A stretch of 64,000 nt of DNA, taken from contig CM066306.1 in NCBI GenBank assembly GCA_033807695.1, forward strand, positions 930,001 to 994,000, read 5' to 3'. A program made the translations under genes and the position numbers. A model generated the notes under the pieces. That model was not told the DNA's origin, searched no databases, and worked only from the letters and a program-made list of their open reading frames with translations. The stretch is from Daedaleopsis sinensis. Taxonomy: Eukaryota > Basidiomycota > Agaricomycetes > Polyporales > Polyporaceae. Shown piece after piece: positions 1 to 64,000 of this stretch. Numbering within the stretch: position 1 is the first letter of the stretch; each line of letters starts with the position of its first letter.

Positions 1-475
1 GCTCGCGATATCGCTGCCCACTGATGAATGTGTGTGCCCTCCAGATTGTCCCCCTCTTGTCATGAGGCGTCCTCCATCATAGACGACGTCCTCCTGTATA
101 TGTTCCCCTCTGCTCAATGTCTCGTTTCTTGCTCGACCCACTCATCCACAACACTCCTTACCACCTGCTGTCGTTTCTGGTAGCACACGTCGTCTTTGTC
201 CTGGTCGTCTCGTCCCGATGCGTCTCGGTCCTCATCACAATGCGGCCTGTACTTGTAGGAGTCCCTGCGTCCCCAGTGTACTGCTTGTCCCGTTCCTTCT
301 CCGTTGTCTCGTGTCCCCACATAGCTCGTTGTGGGTGGGTGTGTCATTACGCTTTGTCGTTGTATCAAATCCGTGATTCGTATGATCTGTGTGTGATGTC
401 CTTGTGCAGTCCCAGGACTGTTGGACAACGAGTGACTGTGTAATTTGGCACGAGTTTGCCGTTCTTCTATTAGGG
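1..475 (+). repeat. Duplicate of the RRM gene 3' flank
   Basis: This stretch aligns at roughly 93% by eye with 42710-43218, the region just downstream of the glycine-rich RRM gene stop codon. Identity is nearly continuous to about position 350 and becomes gappy toward 475. It implies that a second copy of the RRM gene, or of its 3' end, lies just left of the window. An open frame from 117 is shared by both copies, but the base differences include about five amino-acid changes against three silent ones plus a 3-base indel, so I do not call it a gene. Confidence 0.8.
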
Positions 476-1724
476 ATGGGCAGCGCCCGCTCGGCAGCTA
501 CGCGATGTCCAGGAGTACTTATCTCCTCTTTTTTTTTAGCCAGAGTGGGTGGTGAGACGGGAGCGGGAATGACATGAGATAACTTGAATGGTAAGCCGCA
601 GCGCGGGGCATGCCAGTGGGGGCTAGGAAGAGAGACATATGTATGTTAAGAGCAGAGCTACTCAGAAGTGGGCGGAGTGTCCTCAAATGTGAACACAGTA
701 GGGTTGGCTTGTGTACTCTGGTGGTTAAGACTTGGATGGCGCCGGGCCCATCGCATTGCTGGACACTTTGTATCCGCAGTCAGGAGAGCGCCTAGCCCTG
801 TGGCGCTCTACCACATGACCGTGTCCTGATGCGTAACCGCTCGCTGTCCTCGGGCTTGAAACACCGTCCTCCTGACTCTGGCCTTCCGTCCCTCCGCCGA
901 TGGTCTTTAACCAATCGCTTGGGTTCCTTGGAGTGCTCTAGATCCTAGTACTGATTGACTGGCTGAAGGCAGAATGGGGCTAACCCTCTTGTCACGATCG
1001 TCCTCGCTAGCCGCTGGTCCTTGATCGAGCCACCCATCGCTAGTGACTTGTCACGGAGGCACTTAGCTGCTGTGCTCGGTCCTTCGAAGTCGCTTGCCTT
1101 CCATGTGACGTCCATTGTCCCCCGTCAAAGGTGACCTTCTGAAGGGTGCAATGATGTGCCCCCTAGCGGTGCCAGCTCTGATTTTCACGCCATTGCCAAT
1201 ACCGACAATGTCTACAACACGCCCACTACAAAGCTCCAGCCTTTGCCATACTACCTCATCCGCACGAGCATACACTCTTCGACATTCGACATGCAGACAT
1301 TGTAGTAGGCCAGCAAGTGCCCGTCCGATGCCTACGACTCACATTTGACAGAGCCTGGATGTCCTCCTTCCACCTCGGCTGTAGAGGACCCTAGCTGCCC
1401 CTCCATTACATGTTCGTGCTATAGCCATTCCCTTCCTCCAATGTCAATGTGCAGAGGTGGTAGTAGACAAGTGCACCTTTCCTTGGAGACTGCTCCTTCC
1501 ACGGCTACATGTGGTAGCTTCTCCGAGTCCCCTTTCCTTCGACATCTCCCACCAGTAGCCCAGAGGCTAGATGCTTTGACCTGGACAACTATGTCAACAT
1601 GCACGGATGAGCACTGGACATCTCTCAGCCCCGAAATCACGCAGGAAGGGCAACTATTCGCGCCCTTCAAAAGGTCCTCTTTGGTGGAAGTTAGATGATG
1701 TTGCTCGGAGCAAGCACCTATGCG
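476..1724. other. No supported gene; diverged inverted repeat inside
   Basis: No open frame here resembles a known protein or has a convincing splice structure. Two segments, about 1108-1185 and about 1640-1700, are recognisable as inverted copies of each other (roughly 70% identity over about 45 bases by eye). They may be arms of an old foldback or decayed transposon. The segment ends at the LINE target duplication starting at 1725. Confidence 0.4.
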
Positions 1725-3844
1725 ACAAGTCACTAGACCCTTCTTGTTCTGCTACCACCACCATCCGGATATTTACCCACGCTCCAGCCTTACAGGGGAG
1801 GCTGTTAGCGTGCGGCATACCTGGCTCTCTGGTGCTATATAGCTAGTTTACATACTCCTAGTCTACATTCTGGCGACCATGACAAAAAACAGACAACCCT
1901 GGAGGGCGACTCCAGCGAACGACACAACACAACAACTGCGGCAGCACTTAGACACCGGTGCCAGCTCAGCACCGACACCGGCTCGTGCGATGGCGGGAAC
2001 GACGGCAACAGTGAAGATGCAGTATCAGCTCTTTCGGGAAGCAGAAGAGCATCTCCCCGACCTCGATACATCCCTCGACTTTCTGCGCAAGCGAACACTG
2101 GTCCCGGAGAGCGATGACACACTCTCGGATGCGTCACTGGTCACCAGCCTCCTCCACCTCGCATTCTCTGTGCCGACCGCTGACCTAGCAAGGAAGAGCC
2201 TCATCGCCTTCGCCCATCTGGCAAAGGCCATAGCCTACAAGAAGCTGAATGGAACTCTTGTCGCGACGATTGCCGAGCGGATCGAAACCCAACTGACGCT
2301 CCGCCTGGACGCGCACACCAAGAAGGTCGAGCAGGAAGTATCGTCCGGAGCAGAAGGGATGGATGTGGTGAGGAGAGCGATGATGGAGTGCTCGGGACAG
2401 CTGGCGGAAGCAAGGAAAGGGCTTGAGGCAGCGATGGAGGCTCTGGCAGGAGCTCGAGAGGAACTACAGACATTGCAGGGCTCTCAAGACGCCCCAGGTG
2501 CGCCCCCTCCCCCCTCCCAAATTACGTTAGACTCCGCTCCCGCCCGAACATGTCGGGCGGTGGACCTTGCAGATCTACTCTAGCAACAACTGCTGGTGTG
2601 AGGGGCCGCCATCACGGACACGAGCGGGTCCAGGCTGTCGGACCGCAAGGCACTGGAGCGGGCACGTCAGGCGATCAACATCATGGCTGGCGAAGGGCTC
2701 ACGGCGCCGAAAGACGCGGCTATCGACTCTGCAAAAGTACAGCGGCACGGCAACGTCATTTTCATGCTCATGACCCGCGACATGGCCCGCTGGCTTCTCA
2801 GACCACACGTCAATACCTCCTTCACCAGAAAAATGGGCAGCAGCGCCAAGATCATCGAACACACGTATGAGTTAGTAGCAGAATTCGTCCCGGTGGAGTT
2901 TAACCCGGACGACATGGAGACGCTCCGCGAGGTTGAACGTGCACATGGTCTTCAAGACGGCGCCATCGTTCGCGCCGGATGGATCAAGCTTATCGAGAAA
3001 CGCTACGTGGGCCAGCGCACTGCCTACTTGAAACTGATATTTACCTGCGTTGACCAGGCTAACCATGCTCTCAAGGGCCTCATGCTCGCAGGACGCAGAG
3101 TAATAGTGTGGCGAGATATCAAGGAGCCAGCGAGATGCCTCAACTGCCAGGCCTACGACGGCCATCTGGCCAGGGAGTGTCCGTGCCGACACCCGGTTTG
3201 TGTAGTCTGCACCAGACACCACCCCACCAATCAGTGCATGATCAAAGAACCCGCTGATGAGCCTCAGGACCAGCTAGGCCCCGGAAACACCACGCAGCCC
3301 ATCACTATTCGCGCCCGTCAGTCAATTCACGCAGTATGAAGACGAGCGGCTTCACAAGGAAGGCGAGCGACTACCGAAGGAGCGAGTACGGAGACATGCC
3401 ATTCCGAGGGACGAAGGAGCCGATGCCGAGCTGCCGGCGGCTGACCGAGGTCGCCAGAGCTCTAGCCAGGACAGAGGAGGCGATCGATCGAGGGTCTGGT
3501 CTAGGCGACCGCCACGGAGTCCAGCAATTGGTACGAAGGTCGTCAGAAGAGGCACGGAAGACAAGGGAATGAGGGGGACGGCCTTCCGAGGCCTATGAAG
3601 ACGCGCGGATGGGCTTCAGACGCGATCACGTGGTGACGCGCCGCAAGACTAAGCGCTCTCGTGACCGCGGATGCAAGTCGAGCGGCGACGTGATAGGCTC
3701 GGTGCAAACACCTACCTAACCACCGGAGTGCGCCGTAGGGGTTCAGGAGAGGAGGATCGCGACGTGAGCGTGGGAGGAGCAGGGTTTCCTATGATTGGAC
3801 GATTGGTATGCTAGTTGTAGTTTATTTGGCGACGATTTGTACAG

Positions 3845-3851
3845 TATATAA
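3845..3851 (+). promoter_or_regulatory. LTR TATA box, gypsy A
   Basis: TATATAA lies about 315 bp before the LTR end, with transcription expected near 3870-3880. The motif is repeated in the 3' LTR and in both LTRs of copy B. The start site is inferred. Confidence 0.7.
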
Positions 3852-3934
3852 GCCAGCGGGATTGCAGCCCAGCAAAGCAGCGCAGTAGCTCCAGAGATCG
3901 AGTCCGAGCCCAAGAATCATCTAGTCGACACTCA

Positions 3935-4022
3935 ATTGAAGACCGTTCGTCTTCAATCTCCTCTTGCAGACTAGCCTCACCCACGGAAGTTGCTTGACTT
4001 CCATCTGAAGTTGCTCAACTTC
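3935..4022 (+). promoter_or_regulatory. Three consecutive leader hairpins in the LTR
   Basis: Stem 1 pairs 3935-3943 with 3949-3957 (9 bp, 5-base loop). Stem 2 pairs 3985-3990 with 3997-4002. Stem 3 pairs about 4007-4012 with 4017-4022. All arms use GAAG/CTTC-type sequence. In copy B the first stem is retained although its loop changes. Possible roles in packaging, dimerisation or translation are inference. Confidence 0.5.
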
Positions 4023-4163
4023 CTTGTCTATCGTCGACGGGCTACGTGAAGAAGAGCGACTACACCGGGAACCTGTCCTCCACCTCGCACCCTACTAGGT
4101 AGCTGATCTCGTGCTCGTTTGGGTGTGTGTTTCGCCCAGCGACCCAGAGTTACCCCATCATTC

Positions 4164-4181
4164 TGGAGCCCACCGCGAGGG
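4164..4181 (+). promoter_or_regulatory. Primer binding site, gypsy A
   Basis: TGG plus about 14 bases (tggagcccaccgcgagg) begins 3 bases after the LTR and is identical in copy B at 26727. It is complementary to a tRNA 3' end finishing GGGCUCCA. I cannot name the tRNA from memory. Confidence 0.6.
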
Positions 4182-4594
4182 GTACAAGAACAGTCTCCAC
4201 CGGTTCCGGCTCAAGAATCCCACGTTTGCGGCCGACGCGGAGCGAACGTATCCGTCGCCTCCATCGACAAACCGAACAGGCTTTAGAGGAAATCGAAGCA
4301 GAAGACCCCGAGAGAGCAGAGCAGATCACTACCGTTATCGAGAACAACTTCGCGGTTTTCGCAGACTCTCCGCTTACCGAACTAGAGGACGCTTCCGAAG
4401 ACGAGCAGGAGGACATTGAAGTTCCGGACCATCCGTTCCTGACTTCAGAATCAATTAGTAACCCAAGACCTACGCTATCACATACCGCAGGGGCCTTCAA
4501 CCTACCTAGGAACCCCCTTCCTTCCCTGCTAGCCTACGCCGCTCAAATATTACCTACGGCTCTACCACCCGTAGTACCACCAACAATCCATTCA

Positions 4595-7009
4595 ATGGCT
4601 AGCGCAGATCTATCGAAACTACCGTTGCGTACGGAAAGGAGTGCGCCCCAATTCGATGAGGAATCCAAGGACACCATCGAGCGGTACTTTGACGACCTTG
4701 CCCGACTCCTAAAGAAGCATAGCATCACTGATGAACAAGCTTGCAAGGCGGCGGCGGTCGACTACATACCAGCGGGAGTCGCCAAGCGATGGAAGTCCCT
4801 GCCGACGTTCTCGGACACCCAGAAGACGTATGAAGAATTCAAGACGGAGGTTCTATCCTTCTACCTCGGGACGGATGCCCAGTACACCTGGACACTGCGA
4901 GAATACAATGAAGTCATCGGGGAAGCCGTACGTACGGGGATATCCAGCCTCGAAACCTACATGAAGTTCTACGGCAAATTCTATCCCATCTACCGGTACT
5001 TGCATGCGAAGACCGAACCAGAGCTAACGGAGCGCGACGCGTCGACAGCCTTGCTACGGCTAGTTCCTATGCAGTACACAATGGCGGTATCCGCGCGGTT
5101 AGCACACCAGGTGCCTGCAAAACACAAAGAAGAAGCTTACACGGTCGCGCAAGTTCATGAAGCAATTTCCTATTGTCTGGCGGACGGAGGCCCGTTCGGC
5201 GGGATCGGAAGTTGGTCAACTGCGACGTCCGGTAACCTCGCTCGAGTCAATCCTCCGGCTCCAGCCATGGCCTCCACGGTTACGGTGAAAACTGAGCCGG
5301 ATCTATCGGCCTTCAAGCGGGAAATGATCTCCATGATGAGTTCGACCATGCGCGACTTCGTGAGCCAGCAGAGGATGCAAGCCACGCAACCGCCGCAACA
5401 AGGGGAACAATACCCTCCACCACCACAACCTCCCCAGGGAAGGTACCAGCAGCAGCAAGGGGGCCTATACGGACGTAATCCACCCGCTAACGACGAATGC
5501 ATCTACTGTGGCCTACCGGGATGTCGGTTGAAGACGTGCCCGAAAGTCGCAGAGGACATGACGGCGGGACTCATCCGGAAGGACGTATACGACAAAATCA
5601 TCCTACCAGGAGGCGGTGTGATCCCTCGTAGTCTGCCAGGGAACTGTATGCGCGATAGAGTCAATGCTTGGCACGAAAAGAACCCAAACCAACGAGCGCG
5701 AGGAACCATGAGCAAAATCTATCAGTTCGAGATGCAGGAAGACGAGCGTACCTTGGAAGAGGAGTTAGAAGTCCTCATGCACAAGGCAAACATGGTTAAA
5801 GAGCGCATGAACACTCGCTCGGGACGGCAGGTTTTTGATGGAGTCGAGCTAGAGACGCGGCCTCGACGTATTACGCGCAACTCGGAGAAAGGGAGGGACG
5901 ACACGCGGGCAGGGACGCCCGTGCGTGATCAGCCGCCTCACCAGCCGACGAGAGAGAAGGGGAAGGAGAAGGAGAAGCACGTTACCTGGGACACGAGGGC
6001 AAAAGAGCCTGAAGAGACCTTCCATCCTTATGCGCCGACTGTGGTACCCAGAGGCCAGGAACTGCCGAAGAAGGACGAACTACCGGTCAGAAGGACCGCA
6101 GCGATCATCAACCCGACCGCGGAAGAAAGAGTCTTCAACCGAAGCTTCGGAGACAGCCAGAGTATCACAGTGTCACCAGCCGAGCTACTCAGTATTTCTC
6201 CAGGACTCAGGAAGCGAGTGCATGAGGCCACAGCTCTCAGGCGAACGCAAGTCAGAGACGAGCAACTGCAGGAAGTGACCAACCGGGAAGGCGAGCGGCC
6301 TCGGAACAAGGTACTAGTGACCGAAGTCGCTGAAGACGAAGATTTCCCGGAAGACAACCTCCAGACAGCAGGAAGTTCATCCTCAGGGTCCGGAAGGCCG
6401 ACACTTGGATCCTTTGCATTCGTAGACCTAGACTATGAAGGCAGCGAGAACGAGGACGAAGAGCCAAAGTCGCACAATGCACCGTATGTAGCTCCGGGAC
6501 AAGGCTATCCTGCGAGCAGTCGGCGGAAGTCAACCATCGTAGCCTCGGAATCGGAGAAGCTGAGGTCGCTGTTCACCTGGGTAGCTCGAACGGACACGCC
6601 GACAGAGTGTACACTCGACGATGGGTCCCAGATCGTCGGTATAAACGACCAAATCGCTTATGCGTTGAAGATCCCCTACGATCCTACCAAGCGAAGGAGG
6701 ATGATCAGCGCAAATGGGACGGTCGACATGACACTCGGTCTAGCAAAGAACGTGCCTGTGGAATTAGGTGGCGGGATCGTGGTCTACCTCCAGATGCATG
6801 TTGTGAAGGCAGCGCCTTACCAGATCCTCCTAGGAAGGCCGTTCATGACGGTGATGCGTGCGAGGTCGAGCAACTCTATGGATGGCCAATTGTCAATTAC
6901 CGTCACTTGCCCTAACTCGAACCGCGAATTGACGCTACCGACCTACGCGCATGGAGACTCTCCGGGTTATGGACTCAGAGTCGAGGGTTTTCGGGCTTCG
7001 AGGATCTGA
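4595..7009 (+). CDS. gag: Gag-protease polyprotein, gypsy A
   Basis: The protein is 804 aa from the first ATG. The N-terminal half has the capsid-like retrotransposon gag domain (roughly residues 15-250). A Gln/Pro-rich linker follows, then a nucleocapsid-type knuckle near residues 300-315 (CIYCGLPGCRLKTC, with Cys where His is usual) and an acidic spacer. A retropepsin-like aspartic protease closes it, with the active-site variant LDDGSQ near residue 673 and a downstream ILLGRPF motif. Gag forms the particle and the protease matures it. The frame is also open upstream to 4103, through the primer site and into the LTR, but has no ATG there, so a longer non-ATG-initiated form is possible. The stop TGA (7007-7009) overlaps the pol ATG. 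Copy B has the same structure. Confidence 0.9.
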   Translation: MASADLSKLPLRTERSAPQFDEESKDTIERYFDDLARLLKKHSITDEQACKAAAVDYIPAGVAKRWKSLPTFSDTQKTYEEFKTEVLSFYLGTDAQYTWTLREYNEVIGEAVRTGISSLETYMKFYGKFYPIYRYLHAKTEPELTERDASTALLRLVPMQYTMAVSARLAHQVPAKHKEEAYTVAQVHEAISYCLADGGPFGGIGSWSTATSGNLARVNPPAPAMASTVTVKTEPDLSAFKREMISMMSSTMRDFVSQQRMQATQPPQQGEQYPPPPQPPQGRYQQQQGGLYGRNPPANDECIYCGLPGCRLKTCPKVAEDMTAGLIRKDVYDKIILPGGGVIPRSLPGNCMRDRVNAWHEKNPNQRARGTMSKIYQFEMQEDERTLEEELEVLMHKANMVKERMNTRSGRQVFDGVELETRPRRITRNSEKGRDDTRAGTPVRDQPPHQPTREKGKEKEKHVTWDTRAKEPEETFHPYAPTVVPRGQELPKKDELPVRRTAAIINPTAEERVFNRSFGDSQSITVSPAELLSISPGLRKRVHEATALRRTQVRDEQLQEVTNREGERPRNKVLVTEVAEDEDFPEDNLQTAGSSSSGSGRPTLGSFAFVDLDYEGSENEDEEPKSHNAPYVAPGQGYPASSRRKSTIVASESEKLRSLFTWVARTDTPTECTLDDGSQIVGINDQIAYALKIPYDPTKRRRMISANGTVDMTLGLAKNVPVELGGGIVVYLQMHVVKAAPYQILLGRPFMTVMRARSSNSMDGQLSITVTCPNSNRELTLPTYAHGDSPGYGLRVEGFRASRI

Positions 7010-7011
7010 TG
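7007..7011 (+). promoter_or_regulatory. TGATG stop/start overlap between gag and pol
   Basis: The gag stop TGA and the pol start ATG share one base, and pol is in the -1 frame relative to gag. Copy B has the same five bases at 29570-29574. The arrangement suits termination-reinitiation of translation. A -1 frameshift upstream is the alternative. Confidence 0.7.
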
Positions 7012-10000
7012 AACAGTCAGGGAGAGGTCGCTCTCGTCCTCGACTATGACGCAAGAACGGGTCAAGTTTTCACGACGGCGTACAAGGACTTAGAAAACCT
7101 AGAAAATTCCACAATTCAGTCAGCATATCTATCGGCCTGTGACGACTCCGAGACAAAGCAGAAAATCAAAACCATGTTCTCGAAAGTACCGATCCAGGAA
7201 TCGGAAGGGGATAGAATGCGGAGCCGACAACCACATCGCAAAGTCGACCGAGCCCTCTTCCGAGGACGAGCACTCCCAGTATACGCTACGAAAACCAGAG
7301 GCAGAAGAGCAGTCAGAATCCGGTCTAGGTCCAGCGAAGCAGCAAGAGCGAGCGAGAAAACCGAGCCGAGCGAGCAAGAACAAGAGGCGGAAGGCGAGCA
7401 ACTTCCAGAAGACGACGAGCGGCAAGCAGCCACCGAGGACCCCGAGAGCGTACGCAGCTACGTGAAATCGAAGAAGAAGTACAAGCCAGTGGATAAGAAA
7501 GTACGACCAGTGATTGGGGAGCTTCCCAAGCAGTACAGAATTGTACGGGAGATAATCGGCGACCCTCTCGAAGGGATGAAGCCGCTTAACCTCAATCCAA
7601 AGCCTTTTGAACCAACTGGGCGGTACACAGCTGAACGACGCGAGAAGCTCCACAAAGTCAATGCTCACCTATCGGAAGAAGAGCTAGCTTTGCTAGACGA
7701 CATGATGTGCAAACAGGAGCAGGGATTCGCTTGGGAAGACAGCGAGCGTGGCCACTTCAGGACGGACATGTTCCCACCAGTGAAGTTTGCGGTTGTGCCT
7801 CACACTCCGTGGATTGAAACGAATTTCCCCATTCCACCCGGAACCTACCGACAAATCTGTGAGATCATGAAGAAGAAAATAGAATCAGGCGTATACGAAC
7901 CCTCAAATGCGTCTTACCGATCCAGGTGGTTCTGTGTGCTGAAGAAGGACGGGAGTCTGAGGATCGTCCATAGTCTGGAGCCGCTCAACAGAGTCTCTAT
8001 TCAACACAGCGGTGTACCACCGATACCCGACCACATGGCGGAACGCTTTGCAGGGCGTGCGTGCGGGACGACCTTGGATCTATACGTTGGATACGACGAG
8101 AGGATCCTGGACGAAGAATCGCGCGACCTCACGACCTTCCAAACGCCTTTCGGAGCCATGCGACTGACGACGCTACCAATGGGATGGACAAATTCAGTAC
8201 CCATCTTCCACGACGACGTGACCTACATATTGCAGCCTGAAATTCCGGATACGACGATTCCCTACATCGACGACGTACCTGTCATTGGACCGGAGTCTTC
8301 CTACGAACGGGAAGATGGTTCTTTCGAGTGTATGAAGGGGAATCCAGGCATCAGGAGGTACATCTGGGAGCACATGCAAGACGTCAACAGGATTGTACAG
8401 CGGATGAAACATGCGGGAGGTACCTTCTCGGGCAAGAAGTTCGTCTGCGCGGCGCGCGACTTCGTAGCGGTGGGACATCGATGCACACCGGAAGGCCGTC
8501 TTCCAGAGAGAGGTTGCGTGGATGCGGTACTCAAATGGGGACCGTGTAAAAATGTTTCCGAAGTACGGTCGTTCCTGGGAACGGTAGGCGTTGGGAGGAT
8601 CTTCATCAAGAACTTCGGGAAGAAGGCCGCGCCATTAGTCAAGCTCACGCGGAAGGACGTACCGTTCGAATGGGGAGAGGAACAGGACAAGGCCATGGAG
8701 GATCTAAAGACAGCATTAGTGGAATCCCCGGCCTTGAAGTCGATCAACTACGAGTCGAAGGCCCCGGTAATTCTAGCGGTGGACACCTCTTATATCGCGG
8801 TCGGCTACCAGCTGTGTCAAGAGGATCCGGAAGACCCGCGGAAACGATACTACAACCGCTTTGGATCCATTACCTTGAACGAAAGGGAAGCCAGATTCTC
8901 GCAACCGAAGCTCGAGCTATATGGTCTGTACCGAGCATTGAAGGCGCTCCGCTTTTGGCTGGTCGGTGTACGGAACCTAATAGTAGAGATGGATGCGACA
9001 TCCACGAAAGCCATGATCCAGAATCCGGATGTCGCGCCGAATGCAGTCATGAATAGGTGGATCATTAGCATCAATATGTTCCACTTCGAAATGCGGCACG
9101 TACCTGGGATCTCCCATGGACCGGACGGTCTCAGCCGACGACCTGCGCAGCCTGAAGACGAACCAGAAGAAGCAGACAACGGAGAATTCGATGACTGGGT
9201 GGACAACATGTACGGCTTTACACACCTCATAAATCCACCTCCACACTTGGGAGACGCTCCTCTACAACACGAGGTTAAGCGGAAAACGAGCAACTTCGAG
9301 ACGGAAGCGATGGGCTTCAGTGCGCTCATGCAGCAGACAAGCGGGACGGCGGGCAAGCTACCGGACATTCCAGAAATTGACTATGCAATCGTACCACGCA
9401 CGGAGGTTGCCCAGAAGTTTGACCACAGAATAGCGAACATCTACGAATTTCTGTGCACCAAGAGAAGACCGAAGCTGGTTCAGAAGGAGCTCGATGCGTT
9501 CGTCAAATACGCAGGACAATTCTTCGTGAAGGATGGCCGACTATGGAAGATAGCGAAGAACGGGAACCACAGGAGAGTACTACCCCCAGAACTACGAGCG
9601 AAGGCATTCGTGAGCATGCACGACTTCATAGGACACAGAGGCGTACAGGCGACAATCTCCTTCGTGGCCGAACGGTTCTGGTGGCCAGAAATGAAGGCGG
9701 ATGTGGCCTGGTATGTGAGAAGCTGCCACCAATGTCAAATTCGACAAACTACGCGGATCTACATACCACCTTCAGTTTCCTATCCTGCGGCGCCGTTCGT
9801 ACGAGTTCACGTCGACTCTATGGACATGCCTGGCTCGTACAAGCACTTCTTCCATGCGAGGTGTGCAACCACAAGTTATGCTGAAGGACGGGCAAGTACA
9901 GTCCAAACAGCGAAGGCGGTCGGCGACTGGATCTACCAAGACCTGCTGTGCAGATGGGGAGCACTGTCCGAGATCGTTTCAGACAACGGAAGTCCATGGG

Positions 10001-10779
10001 TTGCAGCGTTGGAGTATCTGGCAAAGCAATACCACGTCAAGCACATACGGATCTCAGGATACAACTCACGAGCGAACGGGATCGTCGAGTGGCCTCATTT
10101 CCACGTCCGGGACGCGCTCTTCAAAGCATGCGAAGGTGATACGACGCAATGGGTGGCGCGGGTATATTCAGTACTCTGGGCGGACCGAATCACAGTACGC
10201 AGGAGACTAGGGTGCTCACCCTACTACGCGGTAACTGGGACGGATCCAATCCTGCCCATGGACATCACAGAAGCCACGTACCTGCTGCCTATACTGACGA
10301 AGCTCGTGTCCACAACGGAGTTGATCACCAACAGGGCGATGGCCTTGCAGAAAAGACCGGAGGACATAGCGCGGTTGCGGTCAACCGTCTACCGAACATG
10401 CGTGCAAGCTGCGGAGCTATTCGAGAAGGAACACAGCGCAACCATCCGAGACTTCAACTTCCAGCGAGGGAGGCTGGTTCTGATGCGGAACACGGCAATT
10501 GAGAAGTCGCTCAACAGGAAGATGAGACCACGGTACCTAGGCCCTCTAGTAGTGATATCGCGCAACAGAGGCGGCGCGTACATCATTGCAGAACTCGATG
10601 GGACCGTCTTCGATCGACCCATAGCGGCCTTCAGAATCATCCCCTACCTAGCGCGTGAGGACCCAATCAACTTCAATATTGAGGAACTGGACGCACCACA
10701 GAGCCGACTGCAAGAATTAGAAAACACAACAGAAAACTACGAAGAGGAAGGATTAGCAGACGACGACGAACACGGCTGA
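7009..10779 (+). CDS. pol: Pol: reverse transcriptase, RNase H, integrase (gypsy A)
   Basis: The protein is 1256 aa. A charged N-terminal extension (about 1-230) precedes the RT, whose catalytic box is YIDDV at residues 419-423 (YxDD type). RNase H follows from about 590, with its first Asp in LAVDTS and a later QPKLELYGLYRAL block. The integrase has an HX3H...CX2C zinc domain (about 870-910) and a DDE core: Asp in HVDSMD (about 935), Asp in SDNGSPW (about 990) and Glu in NGIVE (about 1027). The C-terminus has a GPLVV (GPY/F-like) module and no chromodomain. Together these copy element RNA into DNA and integrate it. In this copy the residue after the catalytic Glu is Trp, where copy B has the usual Arg. 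Confidence 0.93.
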   Translation: MNSQGEVALVLDYDARTGQVFTTAYKDLENLENSTIQSAYLSACDDSETKQKIKTMFSKVPIQESEGDRMRSRQPHRKVDRALFRGRALPVYATKTRGRRAVRIRSRSSEAARASEKTEPSEQEQEAEGEQLPEDDERQAATEDPESVRSYVKSKKKYKPVDKKVRPVIGELPKQYRIVREIIGDPLEGMKPLNLNPKPFEPTGRYTAERREKLHKVNAHLSEEELALLDDMMCKQEQGFAWEDSERGHFRTDMFPPVKFAVVPHTPWIETNFPIPPGTYRQICEIMKKKIESGVYEPSNASYRSRWFCVLKKDGSLRIVHSLEPLNRVSIQHSGVPPIPDHMAERFAGRACGTTLDLYVGYDERILDEESRDLTTFQTPFGAMRLTTLPMGWTNSVPIFHDDVTYILQPEIPDTTIPYIDDVPVIGPESSYEREDGSFECMKGNPGIRRYIWEHMQDVNRIVQRMKHAGGTFSGKKFVCAARDFVAVGHRCTPEGRLPERGCVDAVLKWGPCKNVSEVRSFLGTVGVGRIFIKNFGKKAAPLVKLTRKDVPFEWGEEQDKAMEDLKTALVESPALKSINYESKAPVILAVDTSYIAVGYQLCQEDPEDPRKRYYNRFGSITLNEREARFSQPKLELYGLYRALKALRFWLVGVRNLIVEMDATSTKAMIQNPDVAPNAVMNRWIISINMFHFEMRHVPGISHGPDGLSRRPAQPEDEPEEADNGEFDDWVDNMYGFTHLINPPPHLGDAPLQHEVKRKTSNFETEAMGFSALMQQTSGTAGKLPDIPEIDYAIVPRTEVAQKFDHRIANIYEFLCTKRRPKLVQKELDAFVKYAGQFFVKDGRLWKIAKNGNHRRVLPPELRAKAFVSMHDFIGHRGVQATISFVAERFWWPEMKADVAWYVRSCHQCQIRQTTRIYIPPSVSYPAAPFVRVHVDSMDMPGSYKHFFHARCATTSYAEGRASTVQTAKAVGDWIYQDLLCRWGALSEIVSDNGSPWVAALEYLAKQYHVKHIRISGYNSRANGIVEWPHFHVRDALFKACEGDTTQWVARVYSVLWADRITVRRRLGCSPYYAVTGTDPILPMDITEATYLLPILTKLVSTTELITNRAMALQKRPEDIARLRSTVYRTCVQAAELFEKEHSATIRDFNFQRGRLVLMRNTAIEKSLNRKMRPRYLGPLVVISRNRGGAYIIAELDGTVFDRPIAAFRIIPYLAREDPINFNIEELDAPQSRLQELENTTENYEEEGLADDDEHG

Positions 10780-11229
10780 CACTCACGTTGACGAGGACGT
10801 CAAATGGAAAAAGTGGGGGGGAGGAAGTCGCCTGACTACGGAAGTCAATTCCTCTACCGGCCGAAGAGCACTTCAAGAGGCGCTTCGCGCGTCGGTCATC
10901 TCGGAGATCACACAAGAAGAAGAGCAGAAGGCGATGCGATACATTCGGGATACTAGATACAGTACAGATTAAGACGGACAACAGAAGCTGAGCGCGACGG
11001 GATACGGGAAAGAAAACCAGAAGGAGACATTACAAAGCCCAGAGCGACAGGAGGGAGACGGAGAGACTAGTCCGCGGGAGACAGAGACGAGCAGAGGAGA
11101 TATATGCGAAAAACAGAAAACAAGACAGCGCGAGCCGCGCGACGACAGGACGAGACGACGACCAAGCAGGAGATGACAAGAAAAGCTAATAACAAGAAGT
11201 CCGTGGACGCGCGCGCGTCGAAGAAGTCC
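10780..11229. other. Convergent spacer between pol and AS3
   Basis: This 450 bp segment separates the pol stop from the AS3 stop on the other strand, so the two transcripts run toward each other. It is purine-rich on the plus strand. Open frames here look like shadows. It presumably holds the AS3 3' end. The sequence is nearly unchanged in copy B. Confidence 0.5.
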
Positions 11230-13493
11230 CTACTCGGCATTGCGAAGAAGCTCGAGGAGATCCTCACGATATCCATTGGACGCCACCAAGTCCTTGAAGG
11301 ACCGCACGTCGTCGCACCCTTCGATCTTCACGCCAAAATCGAGCTGGGTCTGTCGAGTCTCGCGGCGGGAAAGCTGCCGAATGGACACCAAGTCCTCGAC
11401 GATGCGCGCGCGTGCGAGGCTGACCTGCGAGCGAAGATGGTTGACCTTCGCGACGACCTCCGGCGAGAAGCTGACCGGCTCCGGCGACTTGCGCTTGGAA
11501 GATGAGGACTTGATCGAGATCTTGAGGGGCGTCGCCGGTTGGGAAGCAGACTTGGAGGGGCTCGGCTTCTCCTTCTTGACGCTGCCAGAAGCGCGAGACG
11601 AACGAGGAGGAGGCGTGGAGTCATCAGGTTCGGCCTTGCTGTTGCCATAGTCCTCGAGCAGGCGGCCCTTCCCGTCGAGCGAAGGATAACGCGTAGGACC
11701 CTCCGGGTACGGGTAGATGGGGGTGTCCTTCCGGATGGTCTTCGGACGAAGACGCTCCTGGAGCGCGGCCTTGTCGACGGAGAGGAATTTGTGCGAGTTC
11801 CTCTCGAACTGGCGGACGAAGTTGACGGCAAGAAGACGGTCGGCGGGCGGCAGCTGCGAAGGTTCCCGGAAGGAAAACCCAACGCCGTTGTACATCGCGC
11901 CGATGCGGGCGTGCACTAGAAAGAAGACAAGAAGTCAGCAAGAAGACCGAGGAAACAAGGGGAAAGGAACTGACCTTTGACCGTTCCCTGGACACTCAGG
12001 TGGTCATACGCGCACGAGAAGCTCTTCCCCTTCTTCTTGCAGAAGTTGCAGCGGAACGCGGAAGGGTACGGACGTCTGCAGGTGACCCCGGCGCGACGGC
12101 ACTCGTCGCAGTCGCCCTCGATCTGCACGGCGCTGGACAACTCCACGGAACCTTGGCGAGTGGAAGGAGGCTTCTTGTCGCGCTTCTTGACCCTAGGCGA
12201 CAACTCGACGACGGGAGGCGGACGTTTGCGGGGCGAGGTGCGGGACTTCTTCTTAGGAGGCTCCTCCTCCTCGAGTTGGTCGACTTCCTCTTCGCCTTCA
12301 TCGTCGACCTCGCCCTCGGCATCGCGGTCGGAATCGTCTTCGGGCGGGGAAACAGCCTTACGCTTTCCCTTGTCGACGGGCTTCTTGGGCGGCTCGCTCT
12401 CATCGGTGCTGAAGAAGAGGGGCGTCTTCTTCCTCTTCAGCGGCAGCTGAGACAGCGGAGGCGGAGGAGGATGGTCAGGCGAGAGGGGGGAGCGTGTGCG
12501 GAAACGACGAGGAGAGTCGCGCTGGGCAGCGTCGGCCAGAGGCTCGTCGTCAGAAGCTTCCTCCTCGGGAACGTACTCGGCACCAGTGACCATCGCAGCC
12601 AGGAAGGCGTCGCCAGGAAGTGCATCGGGGTCAGACGAAGGCGCGGAAGACGAGGAAGTGGGGCGCGTGACGAGCAACCTCGTGAGACGCTTCTTGTCGA
12701 GGACCGGGACGTAACGCATGCCGGACAGCAAAGGCAAGAACTGGTCGACGCGAGTGTCGATGGTTTCACGAGAGGCGCGCATGTCGGGCGGGTAATCGGC
12801 GACCTCCATCCAGCGCGGCTGGATGATCTCGTGGTACCAGTTCACTGCAAGGAAGAGGGGTCTTAGTCAAGCAAGAGTGAGGGCGAAGAACGTAAGTACT
12901 TACGCTCGAAGAAGCCCAGCCGAAGGCGGTGAGCCTGGAAGGCGATGTCGATCTCCAGCGGGGACTCCGTGACGGTGCTCGAAACCGCGAACAGCCGCAA
13001 CCGGCGAGAAGTCAGCGCGTACGAGCGAAAGAACTCCGAGACCAGGGAGGGCGGCGCGTAAAACTCGAACGTCGGTAGCGCGGCGAGGAGCAGGGGATCC
13101 AGATACCAATTCCACTCCGGGACGAGACGGTGCTGCGAAAAAGGAATGTGTCAGCAAGGCAGGACTTGGAAGGCCGGGACGGCGTACCAGAGCCATGACG
13201 ATACGATCAAACATGGCCTTGAACATGCCATATGAGAACGTAGCGAGCTGGTCGTCGGTGTACTCTTCCAAGATCGCCCGGAAGTCGCTAATCGTCAGCG
13301 GAGCGGCGTCCTGATCGCGAAGCTCGTCAGGCGTAGTAGGAACGGGCTCCTCACAGCCAAGTCGATCGGATTCACGCGTGAATTGCAACGGGAGCCACTT
13401 GAACAGCTCCTTGGGGATCGGTCGCCGAGGAGCATCGGAAGACGAGCGAGTGGCGGCGACGTTGGAAGACAAGCGACGGTTGGAAGCGGACAT
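11230..13493 (-). CDS. AS3: antisense Zn-cluster protein carried by gypsy A
   Basis: Four exons on the minus strand: 13493-13188, 13132-12904, 12844-11975 and 11915-11230. They join through GT-AG introns of 55, 59 and 59 bp into a 696-residue frame. The N-terminal ~250 residues look folded (with NWYHEI...PRWMEV). A long disordered Ser/Glu/Lys region with basic nuclear-localisation-like clusters (about 370-410) follows. Near 423-455 is a cysteine cluster of spacing CX2CX6CX9CX2CX8C, resembling a fungal Zn2Cys6 module. A further ~240 residues close it. There is no signal peptide or membrane segment, so it is not env-like. A nuclear DNA-binding or chromatin role is inference. The same gene with all splice sites is in copy B, and a diverged version is in the relic at 20781-21425. 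Confidence 0.8.
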
Positions 13494-13549
13494 GGTGGGC
13501 GATGTATGAGAAGACGAGAGGAGAACGCACGAAGGCGGACAACCAGAAG

Positions 13550-13566
13550 GCCAAAATGTTTATTAA
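13550..13566 (-). promoter_or_regulatory. Putative AS3 promoter (TATA-like)
   Basis: On the minus strand the string TTAATAAACA lies 60-70 bp upstream of the AS3 ATG at 13493, within the 173 bp gap between AS2 and AS3. It is unchanged in copy B. Confidence 0.4.
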
Positions 13567-13666
13567 GGGCGACAGTCAGAAGAACGTGAAGGGAACCGTG
13601 AAGTACAACGTCCAAATGCGGTAATCTAAGCGCTCTCCGCGCGACGGCGATCGAGGGCGGCCCCAA

Positions 13667-14321
13667 TCAGTCGCACATCAAAGGAATAGAACCGAAGACT
13701 TCATCCTCGTCTGACAGAGAGGACGGCGACCTTTCCAGCTTCTTGATGGCCGCGCGGAGGGCGGACTGCTCAATACGGACCCCGCGTAGTTCAGCGGCGA
13801 CCAATTCCAGACGCGCGAGTACTTCCGAAAAATGAACGCAGTACCGGTCGTCGCGTGCCAGGTCGCACATGACCTCCAGGAGTTGAAGTTCGTGTTGCAG
13901 AGTGGCGTGCACTGAGTCCAGGAAGTGGAGGCGGTACGGAAGGCGGTGCGTCTGGACCAGGTCGACAAGGAACGCCTCAAGACCGTTAGAGAAGAAACAC
14001 TGGTAGATGGCGATGGACACGCGGGCAAGTAGGTCGGAAACGTCGACGAGAAGGCCGTCATGAAGCATGCTCCAACCATACTGGGAAGGTGTCAATCAAG
14101 CGCGAGAAGCATCAGGCCGAGAAGCTCACCAAAAGTTGTCCTAAACGGGAAAGCGCGTGTTCATACACAACGCGGGGACAGCCGTGGTCGACGGATACCG
14201 TCTCGAAGAACTCGATTTGCTCAACAATGTGCGCACGAAGCGGGGAGAGGAGTTCAAGGGCCAACTCGCGGTGCGAGCTGACTTGGAGGGCGAGCATACG
14301 CGGGAGGACGGTCGACGACAT
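13667..14321 (-). CDS. AS2: antisense helical protein carried by gypsy A
   Basis: Two exons, 14321-14130 and 14080-13667, are joined by a 49 bp intron (GTGAGC...CCCAG) in phase 0, giving 201 aa. The protein is rich in Leu, Glu and Arg, predicted largely helical, with an acidic C-terminus (SLSDEDEVF). There is no signal peptide, membrane segment or recognised family. Copy B differs at eight residues, several of them non-conservative (Tyr/Asp, two Cys/Arg), so AS2 is less constrained than AS1. The start was chosen because it lies about 45 bp below a TATAAA. Function is unknown. It may partner AS1 or AS3, which is inference from co-occurrence only. Confidence 0.7.
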
Positions 14322-14363
14322 GATGAATGGAAGTTGATGAACTTCGAAGGCAGTTACAGCGGC

Positions 14364-14369
14364 TTTATA
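14364..14369 (-). promoter_or_regulatory. AS2 TATA box
   Basis: TATAAA on the minus strand sits 43-48 bp upstream of the AS2 ATG and 15-20 bp past the AS1 stop, so the genes are tightly packed but separately promoted. It is conserved in copy B. Confidence 0.5.
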
Positions 14370-14383
14370 CGACACGCGGCTAC

Positions 14384-14954
14384 TCAAAAGTGGATGTCCT
14401 CTCGGAGGCTGGCAAACTCCTGATCTATCTCCTCCATTTCCTTTTCGACCTTCCGGATCCGGGCATCAACCAGAATAGACTCCGTGATCAAGGATCCTCC
14501 GGCGCGGTTGAGGACGCGGCGCGCGCAGAGTTGCTTCCGGAGCCGCTGCTGACAAGCAATGCGACGGGCATCGAGATCGGCCCGACGAGCGCACCGACGG
14601 GACCGGGCGACAAGCTCTTGGAAGAGGAAGAGCTGACGGTCAGCCAAGGCAGGCCAGCCCTCGGTGATCGTATTCTCGGTCCGTTTCACGAAGTCCGCGG
14701 CAACCTCGCCATCGTCCCCCAAGGTGATCAAAGTGTCCTGCCATGAAGACAGTCAGCCACGAAGACGAGGGCCTACACGCGGAAGGAGAACGACGTACCA
14801 CCAGTTCAGCAATATGGTCGTAGGAATCGTAGATGATTCCAACGTCCTCTTCAGTACGAGCGGCAGCAAGAGCCTCGAACTCAGAGATCGCGACTTCAAG
14901 CTGACGGACAGTCTCCGTGAGGATGGGGACGTTGAGGAAGATGAAGGCAGACAT
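14384..14954 (-). CDS. AS1: antisense coiled-coil-like protein carried by gypsy A
   Basis: Two exons, 14954-14799 and 14737-14384, are joined by a 61 bp intron (GTACGT...GGCAG) in phase 0, giving 169 aa. The protein is strongly helical: an N-terminal Leu/Val heptad-like segment, an Arg/Cys-rich middle (RRCARRADLDARR) and a Glu/Lys-rich C-terminal helix ending REDIHF. No family is recognised and there is no signal peptide. Its start lies only about 85 bp inside the 3' LTR edge, below a TATATAA box. Copies A and B differ at nine bases across the exons (three in exon 1, six in exon 2) and at no residue, a clear sign of protein-level constraint. Confidence 0.75.
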
Positions 14955-14990
14955 TGCGGAGGATGAAAACCGAGGACGGAACGAGGGTGT

Positions 14991-15000
14991 TTATATACGC
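14991..15000 (-). promoter_or_regulatory. AS1 TATA box beside the 3' LTR
   Basis: The minus-strand sequence GCGTATATAA is 37-46 bp upstream of the AS1 ATG and 39 bp from the 3' LTR. It is conserved in copy B at 37555-37564. It would drive transcription inward, antisense to the genomic RNA. Confidence 0.6.
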
Positions 15001-15026
15001 GCAAACCGGGGACGGTTCGAATGCAA

Positions 15027-15038
15027 GTGGGGGGGAGG
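15027..15038 (+). promoter_or_regulatory. Polypurine tract, gypsy A
   Basis: A G-rich run (gtgggggggagg) directly precedes the TGATG of the 3' LTR, the usual place for plus-strand priming. Confidence 0.75.
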
Positions 15039-15944
15039 TGATGAGCCTCAGGACCAGCTAGGCCCCGGAAACACCACGCAGCCCATCACTATTCGCGCCC
15101 GTCAGTCAATTCACGCAGTATGAAGACGAGCGGCTTCACAAGGAAGGCGAGCGACTACCGAAGGAGCGAGTACGGAGACATGCCATTCCGAGGGACGAAG
15201 GAGCCGATGCCGAGCTGCCAGCGGCTGACCGAGGTCGCCAGAGCTCTAGCCAGGACAGAGGAGGCGATCGATCGAGGGTCTGGTCTAGGCGACCGCCACG
15301 GAGTCCAGCAATTGGTACGAAGGTCGTCAGAAGAGGCACGGAAGACAAGGGAATGAGGGGGACGGCCTTCCGAGGCCTATGAAGACGCGCGGATGGGCTT
15401 CAGACGCGATCACGTGGTGACGCGCCGCAAGACTAAGCGCTCTCGTGACCGCGGATGCAAGTCGAGCGGCGACGTGATAGGCTCGGTGCAAACACCTACC
15501 TAACCACCGGAGTGCGCCGTAGGGGTTCAGGAGAGGAGGATCGCGACGTGAGCGTGGGAGGAGCAGGGTTTCCTATGATTGGACGATTGGTATGCTAGTT
15601 GTAGTTTATTTGGCGACGATTTGTACAGTATATAAGCCAGCGGGATTGCAGCCCAGCAAAGCAGCGCAGTAGCTCCAGAGATCGAGTCCGAGCCCAAGAA
15701 TCATCTAGTCGACACTCAATTGAAGACCGTTCGTCTTCAATCTCCTCTTGCAGACTAGCCTCACCCACGGAAGTTGCTTGACTTCCATCTGAAGTTGCTC
15801 AACTTCCTTGTCTATCGTCGACGGGCTACGTGAAGAAGAGCGACTACACCGGGAACCTGTCCTCCACCTCGCACCCTACTAGGTAGCTGATCTCGTGCTC
15901 GTTTGGGTGTGTGTTTCGCCCAGCGACCCAGAGTTACCCCATCA
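15039..15944 (+). repeat. Gypsy A 3' LTR
   Basis: This 906 bp copy of the 5' LTR has one visible difference, A at 15222. The right copy of the CCGC target duplication is 15945-15948, after which LINE ORF1 resumes. Confidence 0.95.
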
Positions 15945-16273
15945 CCGCCCTCTTCCACTGCGTCAACTGCGACGAAGACGGTCATGCAGCGTGGGACTGC
16001 ACCTGTCCTACGTACAGCAAGAAAGTGCGTGACCATGCTGCTCGACGTGCTGACAATGGTTTCAGATATTTCGTCACGAACGACCCCAACAGCTGGGTTA
16101 CGGACGAGGAGGCCATGTTCCACGCGCGGCGCGCCCCCTCCCCCCTCTCTATGGGACCAGATCGCGCACCGCTTCCCCTCTGATCGGGCGACTCAGGGCC
16201 CCTGCCAGGTCAATCTCGACACCTTCTTCGGCACACCCTCGTGGGACCCGCCCCCCACCACGTATTGATAGCC

Positions 16274-19200
16274 ATGGTTACACCTACTCTCCGTATCTGG
16301 CAGCAAAACATCAACAAGTCGCTGGACGGCCAGCTCGAACTCCTCCACAGCGCACTCCCATCCGACTATGACATCATTGCAATTCAAGAACCCTACATCG
16401 ACCACCTCCGACTCACTTGCAGCACGTCCCACTGGAGAACAGTCCACCCGGCAGTACGCGATCGGGACACTGCGGGCCGCACACGCTCAGTCCTCCTCAT
16501 CAATACGCGGATCTCGACGAACACATGGACTCTGGTCAGCATCCCCCACCCGGACCTCACGGCGATCTCTATCAAGGCAGGGGGCGCGACGACCCATCTG
16601 GCACGCACGACACTGCGATCCACGCGGCCACAAGAGCAGCCCGGGCACTCGTAGCGGCGGCTGGGGATGGCGAGCACCATTTCGTCTGGTTAGGCAACTT
16701 CAATCGTCATCACCCCAACTGGGACGACCCGGCGGACCACCAAGTCTTCTCTAGGAATAACCTGACTCGTGCAGAACTACTGATTAATCGTGTTGCAGAC
16801 CTTGGCATGGAAATGGCATTTCCCCCGTCCTTAGCCACCCTCGAGTCTATGAACACAAAGTCCAGGACCTGCCCGGACAACGCTTTCTGCTCCGAGCCGC
16901 TACTCGAGCACATGCAGTCCTGTAAAGTCGCAGAGGACCTGCGCCCGATCCTAACAGACCACTTTCCCATTCTCACAGCTTTCGAACTGCCGACCGAAGA
17001 GGCAGTGTCGCGAGTCCAGCGTGACTTCCGCAAGGTGGATTGGGGCGACTTCAACACGTCGCTCGCTGCGCGACTTGAGGCCCGCGCCTTCACGACCACG
17101 ATTGAGTCACCTCAAGTCTTCGATGCGACTCTTGACGCTCTCATGGTTGACCTGCAAGCCACTATCAAGGAACACACACCACTCTCCCCGGACACGCCCT
17201 ATGCAAAGCGATGGTGGTCGAAGGAGCTGACCAGCATGCGGAAAGAGAAGGAGAGGCTCGGGAGGGTCACGCATGAGTACTGGGGGGAACGTGCACACCC
17301 CACGCACGCTGAGTATCGCCGATTCAGGAACCGTTATACTGACACCATTCGTACAGCGAAGGGGGACCACTGGAACACCTGGATCGACTCTGTCAACGAG
17401 AAAACAATCTGGGACACTAACCGATTTCTGAAGACAGGTTCCACAGACGGAGGTCGCTCGCGCATCCCCCCGCTGAAGGTAGACGGTCCAGACGGCCGAA
17501 GTAGGACTGTCACCTCGAACCCCGACAAGGGTGACGAGTTCTACAGGGTGTTCTTCCTTCCACCAGGAGACGTTCAGGTTCCTGGGTGCCCATACCCCCC
17601 GCCCAGGTTCGTGTTCCGACCTGTCACAGATGGACAAGTGAAGCAAGCTATCAAGTCGTTGCACTCGTTCAAGGCGGCCAGCCCCGACGCGGTCCCAAAC
17701 GAGGTTTACAAGCAATGCAGCGACACGCTCAGGCCCATTCTAGGCCGCCTCTTCCAGGCGACTTTCGCCCTGCAGTACTACCCAGACCGGTGGAAGATCT
17801 CGGACACAGTGGTACTCAAGAAGCCCGGAAAGACGGACTACACTGTCGTTAAGGCATGGCGCCCGATCGCGTTACTGAACTGTGTCTCGAAGATATTGTC
17901 ACAGTGTGTCGCCGATGTGCTGGTGTTTGAGGCTGAACGACACTCCCTTCTAGCCAACTATCAGTTCGGGGGCCGCACGGGCAGGACGACGACCAACTTG
18001 ATTCACCTCGTCATCAAGACGGTCAAGGACGCCTGGCAGCAGCGGAAGGCCGCATCGGTGGTCTTTCTCGACATCAAGTCTGCCTTTCCGGCGGCGGTAC
18101 CAGAAAGGCTTTTTCACAACCTGCGCACGTGAGGCGTCCCAGTGGAGTATGTCAACTGGCTGCGCGCGAAGCTCAATGGCAGGAAGACCCGCCTCAAGTT
18201 CGACGACTTCGAGTCGACCCTCTTCGAGATCATGAGTGGCATAGACCAAGGCTGCCCTCTCTCGGTCATCCTCTATGCATTCTATAACTCTGACCTTATT
18301 GGCAGTGCACAACTCAAGGGAGGTGAACTAGCTATAGGCTCCATGGACGATGTCGCTCTCTCTCGGACGGTATGGTTGCACCCGCACTCACTCACCATCG
18401 CTTTCTAGAGGTGCTCGTGGATCAAAACCTCAAGTTCCGGGAGCACACGGCGCTCGCGCACTCGACGGGCTCACGATGGGTCGCCCTGCTCCGAAGGCTC
18501 ACGAAGACCAGGTACGGCCTTACGCTAGGGATCGTGTGGCGGCTGTACATGGCCGTCGTCATCCCTAGCATGCTGTACGCCTCAGACACATTCCCCGTCC
18601 CCGTTCGCAGGCTCCAGGGGCAGAAGCGTAGGCATGGCTTGGTTGGTAACATACGCCGCCTTGCGAGAGTGCAGCGCCAAGCGCTCCTCGTCATGACCGG
18701 AGCCCTCCGCTCATCTGCCACTGACTCTCTGGAGGTGCACACTAACCTGTTGCCTTTCGATCTCCTAGTTGACAGGTTGGCGCACCACGCGCGCTGCGCC
18801 TCTGCGCGCTCCCACCCACCGACCATCTCGCTACGCCCGTCCAGAAGGCGGCTCGCAAGCTTGTCCGCCGACACCACTCCTCAATTCATGAACTGATGGA
18901 TGCTTACCGCCCCTTCCTGGACCACAAGCACACCAAATGAATCTCCCCCTCCCGCCTTCATCTGCGTTGGACACCTGGACACAGAACGCACGTCATCAAG
19001 GACCGCAACATGGCGATTACAGACAACCAGCGCTGGGCGCAGAGGGGCGTGTACCGCGTTTACACCGACGGCTCGGACATCGACGGCGGGGTTGGCGCAG
19101 CGGCAGTACTCTATGTGCCGGGACGCAGACACCCCAAGATCCTCCGGTACCACCTCGGACCGTCCAAGAGACACACAGTCTACGACGCGGAGATCGTCGC

Positions 19201-20013
19201 TACCATCCTCGCCCTCACTCTTCTCCTCACCCTCACTCTTCTCCTCGCCCTCACTCTTCTCCTTGCAGAGCGCCCGAGGGGACCCATCTGGTGTGCGTCC
19301 ATCGCACTCGACAACATGGCAGCAATCCTGGCCTCTACGCTACGCTCGGCGGCGCCGGGCCGCTATCTCACTGATATCTTTCACAGCTATGTCAGGAAGC
19401 TCAAAGCCGCCAACCCGAGCCTCAAACTCATGCTCCGATGGGTGCCCGGGCACGAAGATATTGACGGGAACGAGGCCACAGATGAGGCGGCAAAAGAGGC
19501 GGCGGGTGGGCGATCGAGCCCTTCAAGCAGCCTTCCATGCGAGCTACGCAGGGCCCTGCCGCTTAGCGTGTCAAGAGCACGGCAGAACTATCAGCAGGAG
19601 CTGGAGCATATCGCGCAGGAGCGCTGGTGTACGTCCAAACGCGGCACCTGAATGTCAAGACTGGATGGGAAACTGCCCTCGAAGAAGTATCTGGAGCATG
19701 TTGCCACGCTCCCCTCCGGATAGGATACATCCCGCTCTTCTCATATTTCGAACGCATCGGCAAGTCCATCACGTCGACGTGCCCCACGTGCAGCGAGGCC
19801 CCGGAGACGGTCGCCCACTACCTTCTTCAATGCCCGTCCTACGCCTTCCATCGCGCCATTCACTATGCTCCGCTCGGTTTCTGTGGTCGAACACTCAAAG
19901 TGCTTCTCAACACGGACGATGGCCTGCACCCTCTGTTCGCCTATGTCAATGCAACAGAACGTTTCCAACAAATGTTCGGCCTTCTTCCAGCCCTGCGCGA
20001 CGACGAGACATGA
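16274..20013 (+). pseudogene. LINE ORF2: endonuclease, RT, RNase H; broken
   Basis: An APE-type endonuclease begins at 16274 (IWQQNINKS, IAIQEPY), shifts from frame 2 to frame 1 near 16580-16615, and continues with a GNFNRHHPNW box and LTDHFP. The reverse transcriptase follows (WRPIALLN, DIKSAFP). TGA at 18130 interrupts it, and the catalytic box has decayed to SMDD. A further shift near 18380-18420 precedes the thumb region. RNase H starts about 19010 (VYTDGS, later ALDNMAAI and GHEDIDGNEATDEAA). The last segment (19627-20013) has a CX2C...HX4C knuckle. It copied LINE RNA at nicked DNA when active. Several independent lesions show it is a fossil. Confidence 0.85.
19208..19261 (+). repeat. 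18 bp minisatellite inside LINE RNase H
   Basis: Three units of ctcgccctcactcttctc (the middle unit has one change) expand the RNase H helix in frame as alternating Leu/Ala/Thr. The expansion keeps the frame but lengthens a helix next to the catalytic Glu. Confidence 0.8.
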
Positions 20014-20610
20014 GATTCTACCTGATGTTCCGCTAGCGATACACCGCTGACTCTCTGCCTACAGACACCTCGACACCTCAGTCCCACAGGGATGCACTCG
20101 ACAACACCAGACCCAGGACTCGGAGATGGACCCTCCTTTTTTCTTTCCTTCTGCCTCTCACACGGCTACAGCGTGCGCTGCCCCCCTTCTCTGGGAATGG
20201 CGGAGTTTTGACGAGAAGCGGAGAACTGCAACTTGGATCCCTGACTGTAGAAGGGATAGAAACCCTACGGCAGGTTTAGAACCCATTGCCCTGCCTGATC
20301 GAAGGCCAGGGGCTGTGGGGGCAGTGCGTGACGGGGAGCTGTTTCTACTGATACCTGCTGCTCTCTCTTTAGTATCTCTCTCTCCCTGCTGCCTTCTCGT
20401 TCCTACTACTATACTAGGTGTCAGCCACTCTCCTACATCTAATGGCCTTGGTTGATGCACCTCGACTCTATCCTCTCACCCCCCTGCTATTGTTCTGTGA
20501 CACCCCCCCATGGTCTATTGCTCAAGCTTGTAGCTACCTTGTACCGTACTGCCTACCATAGGGCTAGGCCCTCGAGGGCGGTAAACTAGGATAACAAACA
20601 AACAAACAAA
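20014..20610 (+). other. LINE 3' UTR and AAAC tail
   Basis: This is non-coding sequence after ORF2. The end, 20591-20610, is a run of AAAC units instead of plain poly(A). It is followed by the right-hand target duplication (20610/20611-20621). Confidence 0.75.
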
Positions 20611-20656
20611 CAAGTCACTAGCAACAGGGGGCATCAAGTCTATGGGCAATCAGATA

Positions 20657-21425
20657 CGTGACAACGAGCGTCCACACTGGAAACCTGTTCTCTACCTCAC
20701 AACCTATTAGGTAGCATATCTCGTGCTCGTTTGGGTGTTTGTTTCTCCCAGTGACCCAGAGTTACCCCATCATTCTGGAGAGGATGCGAGAACTGGCGAG
20801 GTTGACCTGGGAGTAGAGGTACTGGACCTTGTCAATGACTGCCCCGGAGAAAACAACAGGCTCCGGCTCCGGTGACACGTGTTTAGAAGACGACAGCTTG
20901 GGGAGCGAAATCCTAAGAGGTGTCGGCTTCTTCTTCAAAGGCTTCGGGGGTGTCGGCTTGGACTTGACACTGCCAGATGCGCGAGATGAGCACAGCGGAA
21001 CCTTGACCTCGGCTTTCGTGTTACCGTAATCCTCAAGGAGTTGACCCTCGTTGTTGTAGTTCGGGTACCGCCTCAGTCCCAACAGGTACAGGTAGATGGG
21101 TGTGTTCTTCCGGATGTCCTTCGGATGAAGATGCTCCTGGAGCGCGGCCTGTTCGACAAAGATGAACTTGTGCAAGTTCCACTTGAACTGACACATGAAG
21201 TCCACCGCAAGCAGATGGTCTTTGAGGGGCAGCTAGGAGGGTTCCCGGAAGGAGAACTTCCCTCGCCGTTGTACATGGCACCAATACAAGTGTGCACTGG
21301 AAATTGAAGCACCGTCAGCAGTAGAACAAGGAAGGGATAGCAGACGACCATCTTACCTTTTACGGTACCCTGGTTGCTGAGATGATCATAGGCGCAGGAG
21401 GAATGATTCCCCCGAACTTTCCCTT
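20657..21425 (+). mobile_element. Relic of an older, related gypsy element
   Basis: 20657-20772 matches the last ~116 bp of the gypsy LTR with many substitutions and ends CATCA. The next 8 bases match the start of the internal region. The sequence then jumps to the AS3 gene on the minus strand (20781-21425), corresponding to its exon 4 and the end of exon 3. The AS3 part keeps about half of residues identical by eye over ~140 aa (for example RLLEDYGN versus QLLEDYGN). It retains the splice donor (minus strand GTAAGA at 21356) and acceptor at the homologous place and the AYDHLS-QGTVK block. One small frameshift lies after the MYNG motif. The element is a deletion remnant. Confidence 0.8.
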
Positions 21426-21681
21426 AGGTGATTACAAGCAATAGATGGGATTGCAAGGCCTCTCGCCCCGTACCTTGGGATTGAACACAGTTGTAAAGCA
21501 CGGTGTCTACATGCTGTGACCCACCTTGTAACCCACCCTGCCCTGATTGCATGCATTGCCAGTATTGCATGTGCTTGCTCCCACTCGCAACTCGGTCACA
21601 TTTTGCAGCTGTCAGTGCTGATGCAAACTTCTGAGACCTTAGGAGGGCAGCCACAGCCCATCAGTACAGCCAACCAAGTAC
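21426..21681. other. Spacer between gypsy relic and Harbinger
   Basis: No gene or repeat is recognised in these ~255 bp. The TTA duplication of the Harbinger element follows at 21682-21684. Confidence 0.4.
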
Positions 21682-21684
21682 TTA

Positions 21685-21761
21685 GAGCCTGTTTGGCGTC
21701 CGCTACTAGTAATTAATTGGCCCAAATAAAAATATCTCTGCTGCTCGAACGGGCGCTTAAC
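21685..21761 (+). repeat. Harbinger left terminal inverted repeat
   Basis: These 77 bp pair with 40849-40925 with seven mismatches. Confidence 0.92.
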
Positions 21762-22139
21762 GGGTGCTCCGCAACCGTGTGACGGCCAGTGACACCAGTG
21801 TCCAGCGCCGAAAATGCTGGTGTGCCAGCGCATAGTCACGGAACCCACACTTGATTCCTCTCCCCACTATGCAGCCTCCCCCGAACGCACAGCGACGCAT
21901 GCTGCTTGTATGGGCAGCAGCATATGTTGTCCATCTCATCATGGCCGCAGCTGCTGTCACAGTCACACCTCTTCTGGACCGCATTCCTTACCATACATCG
22001 GCTCTATCTGGTCATGCCTGGGTACTCGAGCTTCTGAACGGCCACCCTGAATGAATCAAGAATGAGCTAGGAATGCGGTTTCACGCTCTAGTTGCCGCTC
22101 TTCGTGCTTGTGGACTGAGTGATTCCCGTCATGGGATCA

Positions 22140-22344
22140 TGTTGGAGTCCAAGCGCTGACCTCGGGTCGCGCGTCCGACTTCCTCACCTTGTGCTCTCCT
22201 TGTACGCCCACAGAGCGAGGTAGATTACGCGACCACGTTCCTCGCTTAGCTACCTCTGATATACCGAGACCCTCGCCTTCCGGTGCTTCAGTCTCTTCCA
22301 TACTGAAGCACCGCTTGTTCCAGCTCGACGCTCTTACCTTCTCA
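22140..22344 (+). repeat. Copia 5' LTR
   Basis: This 205 bp LTR (TG...CA ends) is identical by eye to 39579-39783. It contains a short hairpin, GGTGCTTCAGT / ACTGAAGCACC, near its 3' end. Confidence 0.92.
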
Positions 22345-22359
22345 GGTTATGAGCCCTGC
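22345..22359 (+). promoter_or_regulatory. Copia primer site for an initiator-Met half-tRNA
   Basis: The 15 bases ggttatgagccctgc directly after the LTR are the reverse complement of GCAGGGCUCAUAACC, the anticodon stem-loop of yeast-type initiator tRNA-Met. Copia and Ty5 are known to prime from this internal region of a cleaved tRNA. Confidence 0.8.
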
Positions 22360-25300
22360 TGTTTCCCGCTAGCATGGCCGATATTCACAAGATCTCCCCC
22401 GATCCCACTTCTTCCTCGGATTCGACATCAAGTACGAAGGTTCCGCAGCTCAGCGAAGACGGATCTAACTGGATCCTCTACCGTGAGCAGTTTCTCACTG
22501 CCGTCTTCGCGAAGGGCCTTCGGCGCTATATCGAAGGCACCGAGCGCGTGCCCATCCCACCTACCGCGCCTGGCATTGACTCGGACACCGATGAGAGATA
22601 CGACAAGGCCTACGATCGCTGGCTCGCCAACCATGCTGCCGTCAAGTCCCTCCTCCTCCAGACTGTCCCCGATCCGCTCAAGATTGAGCTTCTCTCATTG
22701 AGGAAGGCCTCTGAGCTATGGAAGCTCATCAGCGGGCGCTACGACAGCCAAGGAGACTTCGTCCAAGCCGGACTCCTCTCGCGCATGCAAGCGTTGCGCG
22801 TCGACGAGGGTGCAGACCCGCGTTCAGTCCTCTCCGAGCTCGCATGCCTCCGTTCCGAGTACCTCACCGCCGGCGGCGTCATGCCCGACGAGTTCTACAA
22901 GGTGCTTATCATCAGCATCCTCCCCGCATCATATCGCCCCGCCATCCGCTCTCTCATGATGACCGCTCCCATCACCGGCATTCCTATCACCCCCATGCAC
23001 CTCATCAACACGATCTCCGATCAAGCACGCGACGAGAACGCTCTCAACGCGACCTCGAATGCGATCGCTCTCGCCGCGCGAGGGGGGGTTCGTACGGTGA
23101 CATGCTTCAATTGCAACAAGGAGGGTCACATCAAAGCGGAGTGCTACAGCAAGGGCGGCGGAAAGGAGGGTCAAGGCCCGAAGCAGAGGTGTCGTCGAAA
23201 GAAGAAGGATGGCAATGGGAGATCGAGTACGTCCGCCAATGTAGCCTCCACATCCACTGCTCCTGCTCCCGCCCCCGCTCCCACCACTGCTGCTGCCGCC
23301 ACCATCACGCACGATACGACCCCGCACACGTTGAATGACTGTACGTTCTGGGATGAGTCCGCATACTATGTATCTACGGACTTCTCGAAGGTCTCGACAT
23401 CGAATGGCATCTCATTTTCTCGCTACCTCCGTCTGATCGACTCTGGAGTGTCCCACCACTTTGACCCTCATCAAGAAGACTTTGTAACCTTTCGGACCAT
23501 CCCCCCCATCCCTATCAACTCTGCTAACGGTCGTGTCTTCCACGCAACAGGTGTCGGAAGCATCCATATTGCCATGAAGTGCGGACACAATGTGCAAGAC
23601 GAGCTCACGCTTCGCAACGTCCTCTACGCACCTGCTATGCCTATTGCCCTCGTCTCTGTCAGTGCCCTCGACAACATCGGCTTCTCTATCCTATTCAAGG
23701 GAGGGAGCTGCTCGATCACCACTCCCTCTGGCAACAAACTTGTCCCCATTCCGACCAAGAACGGCCTCTATCCGCTGCTCGGTGTAGAACCAGTCGAGAC
23801 GGCGTCCATGCTGAGCGAAACCGCCGCAACGACGTTGACCGAACTCGAGTTCCACCGCCGGATGGGTCACGCATACCCGGGCATCCTTCGCAAGATGGTT
23901 GCCGATGGGGTCATCACCGGAATCGACTTGAGCACAGCGGAGGTCAAGTTTTGCGAGGTCTGTCAACAAGCCAAGCACGCACGCACATCTTTTCCGAAGG
24001 AGCGAGAGCGAGCTCGGGCGACAGAGTATGGCGAACTTGTTCACTCGGACGTATGGGGCAAGGCACAAGTCCGCTCGTGGAATGGAAAGGACTATTTCAT
24101 TTCCTTCATCGACGACTACAGCGACGAGATCACCATCTCGTTAATGCGGACAAAGGGGGAGGCTTCTACGTGCTACAAAGCGTTCGAAGCTTGGATCAAA
24201 GCTCACCGCGGTGCGAAAGGCGTCAAGACCCTTCAAAGCGACCGAGGAGGTGAGTACATGAGCCTTAAGCTCGATGCACACCTCAAGTCACAGGGTACGA
24301 CTCGCCGCCTTACAGTACACGACTCACCAGCGCAGAACGGCAAGGCTGAGCGGCTGATGCGCACGCTCGCGCACTCCTTTTCGACGCTCGCCTCCCGAAG
24401 TTCCTGTGGGGCGAGGCGATCCTGCACGCCGCCTGGTTGCGCAACCGGACGTCGACCAAGAACACTCCCGGGTCGACGCCGTATGAAATTGCGACCGGCG
24501 AGAAGCCGGACCTGTCGAATCTACCCCGGTTCGGCGTACGATGCTGGGTTCTACAAGAGAACGTGGGTAAGCTCGAACCCAAGTCGAGCGCAGGACATTG
24601 GGTCGGGTATAGTCAAGTGAGCAAGGGGCATAAAGTCTACTGGCCCGAGCGACGAACCGTCTCTATTGAGCGGAACGTTCGCATCGAGCCAGACCCGCCC
24701 GGAGCCACTGTGACTGTGCGCGTACAGTCCGAGGGGGAGCACTCACCTGGTAGCGGCCTGAACGCGCCAGCTGCCCCCGGACCACCTCCTCATCCTCCCA
24801 ATCCACCTGCTATCCCCTCTCTACCCACACCTCAACCACCCGGACCACCCATACCACCAGCCCAACCTCCTCCTTCATCCTCTCCTCCACGGGCCCCTTC
24901 TCCTCCCTCTCCTCCTCCTCCACCTCCTCCAGAGCCGCGGACGGGGTCTTCTGAGACTCCTGTGCTTGCAGAGACGCCGTCGCCTTCGCCTGGTGCGAGG
25001 CTAGATGTGCCGCCCGAGCCGGTTGAGCCAGTAGGCCGTCCGAGACGTCAGCGTGCACCTTCCCGGTGGATACGCGACTTGCAGGCCGGAGAGGGGTCGA
25101 CAGGAGGGAGAGGGGCCCAGAAGCTGCCTAGATCCGTCTTAGGTGAGACGGCAAAGCTCGCTGAGGCGATCTGGGACAGCAACGAGCTCGAGGGGGAGAT
25201 GGAGCAAGATGAAGCAGGAGGAGGAGGCGACGTGGACGCGACATTGAGTGGCTGTGCTGCCATCCTCGGACTAGACGCCGAGCTCAATTTGGAGCACATC

Positions 25301-25816
25301 TTCGCTCTCGCCGCCATGGGCTCAGCTGACGAGCCCTCATATCGCGACGCGTTGGCCGGCCCAGAACGAGAACACTGGTTGGAGGCAATGAGAGAAGAAC
25401 TCGAAAGGATCGAGAAGATGGGAACGTACGAGCTGGTCAAGCGTCCGTCGCATACCAATGTCGTCGGTGCCGTCTGGGCACTGCGCAAGAAGCGCAACGA
25501 GAACAACGTTGTCGCAAAGTTCAAGGCACGACTCTGCGCTCAAGGCTTCTCCCAAGTCTACGGTATCGACTACACACAGACCGCATCCCCGACCGCTCGC
25601 ACATCCTCGTTTCGACTTGTCCTTGCCCTCGCCGCCGCCAACGACTGGGAAGTTCATCAAATTGACTTCAAGAACGCTTATCTCAACGGCGAGCTCGACG
25701 AAACCATTTATATGTGTCAACCGCCAGGCTTCGAAGTCCCCGGTCAAGAACACCTCGTCTGGAGACTGAAGAAGGCACTTTACGGCCTCAAACAAGCCGG
25801 CCTTCTTTGGTACCGT

Positions 25817-26723
25817 TGATGAGCCTCAGGACCAGCTAGGCCCCGGAAACACCACGCAGCCCATCACTATTCGCGCCCGTCAGTCAATTCACGCAGTATG
25901 AAGACGAGCGGCTTCACAAGGAAGGCGAGCGACTACCGAAGGAGCGAGTACGGAGACATGCCATTCCAAGGGTCGAAGGAGCCGATGCCGAGCTGCCGGC
26001 GGCTGACCGAGGTCGCCAGAGCTCTAGCCAGGACAGAGGAGGCGATCGATCGAGGGTCTGGTCTAGGCGACCGCCACGGAGTCCAGCAATTGGTACGAAG
26101 GTCGTCGGAAGAGGCCCGGAAGACAAGGGAGTGAGGGGGACGGCCTTCCGAGGCCTATGAGGACGAGCGGATGGACTTCAGACGCGATCACGTGGTGACG
26201 CGCCACAAGACTAAGCGCTCTCGTGACCGCGGATGCAAGTCGAGCGGCGACGTGATAGGCTCGGTGCAAACACCTACCTAACCACCGGAGTGCGCCGTAG
26301 GGGTTCAGGAGAGGAGGATCGCGACGTGAGCATGGGAGGAGCAGGGTTTCCTATGATTGGACGATTGGTAGGATAGTTGTAGTTTATTTGGTGACGATTT
26401 GTACAGTATATAAGCCAGCGGGATTGCGGCCCAGCAAAGCAGCGCAGTAGCTCCAGAGATCGAGTCCGAGTCCAAGAATCATCTAGTCGACACTCAATTG
26501 AAGACCGTCCGTCTTCAAACCTCCTCTTGCAGACTAGCCTCACCCACGGAAGTTGCTTGACTTCCATCTGAAGTTGCTCAACTTCCTTGTCTATCGTCGA
26601 CGGGCTACGTGAAGAAGAGCGACTACACCGGGAACCTGTCCTCCACCTCGCACCCTACTAGGTAGCTGATCTCGTGCTCGTTTGGGTGTGTGTTTCGCCC
26701 AGCGACCCAGAGTTACCCCATCA
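25817..26723 (+). repeat. Gypsy B 5' LTR
   Basis: This 907 bp LTR appears identical to 37603-38509. It has TATATAA at about 26408 and the same hairpin series as copy A. Confidence 0.95.
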
Positions 26724-27157
26724 TTCTGGAGCCCACCGCGAGGGTTTCAAGAACAGTCTCCACCGGTTCCGGCTCAAGAATCCCACGTTTGCGGCCGACG
26801 CGGAGCGAACGTATCCGTCGCCTCCATCGACAAACCGAACAGGCTTTAGAGGAAATCGAAGCAGAAGACCCCGAGAGAGCAGAGCAGCTCACTACCGTTA
26901 TCGAGAACAACTTCGCAGTTTTCGCAGACTCTCCGCTTACCGAACTAGAGGACGCTTCCGAAGACGAGCAGGAGGACATTGAAGTTCCGGACCATCCGTT
27001 CCTGACTTCAGAATCAATTAGTAACCCAAGACCTACGCTATCACATACCGCAGGGGCCTTCAACCTACCTAGGAACCCCCTTCCTTCCCTGCTAGCCTAC
27101 GCCGCTCAAATATTACCTACGGCTCTACCACCCGTAGTACCACCAACAATCCATTCA

Positions 27158-29572
27158 ATGGCTAGCGCAGATCTATCGAAACTACCGTTGCGTACGGAAA
27201 GGAGTGCGCCCCAATTCGATGAGGAATCCAAGGACACCATCGAGCGGTACTTTGACGACCTTGCCCGACTCCTAAAGAAGCATAGCATCACTGATGAACA
27301 AGCTTGCAAGGCGGCGGTGGTCGACTACATACCAGCGGGAGTCGCCAAGCGATGGAAGTCCCTGCCGACGTTCTCGGACACCCAGAAGACGTATGAAGAA
27401 TTCAAGACGGAGGTTCTATCCTTCTACCTCGGGACGGATGCCCAGTACACCTGGACACTGCGAGAATACAATGAAGTCATCGGGGAAGCCGTACGTACGG
27501 GGATATCCAGCCTCGAAACCTACATGAAGTTCTACGGCAAATTCTATCCCATCTACCGGTACTTGCATGCGAAGACCGAGCCAGAGCTAACGGAGCGCGA
27601 CGCGTCGACAGCCTTGCTACGGCTAGTTCCTATGCAGTACACAATGGCGGTATCCGCGCGGTTAGCACACCAGGTGCCTGCAAAACACAAAGAAGAAGCT
27701 TACACGGTTGCGCAAGTTCATGAAGCAATTTCCTATTGTCTGGCGGACGGAGGCCCGTTCGGCGGGATCGGAAGTTGGTCAACTGCGACGTCCGGTAACC
27801 TCGCTCGAGTCAATCCTCCGGCTCCAGCCATGGCCTCCACGGTTACGGTGAAAACCGAGCCGGATCTATCGGCCTTCAAGCGGGAGATGATCTCCATGAT
27901 GAGTTCGACCATGCGCGACTTCGTGAGCCAGCAGAGGATGCAAGCCACGCAACCGCCGCAACAAGGGGAACAATACCCTCCGCCACCACAACCTCCCCAG
28001 GGAAGGTACCAGCAGCAGCAAGGGGGCCTATACGGACGTAATCCACCCGCTAACGACGAATGCATCTACTGTGGCCTACCGGGATGTCGGTTGAAGACGT
28101 GCCCGAAAGTCGCAGAGGACATGACGGCGGGACTCATCCGGAAGGACGTATACGACAAAATCATCCTACCAGGAGGCGGTGTGATCCCTCGTAGTCTGCC
28201 AGGGAACTGTATGCGCGATAGAGTCAATGCTTGGCACGAAAAGAACCCAAACCAACGAGCGCGAGGAACCATGAGCAACATCTATCAGTTCGAGATGCAG
28301 GAAGACGAGCGTACCTTGGAAGAGGAGTTAGAAGTCCTCATGCACAAGGCAAACATGGTTAAAGAGCGCATGAACACTCGCTCGGGACGGCAGGTTTTTG
28401 ATGGAGTCGAGCTAGAGACGCGGCCTCGACGTATTACGCGCAACTCGGAGAAAGGGAGGGACGACACGCGGGCAGGGACGCCCGTGCGTGATCAGCCGCC
28501 TCACCAGCCGACGAGAGAGAAGGGGAAGGAGAAGGAGAAGCACGTTACCTGGGACACGAGGGCAAAAGAGCCTGAAGAGACCTTCCATCCTTATGCGCCG
28601 ACTGTGGTACCCAGAGGCCAGGAACTGCCGAAGAAGGACGAACTACCGGTCAGAAGGACCGCAGCGATCATCGACCCGACCGCGGAAGAAAGAGTCTTCA
28701 ACCGAAGCTTCGGAGACAGCCAGAGTATCACAGTGTCACCAGCCGAGCTACTCAGTATTTCTCCAGGACTCAGGAAGCGAGTGCATGAGGCCACAGCTCT
28801 CAGGCGAACGCAAGTCAGAGACGAGCAACTGCAGGAAGTGACCAACCGGGAAGGCGAGCGGCCTCGGAACAAGGTACTAGTGACCGAAGTCGCTGAAGAC
28901 GAAGACTTCCTGGAAGACAACCTCCAGACAGCAGGAAGTTCATCCTCAGGGACTGGAAGGCCGACGCTTGGATCCTTTGCATTCGTAGACCTGGACTATG
29001 AAGGCAGCGAGGACGAGGACGAGGAGCCAAAGTCGCACAATGCACCGTATGTAGCTCCGGGACAAGGCTATCCTGCGAGCAGTCGGCGGAAGTCAACCAT
29101 CGTAGCCTCGGAATCGGAGAAGCTGAGGTCGCTGTTCACCTGGGTAGCTCGAACGGACACGCCGACAGAGTGTACACTCGACGATGGGTCCCAGATCGTC
29201 GGTATAAACGACCAAATCGCTTATGCGTTGAAGATCCCCTACGATCCTACCAAGCGAAGGAGGATGATCAGCGCAAATGGGACGGTCGACATGACACTCG
29301 GTCTAGCAAAGAACGTGCCTGTGGAATTAGGTGGCGGGATCGTGGTCTACCTCCAGATGCATGTTGTGAAGGCAGCGCCTTACCAGATCCTCCTAGGAAG
29401 GCCGTTCATGACGGTGATGCGTGCGAGGTCGAGCAACTCTATGGATGGCCAATTGTCAATTACCGTCACTTGCCCTAACTCGAACCGCGAATTGACGCTA
29501 CCGACCTACGCGCATGGAGACTCTCCGGGTTATGGACTCAGAGTCGAGGGTTTTCGGGCTTCGAGGATCTGA
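27158..29572 (+). CDS. gag: Gag-protease polyprotein, gypsy B
   Basis: The protein is 804 aa from the first in-frame ATG, with the same domains as in copy A: capsid-like region, Gln/Pro linker, CIYC...C knuckle, acidic spacer and retropepsin-like domain with LDDGSQ and ILLGRPF. Only a handful of residues differ from A (for example Asp for Asn in the IIDPTAEE stretch and Leu for Pro in EDFLED). The in-frame upstream extension to the LTR is open and ATG-free here too. It ends in the TGATG overlap with pol. Confidence 0.9.
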   Translation: MASADLSKLPLRTERSAPQFDEESKDTIERYFDDLARLLKKHSITDEQACKAAVVDYIPAGVAKRWKSLPTFSDTQKTYEEFKTEVLSFYLGTDAQYTWTLREYNEVIGEAVRTGISSLETYMKFYGKFYPIYRYLHAKTEPELTERDASTALLRLVPMQYTMAVSARLAHQVPAKHKEEAYTVAQVHEAISYCLADGGPFGGIGSWSTATSGNLARVNPPAPAMASTVTVKTEPDLSAFKREMISMMSSTMRDFVSQQRMQATQPPQQGEQYPPPPQPPQGRYQQQQGGLYGRNPPANDECIYCGLPGCRLKTCPKVAEDMTAGLIRKDVYDKIILPGGGVIPRSLPGNCMRDRVNAWHEKNPNQRARGTMSNIYQFEMQEDERTLEEELEVLMHKANMVKERMNTRSGRQVFDGVELETRPRRITRNSEKGRDDTRAGTPVRDQPPHQPTREKGKEKEKHVTWDTRAKEPEETFHPYAPTVVPRGQELPKKDELPVRRTAAIIDPTAEERVFNRSFGDSQSITVSPAELLSISPGLRKRVHEATALRRTQVRDEQLQEVTNREGERPRNKVLVTEVAEDEDFLEDNLQTAGSSSSGTGRPTLGSFAFVDLDYEGSEDEDEEPKSHNAPYVAPGQGYPASSRRKSTIVASESEKLRSLFTWVARTDTPTECTLDDGSQIVGINDQIAYALKIPYDPTKRRRMISANGTVDMTLGLAKNVPVELGGGIVVYLQMHVVKAAPYQILLGRPFMTVMRARSSNSMDGQLSITVTCPNSNRELTLPTYAHGDSPGYGLRVEGFRASRI

Positions 29573-32500
29573 TGAACAGTCAGGGAGAGGTCGCTCTCGT
29601 CCTCGACTATGACGCAAGAACGGGTCAAGTTTTCACGACGGCGTACAAGGACTTAGAAAACCTAGAAAATTCCACAATTCAGTCAGCATATCTATCGGCC
29701 TGTGACGACTCCGAGACAAAGCAGAAAATCAAAACCATGTTCTCGAAAGTACCGATCCAGGAATCGGAAGGGGATAGAATGCGGAGCCGACAACCACATC
29801 GCAAAGTCGACCGAGCCCTCTTCCGAGGACGAGCACTCCCAGTATACGCTACGAAAACCAGAGGCAGAAGAGCAGTCAGAATCCGGTCTAGGTCCAGCGA
29901 AGCAGCAAGAGCGAGCGAGAAAACCGAGCCGAGCGAGCAAGAACAAGAGGCGGAAGGCGAGCAACTTCCAGAAGACGACGAGCGGCAAGCAGCCACCGAG
30001 GACCCCGAGAGCGTACGCAGCTACGTGAAATCGAAGAAGAAGTACAAGCCAGTGGATAAGAAAGTACGACCAGTGATTGGGGAGCTTCCCAAGCAGTACA
30101 GAATTGTACGGGAGATAATCGGCGACCCTCTCGAAGGGATGAAGCCGCTTAACCTCAATCCAAAGCCTTTTGAACCAACTGGGCGGTACACAGCTGAACG
30201 ACGCGAGAAGCTCCACAAAGTCAATGCTCACCTATCGGAAGAAGAGCTAGCTTTGCTAGACGACATGATGTGCAAACAGGAGCAGGGATTCGCTTGGGAA
30301 GACAGCGAGCGTGGCCACTTCAGGACGGACATGTTCCCACCAGTGAAGTTTGCGGTTGTGCCTCACACTCCGTGGATTGAAACGAATTTCCCCATTCCAC
30401 CCGGAACCTACCGACAAATCTGTGAGATCATGAAGAAGAAAATAGAATCAGGCGTATACGAACCCTCAAATGCGTCTTACCGATCCAGGTGGTTCTGTGT
30501 GCTGAAGAAGGACGGGAGTCTGAGGATCGTCCATAGTCTGGAGCCGCTCAACAGAGTCTCTATTCAACACAGCGGTGTACCACCGATACCCGACCACATG
30601 GCGGAACGCTTTGCAGGGCGTGCGTGCGGGACGACCTTGGATCTATACGTTGGATACGACGAGAGGATCCTGGACGAAGAATCGCGCGACCTCACGACCT
30701 TCCAAACGCCTTTCGGAGCCATGCGACTGACGACGCTACCAATGGGATGGACAAATTCAGTACCCATCTTCCACGACGACGTGACCTACATATTGCAGCC
30801 TGAAATTCCGGATACGACGATTCCCTACATCGACGACGTACCTGTCATTGGACCGGAGTCTTCCTACGAACGGGAAGATGGTTCTTTCGAGTGTATGAAG
30901 GGGAATCCAGGCATCAGGAGGTACATCTGGGAGCACATGCAAGACGTCAACAGGATTGTACAGCGGATGAAACATGCGGGAGGTACCTTCTCGGGCAAGA
31001 AGTTCGTCTGCGCGGCGCGCGACTTCGTAGCGGTGGGACATCGATGCACACCGGAAGGCCGTCTTCCAGAGAGAGGTTGCGTGGATGCGGTACTCAAATG
31101 GGGACCGTGTAAAAATGTTTCCGAAGTACGGTCGTTCCTGGGAACGGTAGGCGTTGGGAGGATCTTCATCAAGAACTTCGGGAAGAAGGCCGCGCCATTA
31201 GTCAAGCTCACGCGGAAGGACGTACCGTTCGAATGGGGAGAGGAACAGGACAAGGCCATGGAGGATCTAAAGACAGCATTAGTGGAATCCCCGGCCTTGA
31301 AGTCGATCAACTACGAGTCGAAGGCCCCGGTAATTCTAGCGGTGGACACCTCTTATATCGCGGTCGGCTACCAGCTGTGTCAAGAGGATCCGGAAGACCC
31401 GCGGAAACGATACTACAACCGCTTTGGATCCATTACCTTGAACGAAAGGGAAGCCAGATTCTCGCAACCGAAGCTCGAGCTATATGGTCTGTACCGAGCA
31501 TTGAAGGCGCTCCGCTTTTGGCTGGTCGGTGTACGGAACCTAATAGTAGAGATGGATGCGACATCCACGAAAGCCATGATCCAGAATCCGGATGTCGCGC
31601 CGAATGCAGTCATGAATAGGTGGATCATTAGCATCAATATGTTCCACTTCGAAATGCGGCACGTACCTGGAATCTCCCATGGACCGGACGGTCTCAGCCG
31701 ACGACCTGCGCAGCCTGAAGACGAACCAGAAGAAGCAGACAACGGAGAATTCGATGACTGGGTGGACAACATGTACGGCTTTACACACCTCATAAATCCA
31801 CCTCCACACTTGGGAGACGCTCCTCTACAACACGAGGTTAAGCGGAAAACGAGCAACTTCAAGACGGAAGCGATGGGCTTCAGTGCGCTCATGCAGCAGA
31901 CAAGCGGGACGGCGGGCAAGCTACCGGACATTCCAGAAATTGACTACGCAATCGTACCGCGCACGGAGGTTGCCCAGAAGTTTGACCACAGAATAGCGAA
32001 CGTCTACGAATTTCTGTGCACCAAGAGAAGACCGAAGCTGGTTCAGAAGGAGCTCGATGCGTTCGTCAAATACGCAGGACAATTCTTCGTGAAGGATGGC
32101 CGACTATGGAAGATAGCGAAGAATGGGAACCACAGGAGAGTACTACCCCCAGAACTACGGGCGAAAGCGTTCGTGAGCATGCACGACTTCATAGGACACA
32201 GAGGCGTACAGGCGACAATCTCCTTCGTGGCCGAACGGTTCTGGTGGCCAGAAATGAAGGCGGATGTGGCCTGGTATGTGAGAAGCTGCCACCAATGTCA
32301 AATTCGCCAAACTACGCGGATCTACATACCACCTTCAGTTTCCTATCCTGCGGCGCCGTTCGTACGAGTTCACGTCGACTCTATGGACATGCCTGGCTCG
32401 TACAAGCACTTCTTCCATGCGAGGTGTGCAACCACAAGTTATGCTGAAGGGCGGGCAAGTACAGTCCAAACAGCGAAGGCGGTCGGCGACTGGATCTACC

Positions 32501-33342
32501 AAGACCTGCTGTGCAGATGGGGAGCGCTGTCCGAGATCGTTTCAGACAACGGAAGTCCATGGGTTGCAGCGTTGGAGTACCTGGCAAAGCAATACCACGT
32601 CAAGCACATACGGATCTCAGGATACAACTCACGAGCGAACGGAATCGTCGAGCGGCCTCATTTCCACGTCCGGGACGCGCTCTTCAAAGCATGCGAAGGT
32701 GATACGACGCAATGGGTGGCGCGGGTATATTCAGTACTCTGGGCGGACCGAATCACAGTACGCAGGAGACTAGGGTGCTCACCCTACTACGCGGTAACTG
32801 GGACGGATCCAATCCTGCCCATGGACATCACAGAAGCCACGTACCTGCTGCCTATACCGACGAAGCTCGTGTCCACAACGGAGTTGATCACCAACAGGGC
32901 GATGGCCTTGCAGAAAAGACCGGAGGACATAGCGCGGTTGCGGTCAACCGTCTACCGAACACGCGTCCAAGCTGCGCAGCTATTCGAGAAGGAACACAGC
33001 GCAACCATCCGAGACTTCAACTTCCAGCGAGGGAGGCTGGTTCTGATGCGGAACACGGCAATTGAGAAGTCGCTCAACAGGAAGATGAGACCACGGTACC
33101 TAGGCCCTCTAGTAGTGATATCGCGCAACAGAGGCGGCGCGTACATCATTGCAGAACTCGATGGGACCGTCTTCGATCGACCCATAACGGCCTTCAGAAT
33201 CATCCCCTACCTAGCGCGTGAGGACCCAATCAACTTCAATATTGAGGAACTGGACGCACCACAGAGCCGACTGCAAGAATTAGAAAACACAACAGAAAAC
33301 TACGAAGAGGAAGGATTAGCAGACGACGACGAACACGGCTGA
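29572..33342 (+). CDS. pol: Pol: reverse transcriptase, RNase H, integrase (gypsy B)
   Basis: The protein is 1256 aa, domain for domain as in copy A: RT with YIDDV at residues 419-423, RNase H from about 590, HX3H...CX2C integrase zinc domain and a DDE core with VSDNGSPW and NGIVER. Differences from A are few: Lys for Glu near residue 764, Val for Ile in NVYEF, Arg for Trp after the catalytic Glu, Pro for Leu in LPIPTKL, and small changes near the C-terminus. It is expected to be catalytically competent, which is inference from motif integrity. Confidence 0.93.
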   Translation: MNSQGEVALVLDYDARTGQVFTTAYKDLENLENSTIQSAYLSACDDSETKQKIKTMFSKVPIQESEGDRMRSRQPHRKVDRALFRGRALPVYATKTRGRRAVRIRSRSSEAARASEKTEPSEQEQEAEGEQLPEDDERQAATEDPESVRSYVKSKKKYKPVDKKVRPVIGELPKQYRIVREIIGDPLEGMKPLNLNPKPFEPTGRYTAERREKLHKVNAHLSEEELALLDDMMCKQEQGFAWEDSERGHFRTDMFPPVKFAVVPHTPWIETNFPIPPGTYRQICEIMKKKIESGVYEPSNASYRSRWFCVLKKDGSLRIVHSLEPLNRVSIQHSGVPPIPDHMAERFAGRACGTTLDLYVGYDERILDEESRDLTTFQTPFGAMRLTTLPMGWTNSVPIFHDDVTYILQPEIPDTTIPYIDDVPVIGPESSYEREDGSFECMKGNPGIRRYIWEHMQDVNRIVQRMKHAGGTFSGKKFVCAARDFVAVGHRCTPEGRLPERGCVDAVLKWGPCKNVSEVRSFLGTVGVGRIFIKNFGKKAAPLVKLTRKDVPFEWGEEQDKAMEDLKTALVESPALKSINYESKAPVILAVDTSYIAVGYQLCQEDPEDPRKRYYNRFGSITLNEREARFSQPKLELYGLYRALKALRFWLVGVRNLIVEMDATSTKAMIQNPDVAPNAVMNRWIISINMFHFEMRHVPGISHGPDGLSRRPAQPEDEPEEADNGEFDDWVDNMYGFTHLINPPPHLGDAPLQHEVKRKTSNFKTEAMGFSALMQQTSGTAGKLPDIPEIDYAIVPRTEVAQKFDHRIANVYEFLCTKRRPKLVQKELDAFVKYAGQFFVKDGRLWKIAKNGNHRRVLPPELRAKAFVSMHDFIGHRGVQATISFVAERFWWPEMKADVAWYVRSCHQCQIRQTTRIYIPPSVSYPAAPFVRVHVDSMDMPGSYKHFFHARCATTSYAEGRASTVQTAKAVGDWIYQDLLCRWGALSEIVSDNGSPWVAALEYLAKQYHVKHIRISGYNSRANGIVERPHFHVRDALFKACEGDTTQWVARVYSVLWADRITVRRRLGCSPYYAVTGTDPILPMDITEATYLLPIPTKLVSTTELITNRAMALQKRPEDIARLRSTVYRTRVQAAQLFEKEHSATIRDFNFQRGRLVLMRNTAIEKSLNRKMRPRYLGPLVVISRNRGGAYIIAELDGTVFDRPITAFRIIPYLAREDPINFNIEELDAPQSRLQELENTTENYEEEGLADDDEHG

Positions 33343-33792
33343 CACTCACGTTGACGAGGACGTCAAATGGAAAAAGTGGGGGGGAGGAAGTCGCTTGACT
33401 ACGGAAGTCAATTCCTCTACAGGCCGAAGAGCGCTTCAAGAGGCGCTTCGCGCGTCGGTCATCTCGGAGATCACACAAGAAGAAGAGCAGAAGGCGATGC
33501 GATACATTCGGGATACTAGATACAGTACAGATTAAGACGGACAACAGAAGCTGAGCGCGACGGGATACGGGAAAGAAAACCAGAAGGAGACATTACAAAG
33601 CCCAGAGCGACAGGAGGGAGACGGAGAGACTAGTCCGCGGGAGACAGAGACGAGCAGAGGAGATATATGCGAAAAACAGAAAACAAGACAGCGCGAGCCG
33701 CGCGACGACAGGACGAGACGACGACCAAGCAGGAGATGACAAGAAAAGCTAATAACAAGAAGTCCGTGGACGCGCGCGCGTCGAAGAAGTCC

Positions 33793-36057
33793 CTACTCGG
33801 CATTGCGAAGAAGCTCGAGGAGATCCTCACGATAGCCATTGGACGCCACCAAGTCCTTGAAGGACCGCACGTCGTCGCACCCTTCGATCTTCACGCCAAA
33901 ATCGAGCTGGGTCTGTCGAGTCTCGCGGCGGGAAAGCTGCCGAATGGACACCAAGTCCTCGACGATGCGCGCGCGTGCGAGGCTGACCTGCGAGCGAAGA
34001 TGGTTGACCTTCGCGACGACCTCCGGCGAGAAGCTGACCGGCTCCGGCGACTTGCGCTTGGAAGATGAGGACTTGATCGAGATCTTGAGGGGCGTCGCCG
34101 GTTGGGAAGTCGACTTGGAGGGGCTCGGCTTCTCCTTCTTGACGCTGCCAGAAGCGCGAGACGAACGAGGAGGCGGCGTAGAGTCGTCGGGTTCGGCCTT
34201 GCTGTTGCCATAGTCCTCGAGCAGGCGGCCCTTCTCGTCGAGCGAAGGATAACGCGTAGGACCCTCCGGGTACGGGTAGACGGGGGTGTCCTTCCGGATG
34301 GTCTTCGGACGAAGACGCTCCTGGAGCGCGGCCTTGTCGACGGAGAGGAATTTGTGCGAGTTCCTCTCGAACTGGCGGACGAAGTCGACGGCGAGAAGAC
34401 GGTCGGCGGGCGGCAGCTGCGAGGGTTCCCGGAAGGAAAACCCAACGCCGTTGTACATCGCGCCGATGCGGGCGTGCACTAGAAAGAAGACAAGAAGTCA
34501 GAAAGAAGACCAAGAGAAGAAGGGGGAAGGTACTGACCTTTGACCGTCCCCTGGACACTCAGGTGGTCGTACGCGCAAGAGAAGCTTTTCCCCTTCTTCT
34601 TGCAGAAGTTGCAGCGGAACGCGGAAGGGTCCGGACGTCTGCAGGTGACCCCGGCGCGACGGCACTCGTCGCAGTCGCCCTCGATCTGCACGACGCTGGA
34701 CAACTCCACGGAACCTTGGCGAGTGGAAGGAGGCTTCTTGTCGCGCTTCTTGACCCTAGGCGACAACTCGACGACGGGAGGCGGACGTTTGCGGGGCGAG
34801 GTGCGGGACTTCTTCTTAGGAGGCTCCTCCTCCTCGAGTTGGTCGACTTCTTCTTCGCCTTCATCGTCGACCTCGCCCTCGGCATCGCGGTCGGAATCGT
34901 CCGCGGGAGGAGAAACCGCCTTACGCTTTCCCTTGTCGACGGGCTTCTTGGGCGGCTCGCTCTCATCGGTGCTGAAGAAGAGGGGCGTCTTCTTCCTCTT
35001 CAGCGGCAGCTGAGACAGCGGAGGAGGAGGAGGTTGGTCAGGCGAGAGGGGGGAGCGTGTGCGGAAACGACGAGGAGAGTCGCGCTGGGCAGCGTCGGCC
35101 AGAGGCTCGTCGTCAGAAGCTTCCTCTTCGGGAACGTACTCGACACCAGTGACCATCGCAGCCAGGAAGGCGTCGCCAGGAAGGGCATCGGGGTCAGACG
35201 AAGGCGCGGTTGACGAGGAAGTGGGGCGTGTGACGAGCATCCTCGTGAGACGCTTCTTGTCGAGGACCGGGATGTAACGCATGCCGGACAGCAAAGGCAA
35301 GAACTGGTCGACGCGAGTGTCGATGGTTTCACGAGAGGCGCGCATGTCGGGCGGGTAATCGGCGACCTCCATCCAGCGCGGCTGGATGATCTCGTGGTAC
35401 CAATTCACTGCAAGGAAGAAGCGGTCTTAGTCAAGCAAGAGTGAGGGCGAAGAACGTGAGTACTTACGCTCGAAGAAGCCCAGCCGAAGGCGGTGAGCCT
35501 GGAAGGCGATGTCGAGCTCCAGCGGGGACTCCGTGACGGTGCTCGAAACCGCGAACAGCCGCAACCGGCGAGAAGTCAGCGCGTACGAGCGAAAGAACTC
35601 CGAGACCAGGGAGGGCGGCGCGTAAAACTCGAACGTCGGGAGCGCGGCGAGGAGCAGGGGATCCAGGTACCAATTCCACTCCGGGACGAGACGGTGCTGC
35701 GAAAAAGGAATGTGTCAGCGAGACAAGACTTGGAAGGCCGGGACGGCGTACCAGAGCCATGACGATACGATCAAACATGGCCTTGAACGTGCCATATGAG
35801 AACGTAGCGAGCTGGTCGTCGGTGTACTCTTCCAAGATCGCCCGGAAGTCGCTGATCGTCAGCGGAGCGGCGTCCTGATCGCGAAGCTCGTCAGGCGTAG
35901 TAGGAACGGGCTCCTCACAGCCAAGTCGATCGGATTCACGCGTGAATTGCAACGGGAGCCACTTGAACAGCTCCTTGGGGATCGGTCGCCGAGGAGCATC
36001 GGAAGACGAGCGAGTGGCGGCGACGTTGGAAGACGAGCGACGGTTGGAAGCGGACAT
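33793..36057 (-). CDS. AS3: antisense Zn-cluster protein carried by gypsy B
   Basis: Exons 36057-35752, 35696-35468, 35407-34538 and 34478-33793 code for 696 aa. The three introns are at the same places as in A. Intron 2 is one base longer here, while exon lengths are unchanged. The cysteine cluster CX2CX6CX9CX2CX8C, the basic clusters and the C-terminal LLEDYGNSKAE block are kept. Changes from A are scattered (for example Ser for Leu near residue 9, Thr for Met before FKAMF, and Asp for Tyr inside the cysteine cluster). That the one length change falls in an intron fits a real spliced gene. Confidence 0.8.
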
Positions 36058-36230
36058 GGTGGGCGATGGATGAGAAGACGAGAGGAGAATGCACGAAGGC
36101 GGACAACCAGAAGGCCAAAATGTTTATTAAGGGCGACAGTCAGAAGAACGTGAAGGGAACCGTGAAGTACAACGTCCAAATGCGGTAATCTAAGCGCTCT
36201 CCGCGCGACGGCGATCGAGGGCGGCCCCAA

Positions 36231-36885
36231 TCAGTCGCACATCAAAGGAATAGAACCGAAGACTTCATCCTCGTCTGACAGAGAGGACAGCGACCTTTCC
36301 AGCTTCTTGATGGCCGCGTGGAGGGCGGACTGCTCAATACGCACCCCGCGCAGTTCAGCGGCGACCAATTCCAGACGCGCGAGTACTTCCGAAAAATGAA
36401 CGCGGTACCGGTCGTCGCGCGCCAGGTCGCGCATGACCTCCAGGAGTTGAAGTTCGTGTTGCAGAGTGGCATGCACTGAGTCCAGGAAGTGGAGGCGGTA
36501 CGGCAGGCGGTGCGTCTGGACCAGGTCGACAAGGAACGCCTCAAGGCCGTTGGAGAAGAAACACTGGTCGATGGCGACGGACACGCGGGCAAGTAGGTCG
36601 GAAACGCCGACGAGAAGGCCGTCATGAAGCATGCTCCAACCATACTGGGAAGGTGTCAATCAAGTGCGAGAAGCATCAGGCCGAGAAGCTCACCAAAAGT
36701 TGTCCTAAACGGGAAAGCGCGTGTTCATACACAACGCGGGGACAGCCGTGGTCGACGGATACCGTCTCGAAGAACTCGATTTGCTCAACAATGTGCGCAC
36801 GAAGCGGGGAGAGGAGTTCAAGGGCCAACTCGCGGTGCGAGCTGACTTGGAGGGCGAGCGTACGCGGGAGGACGGTCGACGACAT
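36231..36885 (-). CDS. AS2: antisense helical protein carried by gypsy B
   Basis: Exons 36885-36694 and 36644-36231 join through a 49 bp intron, giving 201 aa. It differs from A at one residue in exon 1 (Thr for Met) and seven in exon 2. Where A has two Cys and a Tyr, B has Arg, Arg and Asp, which looks more like an ancestral charged helix. There is no recognised family. TATAAA lies about 45 bp upstream. Confidence 0.7.
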
Positions 36886-36947
36886 GAAAAATGGAAGTTG
36901 ATGAACTTCGAAGGCAGTTACAGCGGCTTTATACGACACGCGGCTAC

Positions 36948-37518
36948 TCAAAAGTGGATGTCCTCTCGGAGGCTGGCAAACTCCTGATCTATCTCCTCCA
37001 TTTCCTTTTCGACCTTCCGGATCCGGGCATCAACCAGAATAGACTCCGTGATCAAGGATCCTCCGGCGCGATTGAGGACGCGGCGCGCGCAGAGTTGCTT
37101 CCGGAGCCGCTGCTGACAGGCAATGCGACGAGCATCGAGGTCGGCCCGACGAGCGCACCGACGGGACCGGGCGACAAGCTCTTGGAAAAGGAAGAGCTGA
37201 CGGTCAGCCAAGGCAGGCCAGCCCTCGGTGATCGTATTCTCGGTCCGTTTCACGAAGTCCGCGGCAACCTCGCCGTCGTCCCCCAAGGTGATCAAAGTGT
37301 CCTGCCATGAAGACAGTCAGCCACGAAGACGAGGGCCTACACGCGGAAGGAGGACGACGTACCACCAGTTCAGCGATATGATCGTAAGAATCGTAGATGA
37401 TTCCAACGTCCTCTTCAGTACGAGCGGCAGCAAGAGCCTCGAACTCAGAGATCGCGACTTCAAGCTGACGGACAGTCTCCGTGAGGATGGGGACGTTGAG
37501 GAAGATGAAGGCAGACAT
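36948..37518 (-). CDS. AS1: antisense coiled-coil-like protein carried by gypsy B
   Basis: Exons 37518-37363 and 37301-36948 join through a 61 bp intron, giving 169 aa identical to copy A in every residue. All nine exon base differences between copies are silent. The start lies just inside the 3' LTR edge below a TATATAA box (about 37555-37564). Confidence 0.75.
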
Positions 37519-37602
37519 TGCGAAGGATGAAACCCGAGGATGGAACGAGGGTGTTTATATACGCGCAAACCGGGGACGGTTCGAATGCAAGTGGGGGGGA
37601 GG

Positions 37603-38509
37603 TGATGAGCCTCAGGACCAGCTAGGCCCCGGAAACACCACGCAGCCCATCACTATTCGCGCCCGTCAGTCAATTCACGCAGTATGAAGACGAGCGGCTT
37701 CACAAGGAAGGCGAGCGACTACCGAAGGAGCGAGTACGGAGACATGCCATTCCAAGGGTCGAAGGAGCCGATGCCGAGCTGCCGGCGGCTGACCGAGGTC
37801 GCCAGAGCTCTAGCCAGGACAGAGGAGGCGATCGATCGAGGGTCTGGTCTAGGCGACCGCCACGGAGTCCAGCAATTGGTACGAAGGTCGTCGGAAGAGG
37901 CCCGGAAGACAAGGGAGTGAGGGGGACGGCCTTCCGAGGCCTATGAGGACGAGCGGATGGACTTCAGACGCGATCACGTGGTGACGCGCCACAAGACTAA
38001 GCGCTCTCGTGACCGCGGATGCAAGTCGAGCGGCGACGTGATAGGCTCGGTGCAAACACCTACCTAACCACCGGAGTGCGCCGTAGGGGTTCAGGAGAGG
38101 AGGATCGCGACGTGAGCATGGGAGGAGCAGGGTTTCCTATGATTGGACGATTGGTAGGATAGTTGTAGTTTATTTGGTGACGATTTGTACAGTATATAAG
38201 CCAGCGGGATTGCGGCCCAGCAAAGCAGCGCAGTAGCTCCAGAGATCGAGTCCGAGTCCAAGAATCATCTAGTCGACACTCAATTGAAGACCGTCCGTCT
38301 TCAAACCTCCTCTTGCAGACTAGCCTCACCCACGGAAGTTGCTTGACTTCCATCTGAAGTTGCTCAACTTCCTTGTCTATCGTCGACGGGCTACGTGAAG
38401 AAGAGCGACTACACCGGGAACCTGTCCTCCACCTCGCACCCTACTAGGTAGCTGATCTCGTGCTCGTTTGGGTGTGTGTTTCGCCCAGCGACCCAGAGTT
38501 ACCCCATCA
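37603..38509 (+). repeat. Gypsy B 3' LTR
   Basis: This 907 bp LTR is identical by eye to the 5' LTR. It is preceded by the G-rich purine tract at about 37591-37602 and followed by the CCGT duplication and the resumed copia RT. Confidence 0.95.
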
Positions 38510-39570
38510 CCGTGTCGTCTGCGCACTCATGGACGAAATCGGTCTTGAACGGAGCGAGCACGACCCCGGCGTATTCCACTGCATACTCATCGGTATTGTA
38601 ATCATCATTGTCATCCACGTCGACGACTGCATGCTCGTGATGAAGAAGCTGATGTGCGCACTCAAAGACCAGTTGAAGCAGTGTTTTGAGATTGTTGATT
38701 TAGGCGAGATCCGCTGGCTCCTGGGCTTCGAGGTTTGGCGTAGTCGTGTCGCACGAACGATCTCTCTCTCGCAGTGCGCATACATTGACATGCTCCTCAC
38801 CCGTTTCAACCTCAGTGATGCACATCCCCTTTCCATTCCAATGGACCCTCACGCAAACCTCTTCAACTACAACCTCGAAGATGACGAGCGCGAGGAGATG
38901 CGCAAGAAGCCGTACACACAGTTGGTCGGCTCCCTCATGTACGCCGCCGTTGGGACCCGTCCCGACATCGCATTCGCAGTCTCAACCCTATCCCGCTTCA
39001 TGTCCGATCCGGCGACCATCCACTGGGAGGCTGCAAAGCAAACTATGTGCTACTTGAAGGGCACATGCAACCTTGTCCTCTCCTTTGGTTCCACAACCGA
39101 AGGCCTATCTGGATACAGCGATGCCAACTGGGCCTCACAAGCTCATCGGCACTCCATCTCCGGCTACGCCTTCCTGTACAATGGTGGTGCCATCAGTTGG
39201 CGCTCCCACAAGCAACCTATTATCGCATTGTCGTCTACCAAGGCCGAGTACATCACTGCCTCCAACTCATCCCGAGAGGCGATCTGGCTTCAGTATCTTC
39301 TCTCGGAGCTCACTTCCCCGATCACCAAGGCGACTCTCCTCTGTTGTGATAACAAGAGCGTGATCGATCTTTCCAACAACACCGATATGTTCCACCCTCG
39401 CACGAAACATATCGACATTTGTTATCATTTCATTCGTGAGCTCCTTGTGAACAAGACAATCACTATTCAGTACTGTCCCACCAACGAGATAGTCGCCAAC
39501 ACTCTGACAAAGGCTCTTCCCCGTTCACGGTGAATGCCCATGCATTCGCCCTCGGTCTTCGTCAGGCTTG

Positions 39571-39578
39571 AGGGGGAG
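39571..39578 (+). promoter_or_regulatory. Copia polypurine tract
   Basis: AGGGGGAG sits immediately before the TGTTGG of the 3' LTR. Confidence 0.75.
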
Positions 39579-39783
39579 TGTTGGAGTCCAAGCGCTGACC
39601 TCGGGTCGCGCGTCCGACTTCCTCACCTTGTGCTCTCCTTGTACGCCCACAGAGCGAGGTAGATTACGCGACCACGTTCCTCGCTTAGCTACCTCTGATA
39701 TACCGAGACCCTCGCCTTCCGGTGCTTCAGTCTCTTCCATACTGAAGCACCGCTTGTTCCAGCTCGACGCTCTTACCTTCTCA
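39579..39783 (+). repeat. Copia 3' LTR
   Basis: This 205 bp LTR is identical by eye to 22140-22344. The GATCA duplication follows at 39784-39788. Confidence 0.92.
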
Positions 39784-40536
39784 GATCACTGTAGAGGAGA
39801 AGTTGGCAATATTTCTCTACATGTCAGTAACCGGCCTTCACATCCGCCATGTTGGCAAGTGTTTCCAGCATGCTAACGAGACTATCTCCCGGTGAGCTTG
39901 CATACTCTAGTTATACTCATTGCATGGCTAATAATTATTGTATATAGGTATTACCGTGAGGTTCTCAGCACCCTTTCGAGCTTTCCCTTCTATCCGACAT
40001 ATGTTCATCTACCTCATGCCGATGCGGGGACCCCTGCACATCTCGCCAACAATCCCAAGTTCTACCCCTACTTCAAGAATGTTCTTGGAGCGATTGACGG
40101 AACACACATCTGGGGCACTCCATCAGTAGCAGAACGCCAGCAAGCTTGGGATCGCAAGGGCCAGGTGACGCAAAATATGTTGGCGGTTTGTGATTTCGAC
40201 ATGGTCTTCTACTACATTGTGACTGGATGGGAAGGATCTGCATCTCACTCCTTCATGTACAACGATGCTCGGCTGGTCGACTTTGCAATACCTGCTGACA
40301 AGTGCTATCTCGCGGACGCACGGTTCCCTCAATGTAACACCCTCCTTGTACCCTACCGCGGAGTCTGTTACCACCTTGCAGAGTGGGGACGGGCAAATGT
40401 GTGGTGAGTTATTTGGATATTCTTATTGCTGATTATTTATTGACATTTGAGTATAGCCCACAGACCCAAGAGGAGTTGTATAATCTCCAACATCCACTAC
40501 ATTGGAGTCTTCACTAATATATCACCCCTTCAGTCC

Positions 40537-40806
40537 TCACCACATCAACCTCCGGGGCCATGTGCTTCCACTGAGTCTCAGTGAGTTGAGCCCATCTCCT
40601 CCATATTCGGCCTCCTTGGTCTTCTTGACAGCCTCTATGAGTGTTGTGACATCTTCATGTGTCCAACAGGCCTTCGGAGCCTTGCCAGAAGTGGTAGTAG
40701 GGGGTTCCGGGGCCTCAGACATCTCAGAGCAGCAAGGGAAGGGAAGGGAAGGAGAGGAACACGGCACGATGCAATATGACGCATCGAGTCCTTCGCGTGA
40801 GGTCAC
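40537..40806 (-). pseudogene. Harbinger Myb/SANT-like protein remnant
   Basis: On the minus strand a Pro/Ser/Thr-rich N-terminus leads into CWTHEDVTTLIEAVKKTKEA, the first helix of a Myb/SANT-like domain. It then loses similarity (SLRLSGSTW) and stops. In PIF/Harbinger elements such a protein partners the transposase in DNA binding. Only about the first half is recognisable, so it is called a remnant. The start could be the later Met in MSEAPEP. Confidence 0.6.
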
Positions 40807-40848
40807 AGATAGTCACCGATCGTCACACGGGATCACACTCGGGCTCAT

Positions 40849-40925
40849 GTTAGGCGCCCGTTCGAACAGCCGAGATCTTTTTATTTGGGCCAATTAATTC
40901 CCAGTAGCGGACGCCGAACAGGCTC
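40849..40925 (-). repeat. Harbinger right terminal inverted repeat
   Basis: This is the inverted partner of 21685-21761, followed by TTA at 40926-40928. Confidence 0.92.
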
Positions 40926-41071
40926 TTACTGTTTACAAAACTGTTTATTGAGTTTACCTTGTGCCCCTAGATTAAATATATAGAGTAAGCATTTACAAAG
41001 AGTATTTACACTAATTGGTTTGAGCCTTAGAATATAGGAACGGGCGCCTCGGGAGCTCATTAATTGAGGCG

Positions 41072-41165
41072 AAAAAAAAGCCCATGCGGTGGATCGAACC
41101 AACGATTAACGGGTTCCCCTATAAGAAACACGACGTGAGAATGCCATTAGACCAGCAGACCTTGC
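41072..41165 (-). ncRNA. Possible degenerate tRNA / Pol III unit
   Basis: The minus strand has a perfect A-box consensus (TGGTCTAATGG at 41154-41144), a B-box-like GTTCGATCC (41099-41091) 44 bases on, and a T8 run (41079-41072) as terminator. The T stem pairs only imperfectly (a loop base seems missing) and I could not fold a convincing acceptor stem. It may be a decayed tRNA gene or a tRNA-derived fragment. Confidence 0.3.
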
Positions 41166-41532
41166 AGGTGGAATGATGATAGGTGTATACGACGCTACGG
41201 CAGACCTATTCATGATATATTCCTGTGACTTGGCGCCACTCTGAAAACTGCCAGGGGGAAGTCCTTGGGGATTGTCGTGCACGATTGGGCGTGTAGCAAT
41301 TGAGAGACAACCCCGCGAGTGCCTGAGTGAGTCTTGTTGTTATCGCGAGAGTGTCTTCTATTCAAATTGAGGCTCCCCAACTTTGGCTGGCAGCTGCCAC
41401 AGTGACAGTGCCCGAATTCTGGAAGAGCACGTGAGCGCCGCTGATTGGCTGGAACGGGGCTAGAACGGTGTGGAGATGCTCCGCAGAGATGCCGCAACTT
41501 TTGGGTTTCGGGGTTTGAAAGCGGTGTGGGCT

Positions 41533-41541
41533 GTATATAAA
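41533..41541 (+). promoter_or_regulatory. TATA box of the RRM gene
   Basis: GTATATAAA lies about 165 bp upstream of the ATG at 41702. Pyrimidine-rich leader sequence follows. Confidence 0.6.
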
Positions 41542-41701
41542 GGCGAACCCCCGTCAGACGATCCCCATCTCGCTCTTGCCCCCCGCCTTCTGCTTGTCTC
41601 CGTCCCGGTTTCGTTCGATCTCGGTTTCGTCGGTTCGTTCAAGAAAGATCCTCGTCCCCGCTGTAACTGTATAACTACACGACCCGGTACCAATCATCAT
41701 C

Positions 41702-42685
41702 ATGTCTGCAAAAATTTACGTTGGGTCAGTTTCGTCGAATTTCACGCGGCCCCCATCCGGAGCCTCTGCTTGCAGGACTCCTCGACTGATGCTCGTTTTC
41801 CGCGTTCTGCCATGACTAGCAACCTGAGCTGGAACACCACCGATGACACCCTGCGCGAAGTCAGTCCTGGTTCCTCGCGCGACGGCTGCCGTCGCGTGTT
41901 CTTGCCCATGTCCCGTGTCTGATTCGTTATCATGCGCTCGTTCGCAATTTTAGGCCTTCTCTTCCTACGGGCAAGTCCTCGACGTACGCGACTCCCTTCC
42001 TTGGGGGGCCTAGTGGCTGTGTATCTAGCCATGAGGCCTCCTCGTCGACGCCTCGTTGTGCTCATCCTCGCATTGCGAATGTTGTTTTTTAGTCGATCGT
42101 GATGCGCGATCGTGACACCGGTCGCTCCCGCGGCTTCGGCTTCGTCACCTTCGGCTCCGGCCCCGAGGCCGACGCCGCCATCTCCAGCCTCAACGAGCAG
42201 GAGCTCGACGGTCGCCGCATCAAGGTCAACCTCGCCAATGCCCGCGGCAGCGGCGGTGGAGGTGGAGGTGGAGGTCAGACATTCCCTTGCGGTGTGTAGA
42301 TCTGATTACTGATCTTGATCTCGGCTTGCTCAGGCTACGGTGGCGGAGGAGGAAGCTACGGCGGAGGAGGAGGCTACAGTGGAGGCGGCAGTAGTAAGTA
42401 TAGATTGATTTTATCCTATCGTTCTCGGTGGTGACGTGTCATGGCTTTTCCAGGCCAGGGTGGCTATGGTGGTGGCTATGGCGGAGGCCAAGGTTCGTTC
42501 AGCCACCCCAATTTGGGCTCGCTCCCGTTGGGTTGCGAAGGGTCGTGTACCGGCTATTCTCGCAGTGCGCTGATGCTGTTCTCTTACTAGGTGGCTACGG
42601 CCAGCAGGGCTATCAGAGCGGCGGCTACGGTGGCCAGCAGGGTGGCTACGGCGGTGGCTACGGCGGCCAGCAGGGCGGCTACTAA
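41702..42685 (+). CDS. Glycine-rich RNA-binding protein (single RRM)
   Basis: Seven exons: 41702-41724, 41820-41859, 41954-41983, 42093-42273, 42334-42393, 42454-42492 and 42591-42685, joined by GT-AG introns of 60-109 bp into 155 aa. The N-terminal RRM starts [17 protein letters not shown] (RNP2 KIYVGNL) and contains RNP1 RGFGFVTF. The tail is Gly-rich with Tyr and Gln (repeats like [10 protein letters not shown]). This is the GRP/CIRP/RBM3 architecture: small RNA-binding proteins often stress- or cold-responsive, nuclear and cytoplasmic. Very small exons in the RRM part are typical of mushroom genes. A second copy of its 3' flank is at 1-475. Confidence 0.9.
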
Positions 42686-43244
42686 GGGCTTGGCGGTCAG
42701 TTTTCTCTTCGTTCACGTTATCGCTGTCCACTGATGCAGGCGCGTCCTCCAGATTGTCCCCGTCTTGTCATGAGGCGTCCTCCACCATAGACGACGTTCT
42801 CCTGTATATGTTCCCCTCTGCTCAATGTCTCGTTTCTTACCCGACCCACTCATCCACAACACTCCTTACCCCCCGCTGTCGTTTCTGGTAGCACACGTCG
42901 TCTTCGTCCTGGTCGTCTCGTCCCGATGCGTCTCGGTCCTCATCACAATGCGGCCTGTACTTTTAGGAGTCCCTCCGTCCCCAGTGTACTGCTTGTCCCG
43001 TTCCTTCTCCGTAGTCTCGTGTCCCCACATAGCTCGTTGTGGGTGGGTGTGTCATCAATACGCTTCGTCGTTGTATCAAATCCGTGATTCATATACGCTT
43101 GCGCACCATCCGTCGTTCGTGTGATCTATGTGTGAAGTTTCGTGTCGTTCTAGCTAGGACTGTGCACAACGAGTGTAAGTTGACAAGTGTACATTTGAAG
43201 TCTGCCATTCTTCTATCCGAACATATACTATGTACGTCTACAGG
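42686..43244. other. RRM 3' region, second copy of duplicated segment
   Basis: 42710-43218 matches 1-475. The RRM gene and the dehydrogenase converge on this spacer. The sharing stops near the dehydrogenase stop codon, which marks a duplication breakpoint. Confidence 0.7.
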
Positions 43245-44261
43245 TCACCATGCGACATGCTCTCCTTTGAAGTTGAAGAACTGTCCCGAGTTCTCAGGCG
43301 TGAGCCCGTAGACAACTTTCAGAACGCCAGCAACGCCGGTAGACACGGGGTGCGGCGCACTCTGTCCACCCATATCTGTTTGGTGTGGTATATCAGCACG
43401 CGCACCGGGGAAGCGGAAAACGGGTTACTTACCGGTCTGCAACCACCCAGGGCATATGGACACGGAGGTGATGTCTGGACGCTCTCGCGCCTGCTTGACC
43501 ATCTAGAAGCCGCGTCAATCAGTCTCACCATGACGTATGTATTGGAGCCTGGCAGCCTGCAGAATCCGGAGCGTAGAGAGTACGTACGAGCATGTTCAGC
43601 GCGGCCTTGGAGATACTGTAGGAAGCGACGCGGTCCCCGCCTCCCTCATACCCCGTGCTTCCGATTGAGCTCGAGATGTTCACGATCGTCTTCTTCGTGC
43701 TCTTGCTTATCAGCGGGAGCAGGGCCTGGGAGATGGCCGCCGGGCCGGCGACGTTCGTCTTCAAGACCCGCTCCAGGATATCGATATCCATCCCGTACGC
43801 TGTGTCCTTATGGCCCTCCGACTAGCATTGCAGCAACGACAGGGAGCGGTTCGGATGAGCACTGGGTATGCACGTGGTCTGTGGAGCGGCAGACGTACGG
43901 TAACGATCATGATGCCTGCGTTGTTGACGAGGTAGTCGATCCCCTTGTCCCCAAGGATCCCTGCGACCTCGTCGGCGCACTTGCGGATGGACTCCCGGTC
44001 GACGGCATCGAGGCTGACGATGTGCAGCGTGCCCTGCGCGCTGCCCATCAGCGCGTGCAGCTTGGTCGCGTTGGCGGGATCGCGCGCCGTGGCGACGACC
44101 GTGTTCGACGGCTGCTCGAGCAGCTGCTTTGTCATCTCCAACCCAATCCCTCGGTTGGCCCTGGACATCCGAAGCGGGTATGTGAGCAGCGAAGGGGAGG
44201 CGTGGATAGTCACAGTAGCAGATACTCACCCAGTAATCAACCAAACGTTCTCGGCAGGCAT
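43245..44261 (-). CDS. Short-chain dehydrogenase/reductase
   Basis: Five exons on the minus strand: 44261-44230, 44160-43899, 43821-43588, 43502-43433 and 43375-43245, with introns of 57-85 bp, giving 242 aa. The N-terminal Rossmann fold has LITGANRGIG (TGxxxGIG, split by intron 1). It also has TARDPANA, LVNNAGI, an NISSSIGS catalytic Ser region, YSISK (YxxxK active site) and a CPGWLQTDMGG loop. The family reduces carbonyls or oxidises alcohols with NAD(P). The layout resembles the C-factor/sniffer type. The substrate cannot be told. TATATATA at 44341-44348 is about 80 bp upstream of the ATG. The last exon was chosen because it completes the conserved C-terminal SDR segment. Confidence 0.88.
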
Positions 44262-44340
44262 AGTGGACGATCGTGCAACAAAGTCGTCGAGTTGGGGTGA
44301 TCAGACTGATAGGACGTAAACGCGTCAACCGTGAGCTCGG

Positions 44341-44348
44341 TATATATA
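44341..44348 (-). promoter_or_regulatory. TATA box of the dehydrogenase gene
   Basis: TATATATA lies 80-87 bp upstream of the ATG at 44261 on the minus strand. Confidence 0.55.
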
Positions 44349-45147
44349 GTGTACGCGCAGTTCATGTTGGCGCAGTGGGGGATCACTGCGCCGACGCTAT
44401 TGCTGACAGCTGACAGCTGCATGAGTCATGTTCTCACCAGCGACAACGAGCATGACGCTATAGCAGTTGGCCAAAGTCAAATTCCCGGCTCTGCCAGTGG
44501 TGGATGATCGATGAGGCCTTGAGGGTTGGTTGATGGCAGGCATACGTATGAGACGCGGATTGGGGTTCGATTCCCATCGATAAGACGTACCATGTGCTTC
44601 GCAAGCTTGTCATCTCTCTTTCGCTGTCGACCTGCTTGCTGCGTTAGAAGGGCTGAGCTGCTCTGTTAGGGCCGGCACGCGTCAATTGCCAGCACAAACT
44701 TCGAAGGATCACTCGAGATGTTAGATCCTGGGGTATGACGCTTAGGTACGAGACTGACGCGAGTCTAACGGTAAAGAACATACGTGCTGGTGGTAACATG
44801 CGTCGAAGTCGTTCAAGTCGCAGAGCGGAACGGTGACTGTGGTCGTAGCGAACGCGTTCGTGTGCGTCGTAGTCGTTGTGAACGTCGTGGTAGCCTTGGT
44901 GCTAATAGTAGTGCTAGTCGAGGTAGTAGTTGACGTCTTGAGAGTGCGCATAGAGAGGGACGCCGATTGAAGTAGAGGTGCCTCACTTGACACGGTCTTC
45001 TGCATTTTGCTTGGTTACTCGCCTTACGACTATCGTACCTACTGAGCGTAGTCAAAAGTATGTTCATGCCAATAGTGCTGACTACAGTCATTTCTCAGCC
45101 GTCTTCGTCATCCCACAAAGGATGCTCATGCTCTGGTACACGACAAC
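44349..45147. other. Intergenic, with a weak Thr-rich open frame
   Basis: On the minus strand 45005-44742 reads a Thr/Ser-rich frame (TTTSTSTTISTKATTTF) reminiscent of the two secreted Thr-rich proteins at 55.5-57.6 kb. It has no signal peptide and no clear splice partner. It may be a gene fragment. Nothing else is seen. Confidence 0.35.
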
Positions 45148-46548
45148 TCAGTTGTGGGTGCAATATGATAACACGAGCCACATACCGGTACGTATCACTT
45201 CTGCCGACAAAACACCCTTTGAATGCAAGATTGGCATCCTCTTCGAGATCTCTTTACACCACCAGCCGTCATCCTTTCCCCAGTGAGTGTCCCAGAGGCG
45301 AATGCTCAAGGCACGTAGTCCGGCAAAGGGTCTCCTGAGAACAGTGTTCTCGTCGAGGAAGACGTCCTCGAAACCTTCGAGGAGCATGTCCATCGCGACG
45401 CTCCGCTTCTGCTCGAAGGTGTCCTGAAGGTCCTCTTCGGAGTACTTCTCGGCCTTCTCGTCGTCCCCGCATAGATACCGCCAGGGCCCAGAGCCGGGCT
45501 CGCAGATGATATGTATCTGTCGCAGACCGCCGTCCGTGTTCGAGGATGCGATGGCAGAAAGAATGCGGCGCAGTGACTGCGAGTAGACCTCGAGCAGGCT
45601 GGACTTCAGGGGAAGCGGAGAGAAGACCGTCGGGGAGGCAAACACGATGCGAAGGGTGCGCAATCCCACGAACGCCGACAGGCTCTCAAACTCGTCTGCA
45701 GGGGTTCGAACATTCGAGGGGGCTTAGCGCTTCGGAACACTTGGACCGACGTGTGTGACGCACCGGGTGCCCAGCGAGCGAAGCTACTTCGCATCGACAG
45801 ATTTGCGACCCTAGGCGAGCCAGCCGTGACAGTCCTGATTATGAACGGCGCCGTAGACGAACACCCGTCCATCTGCAAAAGAAAAACGGCCGCAAGTGAA
45901 TCACCAGCGCGTCTCTTCTCCAGAAACCGTCCGCGAACTCACCAAAACGCTGACAATCCGCCGACAAGGGGCGACTCTGGGTGTGATCATGGGCAGACGC
46001 AGCATCCCGCCATGGCTGACGATGACGCTTCCGAAATGCACGTCTTGCAGATTCGGCAGACTCCAGATGACCCGCGCGAGGTCTCCTCCCGACGTGAACT
46101 CGACATAGTTCAGATCCAGTGTGGTGACCGCGGCGAAATGCGCGCCCAGCAGCCGGATGTATGCGCGCGGGTACAGCCATTTTGAGTAGGCCAGCGAGAG
46201 CACGCGGACGCGGCGCGCAGCCGCGGTGAGCAGGGGGCTCGCCAGGGACGCCTCCTCGAGTCGATCTTTGCCGCGCCTTCGGGCGGTCTTCAGGGGCAGC
46301 ACTAACTCCATCTCGCGCGGCTGCGGATCGGCCGCCGCGACGTCGAGGAAGAGCTTGAGCTGCCGTGCGCTTTGCAGCGTTACGCGAAAGAGGAGGTTGA
46401 AGCGGGCGCGCGGGTGCCAGGCTTTGCATACGAGCGAGCAGGCGCGGAGGGTGTCGTAGTCGACGTGTTCTAGTGAGTCCGCGACATTGATCCCGGCGAA
46501 GTCGATGATGCACTCGCATACTTCGGTGGGTAGGCGGGACCCGTCCAT
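45148..46548 (-). CDS. F-box protein, paralogue 1
   Basis: Exons 46548-45943, 45872-45764 and 45695-45148, with introns of 70 and 68 bp, give 420 aa if read to the first stop. The N-terminus MDGSRLPTEVCECIIDF...LRACSLVCKAWHPRARFNLLFRV is an F-box. The rest is the leucine-rich-like region typical of the expanded mushroom F-box family (YPRAYIRLLGAHFAAVTTL; SSFARWAP; SPTVFSPLPLKSSLLEVY). F-box proteins recruit substrates to SCF ubiquitin ligases; the target is unknown. All three paralogues share intron positions and an identical 109-base middle exon length. A conserved splice donor-like GT after V(I/A)RT near the end suggests a further short 3' exon. Confidence 0.8.
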
Positions 46549-47376
46549 GAGGCTGGGTGTGGTCCTGGTCTATGTGTATGGAAAGGATAGTCGGATGGAA
46601 GGCGATAGTAGCCTTAGCATATGAAGCTCTACTTAGAGACGCTTCGAGCTGGGTAAATCGCAGTGCGCACGTGCTGGTAAGAGAAGCAACAACTTCAAAT
46701 TCAAGTTGAGTTGAAGCGCCATCGCATGTTTCCGGGACAGCTTGAGTAAAGGAACAGGGCTTCTTATTATGTGCTAAACTATAAGGAATATGAGCTGACA
46801 TGTAGGTCGTCGTGATTGTCATCCACCCAGTACCTCTAGGTCTGCTTTGAACTTAGTGCGAGGTTGTCGGCGAAGCTTGACGTGTGTGTCAAGGGCGACT
46901 TGGTGTCTAGCTCTTGAATGAAGAAAAGTCGAGATAGGATGCACAAGTGAGATGCACGTTGAGGTTAGAGTGTTTGGAATGGCTGGACCAGGAGAGTTGG
47001 AGATACCTGGCACCAAGCTTGAGGTGGTGCTGGTGGTTGCCGGAAGAAAACATGTTCGGCGTCTGTCTAGCCGAAACTGGCGTCGTGATGTATACTGAAC
47101 GCGTGATCAAAGTCTACTAGGTTGTCCATCGTGTCCATATCTAAATTCAAGCCAATTGGTATGGATCAAGCGCAGTATCCTATAATATACATGGCAGAAG
47201 GAGACTTCGAGTCGTTGTTGAGCGATCATCGCGGCAAGTAATGAGAAATCGAGCATAATGAAAGCTATACCACACTAGCCTAGGGCGTATGCACGCGTAC
47301 GCCGGTCTCTCTTGTGTTATCGACATCCCACAGATCATTTCCGTCATCTATAACACGGTAAGTTGGTACTTATAAG
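46549..47376. other. Intergenic spacer
   Basis: No open frame with homology is seen. It contains the promoter of paralogue 1 and the 3' end of paralogue 2. No clear TATA was found. Confidence 0.5.
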
Positions 47377-48756
47377 CTACATCGTGATGACATACGAAGA
47401 CCACCTACCGGTTCGAGCCACTTTGACCGACAAGACACCCCGTGCGTGTAGGGCAGGGAGCTTCTCCGCGACCTCCGTCAGCCACCAATCGTCATCCTTG
47501 CCCGCGTAGGTGTCCCAGACGCTAATGTTCAGAGCACAGAGTCCCACAAAGGGCCGCTTCAGCTCATCCTTCTCGAGAAGAATATCCTCGAATCCATCGA
47601 GGAGCATGGCCATTGCGGTGCTCCGCTTCTGCTCATAAGTGCGCGGGAACTTCTCCTTAGGGCGCTCCACACCGTCTTGCTTGTCTTGCTCGACTCCACA
47701 TAAGTGCCGCCAGGGTCCGAGGCCAGGTTCACAGGCGATCTCTATCTCTCGCAAACTGTCGTTGCAGGTATCTGTGGATGCAATGGACGAGAGAATGCGA
47801 CGTAAAGCCGTAGAGTAAACCTCGAGTAGGCTGGACTTCGCGGGCAGCGGGGAGAAGACGGTCGGGGAGGCAAGGTCGAGACGGAGGGTGCGCAACCGGA
47901 CAAACGCAGAAAACGTCGCGAAATCGTCTGCAACGCCGACGAGGATGTCAGCGCTCAGACGATACAATCCAACGCGTAGCGACGCACCAGGAGCCCATCG
48001 CGCGAAGCTGCTGCGCACCCACAGATGCTCAACATTCGACGAGCCAGTCGTGACGGTCTTGATGATAAATGGAGCCATGGACGAGCATCCGTTGATCTGC
48101 AACAGCACGGCCGGTCAATACTCATAAGTGTCTTCCGAAGAATGCGAGCTCACAGTGAGAGAGGAGATGTTCCGACAGGGGACGTCTCGGGAGGTAATCG
48201 TCGGCATGCGAAGCATCCCGCCGTGCTTGACGATCGTCCCCCGATAGACCACATCTCGCAGGTGCGGCAAGCTCCAAACCATCCGCGCGAGGTCCCCGCC
48301 CGTCGCGAACTTGACAAGGTCGAAGGTCAGCGCAGTGACGGCCGCGAAGTGAGCCGCTAAAAACCCGATATACGCCCGCGGGTACAGCCAGTCGGAATGC
48401 ACCAGCGAGAGCACCCGGACGCCGCGCGCAGCCTCCGTGAGAAGGGGGCTCGCGAGCGACGCCTCGGCGTCCTCGTCGCTGTGCTTCGGGGACGTACGCA
48501 GAGGGAGATGCAGCTCCATCTCGCGCGTACGGACGCCGGCCGCCGCGACGTCGAGGAAGAGCTTGAGATGGCGCGCGGTGCGCAGCACGACGCGGAAGTA
48601 GAGGTTGTAGCGCGCGCGTGGGAACCACGCCTGGCAGACTAGGCAGCAGGCGTAGAGGGGGGCGTAGAGGATGCCGCCGGTGCCGCGCCAGGGCTCACAT
48701 CCGGCGACATCGATGATGCGTTCGCATAGCTCGATAGGCAAGCGCGAGTCGTCCAT
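47377..48756 (-). CDS. F-box protein, paralogue 2
   Basis: Exons 48756-48154, 48096-47988 and 47927-47377, with introns of 57 and 60 bp, give 420 aa. It starts MDDSRLPIELCERIIDVAG, with the same F-box and downstream blocks as paralogue 1 (YPRAYIGFLAAHFAAVTAL; NGCSSMAPFIIKTVTTG; SSLLEVYSTALRRILSSIAST). Intron 2 happens to lack stops in frame, so an unspliced frame would read through it. Alignment with the other two shows it is an intron. The last residues after VARTG may be replaced by an unseen terminal exon. Confidence 0.8.
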
Positions 48757-49316
48757 GTTGGATGCCGGTGTTAAGTGCTTGGATCACCTGGAGACCTGGG
48801 GTGTATAGTATATGTACTGCAGGTCTGCCATGGCGATGCACGATTGACGTGATGGAAGGGCACGTTGCAAAAGTTGGTTCTGACGCACGGGATGCAGCTT
48901 CAACAAGATGCCGAAGCGCCTTGGGATGTTTCTAGCGAAAGTTGTTACGAGGTACCTCTGTGGATGAGAGTGGCCTCATCAGTATCATAGTCGCATAGCT
49001 CAGAACGACGAACAACAACCCACTCAAAATCGACCTGCAATGAACCATGGGGATTGGAAACAAAACAGTGAGTCAGTACAACCTCTGGCAAATGCAAGAA
49101 ACACTATCGGATGGTGGTAGGACGAGAGTCCATTGAAAATCATCCTGGTACGCATAAATCTCTAACGAGCGCAGTCCAGTCATCTCACTGTGCTGTTACA
49201 GCCTTTCACCGGGCAGAGTACACATTTTATGTCAAATGATACACACCAGTCCGCTGTTCCCCACACGCTCTTTCATTCGTCTTCGGGATCCCACAAGGGA
49301 CCTCCACCTACGTAGC
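48757..49316. other. Intergenic spacer
   Basis: This 560 bp segment lies between paralogues 2 and 3. Nothing coding is recognised. A terminal exon of paralogue 3 could lie at the right edge. Confidence 0.45.
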
Positions 49317-50837
49317 CTATCCCAGATGCATCAGACAAACAACGCATCCCCAAGCGACGGAGAACTCACTGGTACGAATCACTTCCGGCGACAAGATACC
49401 TCGTGCATGCAGCGCCGGGAGGCTCCTCGCGACCTCGTTGCGCCACCAGCTGTCGTCCTTTCCCCCAGGCGGATCCCAGAGGCGGATGTTTAGAACACGA
49501 AGCCCTGCAAACGGCTTCCTGAGATCCCCGCCCTCGAGGAGGATGTCCTCGACGCCCCCTAGCAGCATGCCCATCGCGACACTCCGCTTCTGCTCGTACG
49601 TGTACTGCTGCAGCTCCTCCGAGCCTGCTGGTCTCGAGCATTCTGAAACTGAACGCACAGTAGTATTTGCGTGCACGTCCGCGTTCGCGTGGGCATTCGT
49701 CTCTACGTCCCCGGCGGGTCTCGTCCCGCATAGATATCGCCAACGGCCGGACCCGGGCTCGCACGCGATGTCGATCAGGCGGAGACCCTCGTTGAGCGTG
49801 TTGGAGGACGCGATGCTCGAGAGGATGCGGCGAGTCGCCTTTGAGTACACTTCGAGCAGACTGGACTTGAGGGGGAGGGGCGAAAACACTGCCGGCGAGG
49901 CGAGGACGACGCGCAAGGTGCGCAGGCGGCCAAACGACGAAAACGATTCGAAACCGTCTGGTTCCATGTCAGCGGGTATATCCACGAATCGCAGTGTCGC
50001 GAGTCCGACGTACCAGGTGCCCACCGTGCGAAGCTACTTCTGAGAGACAGCGTCGCAATCGGCGCTGAGCCGGCGGTGACGGTCTTGAGGATGAAAGGAG
50101 CTATGGATGAGCACCCATTGATCTACAACGATAGACATGAGTATACACAGGATGCAAACATTGCAGCGATGCAGACTCACCCGGAGGTCGGATACCCTCC
50201 GACAAGCGACGCCGATCCCAGGGGTAACCACGGGGAGCGTGCGCGTCCCCCCATACTTGACGACGACGATGCCGCACCGCACGCTCCGCAGGTTGGGAAA
50301 GCCCCATACCACCCGCGCGAGGTCCCCGCCCGTCGTGAACGTGACGCAGTACAGCTCGAGCGTCGTGACCGCCGCGAACTGGGCCCCCAGCAGCCGGATG
50401 TACGCGCGCGGGTAGAGCCACTCCGAGTAGTGCAGCGCGAGCACCCGCACCCCGCGCGCGGCCGCCGCGAGGAGGGGGCTCCCTAGGGACGCACACTCCC
50501 GGTGCGCTTTATCAGACTCGGTAGCAGCAGTAGCAGCAGTCCTGTAGGCCACGGGTCGGGGGCCTGGGGTGCGCAGCGGGAGTGTGAGCTCGATCTCGCG
50601 CGTGCGCTGGCCCGTGGCGGCGACGTCGAGGAAGAGCTTGAGCTCGCGCGCGGTGCGCAGGCCGACGCGGAAGAAGAGGTTGTGGCGCGCGCGCGGGGCC
50701 CACGCCCTGCAGACGAGGGCGCACGCGCGGAGGGCGGCGTAGTCGACGCGGCCGCCGCTGGGGCCGCGCCAGGGCTCGCCCCCGGCGACGTCGATGACGC
50801 GCTCGCAGAGCTCGATGGGCAGGCGGGAGGAGTCCAT
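49317..50837 (-). CDS. F-box protein, paralogue 3
   Basis: Exons 50837-50181, 50122-50014 and 49957-49317, with introns of 58 and 56 bp, give 468 aa read to the first stop. It starts MDSSRLPIELCERVIDVAGGEPW. It is longer than its paralogues through an insertion after the first LPLRT block (Ala/Thr-rich, about 15 residues) and a ~30-residue Asn/Ala-rich insertion before LQQYTYEQKRSVAMGMLL. A strong donor GTGAGT follows VIRT near 49370. It is the most diverged of the three. Confidence 0.8.
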
Positions 50838-51792
50838 GGTGCTCGGTGCGGGCGAGGAGTCTTAGTTTTGCTAGCTGGGCTTTCCCTCCGCGCAAACGGC
50901 GCTATCGATGATACATACTTATATGGCTGCCGCACCCATGGGGACGCGCCGACTCGGAGTGACGTGAGAGATCAGCCTGCTGCGACGTCGACATTGAAAT
51001 ATTGACAGACGAAGCTATCGACCTTGGAGAAGGCTAGCTGATGGGGCTGAGGTCGGTACGTGGCCTCGCAGCATGAGAATATGCCTGGCTCACCTCAGCA
51101 GCGCATACATCTATGTAGGCACTTGTCTGCGGACTATTGTCGTGTTACGTCAAGGCTACAGGACGTGTTCGATAGCGCAAGTATCTGTCCACATATTCAG
51201 TAACGTGTGAAATGAAGGCACTTGGATATATCTGCTGAACATACCTGGATCATTGTATGTGGTAGAAGGATGCCTTTGGACTGCTTGCTCGTACGAGTCG
51301 ACCATCGCAAGGCGATGATTCCTTGCTCGGGCTGTGAGCAAAGCTGGAAGATTCAGAGAAATATGGTACACCTTATGGTACGCGGGCAATCAAGACATAA
51401 TTGACTATGCATGACCATGTCGAAGACGGTAAGTACTTACATGGCGGTACTGAGCAGACCCTAGCAGACCTCGGTTCGGAGCTAGCGCTAGAGTTTGGGC
51501 ATCATGGGCGCCCACCCAAACACCTGGCCACTTTACGAACCACAAAGCTCCGAGGACGAGCGCACAGACGGACAACGGAAAATGATACATGCAAGCAATC
51601 AATTGCGATACAAGATATCTAGAGGTACACGTTCATGTTATGTGCCCCAGAGGACGTATTAGGTACTAACCGCCTGCCCCCGTCGTACAAAAAGAGTGTA
51701 CATCCTCCTCCTAGCTAGCTCCAAGCTCGGGAGATACTTATATGTCTACGTCTACCACGACGATAGTGATGTGTCGCCCCGACTGCGCGCGC
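50838..51792. other. Intergenic spacer
   Basis: This holds the promoter of F-box paralogue 3 and the PEPCK 3' region. No gene is recognised. Short frames here have no splice or homology support. Confidence 0.5.
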
Positions 51793-53956
51793 TCATGCAG
51801 TCTGCGGGCCCGCGAGCCGCACCTTCTCATCGACGTCGCTCTCGTAGAGCGCGAACGCCTTCTGGAACATGCCCGCGAGCTTGCGCACCTCGCGCTCGAA
51901 CGCCTCCTTGTTCGCCCACGCGAGGCGCGGGTTCAGGAGCTCGCGCGGGACGCCCTCGAGGCCCGTCGGGATCTGCAGGCCGAAGGTGCCGAAGTTCTCG
52001 TACTCGGCCTTGGCGAGCTCGCCCGAGTGCACGGCGTCGACGATGCGGCGCGTGAACTTGAGCGGGCAGCGCTTGCCCGCCTCGGACCCAAACTTGCCGC
52101 CCGTCCAGCCCGTGTTGATCAGCCAGCAGTCGACGTTGTGCTTCGCCATGCGCTCCGCGAGCATCTCGGCGTAGCGGCCGGGCTGTATGCGATTAAAGAT
52201 GAGATTTCAATGAGGTTTCGGGACATGGGGATGATAACTCACGTGGAGGACAATGAACGGAGCGCTGTAGCACGTAGAGAACGTCGGAATCGGCTCCAGG
52301 ACACCGTCTTCTGTTCCGGGAGTCTTCCTGTTATCGGGGGTCAGTGCTGTCGGTATGCAGGACCGGTATTGAACTTACGAAGTGTAGCCGGCGAGGAAGT
52401 GGTAACTAGCTTGCTCAGGAGTGAGCTTGGCGACGGGCGGGAGAACACCGAAGGCATCGCAGGTCAGCATGATGATGTTCTTGGGCTGCGAGGCAACTGC
52501 GCAGGGAATCTGGGCGTTCGGGATGAACTCGATGGGGTATGCGCAGCGAGTGTTCTCCGTGATGCTGGCATCGTCGTAGTCGGGGACGCGGGTGATGGGG
52601 TTGTAGACGACATTTTCAAGCACTGCACCAAAGCGGATGGCACTGAAGATCTCCGGCTCCTTCTCCGCGCTCAGGTTGATGCACTTCGCGTAACATCCAC
52701 CCTCGATGTTGAAGACACCGTCGTCTGACCATACGTGCTCGTCGTCACCGATCAACTTCCGTCGGGGGTCTGCCGAAAGAGTCGTCTTCCCGGTTCCTGA
52801 TAGACCAAAGAAGAGGGTGACATCGCCTTCCTCGCCGACGTTCGCAGAGGAGTGCAGGGAGAGTTGGCCGAATTTCACAGGCTGGAGGTAGTGCTACATT
52901 CGGACGATCGTCGTCAGAACTTCCCTTCCGGACCAGAAACGAGGGCACTGACCATGACGGAGAAGACACCCTTCTTCATCTCACCGGCATACTCGGTCCC
53001 GAGGATAACCATCTCCATGCGCTTGAAGTTGATCTCGACGGATGTGGTGGACGACATGCCTTTTGTGAAGCGGTTCGCTGGGAACTGGCCGGCGTTGTAG
53101 ATGATGAAGTCGGGCTCGCCGAAGTTCTGGAGCTCCTCTTCCGTCGGGCGGATGAGCATGTTGTTCTAGAGGGCCTGTGGTAAGCGATATTTCTGCGACG
53201 GGTCCCCGCAGCATCGCACTTCTCCCCGCTATGGAAGCGGGATACCACGAGCGGGCGAAGTCGGGATGAAAAGATAGACTGACCATGAAGAGAGCGTGAT
53301 ACGCGCGAGCGCAGATTACGCGCACCTTGATACGGTACTTCGGGTCCCACTGTTGCACAGAGGCCGAGGTCAATTTTCGCCCAGTAGAACGATGACAGAA
53401 GTACCTACCCCAGCGTAGCCGTCAAAGACGTACACGTTGTCGCGCGTGTTCAGGTAGTCGATGGCACGCTCACGGTTGATCTCGAAGGTGTCTAAAGGAT
53501 TGGCAATTAATCCGATGCTTCACTGGAGGTGAATGTATGCGACTCACGCTCGTCCATTTTGATGTTCACGGAGCCCCACCAGATCTCGTCCTTGGACGTC
53601 TCCTCGTAGACGATACGCTTGTCCTTGGGGCTGCGGCCGGTCTTCTTGCCAGAAAAGTTGATGAGGGCTCCGGACGAGGATACAATGGCTCCCTCATTCC
53701 GGATGGCGTCCTCGTACAGGACGGCGGGGGGCGCATTGCGCTTGATCTGGATGCGGTCCATGTCAAAGCCCGCCTGGGAGAAGTACTCCAGATCACGGCC
53801 GATCACTGTGTACAGTCCGTACGAGTGTAAGCGATTGCAGACGAGCAGGTGGGTACAATGTGACTCACAGTTGGAGACCTCGGCATCGTGCGACTGGGCA
53901 TAGTGCTTGTGTAGGATGTGAGGGGTCACGTAGGGCGTTCCGTGGGTGTAGACCAT
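51793..53956 (-). CDS. pckA: Phosphoenolpyruvate carboxykinase (ATP)
   Basis: Eight exons on the minus strand: 53956-53869, 53805-53548, 53491-53409, 53349-53284, 53165-52953, 52893-52379, 52327-52243 and 52182-51793, giving 565 aa, the normal length for the ATP-dependent enzyme. It converts oxaloacetate plus ATP to PEP, CO2 and ADP, the committed cytosolic step of gluconeogenesis. Diagnostic motifs are [29 protein letters not shown], the kinase loop [37 protein letters not shown] and [13 protein letters not shown] 130 bp intron (54098-53969, with branch-point-like CTGAC and CTCAG end) fits in the 5' UTR just before the ATG. Confidence 0.95.
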
Positions 53957-53968
53957 CGTGGATGAGTG

Positions 53969-54098
53969 CTGAGGAGAGAGGGGTCAGGAATATTGGTGGA
54001 AGCGAGATGGGCTATGCTTATGATGACATAGGAGGCGCCTCCGGATGCGCGCGCTTGCGCGTGAACTGCGCCGTGTGGGGTAAGGACGGAACACTCAC
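53969..54098 (-). other. 5' UTR intron of PEPCK
   Basis: GTGAGT at 54098 and ...CTGACCCCTCTCTCCTCAG ending at 53969 bracket 130 bp upstream of the ATG. This is inferred from splice signals only. Confidence 0.55.
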
Positions 54099-54201
54099 TC
54101 TGCGGGGGAGGCAGGGGGCGGGGCGGGCGAGGGTAGCAGAGGAGCTATGGAGGAGGCGAGGGGGAAAAGCGATCGAAGGAGTGGAGCATGGAGAGCGAGA
54201 C

Positions 54202-54208
54202 TTTATAG
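54202..54208 (-). promoter_or_regulatory. PEPCK TATA box
   Basis: CTATAAAG on the minus strand lies about 250 bp upstream of the ATG, or about 120 bp once the UTR intron is removed. Confidence 0.5.
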
Positions 54209-55505
54209 CAGAGACGAAACGAAGCATCCAATAGGCTTGCTACCCGAAACGGAAAGCCTGAGTGCAATCACGCGGGAGGCGGCGGGAGGAGGAGGAGAGC
54301 AAGACCCGGGTCTGTCCGCTGCGCGGGATACCGAACGGAACTGGTCCTGGGGCGCACGCCGTCGACGGGGACGAGCTCGATGCCCGGAGCAGCCCCAGCC
54401 AAGTCGTCGTGATGGTCGGGAGTGAGGGAGCACGGCCAGCGGGTCTTCCCCTCTCGGCACATGCCTGCCTTCTTTACCCAAGAGGCATGGCTCACATGCA
54501 ACTACCTCCTCCTCACTCCGGCGCTCCCCCCTTCGTCCACCTCCCTCATCCCGTCCACCGTCGCCTAGTGCACACCCACGGACACGTTACGGACAACTTG
54601 GCACTACCGTCTCCGCCCGCTCGAGTTCCTAAGCGGAGGGGATGCGGAGACGGCTCACGCGGAGAATGTTCCGGTCCTCCGCCCGGGAAGAGATCTTCAT
54701 TCGAGACCTCCGGAGGTCCGGGCCCTGCAGTGGTTTATCCCATGAACATATGACTCGCGACACAAATGGTGCGTACCGCCTCCTCGCTCCAGACCACGGC
54801 CTTCGAACTCCAAATCGATGTCAAAAGACCCGGCCGACAACACATCTGACCCTACATTCTGGCCAAAAGTGGGGGCAGAGACCGAGGAGGCGTGAGGCGT
54901 GAGGGTACAGAAGTCGTCGGGTATGTGTATGCTTAGGACGTGGTCGTAGCAATGTCCTAGTATGCGCTCAATTTACCAAGACCCCAAGCTACATGCTCGT
55001 GTCAGGGCGATGGTCCTGGGAGGATTTTGATGCAAGGCTCCCATGGGTAGTTAATAAGTTGGGAACATTCGAACATGTTGGTATGTCGCCAGGTTCCTTT
55101 CCGATGGCACGAGATTCAACATCATATCAGGTTCCTATCGAATCGTCAAAACGCTGTTGTAGATTCGGAAAATTGTCCTGGCTCAGCCTCGGGCGAACGT
55201 AGGTACGCAATACGAGAGGCTGGCAAGCGAGCCTAGCTAGCACCCTTCGAATAACTACCTTTGGCAGCGGGCAGCATGTCATAATGTCCTCGCGTCGCGC
55301 CAAACCCATTCCCCACTGCGCATATAGACTCGCCGTCCGGGTCCCGGGACCACGCTGCATCACGAACAGAACAGAATCAAGGGCATATATTCATATCAAA
55401 AGCACGCATAGCAAGCAAGAGTCCCTGGATCACAACGACATCGATATCACGGCCACGAACAGTTCCGAAAGCAGGCCGCCTGTAGCATGCACGACTCTAT
55501 GCAGC
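54209..55505. other. Intergenic spacer
   Basis: This is the upstream region of PEPCK and the 3' side of the Thr-rich gene. Open frames here are Pro- and Arg-rich shadows without gene structure. Nothing is supported. Confidence 0.5.
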
Positions 55506-55963
55506 CTAAGGCTTGGCAGCAGCAGCCGCGGTGGTGGTGACAGTCTTCGTCGACGTCGCGGTCTTCGTGCCCGTGGTCGTCGTGAACTGCGTCACGGTCG
55601 CGCTGCGCGTGCTCGTCGACGTCACTGTCGTCGTCTTCACGACCGGCTTGCCCGTGACCGTCGTGGTGGTCTTGACGGTGCTCGTCGCCTTCGCAGTCGC
55701 GGTGTGCGGGACCGTCGAAGTGCTCGTGATGGTGCTCGTGCCCGTAGTGCGGGTCACGGTCTCGACGGTCGTCGTGGTCGTCGTAGACGCAGCGGCGGCG
55801 GCGCGGACGACAGCGTGCGGGTGGTGGGCATCTGGTGAACGCTTGGTGAGCAAATCGATCGCGATGGAGGAAACTAGATAGAAAGCCCACCCTGGCCTTG
55901 TATCGCGACGGCGCCCGCGGCGGAGACCACAGCGAGAAGAGCGATGACCTTGGAGGCGTGCAT
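55506..55963 (-). CDS. Small Thr-rich secreted protein
   Basis: Exons 55963-55891 and 55831-55506 with a 59 bp intron give 132 aa. The first ~20 residues (MHASKVIALLAVVSAAGAVA) are a signal peptide. After a short His-rich piece, the rest is almost only Thr, Val, Ser and Ala (VTSTSTRSATVTQFTTTTGT), ending in poly-Ala. Such Thr-rich tails are likely O-mannosylated wall or extracellular proteins. The C-terminus has no GPI-like signal. It lies head to head with 56657-57568, whose C-terminal half has the same style, suggesting a duplicated pair. The intron donor is GTGGGC, slightly unusual. Confidence 0.75.
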
Positions 55964-56656
55964 TGTATGTATGTGGTGAAGAAGAGCTAAAGGGTTGTTC
56001 AGAGCTGATAGAAGAGAGCGGAGTGGTGAAGGTGAGTAGCTCACTCCGTGCACGTTTTATACGCCTGAATTGCTCATGGAGGCTGACATTATGTTTCCAG
56101 TGCTAGACAGTGTGCAAGAGTCCTGCGCAGGCCCTACGCACCACGAAGGACTCGGGCCTGAATCGACGCGGCGGGGGGCGAACACGTCGCAGAGCTGTCG
56201 TCGGAAATCAGAGTCGCGACCGAGTCGAACTCATCGCGCAAGTACGTCTCGCACGCGAATCTACCCTATGTGCAGTTGAGACTGAAATGCAAGTTTCGAC
56301 AGGTGCAGTCAGCATTACCGTATACGGGTGTGCACGACGTTCAGGCCTCAGGCCTCAAGTTCGGTGCGATGTCCTCCCTCAGACTGGTTCGCAACATCTG
56401 CTGACAGCAAATGTACATAGCCGATATGGGGGCCAACAGGGGAGCACCTCTCATTGGGCCGCTGAGGACTGTCAACCTCTGTGGCAAACACAGACGGCCA
56501 GCCACATCGTACCCTCCTCCTCCTCCTACTGGGACCCGGGAGAGCCGTAAACGGTATAAAAGGCTTCATCCGGCCCTCCCATCCCTCACCTCAAATCGTT
56601 TCTTCCAACATCTACAACCTGCATCTACCACTCTCCAGTTCTCAAACGTCTCCACA
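55964..56656. promoter_or_regulatory. Shared divergent promoter of the Thr-rich pair
   Basis: TATAAAA is found on the minus strand at about 56055-56062 (about 95 bp before the left gene) and on the plus strand at 56555-56561 (about 95 bp before the right gene). The two boxes face apart with about 490 bp between them. Confidence 0.6.
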
Positions 56657-57568
56657 ATGATCGCTCCCAAGTTCACCGTGCTGGTGGCTCTCTGTGTCCT
56701 CGTCTCCGGCGGTGTTAGTGCCAACGGTCAGTATCGTTCTCCTGACATACATTCAGAGTACTGACGAACACCATCCTCATCCTCAGGCGTCCCCGGCCAA
56801 GCGGGTCAGGCTGTGAGCCACCCGGCCCCGGCAGCCAACCCTGCGCTCGCATTCGCCGCTGGCCCCGCAGGAAAGCGGGCGGACGGCGATCCCTCGTCCA
56901 GCGATCCCTCGTCCAGCGATCCCTCGTCCAGCGATCCCTCGTCCAGCGATCCCTCGTCAAGCGATCCCTCGTCCGGCGATTCCTCTTCTACCTCCTCTGG
57001 CGATCCCTCGTCTGGCGATCCCTCGTCGGGCGATTCCTCCTCAGGCTCGTCTGGGGATACCTCTTCTGGAGATGCCTCCTCCGGCGATTCGTCTACAGGC
57101 TCCTCAGGCGATCCCTCCTCTAGCGACCCGTCTTCCGGCGACCCGTCTTCCGGCGATTCATCTTCCGGCGATTCGCCTGCTGCTGGCGATGGCTCTTCCG
57201 GTGACGGCTCCGCCGACTCGGGCGACTCGGGCGACGCTGACCCCGGCTCAAGCGGCGACGACACCGGCGCGGCCGAGACCTCGACCGTCACCGTCACCTC
57301 AACGTCGACCGTGCCCGTGCGGGCGACGATCACGACGACGCGCACGGTGACGTCGACCACGACGAGCACCTCGACCTTGCTTGTCACGAGCACGATCAAG
57401 GCGACGACGACGCCCACGACGACGGCGACGCGCACGAACATCGTGTTCGTCAATAAGACCGCCACGGTCCCCGCCACGCGTGCGGCGACGACGACCACCA
57501 CGACGGTGAAGACGAACACGGTCACTGTCACTCCGAAGGCTGCGAAGACGACTGCTGCGGCCACGTAG
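56657..57568 (+). CDS. Secreted Ser-Asp repeat / Thr-rich protein
   Basis: Exons 56657-56726 and 56787-57568 with a 60 bp intron give 283 aa. The signal peptide is MIAPKFTVLVALCVLVSGGVSA. Residues about 55-185 are repeats of GDPSS/SDPSS/GDSSS. The C-terminal ~95 residues are Thr/Val-rich (TSTSTVPVRATITTTRTV, ending KTTAAAT) like the neighbouring gene. It is probably a heavily O-glycosylated extracellular or wall protein. The acidic repeat may bind cations, which is inference. The repeat is nearly perfect at DNA level at its start (tccagcgatccctcg units, 56888-56975), so length polymorphism is likely. Confidence 0.8.
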
Positions 57569-58714
57569 AGGATGGGCACTAGCATACTTTGTGGCTCCGC
57601 GCATTACGACTCTGTCCACGGTTCGAGGACTTGTACCATATACTACGGACATGTGCGGTTTTCTGTCTGGCTCTCAATCTAGTTTTCTCGTCATGCACAA
57701 CTGCCTCGGCGATGACCGTTGTCGCCTTCGCTCGTCCGAACCGGGTGTTAGTGATGCAGGCCGCACCGTTCTTCGCGGGTACCACTACGGCCATGCATTT
57801 ACTTAGGCTAAGGCACCTTCTGCCGCGTATGACACCGGAAAGCGATTTTGCGCCCTCTGTTGTATATCCCCCCTCTCTTATACCTTCTCTTCCACAGCAT
57901 GAGCATAGTACAACCCATCCCCGACCATTGCATGGAGTGAATGCAGTTGTGATAATCCGACGGGACATACATACTTGCTTGATAACGTGCTCGAGGATCC
58001 AAGGACATTCGAGCGCATTGCTCGTCGAGGAAGACGACCGGATACATAACGTCATTTACTCCTACCGCAATCATGGACGTGTTCACAGCTCTCGGTAAGT
58101 TGAGGAGCCGCAGCGCGTACCTCCACGCTTACGCTGCGAGCTTCGCTTCCAGAGGCAAAGCAAAGCGACCCTTTGCAACTATATACGCATCCACAAGCAG
58201 GGAGCCGTGGCAAGAGTTCGGGAGGCCCGAAGGCTCTCATACAAGTGCAAGGCAGGATCGCATGTGCACATCTGGGTGAGTATAGAGCGTCGCCTGGGAC
58301 GCACGCTCTGAACATCCGTTCCGCTCAGGTTCCGCTAAAATATATATAGCTCCGAAACCATAAGAGCCCAAATGTAGACAAAGAAAGAGAGTACACCATA
58401 GTCCCTATGGGTGCGGTCAGACTAGGCGACGCACCCAGTCCAACCGGAGCCGCTCAACAAGCAGGTTGAGCTGGGAGCGCGGGGAGGGGCGGGAGGGGTT
58501 GTAATGAGGACGAGCGCGCACTCGTCCGGGGAGACAGACGGGACGCAATGTCGGTATCGCGCCGACATGGGCGGGGAGACACGGGGATACAACACGGTAG
58601 AGATGTGATGCCTGTCGTTCAGGAGGGCGCGGCGGGGAACAGACGGGTGGTGTCGCGCGAGCGATCGAGCAAGCGCCGCCGTGTGTCGCGCATGCTGGAG
58701 AAGCTATGGCGTGC
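57569..58714. other. Intergenic spacer
   Basis: No gene is seen. A TATATATA run at about 58339-58350 has no credible coding frame below it. Confidence 0.5.
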
Positions 58715-61235
58715 TCATTGCACCAGCGAGATGGGGTGCTGGCCCGCTATCCGCTCCTCGATGACCTTGATTACCGTGGGCGCATAGACCGGGATCTCGA
58801 TGCCTTGGAAGCCCTCAGGGTAGGCGACATTCGGCTCCTGGGGGTGGGTGTAGTATCTGCAAGGTTCCAGTCAGGGGATGTGGCAAGTCTCCGCTGGATG
58901 CGACATGTACTCACGTGTCATTCCAAATCGCAAAGTGCCGCATGCCGAGTGCCGTGGATGTCCAATGGTAGTCATGCGCGAAACCCTCCGGATAGAATAT
59001 CTCGATGACGGTCGAAACGGGCGTCACCGGCATCATAATGAGATGCTACGTTGCAGACCCAGCATGTCAGCAAACGGACGGGTATGTACGACCTATAGGT
59101 ACTCACCGTGAGACCATTGCCATGCACGCCAAGGAGCACCTAGAGAATATAGAAGCGTGCCGATCCTGAGCAAGCTGCCCGAGTCGTCCCAGTGATGACG
59201 AGACGACGTACCGTGGTCCGCGCTGCGATCTCCAGCTGTTGCTCCTTGCTCAGCTTCTCTGCCTCGACGATGTTCAGCTCCCACCCGTGCTTCTTGCTCA
59301 TCTCCTCGAGCGCCTTGACGAGGGCGGCGTGGTCGCCGTCGAGCAGATGGCGGCGCGCGGACTGCCGGCTGATGTACGTGATCACAACTTCCTTGTCGGA
59401 CAGCCCGGCGACCGTTTTCGTGCTCTCCGGGACGCCCTGGGGCTTCAGCTTGTTGTGCGCGTAAACGAGATTATCCGCCTTGACACCGAGGTCGAGCGTG
59501 CGGTCGTCGACGCCGGCAAAGCGCAGGACGCCTCGCCGCACCGGCTCCCACCAGAGCTTGGTCAGGTTCCCGGCCTTGCGCATGTGCTCCGTCGCCTCGG
59601 AGGCGATGCGCTGGTTCTGGCCGCCACAGACAGGGCCCTTGAACGATGCCGAGCGGTCCGAGAAGAGCACGGTGTCGAAGTGCCATGCGCGCCTCGGGGC
59701 CTTCGGGTTCGACGTGGCGATGATCCGGTCGTCCCAGTCGAGGGCGCTCTCGACGGTGAGCGCGGGGAAGGCGGAGCGGAAGACATACGAATTGAAGCCC
59801 GGACGATCGCGCCAATCCATATCTGCGTTCGCGAAGATTGCACGGTGCACAGGTGGGGCGGTCGTCTTGCCCGCAGACTCAGGCTTCACTACGGCGTTGA
59901 ACGCACCCTGCCAGAAAGCCCATGCACCGAATAGCCATTCCGCGCAGAAGTGGTAGTAGTGGGTAAGGAACTGGGAGGGCTCGTTGATGATGAACGTGTT
60001 TCCGGGGACAGTCCAGATTCTGTTCTTTTCCCTCTTCGCGTGACGACGTTATAAGCATGCGCGTTCGAATAAAAATGGTAGGACGTACCTTGTCAACATC
60101 TCCGCCCCATAGATCTTGCGCTTCTTGGGGCGTGAGGAATGACATGTCATCTGCTGTAGGGATACGAGCAGCGATGTTTTCCGGGGTGTTCTCAGCGGCG
60201 AGACCGGTTGATGTCATGTAAATGATCTCGGGAAAGGATTTCGGTCGCGAGGTGACGATGTAGACCGTCCCGTTGGACATGTATAGGTTGTTGAAGACCG
60301 TCCATCCTGGCGCGTGCGACAGGAGAACAGTCTCAGGGATATTGTGAGAAACATCCACTGCTGGTTGAGGGTCCGCCGGTGGCTTGATAAGCTCCTGAAT
60401 AGGATCGCGGTGCTGTGCCAGTGCAGGCTCTGCAGGTTTAGCGAGTGCTGCTGCGTGGTCGACTAGATGTACTGGAGGGTCCTGCCGTGGTGGAGGGATG
60501 GGATTATTTGGGATGGGATCCTGGACATAGTCTGAGCCAATCTGGTATTCCGAGTGTTAGCGCGTAACGCTCAAGCATTCGCTCAATGCCTGAGAACGCC
60601 ACGACGAAAAGAAATGCGTATGGGATACAACGCTAGCCAAACTCGCATACTAAGACGTGCTACCCGGCCGTTCGGAGCAGGGAGGTGTAACACGCCCTAG
60701 AATGCGAGATTGATGCACGCGGACCTCTCGGGAACGATGGGGCTAGGATTCACCACGTCATCCACATGCCTACGTCAATCGCAACCGCGAGCGAGGTAGG
60801 CTTTAGACAGATACTGTAACAGCCTCTTAAGCATCCGCGATGATGTACGGGCGAGGGGTGCGAAAACTTCCAGGTACGGTCTGTGGCTATCTGCAGACCA
60901 CCCATCATCATGGTGGAGACGAGTTCATTTAGAACTCACTAGATCGCTGCCTCCACCCTGCAGATACTACCGCCACCGTACCTCCGCTTCACCCTTCTCA
61001 ACGTCGCCATCCAGGCTTCCAAGCATCCTCCAGACCGAGTATACCCCAGTACCAGGCGTCCCGTGCACAGTTAGATTCAATTTCAATAATAGCTCACCTG
61101 CGTGTTCACAATGATGGAGCTCGTGTGTGCCGTGCTGAGCGGGCCGAGGAAGCTGCTGAAGAAGTGCATGGCTGCGGCCCCGAGGAAGACGAGAGCGACA
61201 TCGCGGAAGGTGCGGGGGCGGGTGATGCCAATCAT
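58715..61235 (-). CDS. GT61-type glycosyltransferase, type II membrane protein
   Basis: Six exons: 61235-61098, 60541-60089, 60033-59212, 59139-59107, 59045-58915 and 58856-58715, giving 572 aa. Residues about 10-30 (FRDVALVFLGAAAMHFFSSFL) form a signal-anchor, followed by a Pro-rich stem. The lumenal domain shows FIINEPSQFLTHYYHF, VVITYISRQSARRHL and GVHGNGLTHL (the GVHGAGLTHL-like block, with part in an 11-codon exon), then FYPEGF. This fits the DUF563/GT61 family (EOGT, XYLT and relatives) acting in ER or Golgi. The sugar and acceptor are unknown. Intron 1 is long (556 bp) while the rest are 55-72 bp. The exon 3 acceptor (GCGAAG) lacks a pyrimidine tract and is the least certain junction. 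Confidence 0.82.
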
Positions 61236-63662
61236 CGTCGACGGGCGTCGACGCTGAGCGTTGAGGAGGGGGAGGGGCAGAAAGGAGAGGAAGATATTGC
61301 GGCCTTAGGCCTACGAGATCTCTGTCATATTATCCGCCCTGCTGTCGACTTGGTGGTTCTCACTTGCAATAACTCTCACGCTGTCCTTGTATTTTCTGTT
61401 CATTCCAGGCGGCGGACTGCGAGGTATAGGTCCTCCAGCCAATCATGGCACTTCGGAGATCAATTAAGTGGACTTAAAGCCGTTAATTATGTGCGCTTGT
61501 AATTTCGCTTATACTAACAAATGATGTGATCCCAACTTCCGAACGGACAGTGTTCACCGCTCCTCGACACTCCAGCCTTGACCGGAGTTTCACACCGTTG
61601 CGGCTTTGCTCATGATCATCGGATGGGTCGGAACGCGCGATACCGACACTAGTCAGCTCGATAACCTGCGCTCGCCTTCCACTTAGCAGAACACAAAACA
61701 ACTCCTCGACGTCAACCGCAAGCTCCTTACTAGCGACACAGAGATCGGAGGCGTATTATTGGCGATCGTGATAGCAGATACCTTGTGCCATGGCATTAAG
61801 GCATGATTTCGTTCGCACTTGGGGAGGCTTGCCGCTGGCGTGGAATAGGTCCTAATACTTAGCAGGCAGCAGCTCTTGGTTCCAGCGATGCTACGACGGA
61901 CATTTCTCGCTCCAGTGACCGTCTACAGGAATGAATAGATGCTCATATCATTTCATGCCCAACCATGCAAACTTCGAAAGAGTCGGCAGCATTTTGTGGC
62001 TGAGAGATCGTCCTTGAGCGCTTGAGCTCCTATACGTCGTCCTATCAGTTTCTCGATCATACCTCCGGCCCTTTGCAGGCCGTTCAGAGATCCCCTCATA
62101 TGGCGTACTATCTCTGAAGTCTAGACTCACGGACACAGATCGTGTGCGGCCTTCGAGTCGCAGTGCCCGTAGGTAGTCTTCAAACGTTTCCGAAATGAGA
62201 TTGATGCTACGTCCCGTTCCATGACGCAGTCCGCGACCTTGCCATAGCTCGCCGGCTGGATCTGGTGGACAAATTTATTCGGACTCCACGCCGAGGCCGG
62301 TACACGAACGGTGCACGAACGCCGTTACTTCGCTACACATCGCGGGCTAGAGGCCCCGCGTTCCCTGAGTCTGAGCCTCCGATAGGTTACCACGCTCGGT
62401 CAATGTCGCCTGTAAGACTGAATGAGCTAGCTATGCACTGCACTGGCACTGCATGAATTGATACATCTGGACCGTACTCAGCGAGAACTCACCGGATCCT
62501 ACCCTGATACAGCCGGATTTCCGTATACACGGTAACATGATGCTCATGTACCTCCTACCGGCAAAAGTCAAGCAAAAGTAGTCGTGTCCCTTCGGTAGCT
62601 TACCCCGACGAGCAGTGTTGAAGAACGGAGAAGTCGCTTGTACGACTGGACGTGCAGACACCGAATGACTGTGGGCTTGCAAACCGTACCCCTGCCGGAC
62701 CGAACCGTATGGATGTGGTATATTTAGGAGTTATGTATGGCTTTGCCATACCAAGCCGGGACACCGTACGTCGGCAATGATTTCAACCACCTTGTCACGG
62801 CTGCACTGCCCGTGCCTAGCGCTCCTCGGCGATGTCAGCTCATCGTAATGAGTACTGAGTTCTTGACGTCCTTTTCTTCCTCCACGCTAGTCCGGGCTCT
62901 ACGTTATCCTCTTTCTGTTAACGGCGTCCTATGACATCTGAGGCTGAAGTGATCAAAGCGCAACTCAAAACAGCGAACCCATCACCCATCTGAGACATCC
63001 TTGCGAGTCGTTTTGGTTCAAGGCTACAACGCCAGCTGTGTTCGACGAGCGAGAGCGATGGTCGATGACAGGGGGCGGTGACTCGGCCTTGAAGCTTGAA
63101 GTTGAGGCTTCTCGACTTCACTAACTGTTGCAGTATCGGTGCCTGTTCGCCAGAAGTCACCGCCAGACCCGGACTGATAGTAACCACGATGATGGGCGCA
63201 GATCCCATGATAGACTGTTACGGCGATCTTGTACAACCGGTCAGCTAAACCCTCACTTCTGTATAAATGTGTTGACTAGTAGTACTGAGCTGCTTGTCAT
63301 AGCTGTCCGGGTTCCAAGGTTTCAAGGACTTCAGCGTGGCCTCTGGCACCTTCCAGCATTTAAAAACCGTCAATAATGGCCGACACCCGGTGTTGCGAGT
63401 AGGAGTTTGGGAGGAGGAGGAGAGGAGGAAAGGCCGGAGGAAGTGGCTGGGTTACCGGGTATGGTTAGGCCTGTTTCATCCAAGTTTCATCTCTCCTCCT
63501 CCCATCGCGGGTCCGTCTTCCCCGGGCCCCCCACGTCATCTCCTCCTGCCAGCCTGAACTGGCTCGGCCTCTGGCCGCTTCTGCTTCGTTCTCGGCGACG
63601 CACACACTCCTTTTACAACTCGACACTCTTTCATCTCTTCTTCTGACACTGGTGATATAAAC
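61236..63662. other. Long intergenic region without a recognised gene
   Basis: In 2.4 kb I see only short frames with no homology, no paired splice sites and no repeat. The right end is the GA- and CT-rich promoter of the gene at 63663. Confidence 0.5.
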
Positions 63663-64000
63663 ATGGCTTCGAACAATCCCTCCTCTACCCCGCATCCCCG
63701 CGAGAATATGTTTTCGATGGAGACCCTTCAGGGCAGCACTCCGGATTTCAAAGGGAGTTCGCCATATCCCTTTGCTGGCTCTACGACCGATCTTCGAGGC
63801 AACTCCGTCACCTCGCTACCCAACTCGCCGTTTCTTAAGGCGTCGCACGACACTAACGAGACTCTTGGCTTGGCCAAGGAATCCCTGTATCCCGAATCCC
63901 GTCCTCGGAAGAAAAAGAGTATTCACAAACGACCCTGGTTCCCCGTTCTCGTCGTGTTCGTGCTGGTTGCTGGCGGGAGTCTCGCCGCGTATTTCGCTGT
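63663..64000 (+). CDS. Type II membrane protein, 5' end only
   Basis: The frame is open from ATG 63663 to the window edge (112 codons) with no intron. The N-terminus is Ser/Thr/Pro-rich and cytosolic in style (NMFSMETLQGST, SVTSLPNSPFL), followed by a basic RPRKKKSIHKRPW and a hydrophobic anchor FPVLVVFVLVAGGSLAAYF. Short cytosolic tails with a single anchor like this occur in fungal wall enzymes such as membrane-bound GH5 glucanases or KRE6/SKN1 proteins. The catalytic part is outside the window, so the family is a guess. Confidence 0.6.
   Translation, partial: MASNNPSSTPHPRENMFSMETLQGSTPDFKGSSPYPFAGSTTDLRGNSVTSLPNSPFLKASHDTNETLGLAKESLYPESRPRKKKSIHKRPWFPVLVVFVLVAGGSLAAYFA

Follow-up and report, generated by a model that had tools for sequence, protein, structure and literature searches.

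A spliced antisense gene block between paired polypurine tracts in Ty3/gypsy elements of Daedaleopsis sinensis

LTR retrotransposons are usually thought to require gag and pol alone. Antisense genes in gypsy elements are already known: Boty/BcGypsy1 of Botrytis and Sclerotinia carries one, brtn (Zhao 2011, cited by PMC8365987 and PMC7264820). In plants, Retand elements have antisense ORFs, most of which encode a TRP28 domain with a possible DNA-binding role (PMC11963269). HTLV-1 HBZ is also named as an antisense gene of a retroelement (PMC11963269). With regard to priming, foamy viruses and HIV-1 have internal polypurine tracts that act as a second plus-strand start in the genome (PMC5294762, PMC4393142).

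We analyzed a stretch of 64,000 nucleotides from Daedaleopsis sinensis (hereafter the window), in which two Ty3/gypsy elements, E1 and E2, each carry three spliced genes, AS1, AS2 and AS3, in antisense orientation in the interval from pol to the 3' LTR. Boty/BcGypsy1, likewise a gypsy element of fungi, also bears an extra antisense gene, but going by its description in the available text it has one such gene, whereas the elements reported here have two or three. The antisense products of Retand and Grande/RIRE2 are possibly DNA-binding or nuclear, as we propose for AS1, but according to the portions of the sources available (PMC11963269, PMC7264820) they mostly contain TRP28 (PF04195), which was not among the Pfam matches of AS1-AS3, and the same portions mention neither a doubled tract nor a hairpin. 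As far as HBZ is described there, it resembles the putative AS1 in being an antisense nuclear-regulator product. The internal tracts of foamy viruses and HIV-1, as the available text places them, sit in pol, whereas in our elements the second tract delimits a gene block and is preceded by a hairpin. Among titles and abstract openings, in a literature mostly without subscription papers, we found no fungal gypsy element described as having several spliced antisense genes in one block, and neither hairpins at polypurine tracts nor a doubling of these tracts. The initial annotation had also known of no such multi-gene block, although it had overlooked the published single-gene case of Boty. What is new here is the two- or three-gene spliced block, and its placement between two polypurine tracts that are identical and closely preceded by a hairpin.

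Two complete elements and their antisense genes

The host elements in the window are as follows.

3255..15944, plus strand: E1, complete Ty3/gypsy element, with LTRs at 3255-4160 and 15039-15944 and the 4-bp target duplication CCGC
4127..7009, plus strand: gag-pro open frame of E1; start codon not fixed, first part overlapping the LTR
7009..10779, plus strand: pol of E1, with Pfam RVT_1, RT_RNaseH, RT_RNaseH_2 and Integrase_H2C2
25817..38509, plus strand: E2, second complete Ty3/gypsy copy, with target duplication CCGT

E1 and E2 are 98.7% identical, have TG..CA LTRs, and each show the LTR pair and target duplication by which a Ty3/gypsy LTR retrotransposon is recognized. The pol domains follow the gypsy-type order of RT, RNase H and integrase (RVT_1 at 315-480, RNase H at 555-690, Integrase_H2C2 at 859-914); the integrase core was absent from the Pfam matches of pol, of which the zinc domain alone represents the integrase. 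The gag-pro frame of E1 gave an aspartyl protease match (E 1e-5) under the Pfam cut-off. Because the LTRs of E1 differ at one site in 906 bp and those of E2 at none in 907 bp, both elements were inserted recently. Compared with each other they are mosaics, with one difference in 6755-9254, approximately 1-3% in the antisense cassette and 1.9% in the LTRs, and their dN/dS values are 0.20 for gag-pro and 0.16 for pol.

In E1, the AS1 stop and the AS3 ATG are the exact limits of the span 11230-14954.

11230..13493, minus strand: AS1, 4 exons (13493-13188, 13132-12904, 12844-11975, 11915-11230), 696 aa, with a Zn(II)2Cys6-like cysteine cluster
13667..14321, minus strand: AS2, 2 exons (14321-14130, 14080-13667), 201 aa
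14384..14954, minus strand: AS3, 2 exons (14954-14799, 14737-14384), 169 aa, under the strongest constraint among these genes
14990..14997, minus strand: TATATAAA, candidate promoter box of AS3, 36-43 bp ahead of its ATG
33793..37518, minus strand: antisense cassette of E2, with polypurine tracts at 33376 and 37591

The initial annotation had read three tandem opposite-strand genes with intact frames and splice sites in both copies, and our models bear this out. The introns of AS1-AS3 in E1 are GT..AG introns of 49-61 bp, the frames are open, and no internal stops occur in the corresponding frames of E2. For AS1, 31 models of more than 650 aa fit the sequence, and we passed over the longest (700 aa) for one in which the intron-2 donor is GTAAGT. 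TATA-like boxes had also been placed 40-70 bp upstream of each gene. This stands approximately for AS3, with the box listed above, and for AS2, with TATAAA 43-48 bp above the ATG; for AS1 there is a weak TTAATAA at about 67-73 bp. Such boxes precede AS3 and AS2 in families A, B and C (described below), TATAAA being similarly placed for AS3 in B and C, and none was present within the 90 bp examined above the family-B AS1. Promoters inside the element would drive transcription of AS1-AS3, and the transcripts would presumably be spliced by the host. Given the known replication of LTR elements, the introns would stay in the sense genomic RNA and survive reverse transcription because they are antisense; this orientation would thereby let intron-bearing genes persist in such an element. 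The antisense region has a high GC content, and both strands contain further long open frames.

The block in other copies and families

We searched the genome (51.6 Mb in 24 contigs) by scoring the best candidates, so that all copy counts are lower bounds. The pol search found at least 34 places at 95-100% identity (family A) and at least three at 63%. A cassette was counted as in place when both searched AS1 parts, AS2 and AS3 lay downstream of pol, on the opposite strand and within 9 kb. All parts were in place at 27 of the 34 listed family-A copies, mostly about 457, 1197, 2895 and 3612 bp downstream of pol. Among the remaining seven, one gave AS1 as a single merged match and is actually complete, one has no AS2 or AS3 nearby (such matches lie about 36 kb away on its contig), one lacks an AS2 match, another lacks an AS1 exon-4 match, one ends at a contig edge, and two are truncated pol copies with no cassette. 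Cassettes lacking an upstream pol are also present in the genome.

Families were separated by a genome search with 875 aa of family-B pol. Identity to B was mostly 68% for A, 90-92% for C, 65% for D and, in the matched pieces, 54-60% for E, and there were at least three loci of B, seven of C, six of D and three of E. We then read the 3' region of one copy each of B, C, D and E (L040, L039, L041 and L042). In B and C, AS1, AS2 and AS3 occur in the order and orientation of A. AS1 was clear by tblastn in the two regions read (E 9e-19 and 4e-21), and an AS1 homologue is found at all three B and all seven C pol copies listed. The genome search with AS3 matched the ten B and C copies with an identity of 28-31% and E values from 8e-9 to 2e-7. 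The intron sites of AS2 and AS3 match among A, B and C. The first AS1 intron has a common place in A and B, and two AS1 introns of A are missing from B; in family C, the AS1 exons were read by eye from tblastn, with no scripted model.

A profile comparison of A against B and C, in which each gene was set against 60 shuffles, gave scores of 130 for AS1 (shuffled maximum 22.5), 86 for AS3 (18.2) and 29.1 for AS2 (24.4). The genome search with AS2 had no B or C copy among its best-scored matches. The homology of AS2 of A to the gene in B and C is weak, being based on place, intron and a weak match.

The family-D cassette consists of two genes. Its AS1 was found by profile (E 7e-7 against six-frame translations), and a homologue is present at all six listed copies, two of which have one TAG within the matched stretch. 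The second gene is small, two-exon and AS3-like, and no AS2 was seen in the region read. This small gene matches AS2 at E 2e-5 and AS3 at E 8e-4, whereas AS2 and AS3 compared directly gave a non-significant E of 0.45; from these matches, AS2 and AS3 may be paralogous. In family E, tblastn at E 0.05 found no cassette in the one copy read. A single polypurine tract follows pol there, and the tract and a hairpin are at the expected place in the other two copies. An LTR presumably follows this tract.

Absence of homologues from all other gypsy copies had been named as one result that would count against the proposal of a helper-gene cassette, and within this genome we found the homologues to be present. 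The proposal that these are real modular accessory genes is upheld by their place and frame, which are kept over several families. Because homologues occupy one place in families A-D, the gain of the block is old. Judged from the sequence comparisons, the lineage has long carried and maintained the block, which is no recent capture.

Paired polypurine tracts and their hairpins

The two ends of the E1 block carry the following features.

10788..10803, plus strand: hairpin upstream of PPT1, TTGACG-AGGA-CGTCAA, perfect 6-bp stem, reached by 13 of 20,000 shuffles
10813..10824, plus strand: PPT1, polypurine tract GTGGGGGGGAGG inside the element, shortly downstream of pol
15004..15017, plus strand: hairpin upstream of PPT2, AACCG-GGGA-CGGTT, perfect 5-bp stem, reached by 105 of 20,000 shuffles
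15027..15038, plus strand: PPT2, polypurine tract adjoining the 3' LTR, with the same core as PPT1

The 12-mer GTGGGGGGGAGG occurs four times in the window, namely at both tracts of E1 and both of E2. In families A-D the antisense block is flanked by PPT1 and PPT2, with cores identical within each family: GTGGGGGGGAGG in A, CAGTTGGGGGGAGA in B and C, and GTGGGGAGGAGG in D. Within the stretches that we read, an element has its core at these two tracts and nowhere else. The cassettes also contain G-rich runs of a looser kind, and relaxing the pattern adds two to three matches in B.

Just upstream of the tract lies a hairpin, the loop of which consists of four purines. With a test geometry that was fixed after the sequences had been viewed, seven of nine representative units had a perfect stem, 5-7 pairs long and stopping 6-9 bases short of the tract, each of the seven being reached by 3-105 of 20,000 shuffles and at 0.08-0.6% of source-sequence positions. 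The PPT1 hairpins of B and C have one mismatch and fail the perfect-stem test, and the PPT1 stems of A and D are perfect. The hairpin was present in 43 of 45 stretches (including ten of the mismatched B/C form; one of the others was cut too short and one had no tract), many of which are near-identical copies, so that at most nine units are independent. The hairpin arms vary between units, and therefore pairing is favored over a fixed binding sequence.

We also considered the PPT2 palindromes as sites for AS1. A CCG-N4-CGG motif would suit a zinc-cluster binding site, and it is present at PPT2 of A, B and C. We dropped this candidate: within one element the arms at PPT1 and PPT2 differ while the four-base loop is conserved, and the hairpin is present in family E, in which no AS1 was found. 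For these same reasons, we favor a structure formed in RNA or single-stranded DNA.

PPT1 would prime plus-strand DNA and is probably a second start site for its synthesis. Alternatively, PPT1 could be a relic 3' end that predates the gain of the block, which would have arrived by recombination or insertion at the tract and left PPT1 with no present role. Family E, whose pol is followed by a single tract and by no block, resembles what would have preceded such a gain, and the mismatch in the PPT1 hairpins of B and C points the same way; however, PPT1 and PPT2 match exactly within each of A-D although the families differ, and PPT1 of A and D keep perfect stems. We regard the relic as a genuine possibility, though one that we doubt. 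Copying of one tract onto the other would be another route to their identity. The block of a zinc-cluster regulator and small partner proteins, framed by two hairpin-tract units, might even be a separately primed, exchangeable module that regulates the element from the opposite strand, which we put forward only as a tentative and rather doubtful idea. The repeated unit of hairpin and tract is in any case a concrete, testable feature of plus-strand priming.

Coding constraint and the likely products

We examined selection on the antisense frames, beginning with the pair E1-E2. AS3 shows nine synonymous and no nonsynonymous differences (P ~3e-6 under neutrality), AS1 26 and 15 (P ~2e-7; dN/dS 0.18), and AS2 seven and eight (P ~0.06; dN/dS 0.37), constraint on AS2 not being clear from this pair alone. 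Between the main exons of B and C, dN/dS was 0.42 for AS1, 0.15 for AS2 and 0.07 for AS3, against 0.14 for the last 128 pol codons, at synonymous sites that are near saturation (dS 0.9-1.3). In two D copies, the AS3-like gene has 22 synonymous changes and one nonsynonymous change, and AS1 has a dN/dS of 0.28 over 398 codons. AS1 exon 4 from 29 copies and the reference (one of 30 loci, L037, is without the region) has 78 polymorphic codon sites, 48 of them at third positions, with 51 synonymous and 30 nonsynonymous changes.

When all six frames were compared between B and C, the antisense frame alone was stop-free and had the lowest dN/dS for each gene. Therefore, these are not chance open frames, a possibility that we rule out. 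The comparisons strongly support a coding function of AS1 and AS3; that of AS2 appears supported mainly via B and C. The sequences further show that the genes are intact in most copies, that AS1 and AS3 are homologous across families, that intron sites are partly shared and that selection is purifying.

These results bear on the possibility that the antisense transcripts act as RNA, pairing with sense RNA to dampen the element or feed host silencing, with the frames incidental. Antisense transcription alone can regulate retroelements, according to the available text of PMC7264820, and the GC-rich region with its other long frames would suit this. Such a role does not account for a protein frame purified by selection that is the sole stop-free one of six, for introns common to families, or for six invariant cysteines, and we consider it unlikely.

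The cysteines concerned are those of AS1, invariant in all five sequences compared (A, B, C, D and P0001) and followed by a conserved stretch. Protein database searches with AS1, in part scoring the best ~8000 candidates, yielded at least one relative, P0001, which is 87% identical to the family-C AS1; its structure model is of low confidence (mean pLDDT 40) and uninformative. The Zn(II)2Cys6 rule is C-x2-C-x6-C-x5-12-C-x2-C-x6-8-C. The gaps of A (2-6-9-2-8) fit, whereas the last gap of B and C is 9 and the second gap of D is 8. Searching PDB with a profile of the AS1 core at an E limit of 10 returned ten sequences, the best at 0.072. They derive from five proteins (LAC9, CYP1/HAP1, GAL4, CBF3 subunit B and an ethanol regulon factor), which belong to the Zn(II)2Cys6 proteins. 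Pfam Zn_clus scored at best 14.8 bits against a cut-off of 21 and recognized two of the five core sequences; whole AS1 reached 8.9 bits, and the B and C exons gave no match. AS1 thus resembles the Zn(II)2Cys6 family, short of Pfam membership, and its most likely role is that of a DNA-binding regulator in the nucleus, carrying a divergent cluster of this type. HBZ is a bZIP protein, unlike AS1 with its cysteine cluster. Of the roles first suggested for the block, regulation is plausible because of this likeness to a DNA-binding cluster. The best reading of AS2 and AS3 would be as two small partners of AS1, and the products would act in trans as helpers.

The initial annotation had also allowed for host-derived genes. 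Host genes might have been captured and retained as passengers or for a host-like role; the introns and promoters are host-like and capture by retroelements is known, but the homologues at one place in A-D make the gain old and the best-scored genome matches (mainly gypsy cassettes) include no clear host source for AS1-AS3, so that we find this very unlikely, and a recent capture is ruled out by the cassettes in three other families. Isolated or partial matches also occur in the genome, for example C8:2882119 for AS2 and C7:2425222 for the family-D AS1.

Taken as a whole, an old accessory antisense block in a Ty3/gypsy lineage, encoding the regulator AS1 and its partners and with PPT1 as a second start, is in our judgment the probable explanation. 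The lineage retains two or three extra genes under selection, of which AS3 is as constrained as the polymerase, and it offers a case for testing self-regulation of a retroelement from the opposite strand. In Pfam and NCBIfam, AS2 and AS3 gave no family and weak sub-cut-off matches alone; by eye, both appear helical.

Mosaic structure and internal signals of the two copies

Comparison of the two complete Ty3/gypsy copies, E1 (window 3255-15944) and E2 (window 25817-38509), showed that they are mosaics, with one difference within 6755-9254 and 1-3% within the cassette of antisense genes (AS1, AS2 and AS3) between pol and the 3' LTR. Given this pattern, the cassettes seem to have been exchanged between element copies.

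At window 7007-7011 the gag-pro stop overlaps the pol start as TGATG, which suggests that pol is made by termination and reinitiation at this junction. Each of the E1 polypurine tracts, one after pol and the other beside the 3' LTR, is preceded immediately upstream by a hairpin with a four-base purine loop (hairpin and tract together at window 10788-10824 and 15004-15038), and such hairpins were also observed in the related gypsy families B-E. A literature search of partial coverage found no published description of a hairpin upstream of a polypurine tract.

Insertion surroundings

E2 lies inside a Ty1/copia element (window 22374-25816 and 39579-39784), because the copia RT frame stops at 25816, directly before E2, and a 206-bp repeat beyond E2 (39579-39784) is identical to 22140-22345. 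Just downstream of E1 is a LINE-like endonuclease and reverse transcriptase frame (window 16417-18129), so the insertion site of E1 was probably within a LINE or adjacent to one.

Relic and repeated arrays

Window 20655-21400 is a relic of one more related family, in which an LTR end (86% identical) is directly joined to AS1-like sequence (49% at the amino acid level) that contains stops.

In the searched genome G000, three copies of family-D pol occur on contig C4 (1832137, 1848146 and 1864155) at a spacing of exactly 16,009 bp; the locus may have been duplicated in tandem, or the repeat may come from the assembly. Window 45980-50770 holds related sequence in three copies, approximately 2.0-2.2 kb apart and with 67-78% identity to the reference copies. 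Its minus-strand open frames matched no Pfam family, and this array is perhaps a tandem gene family.
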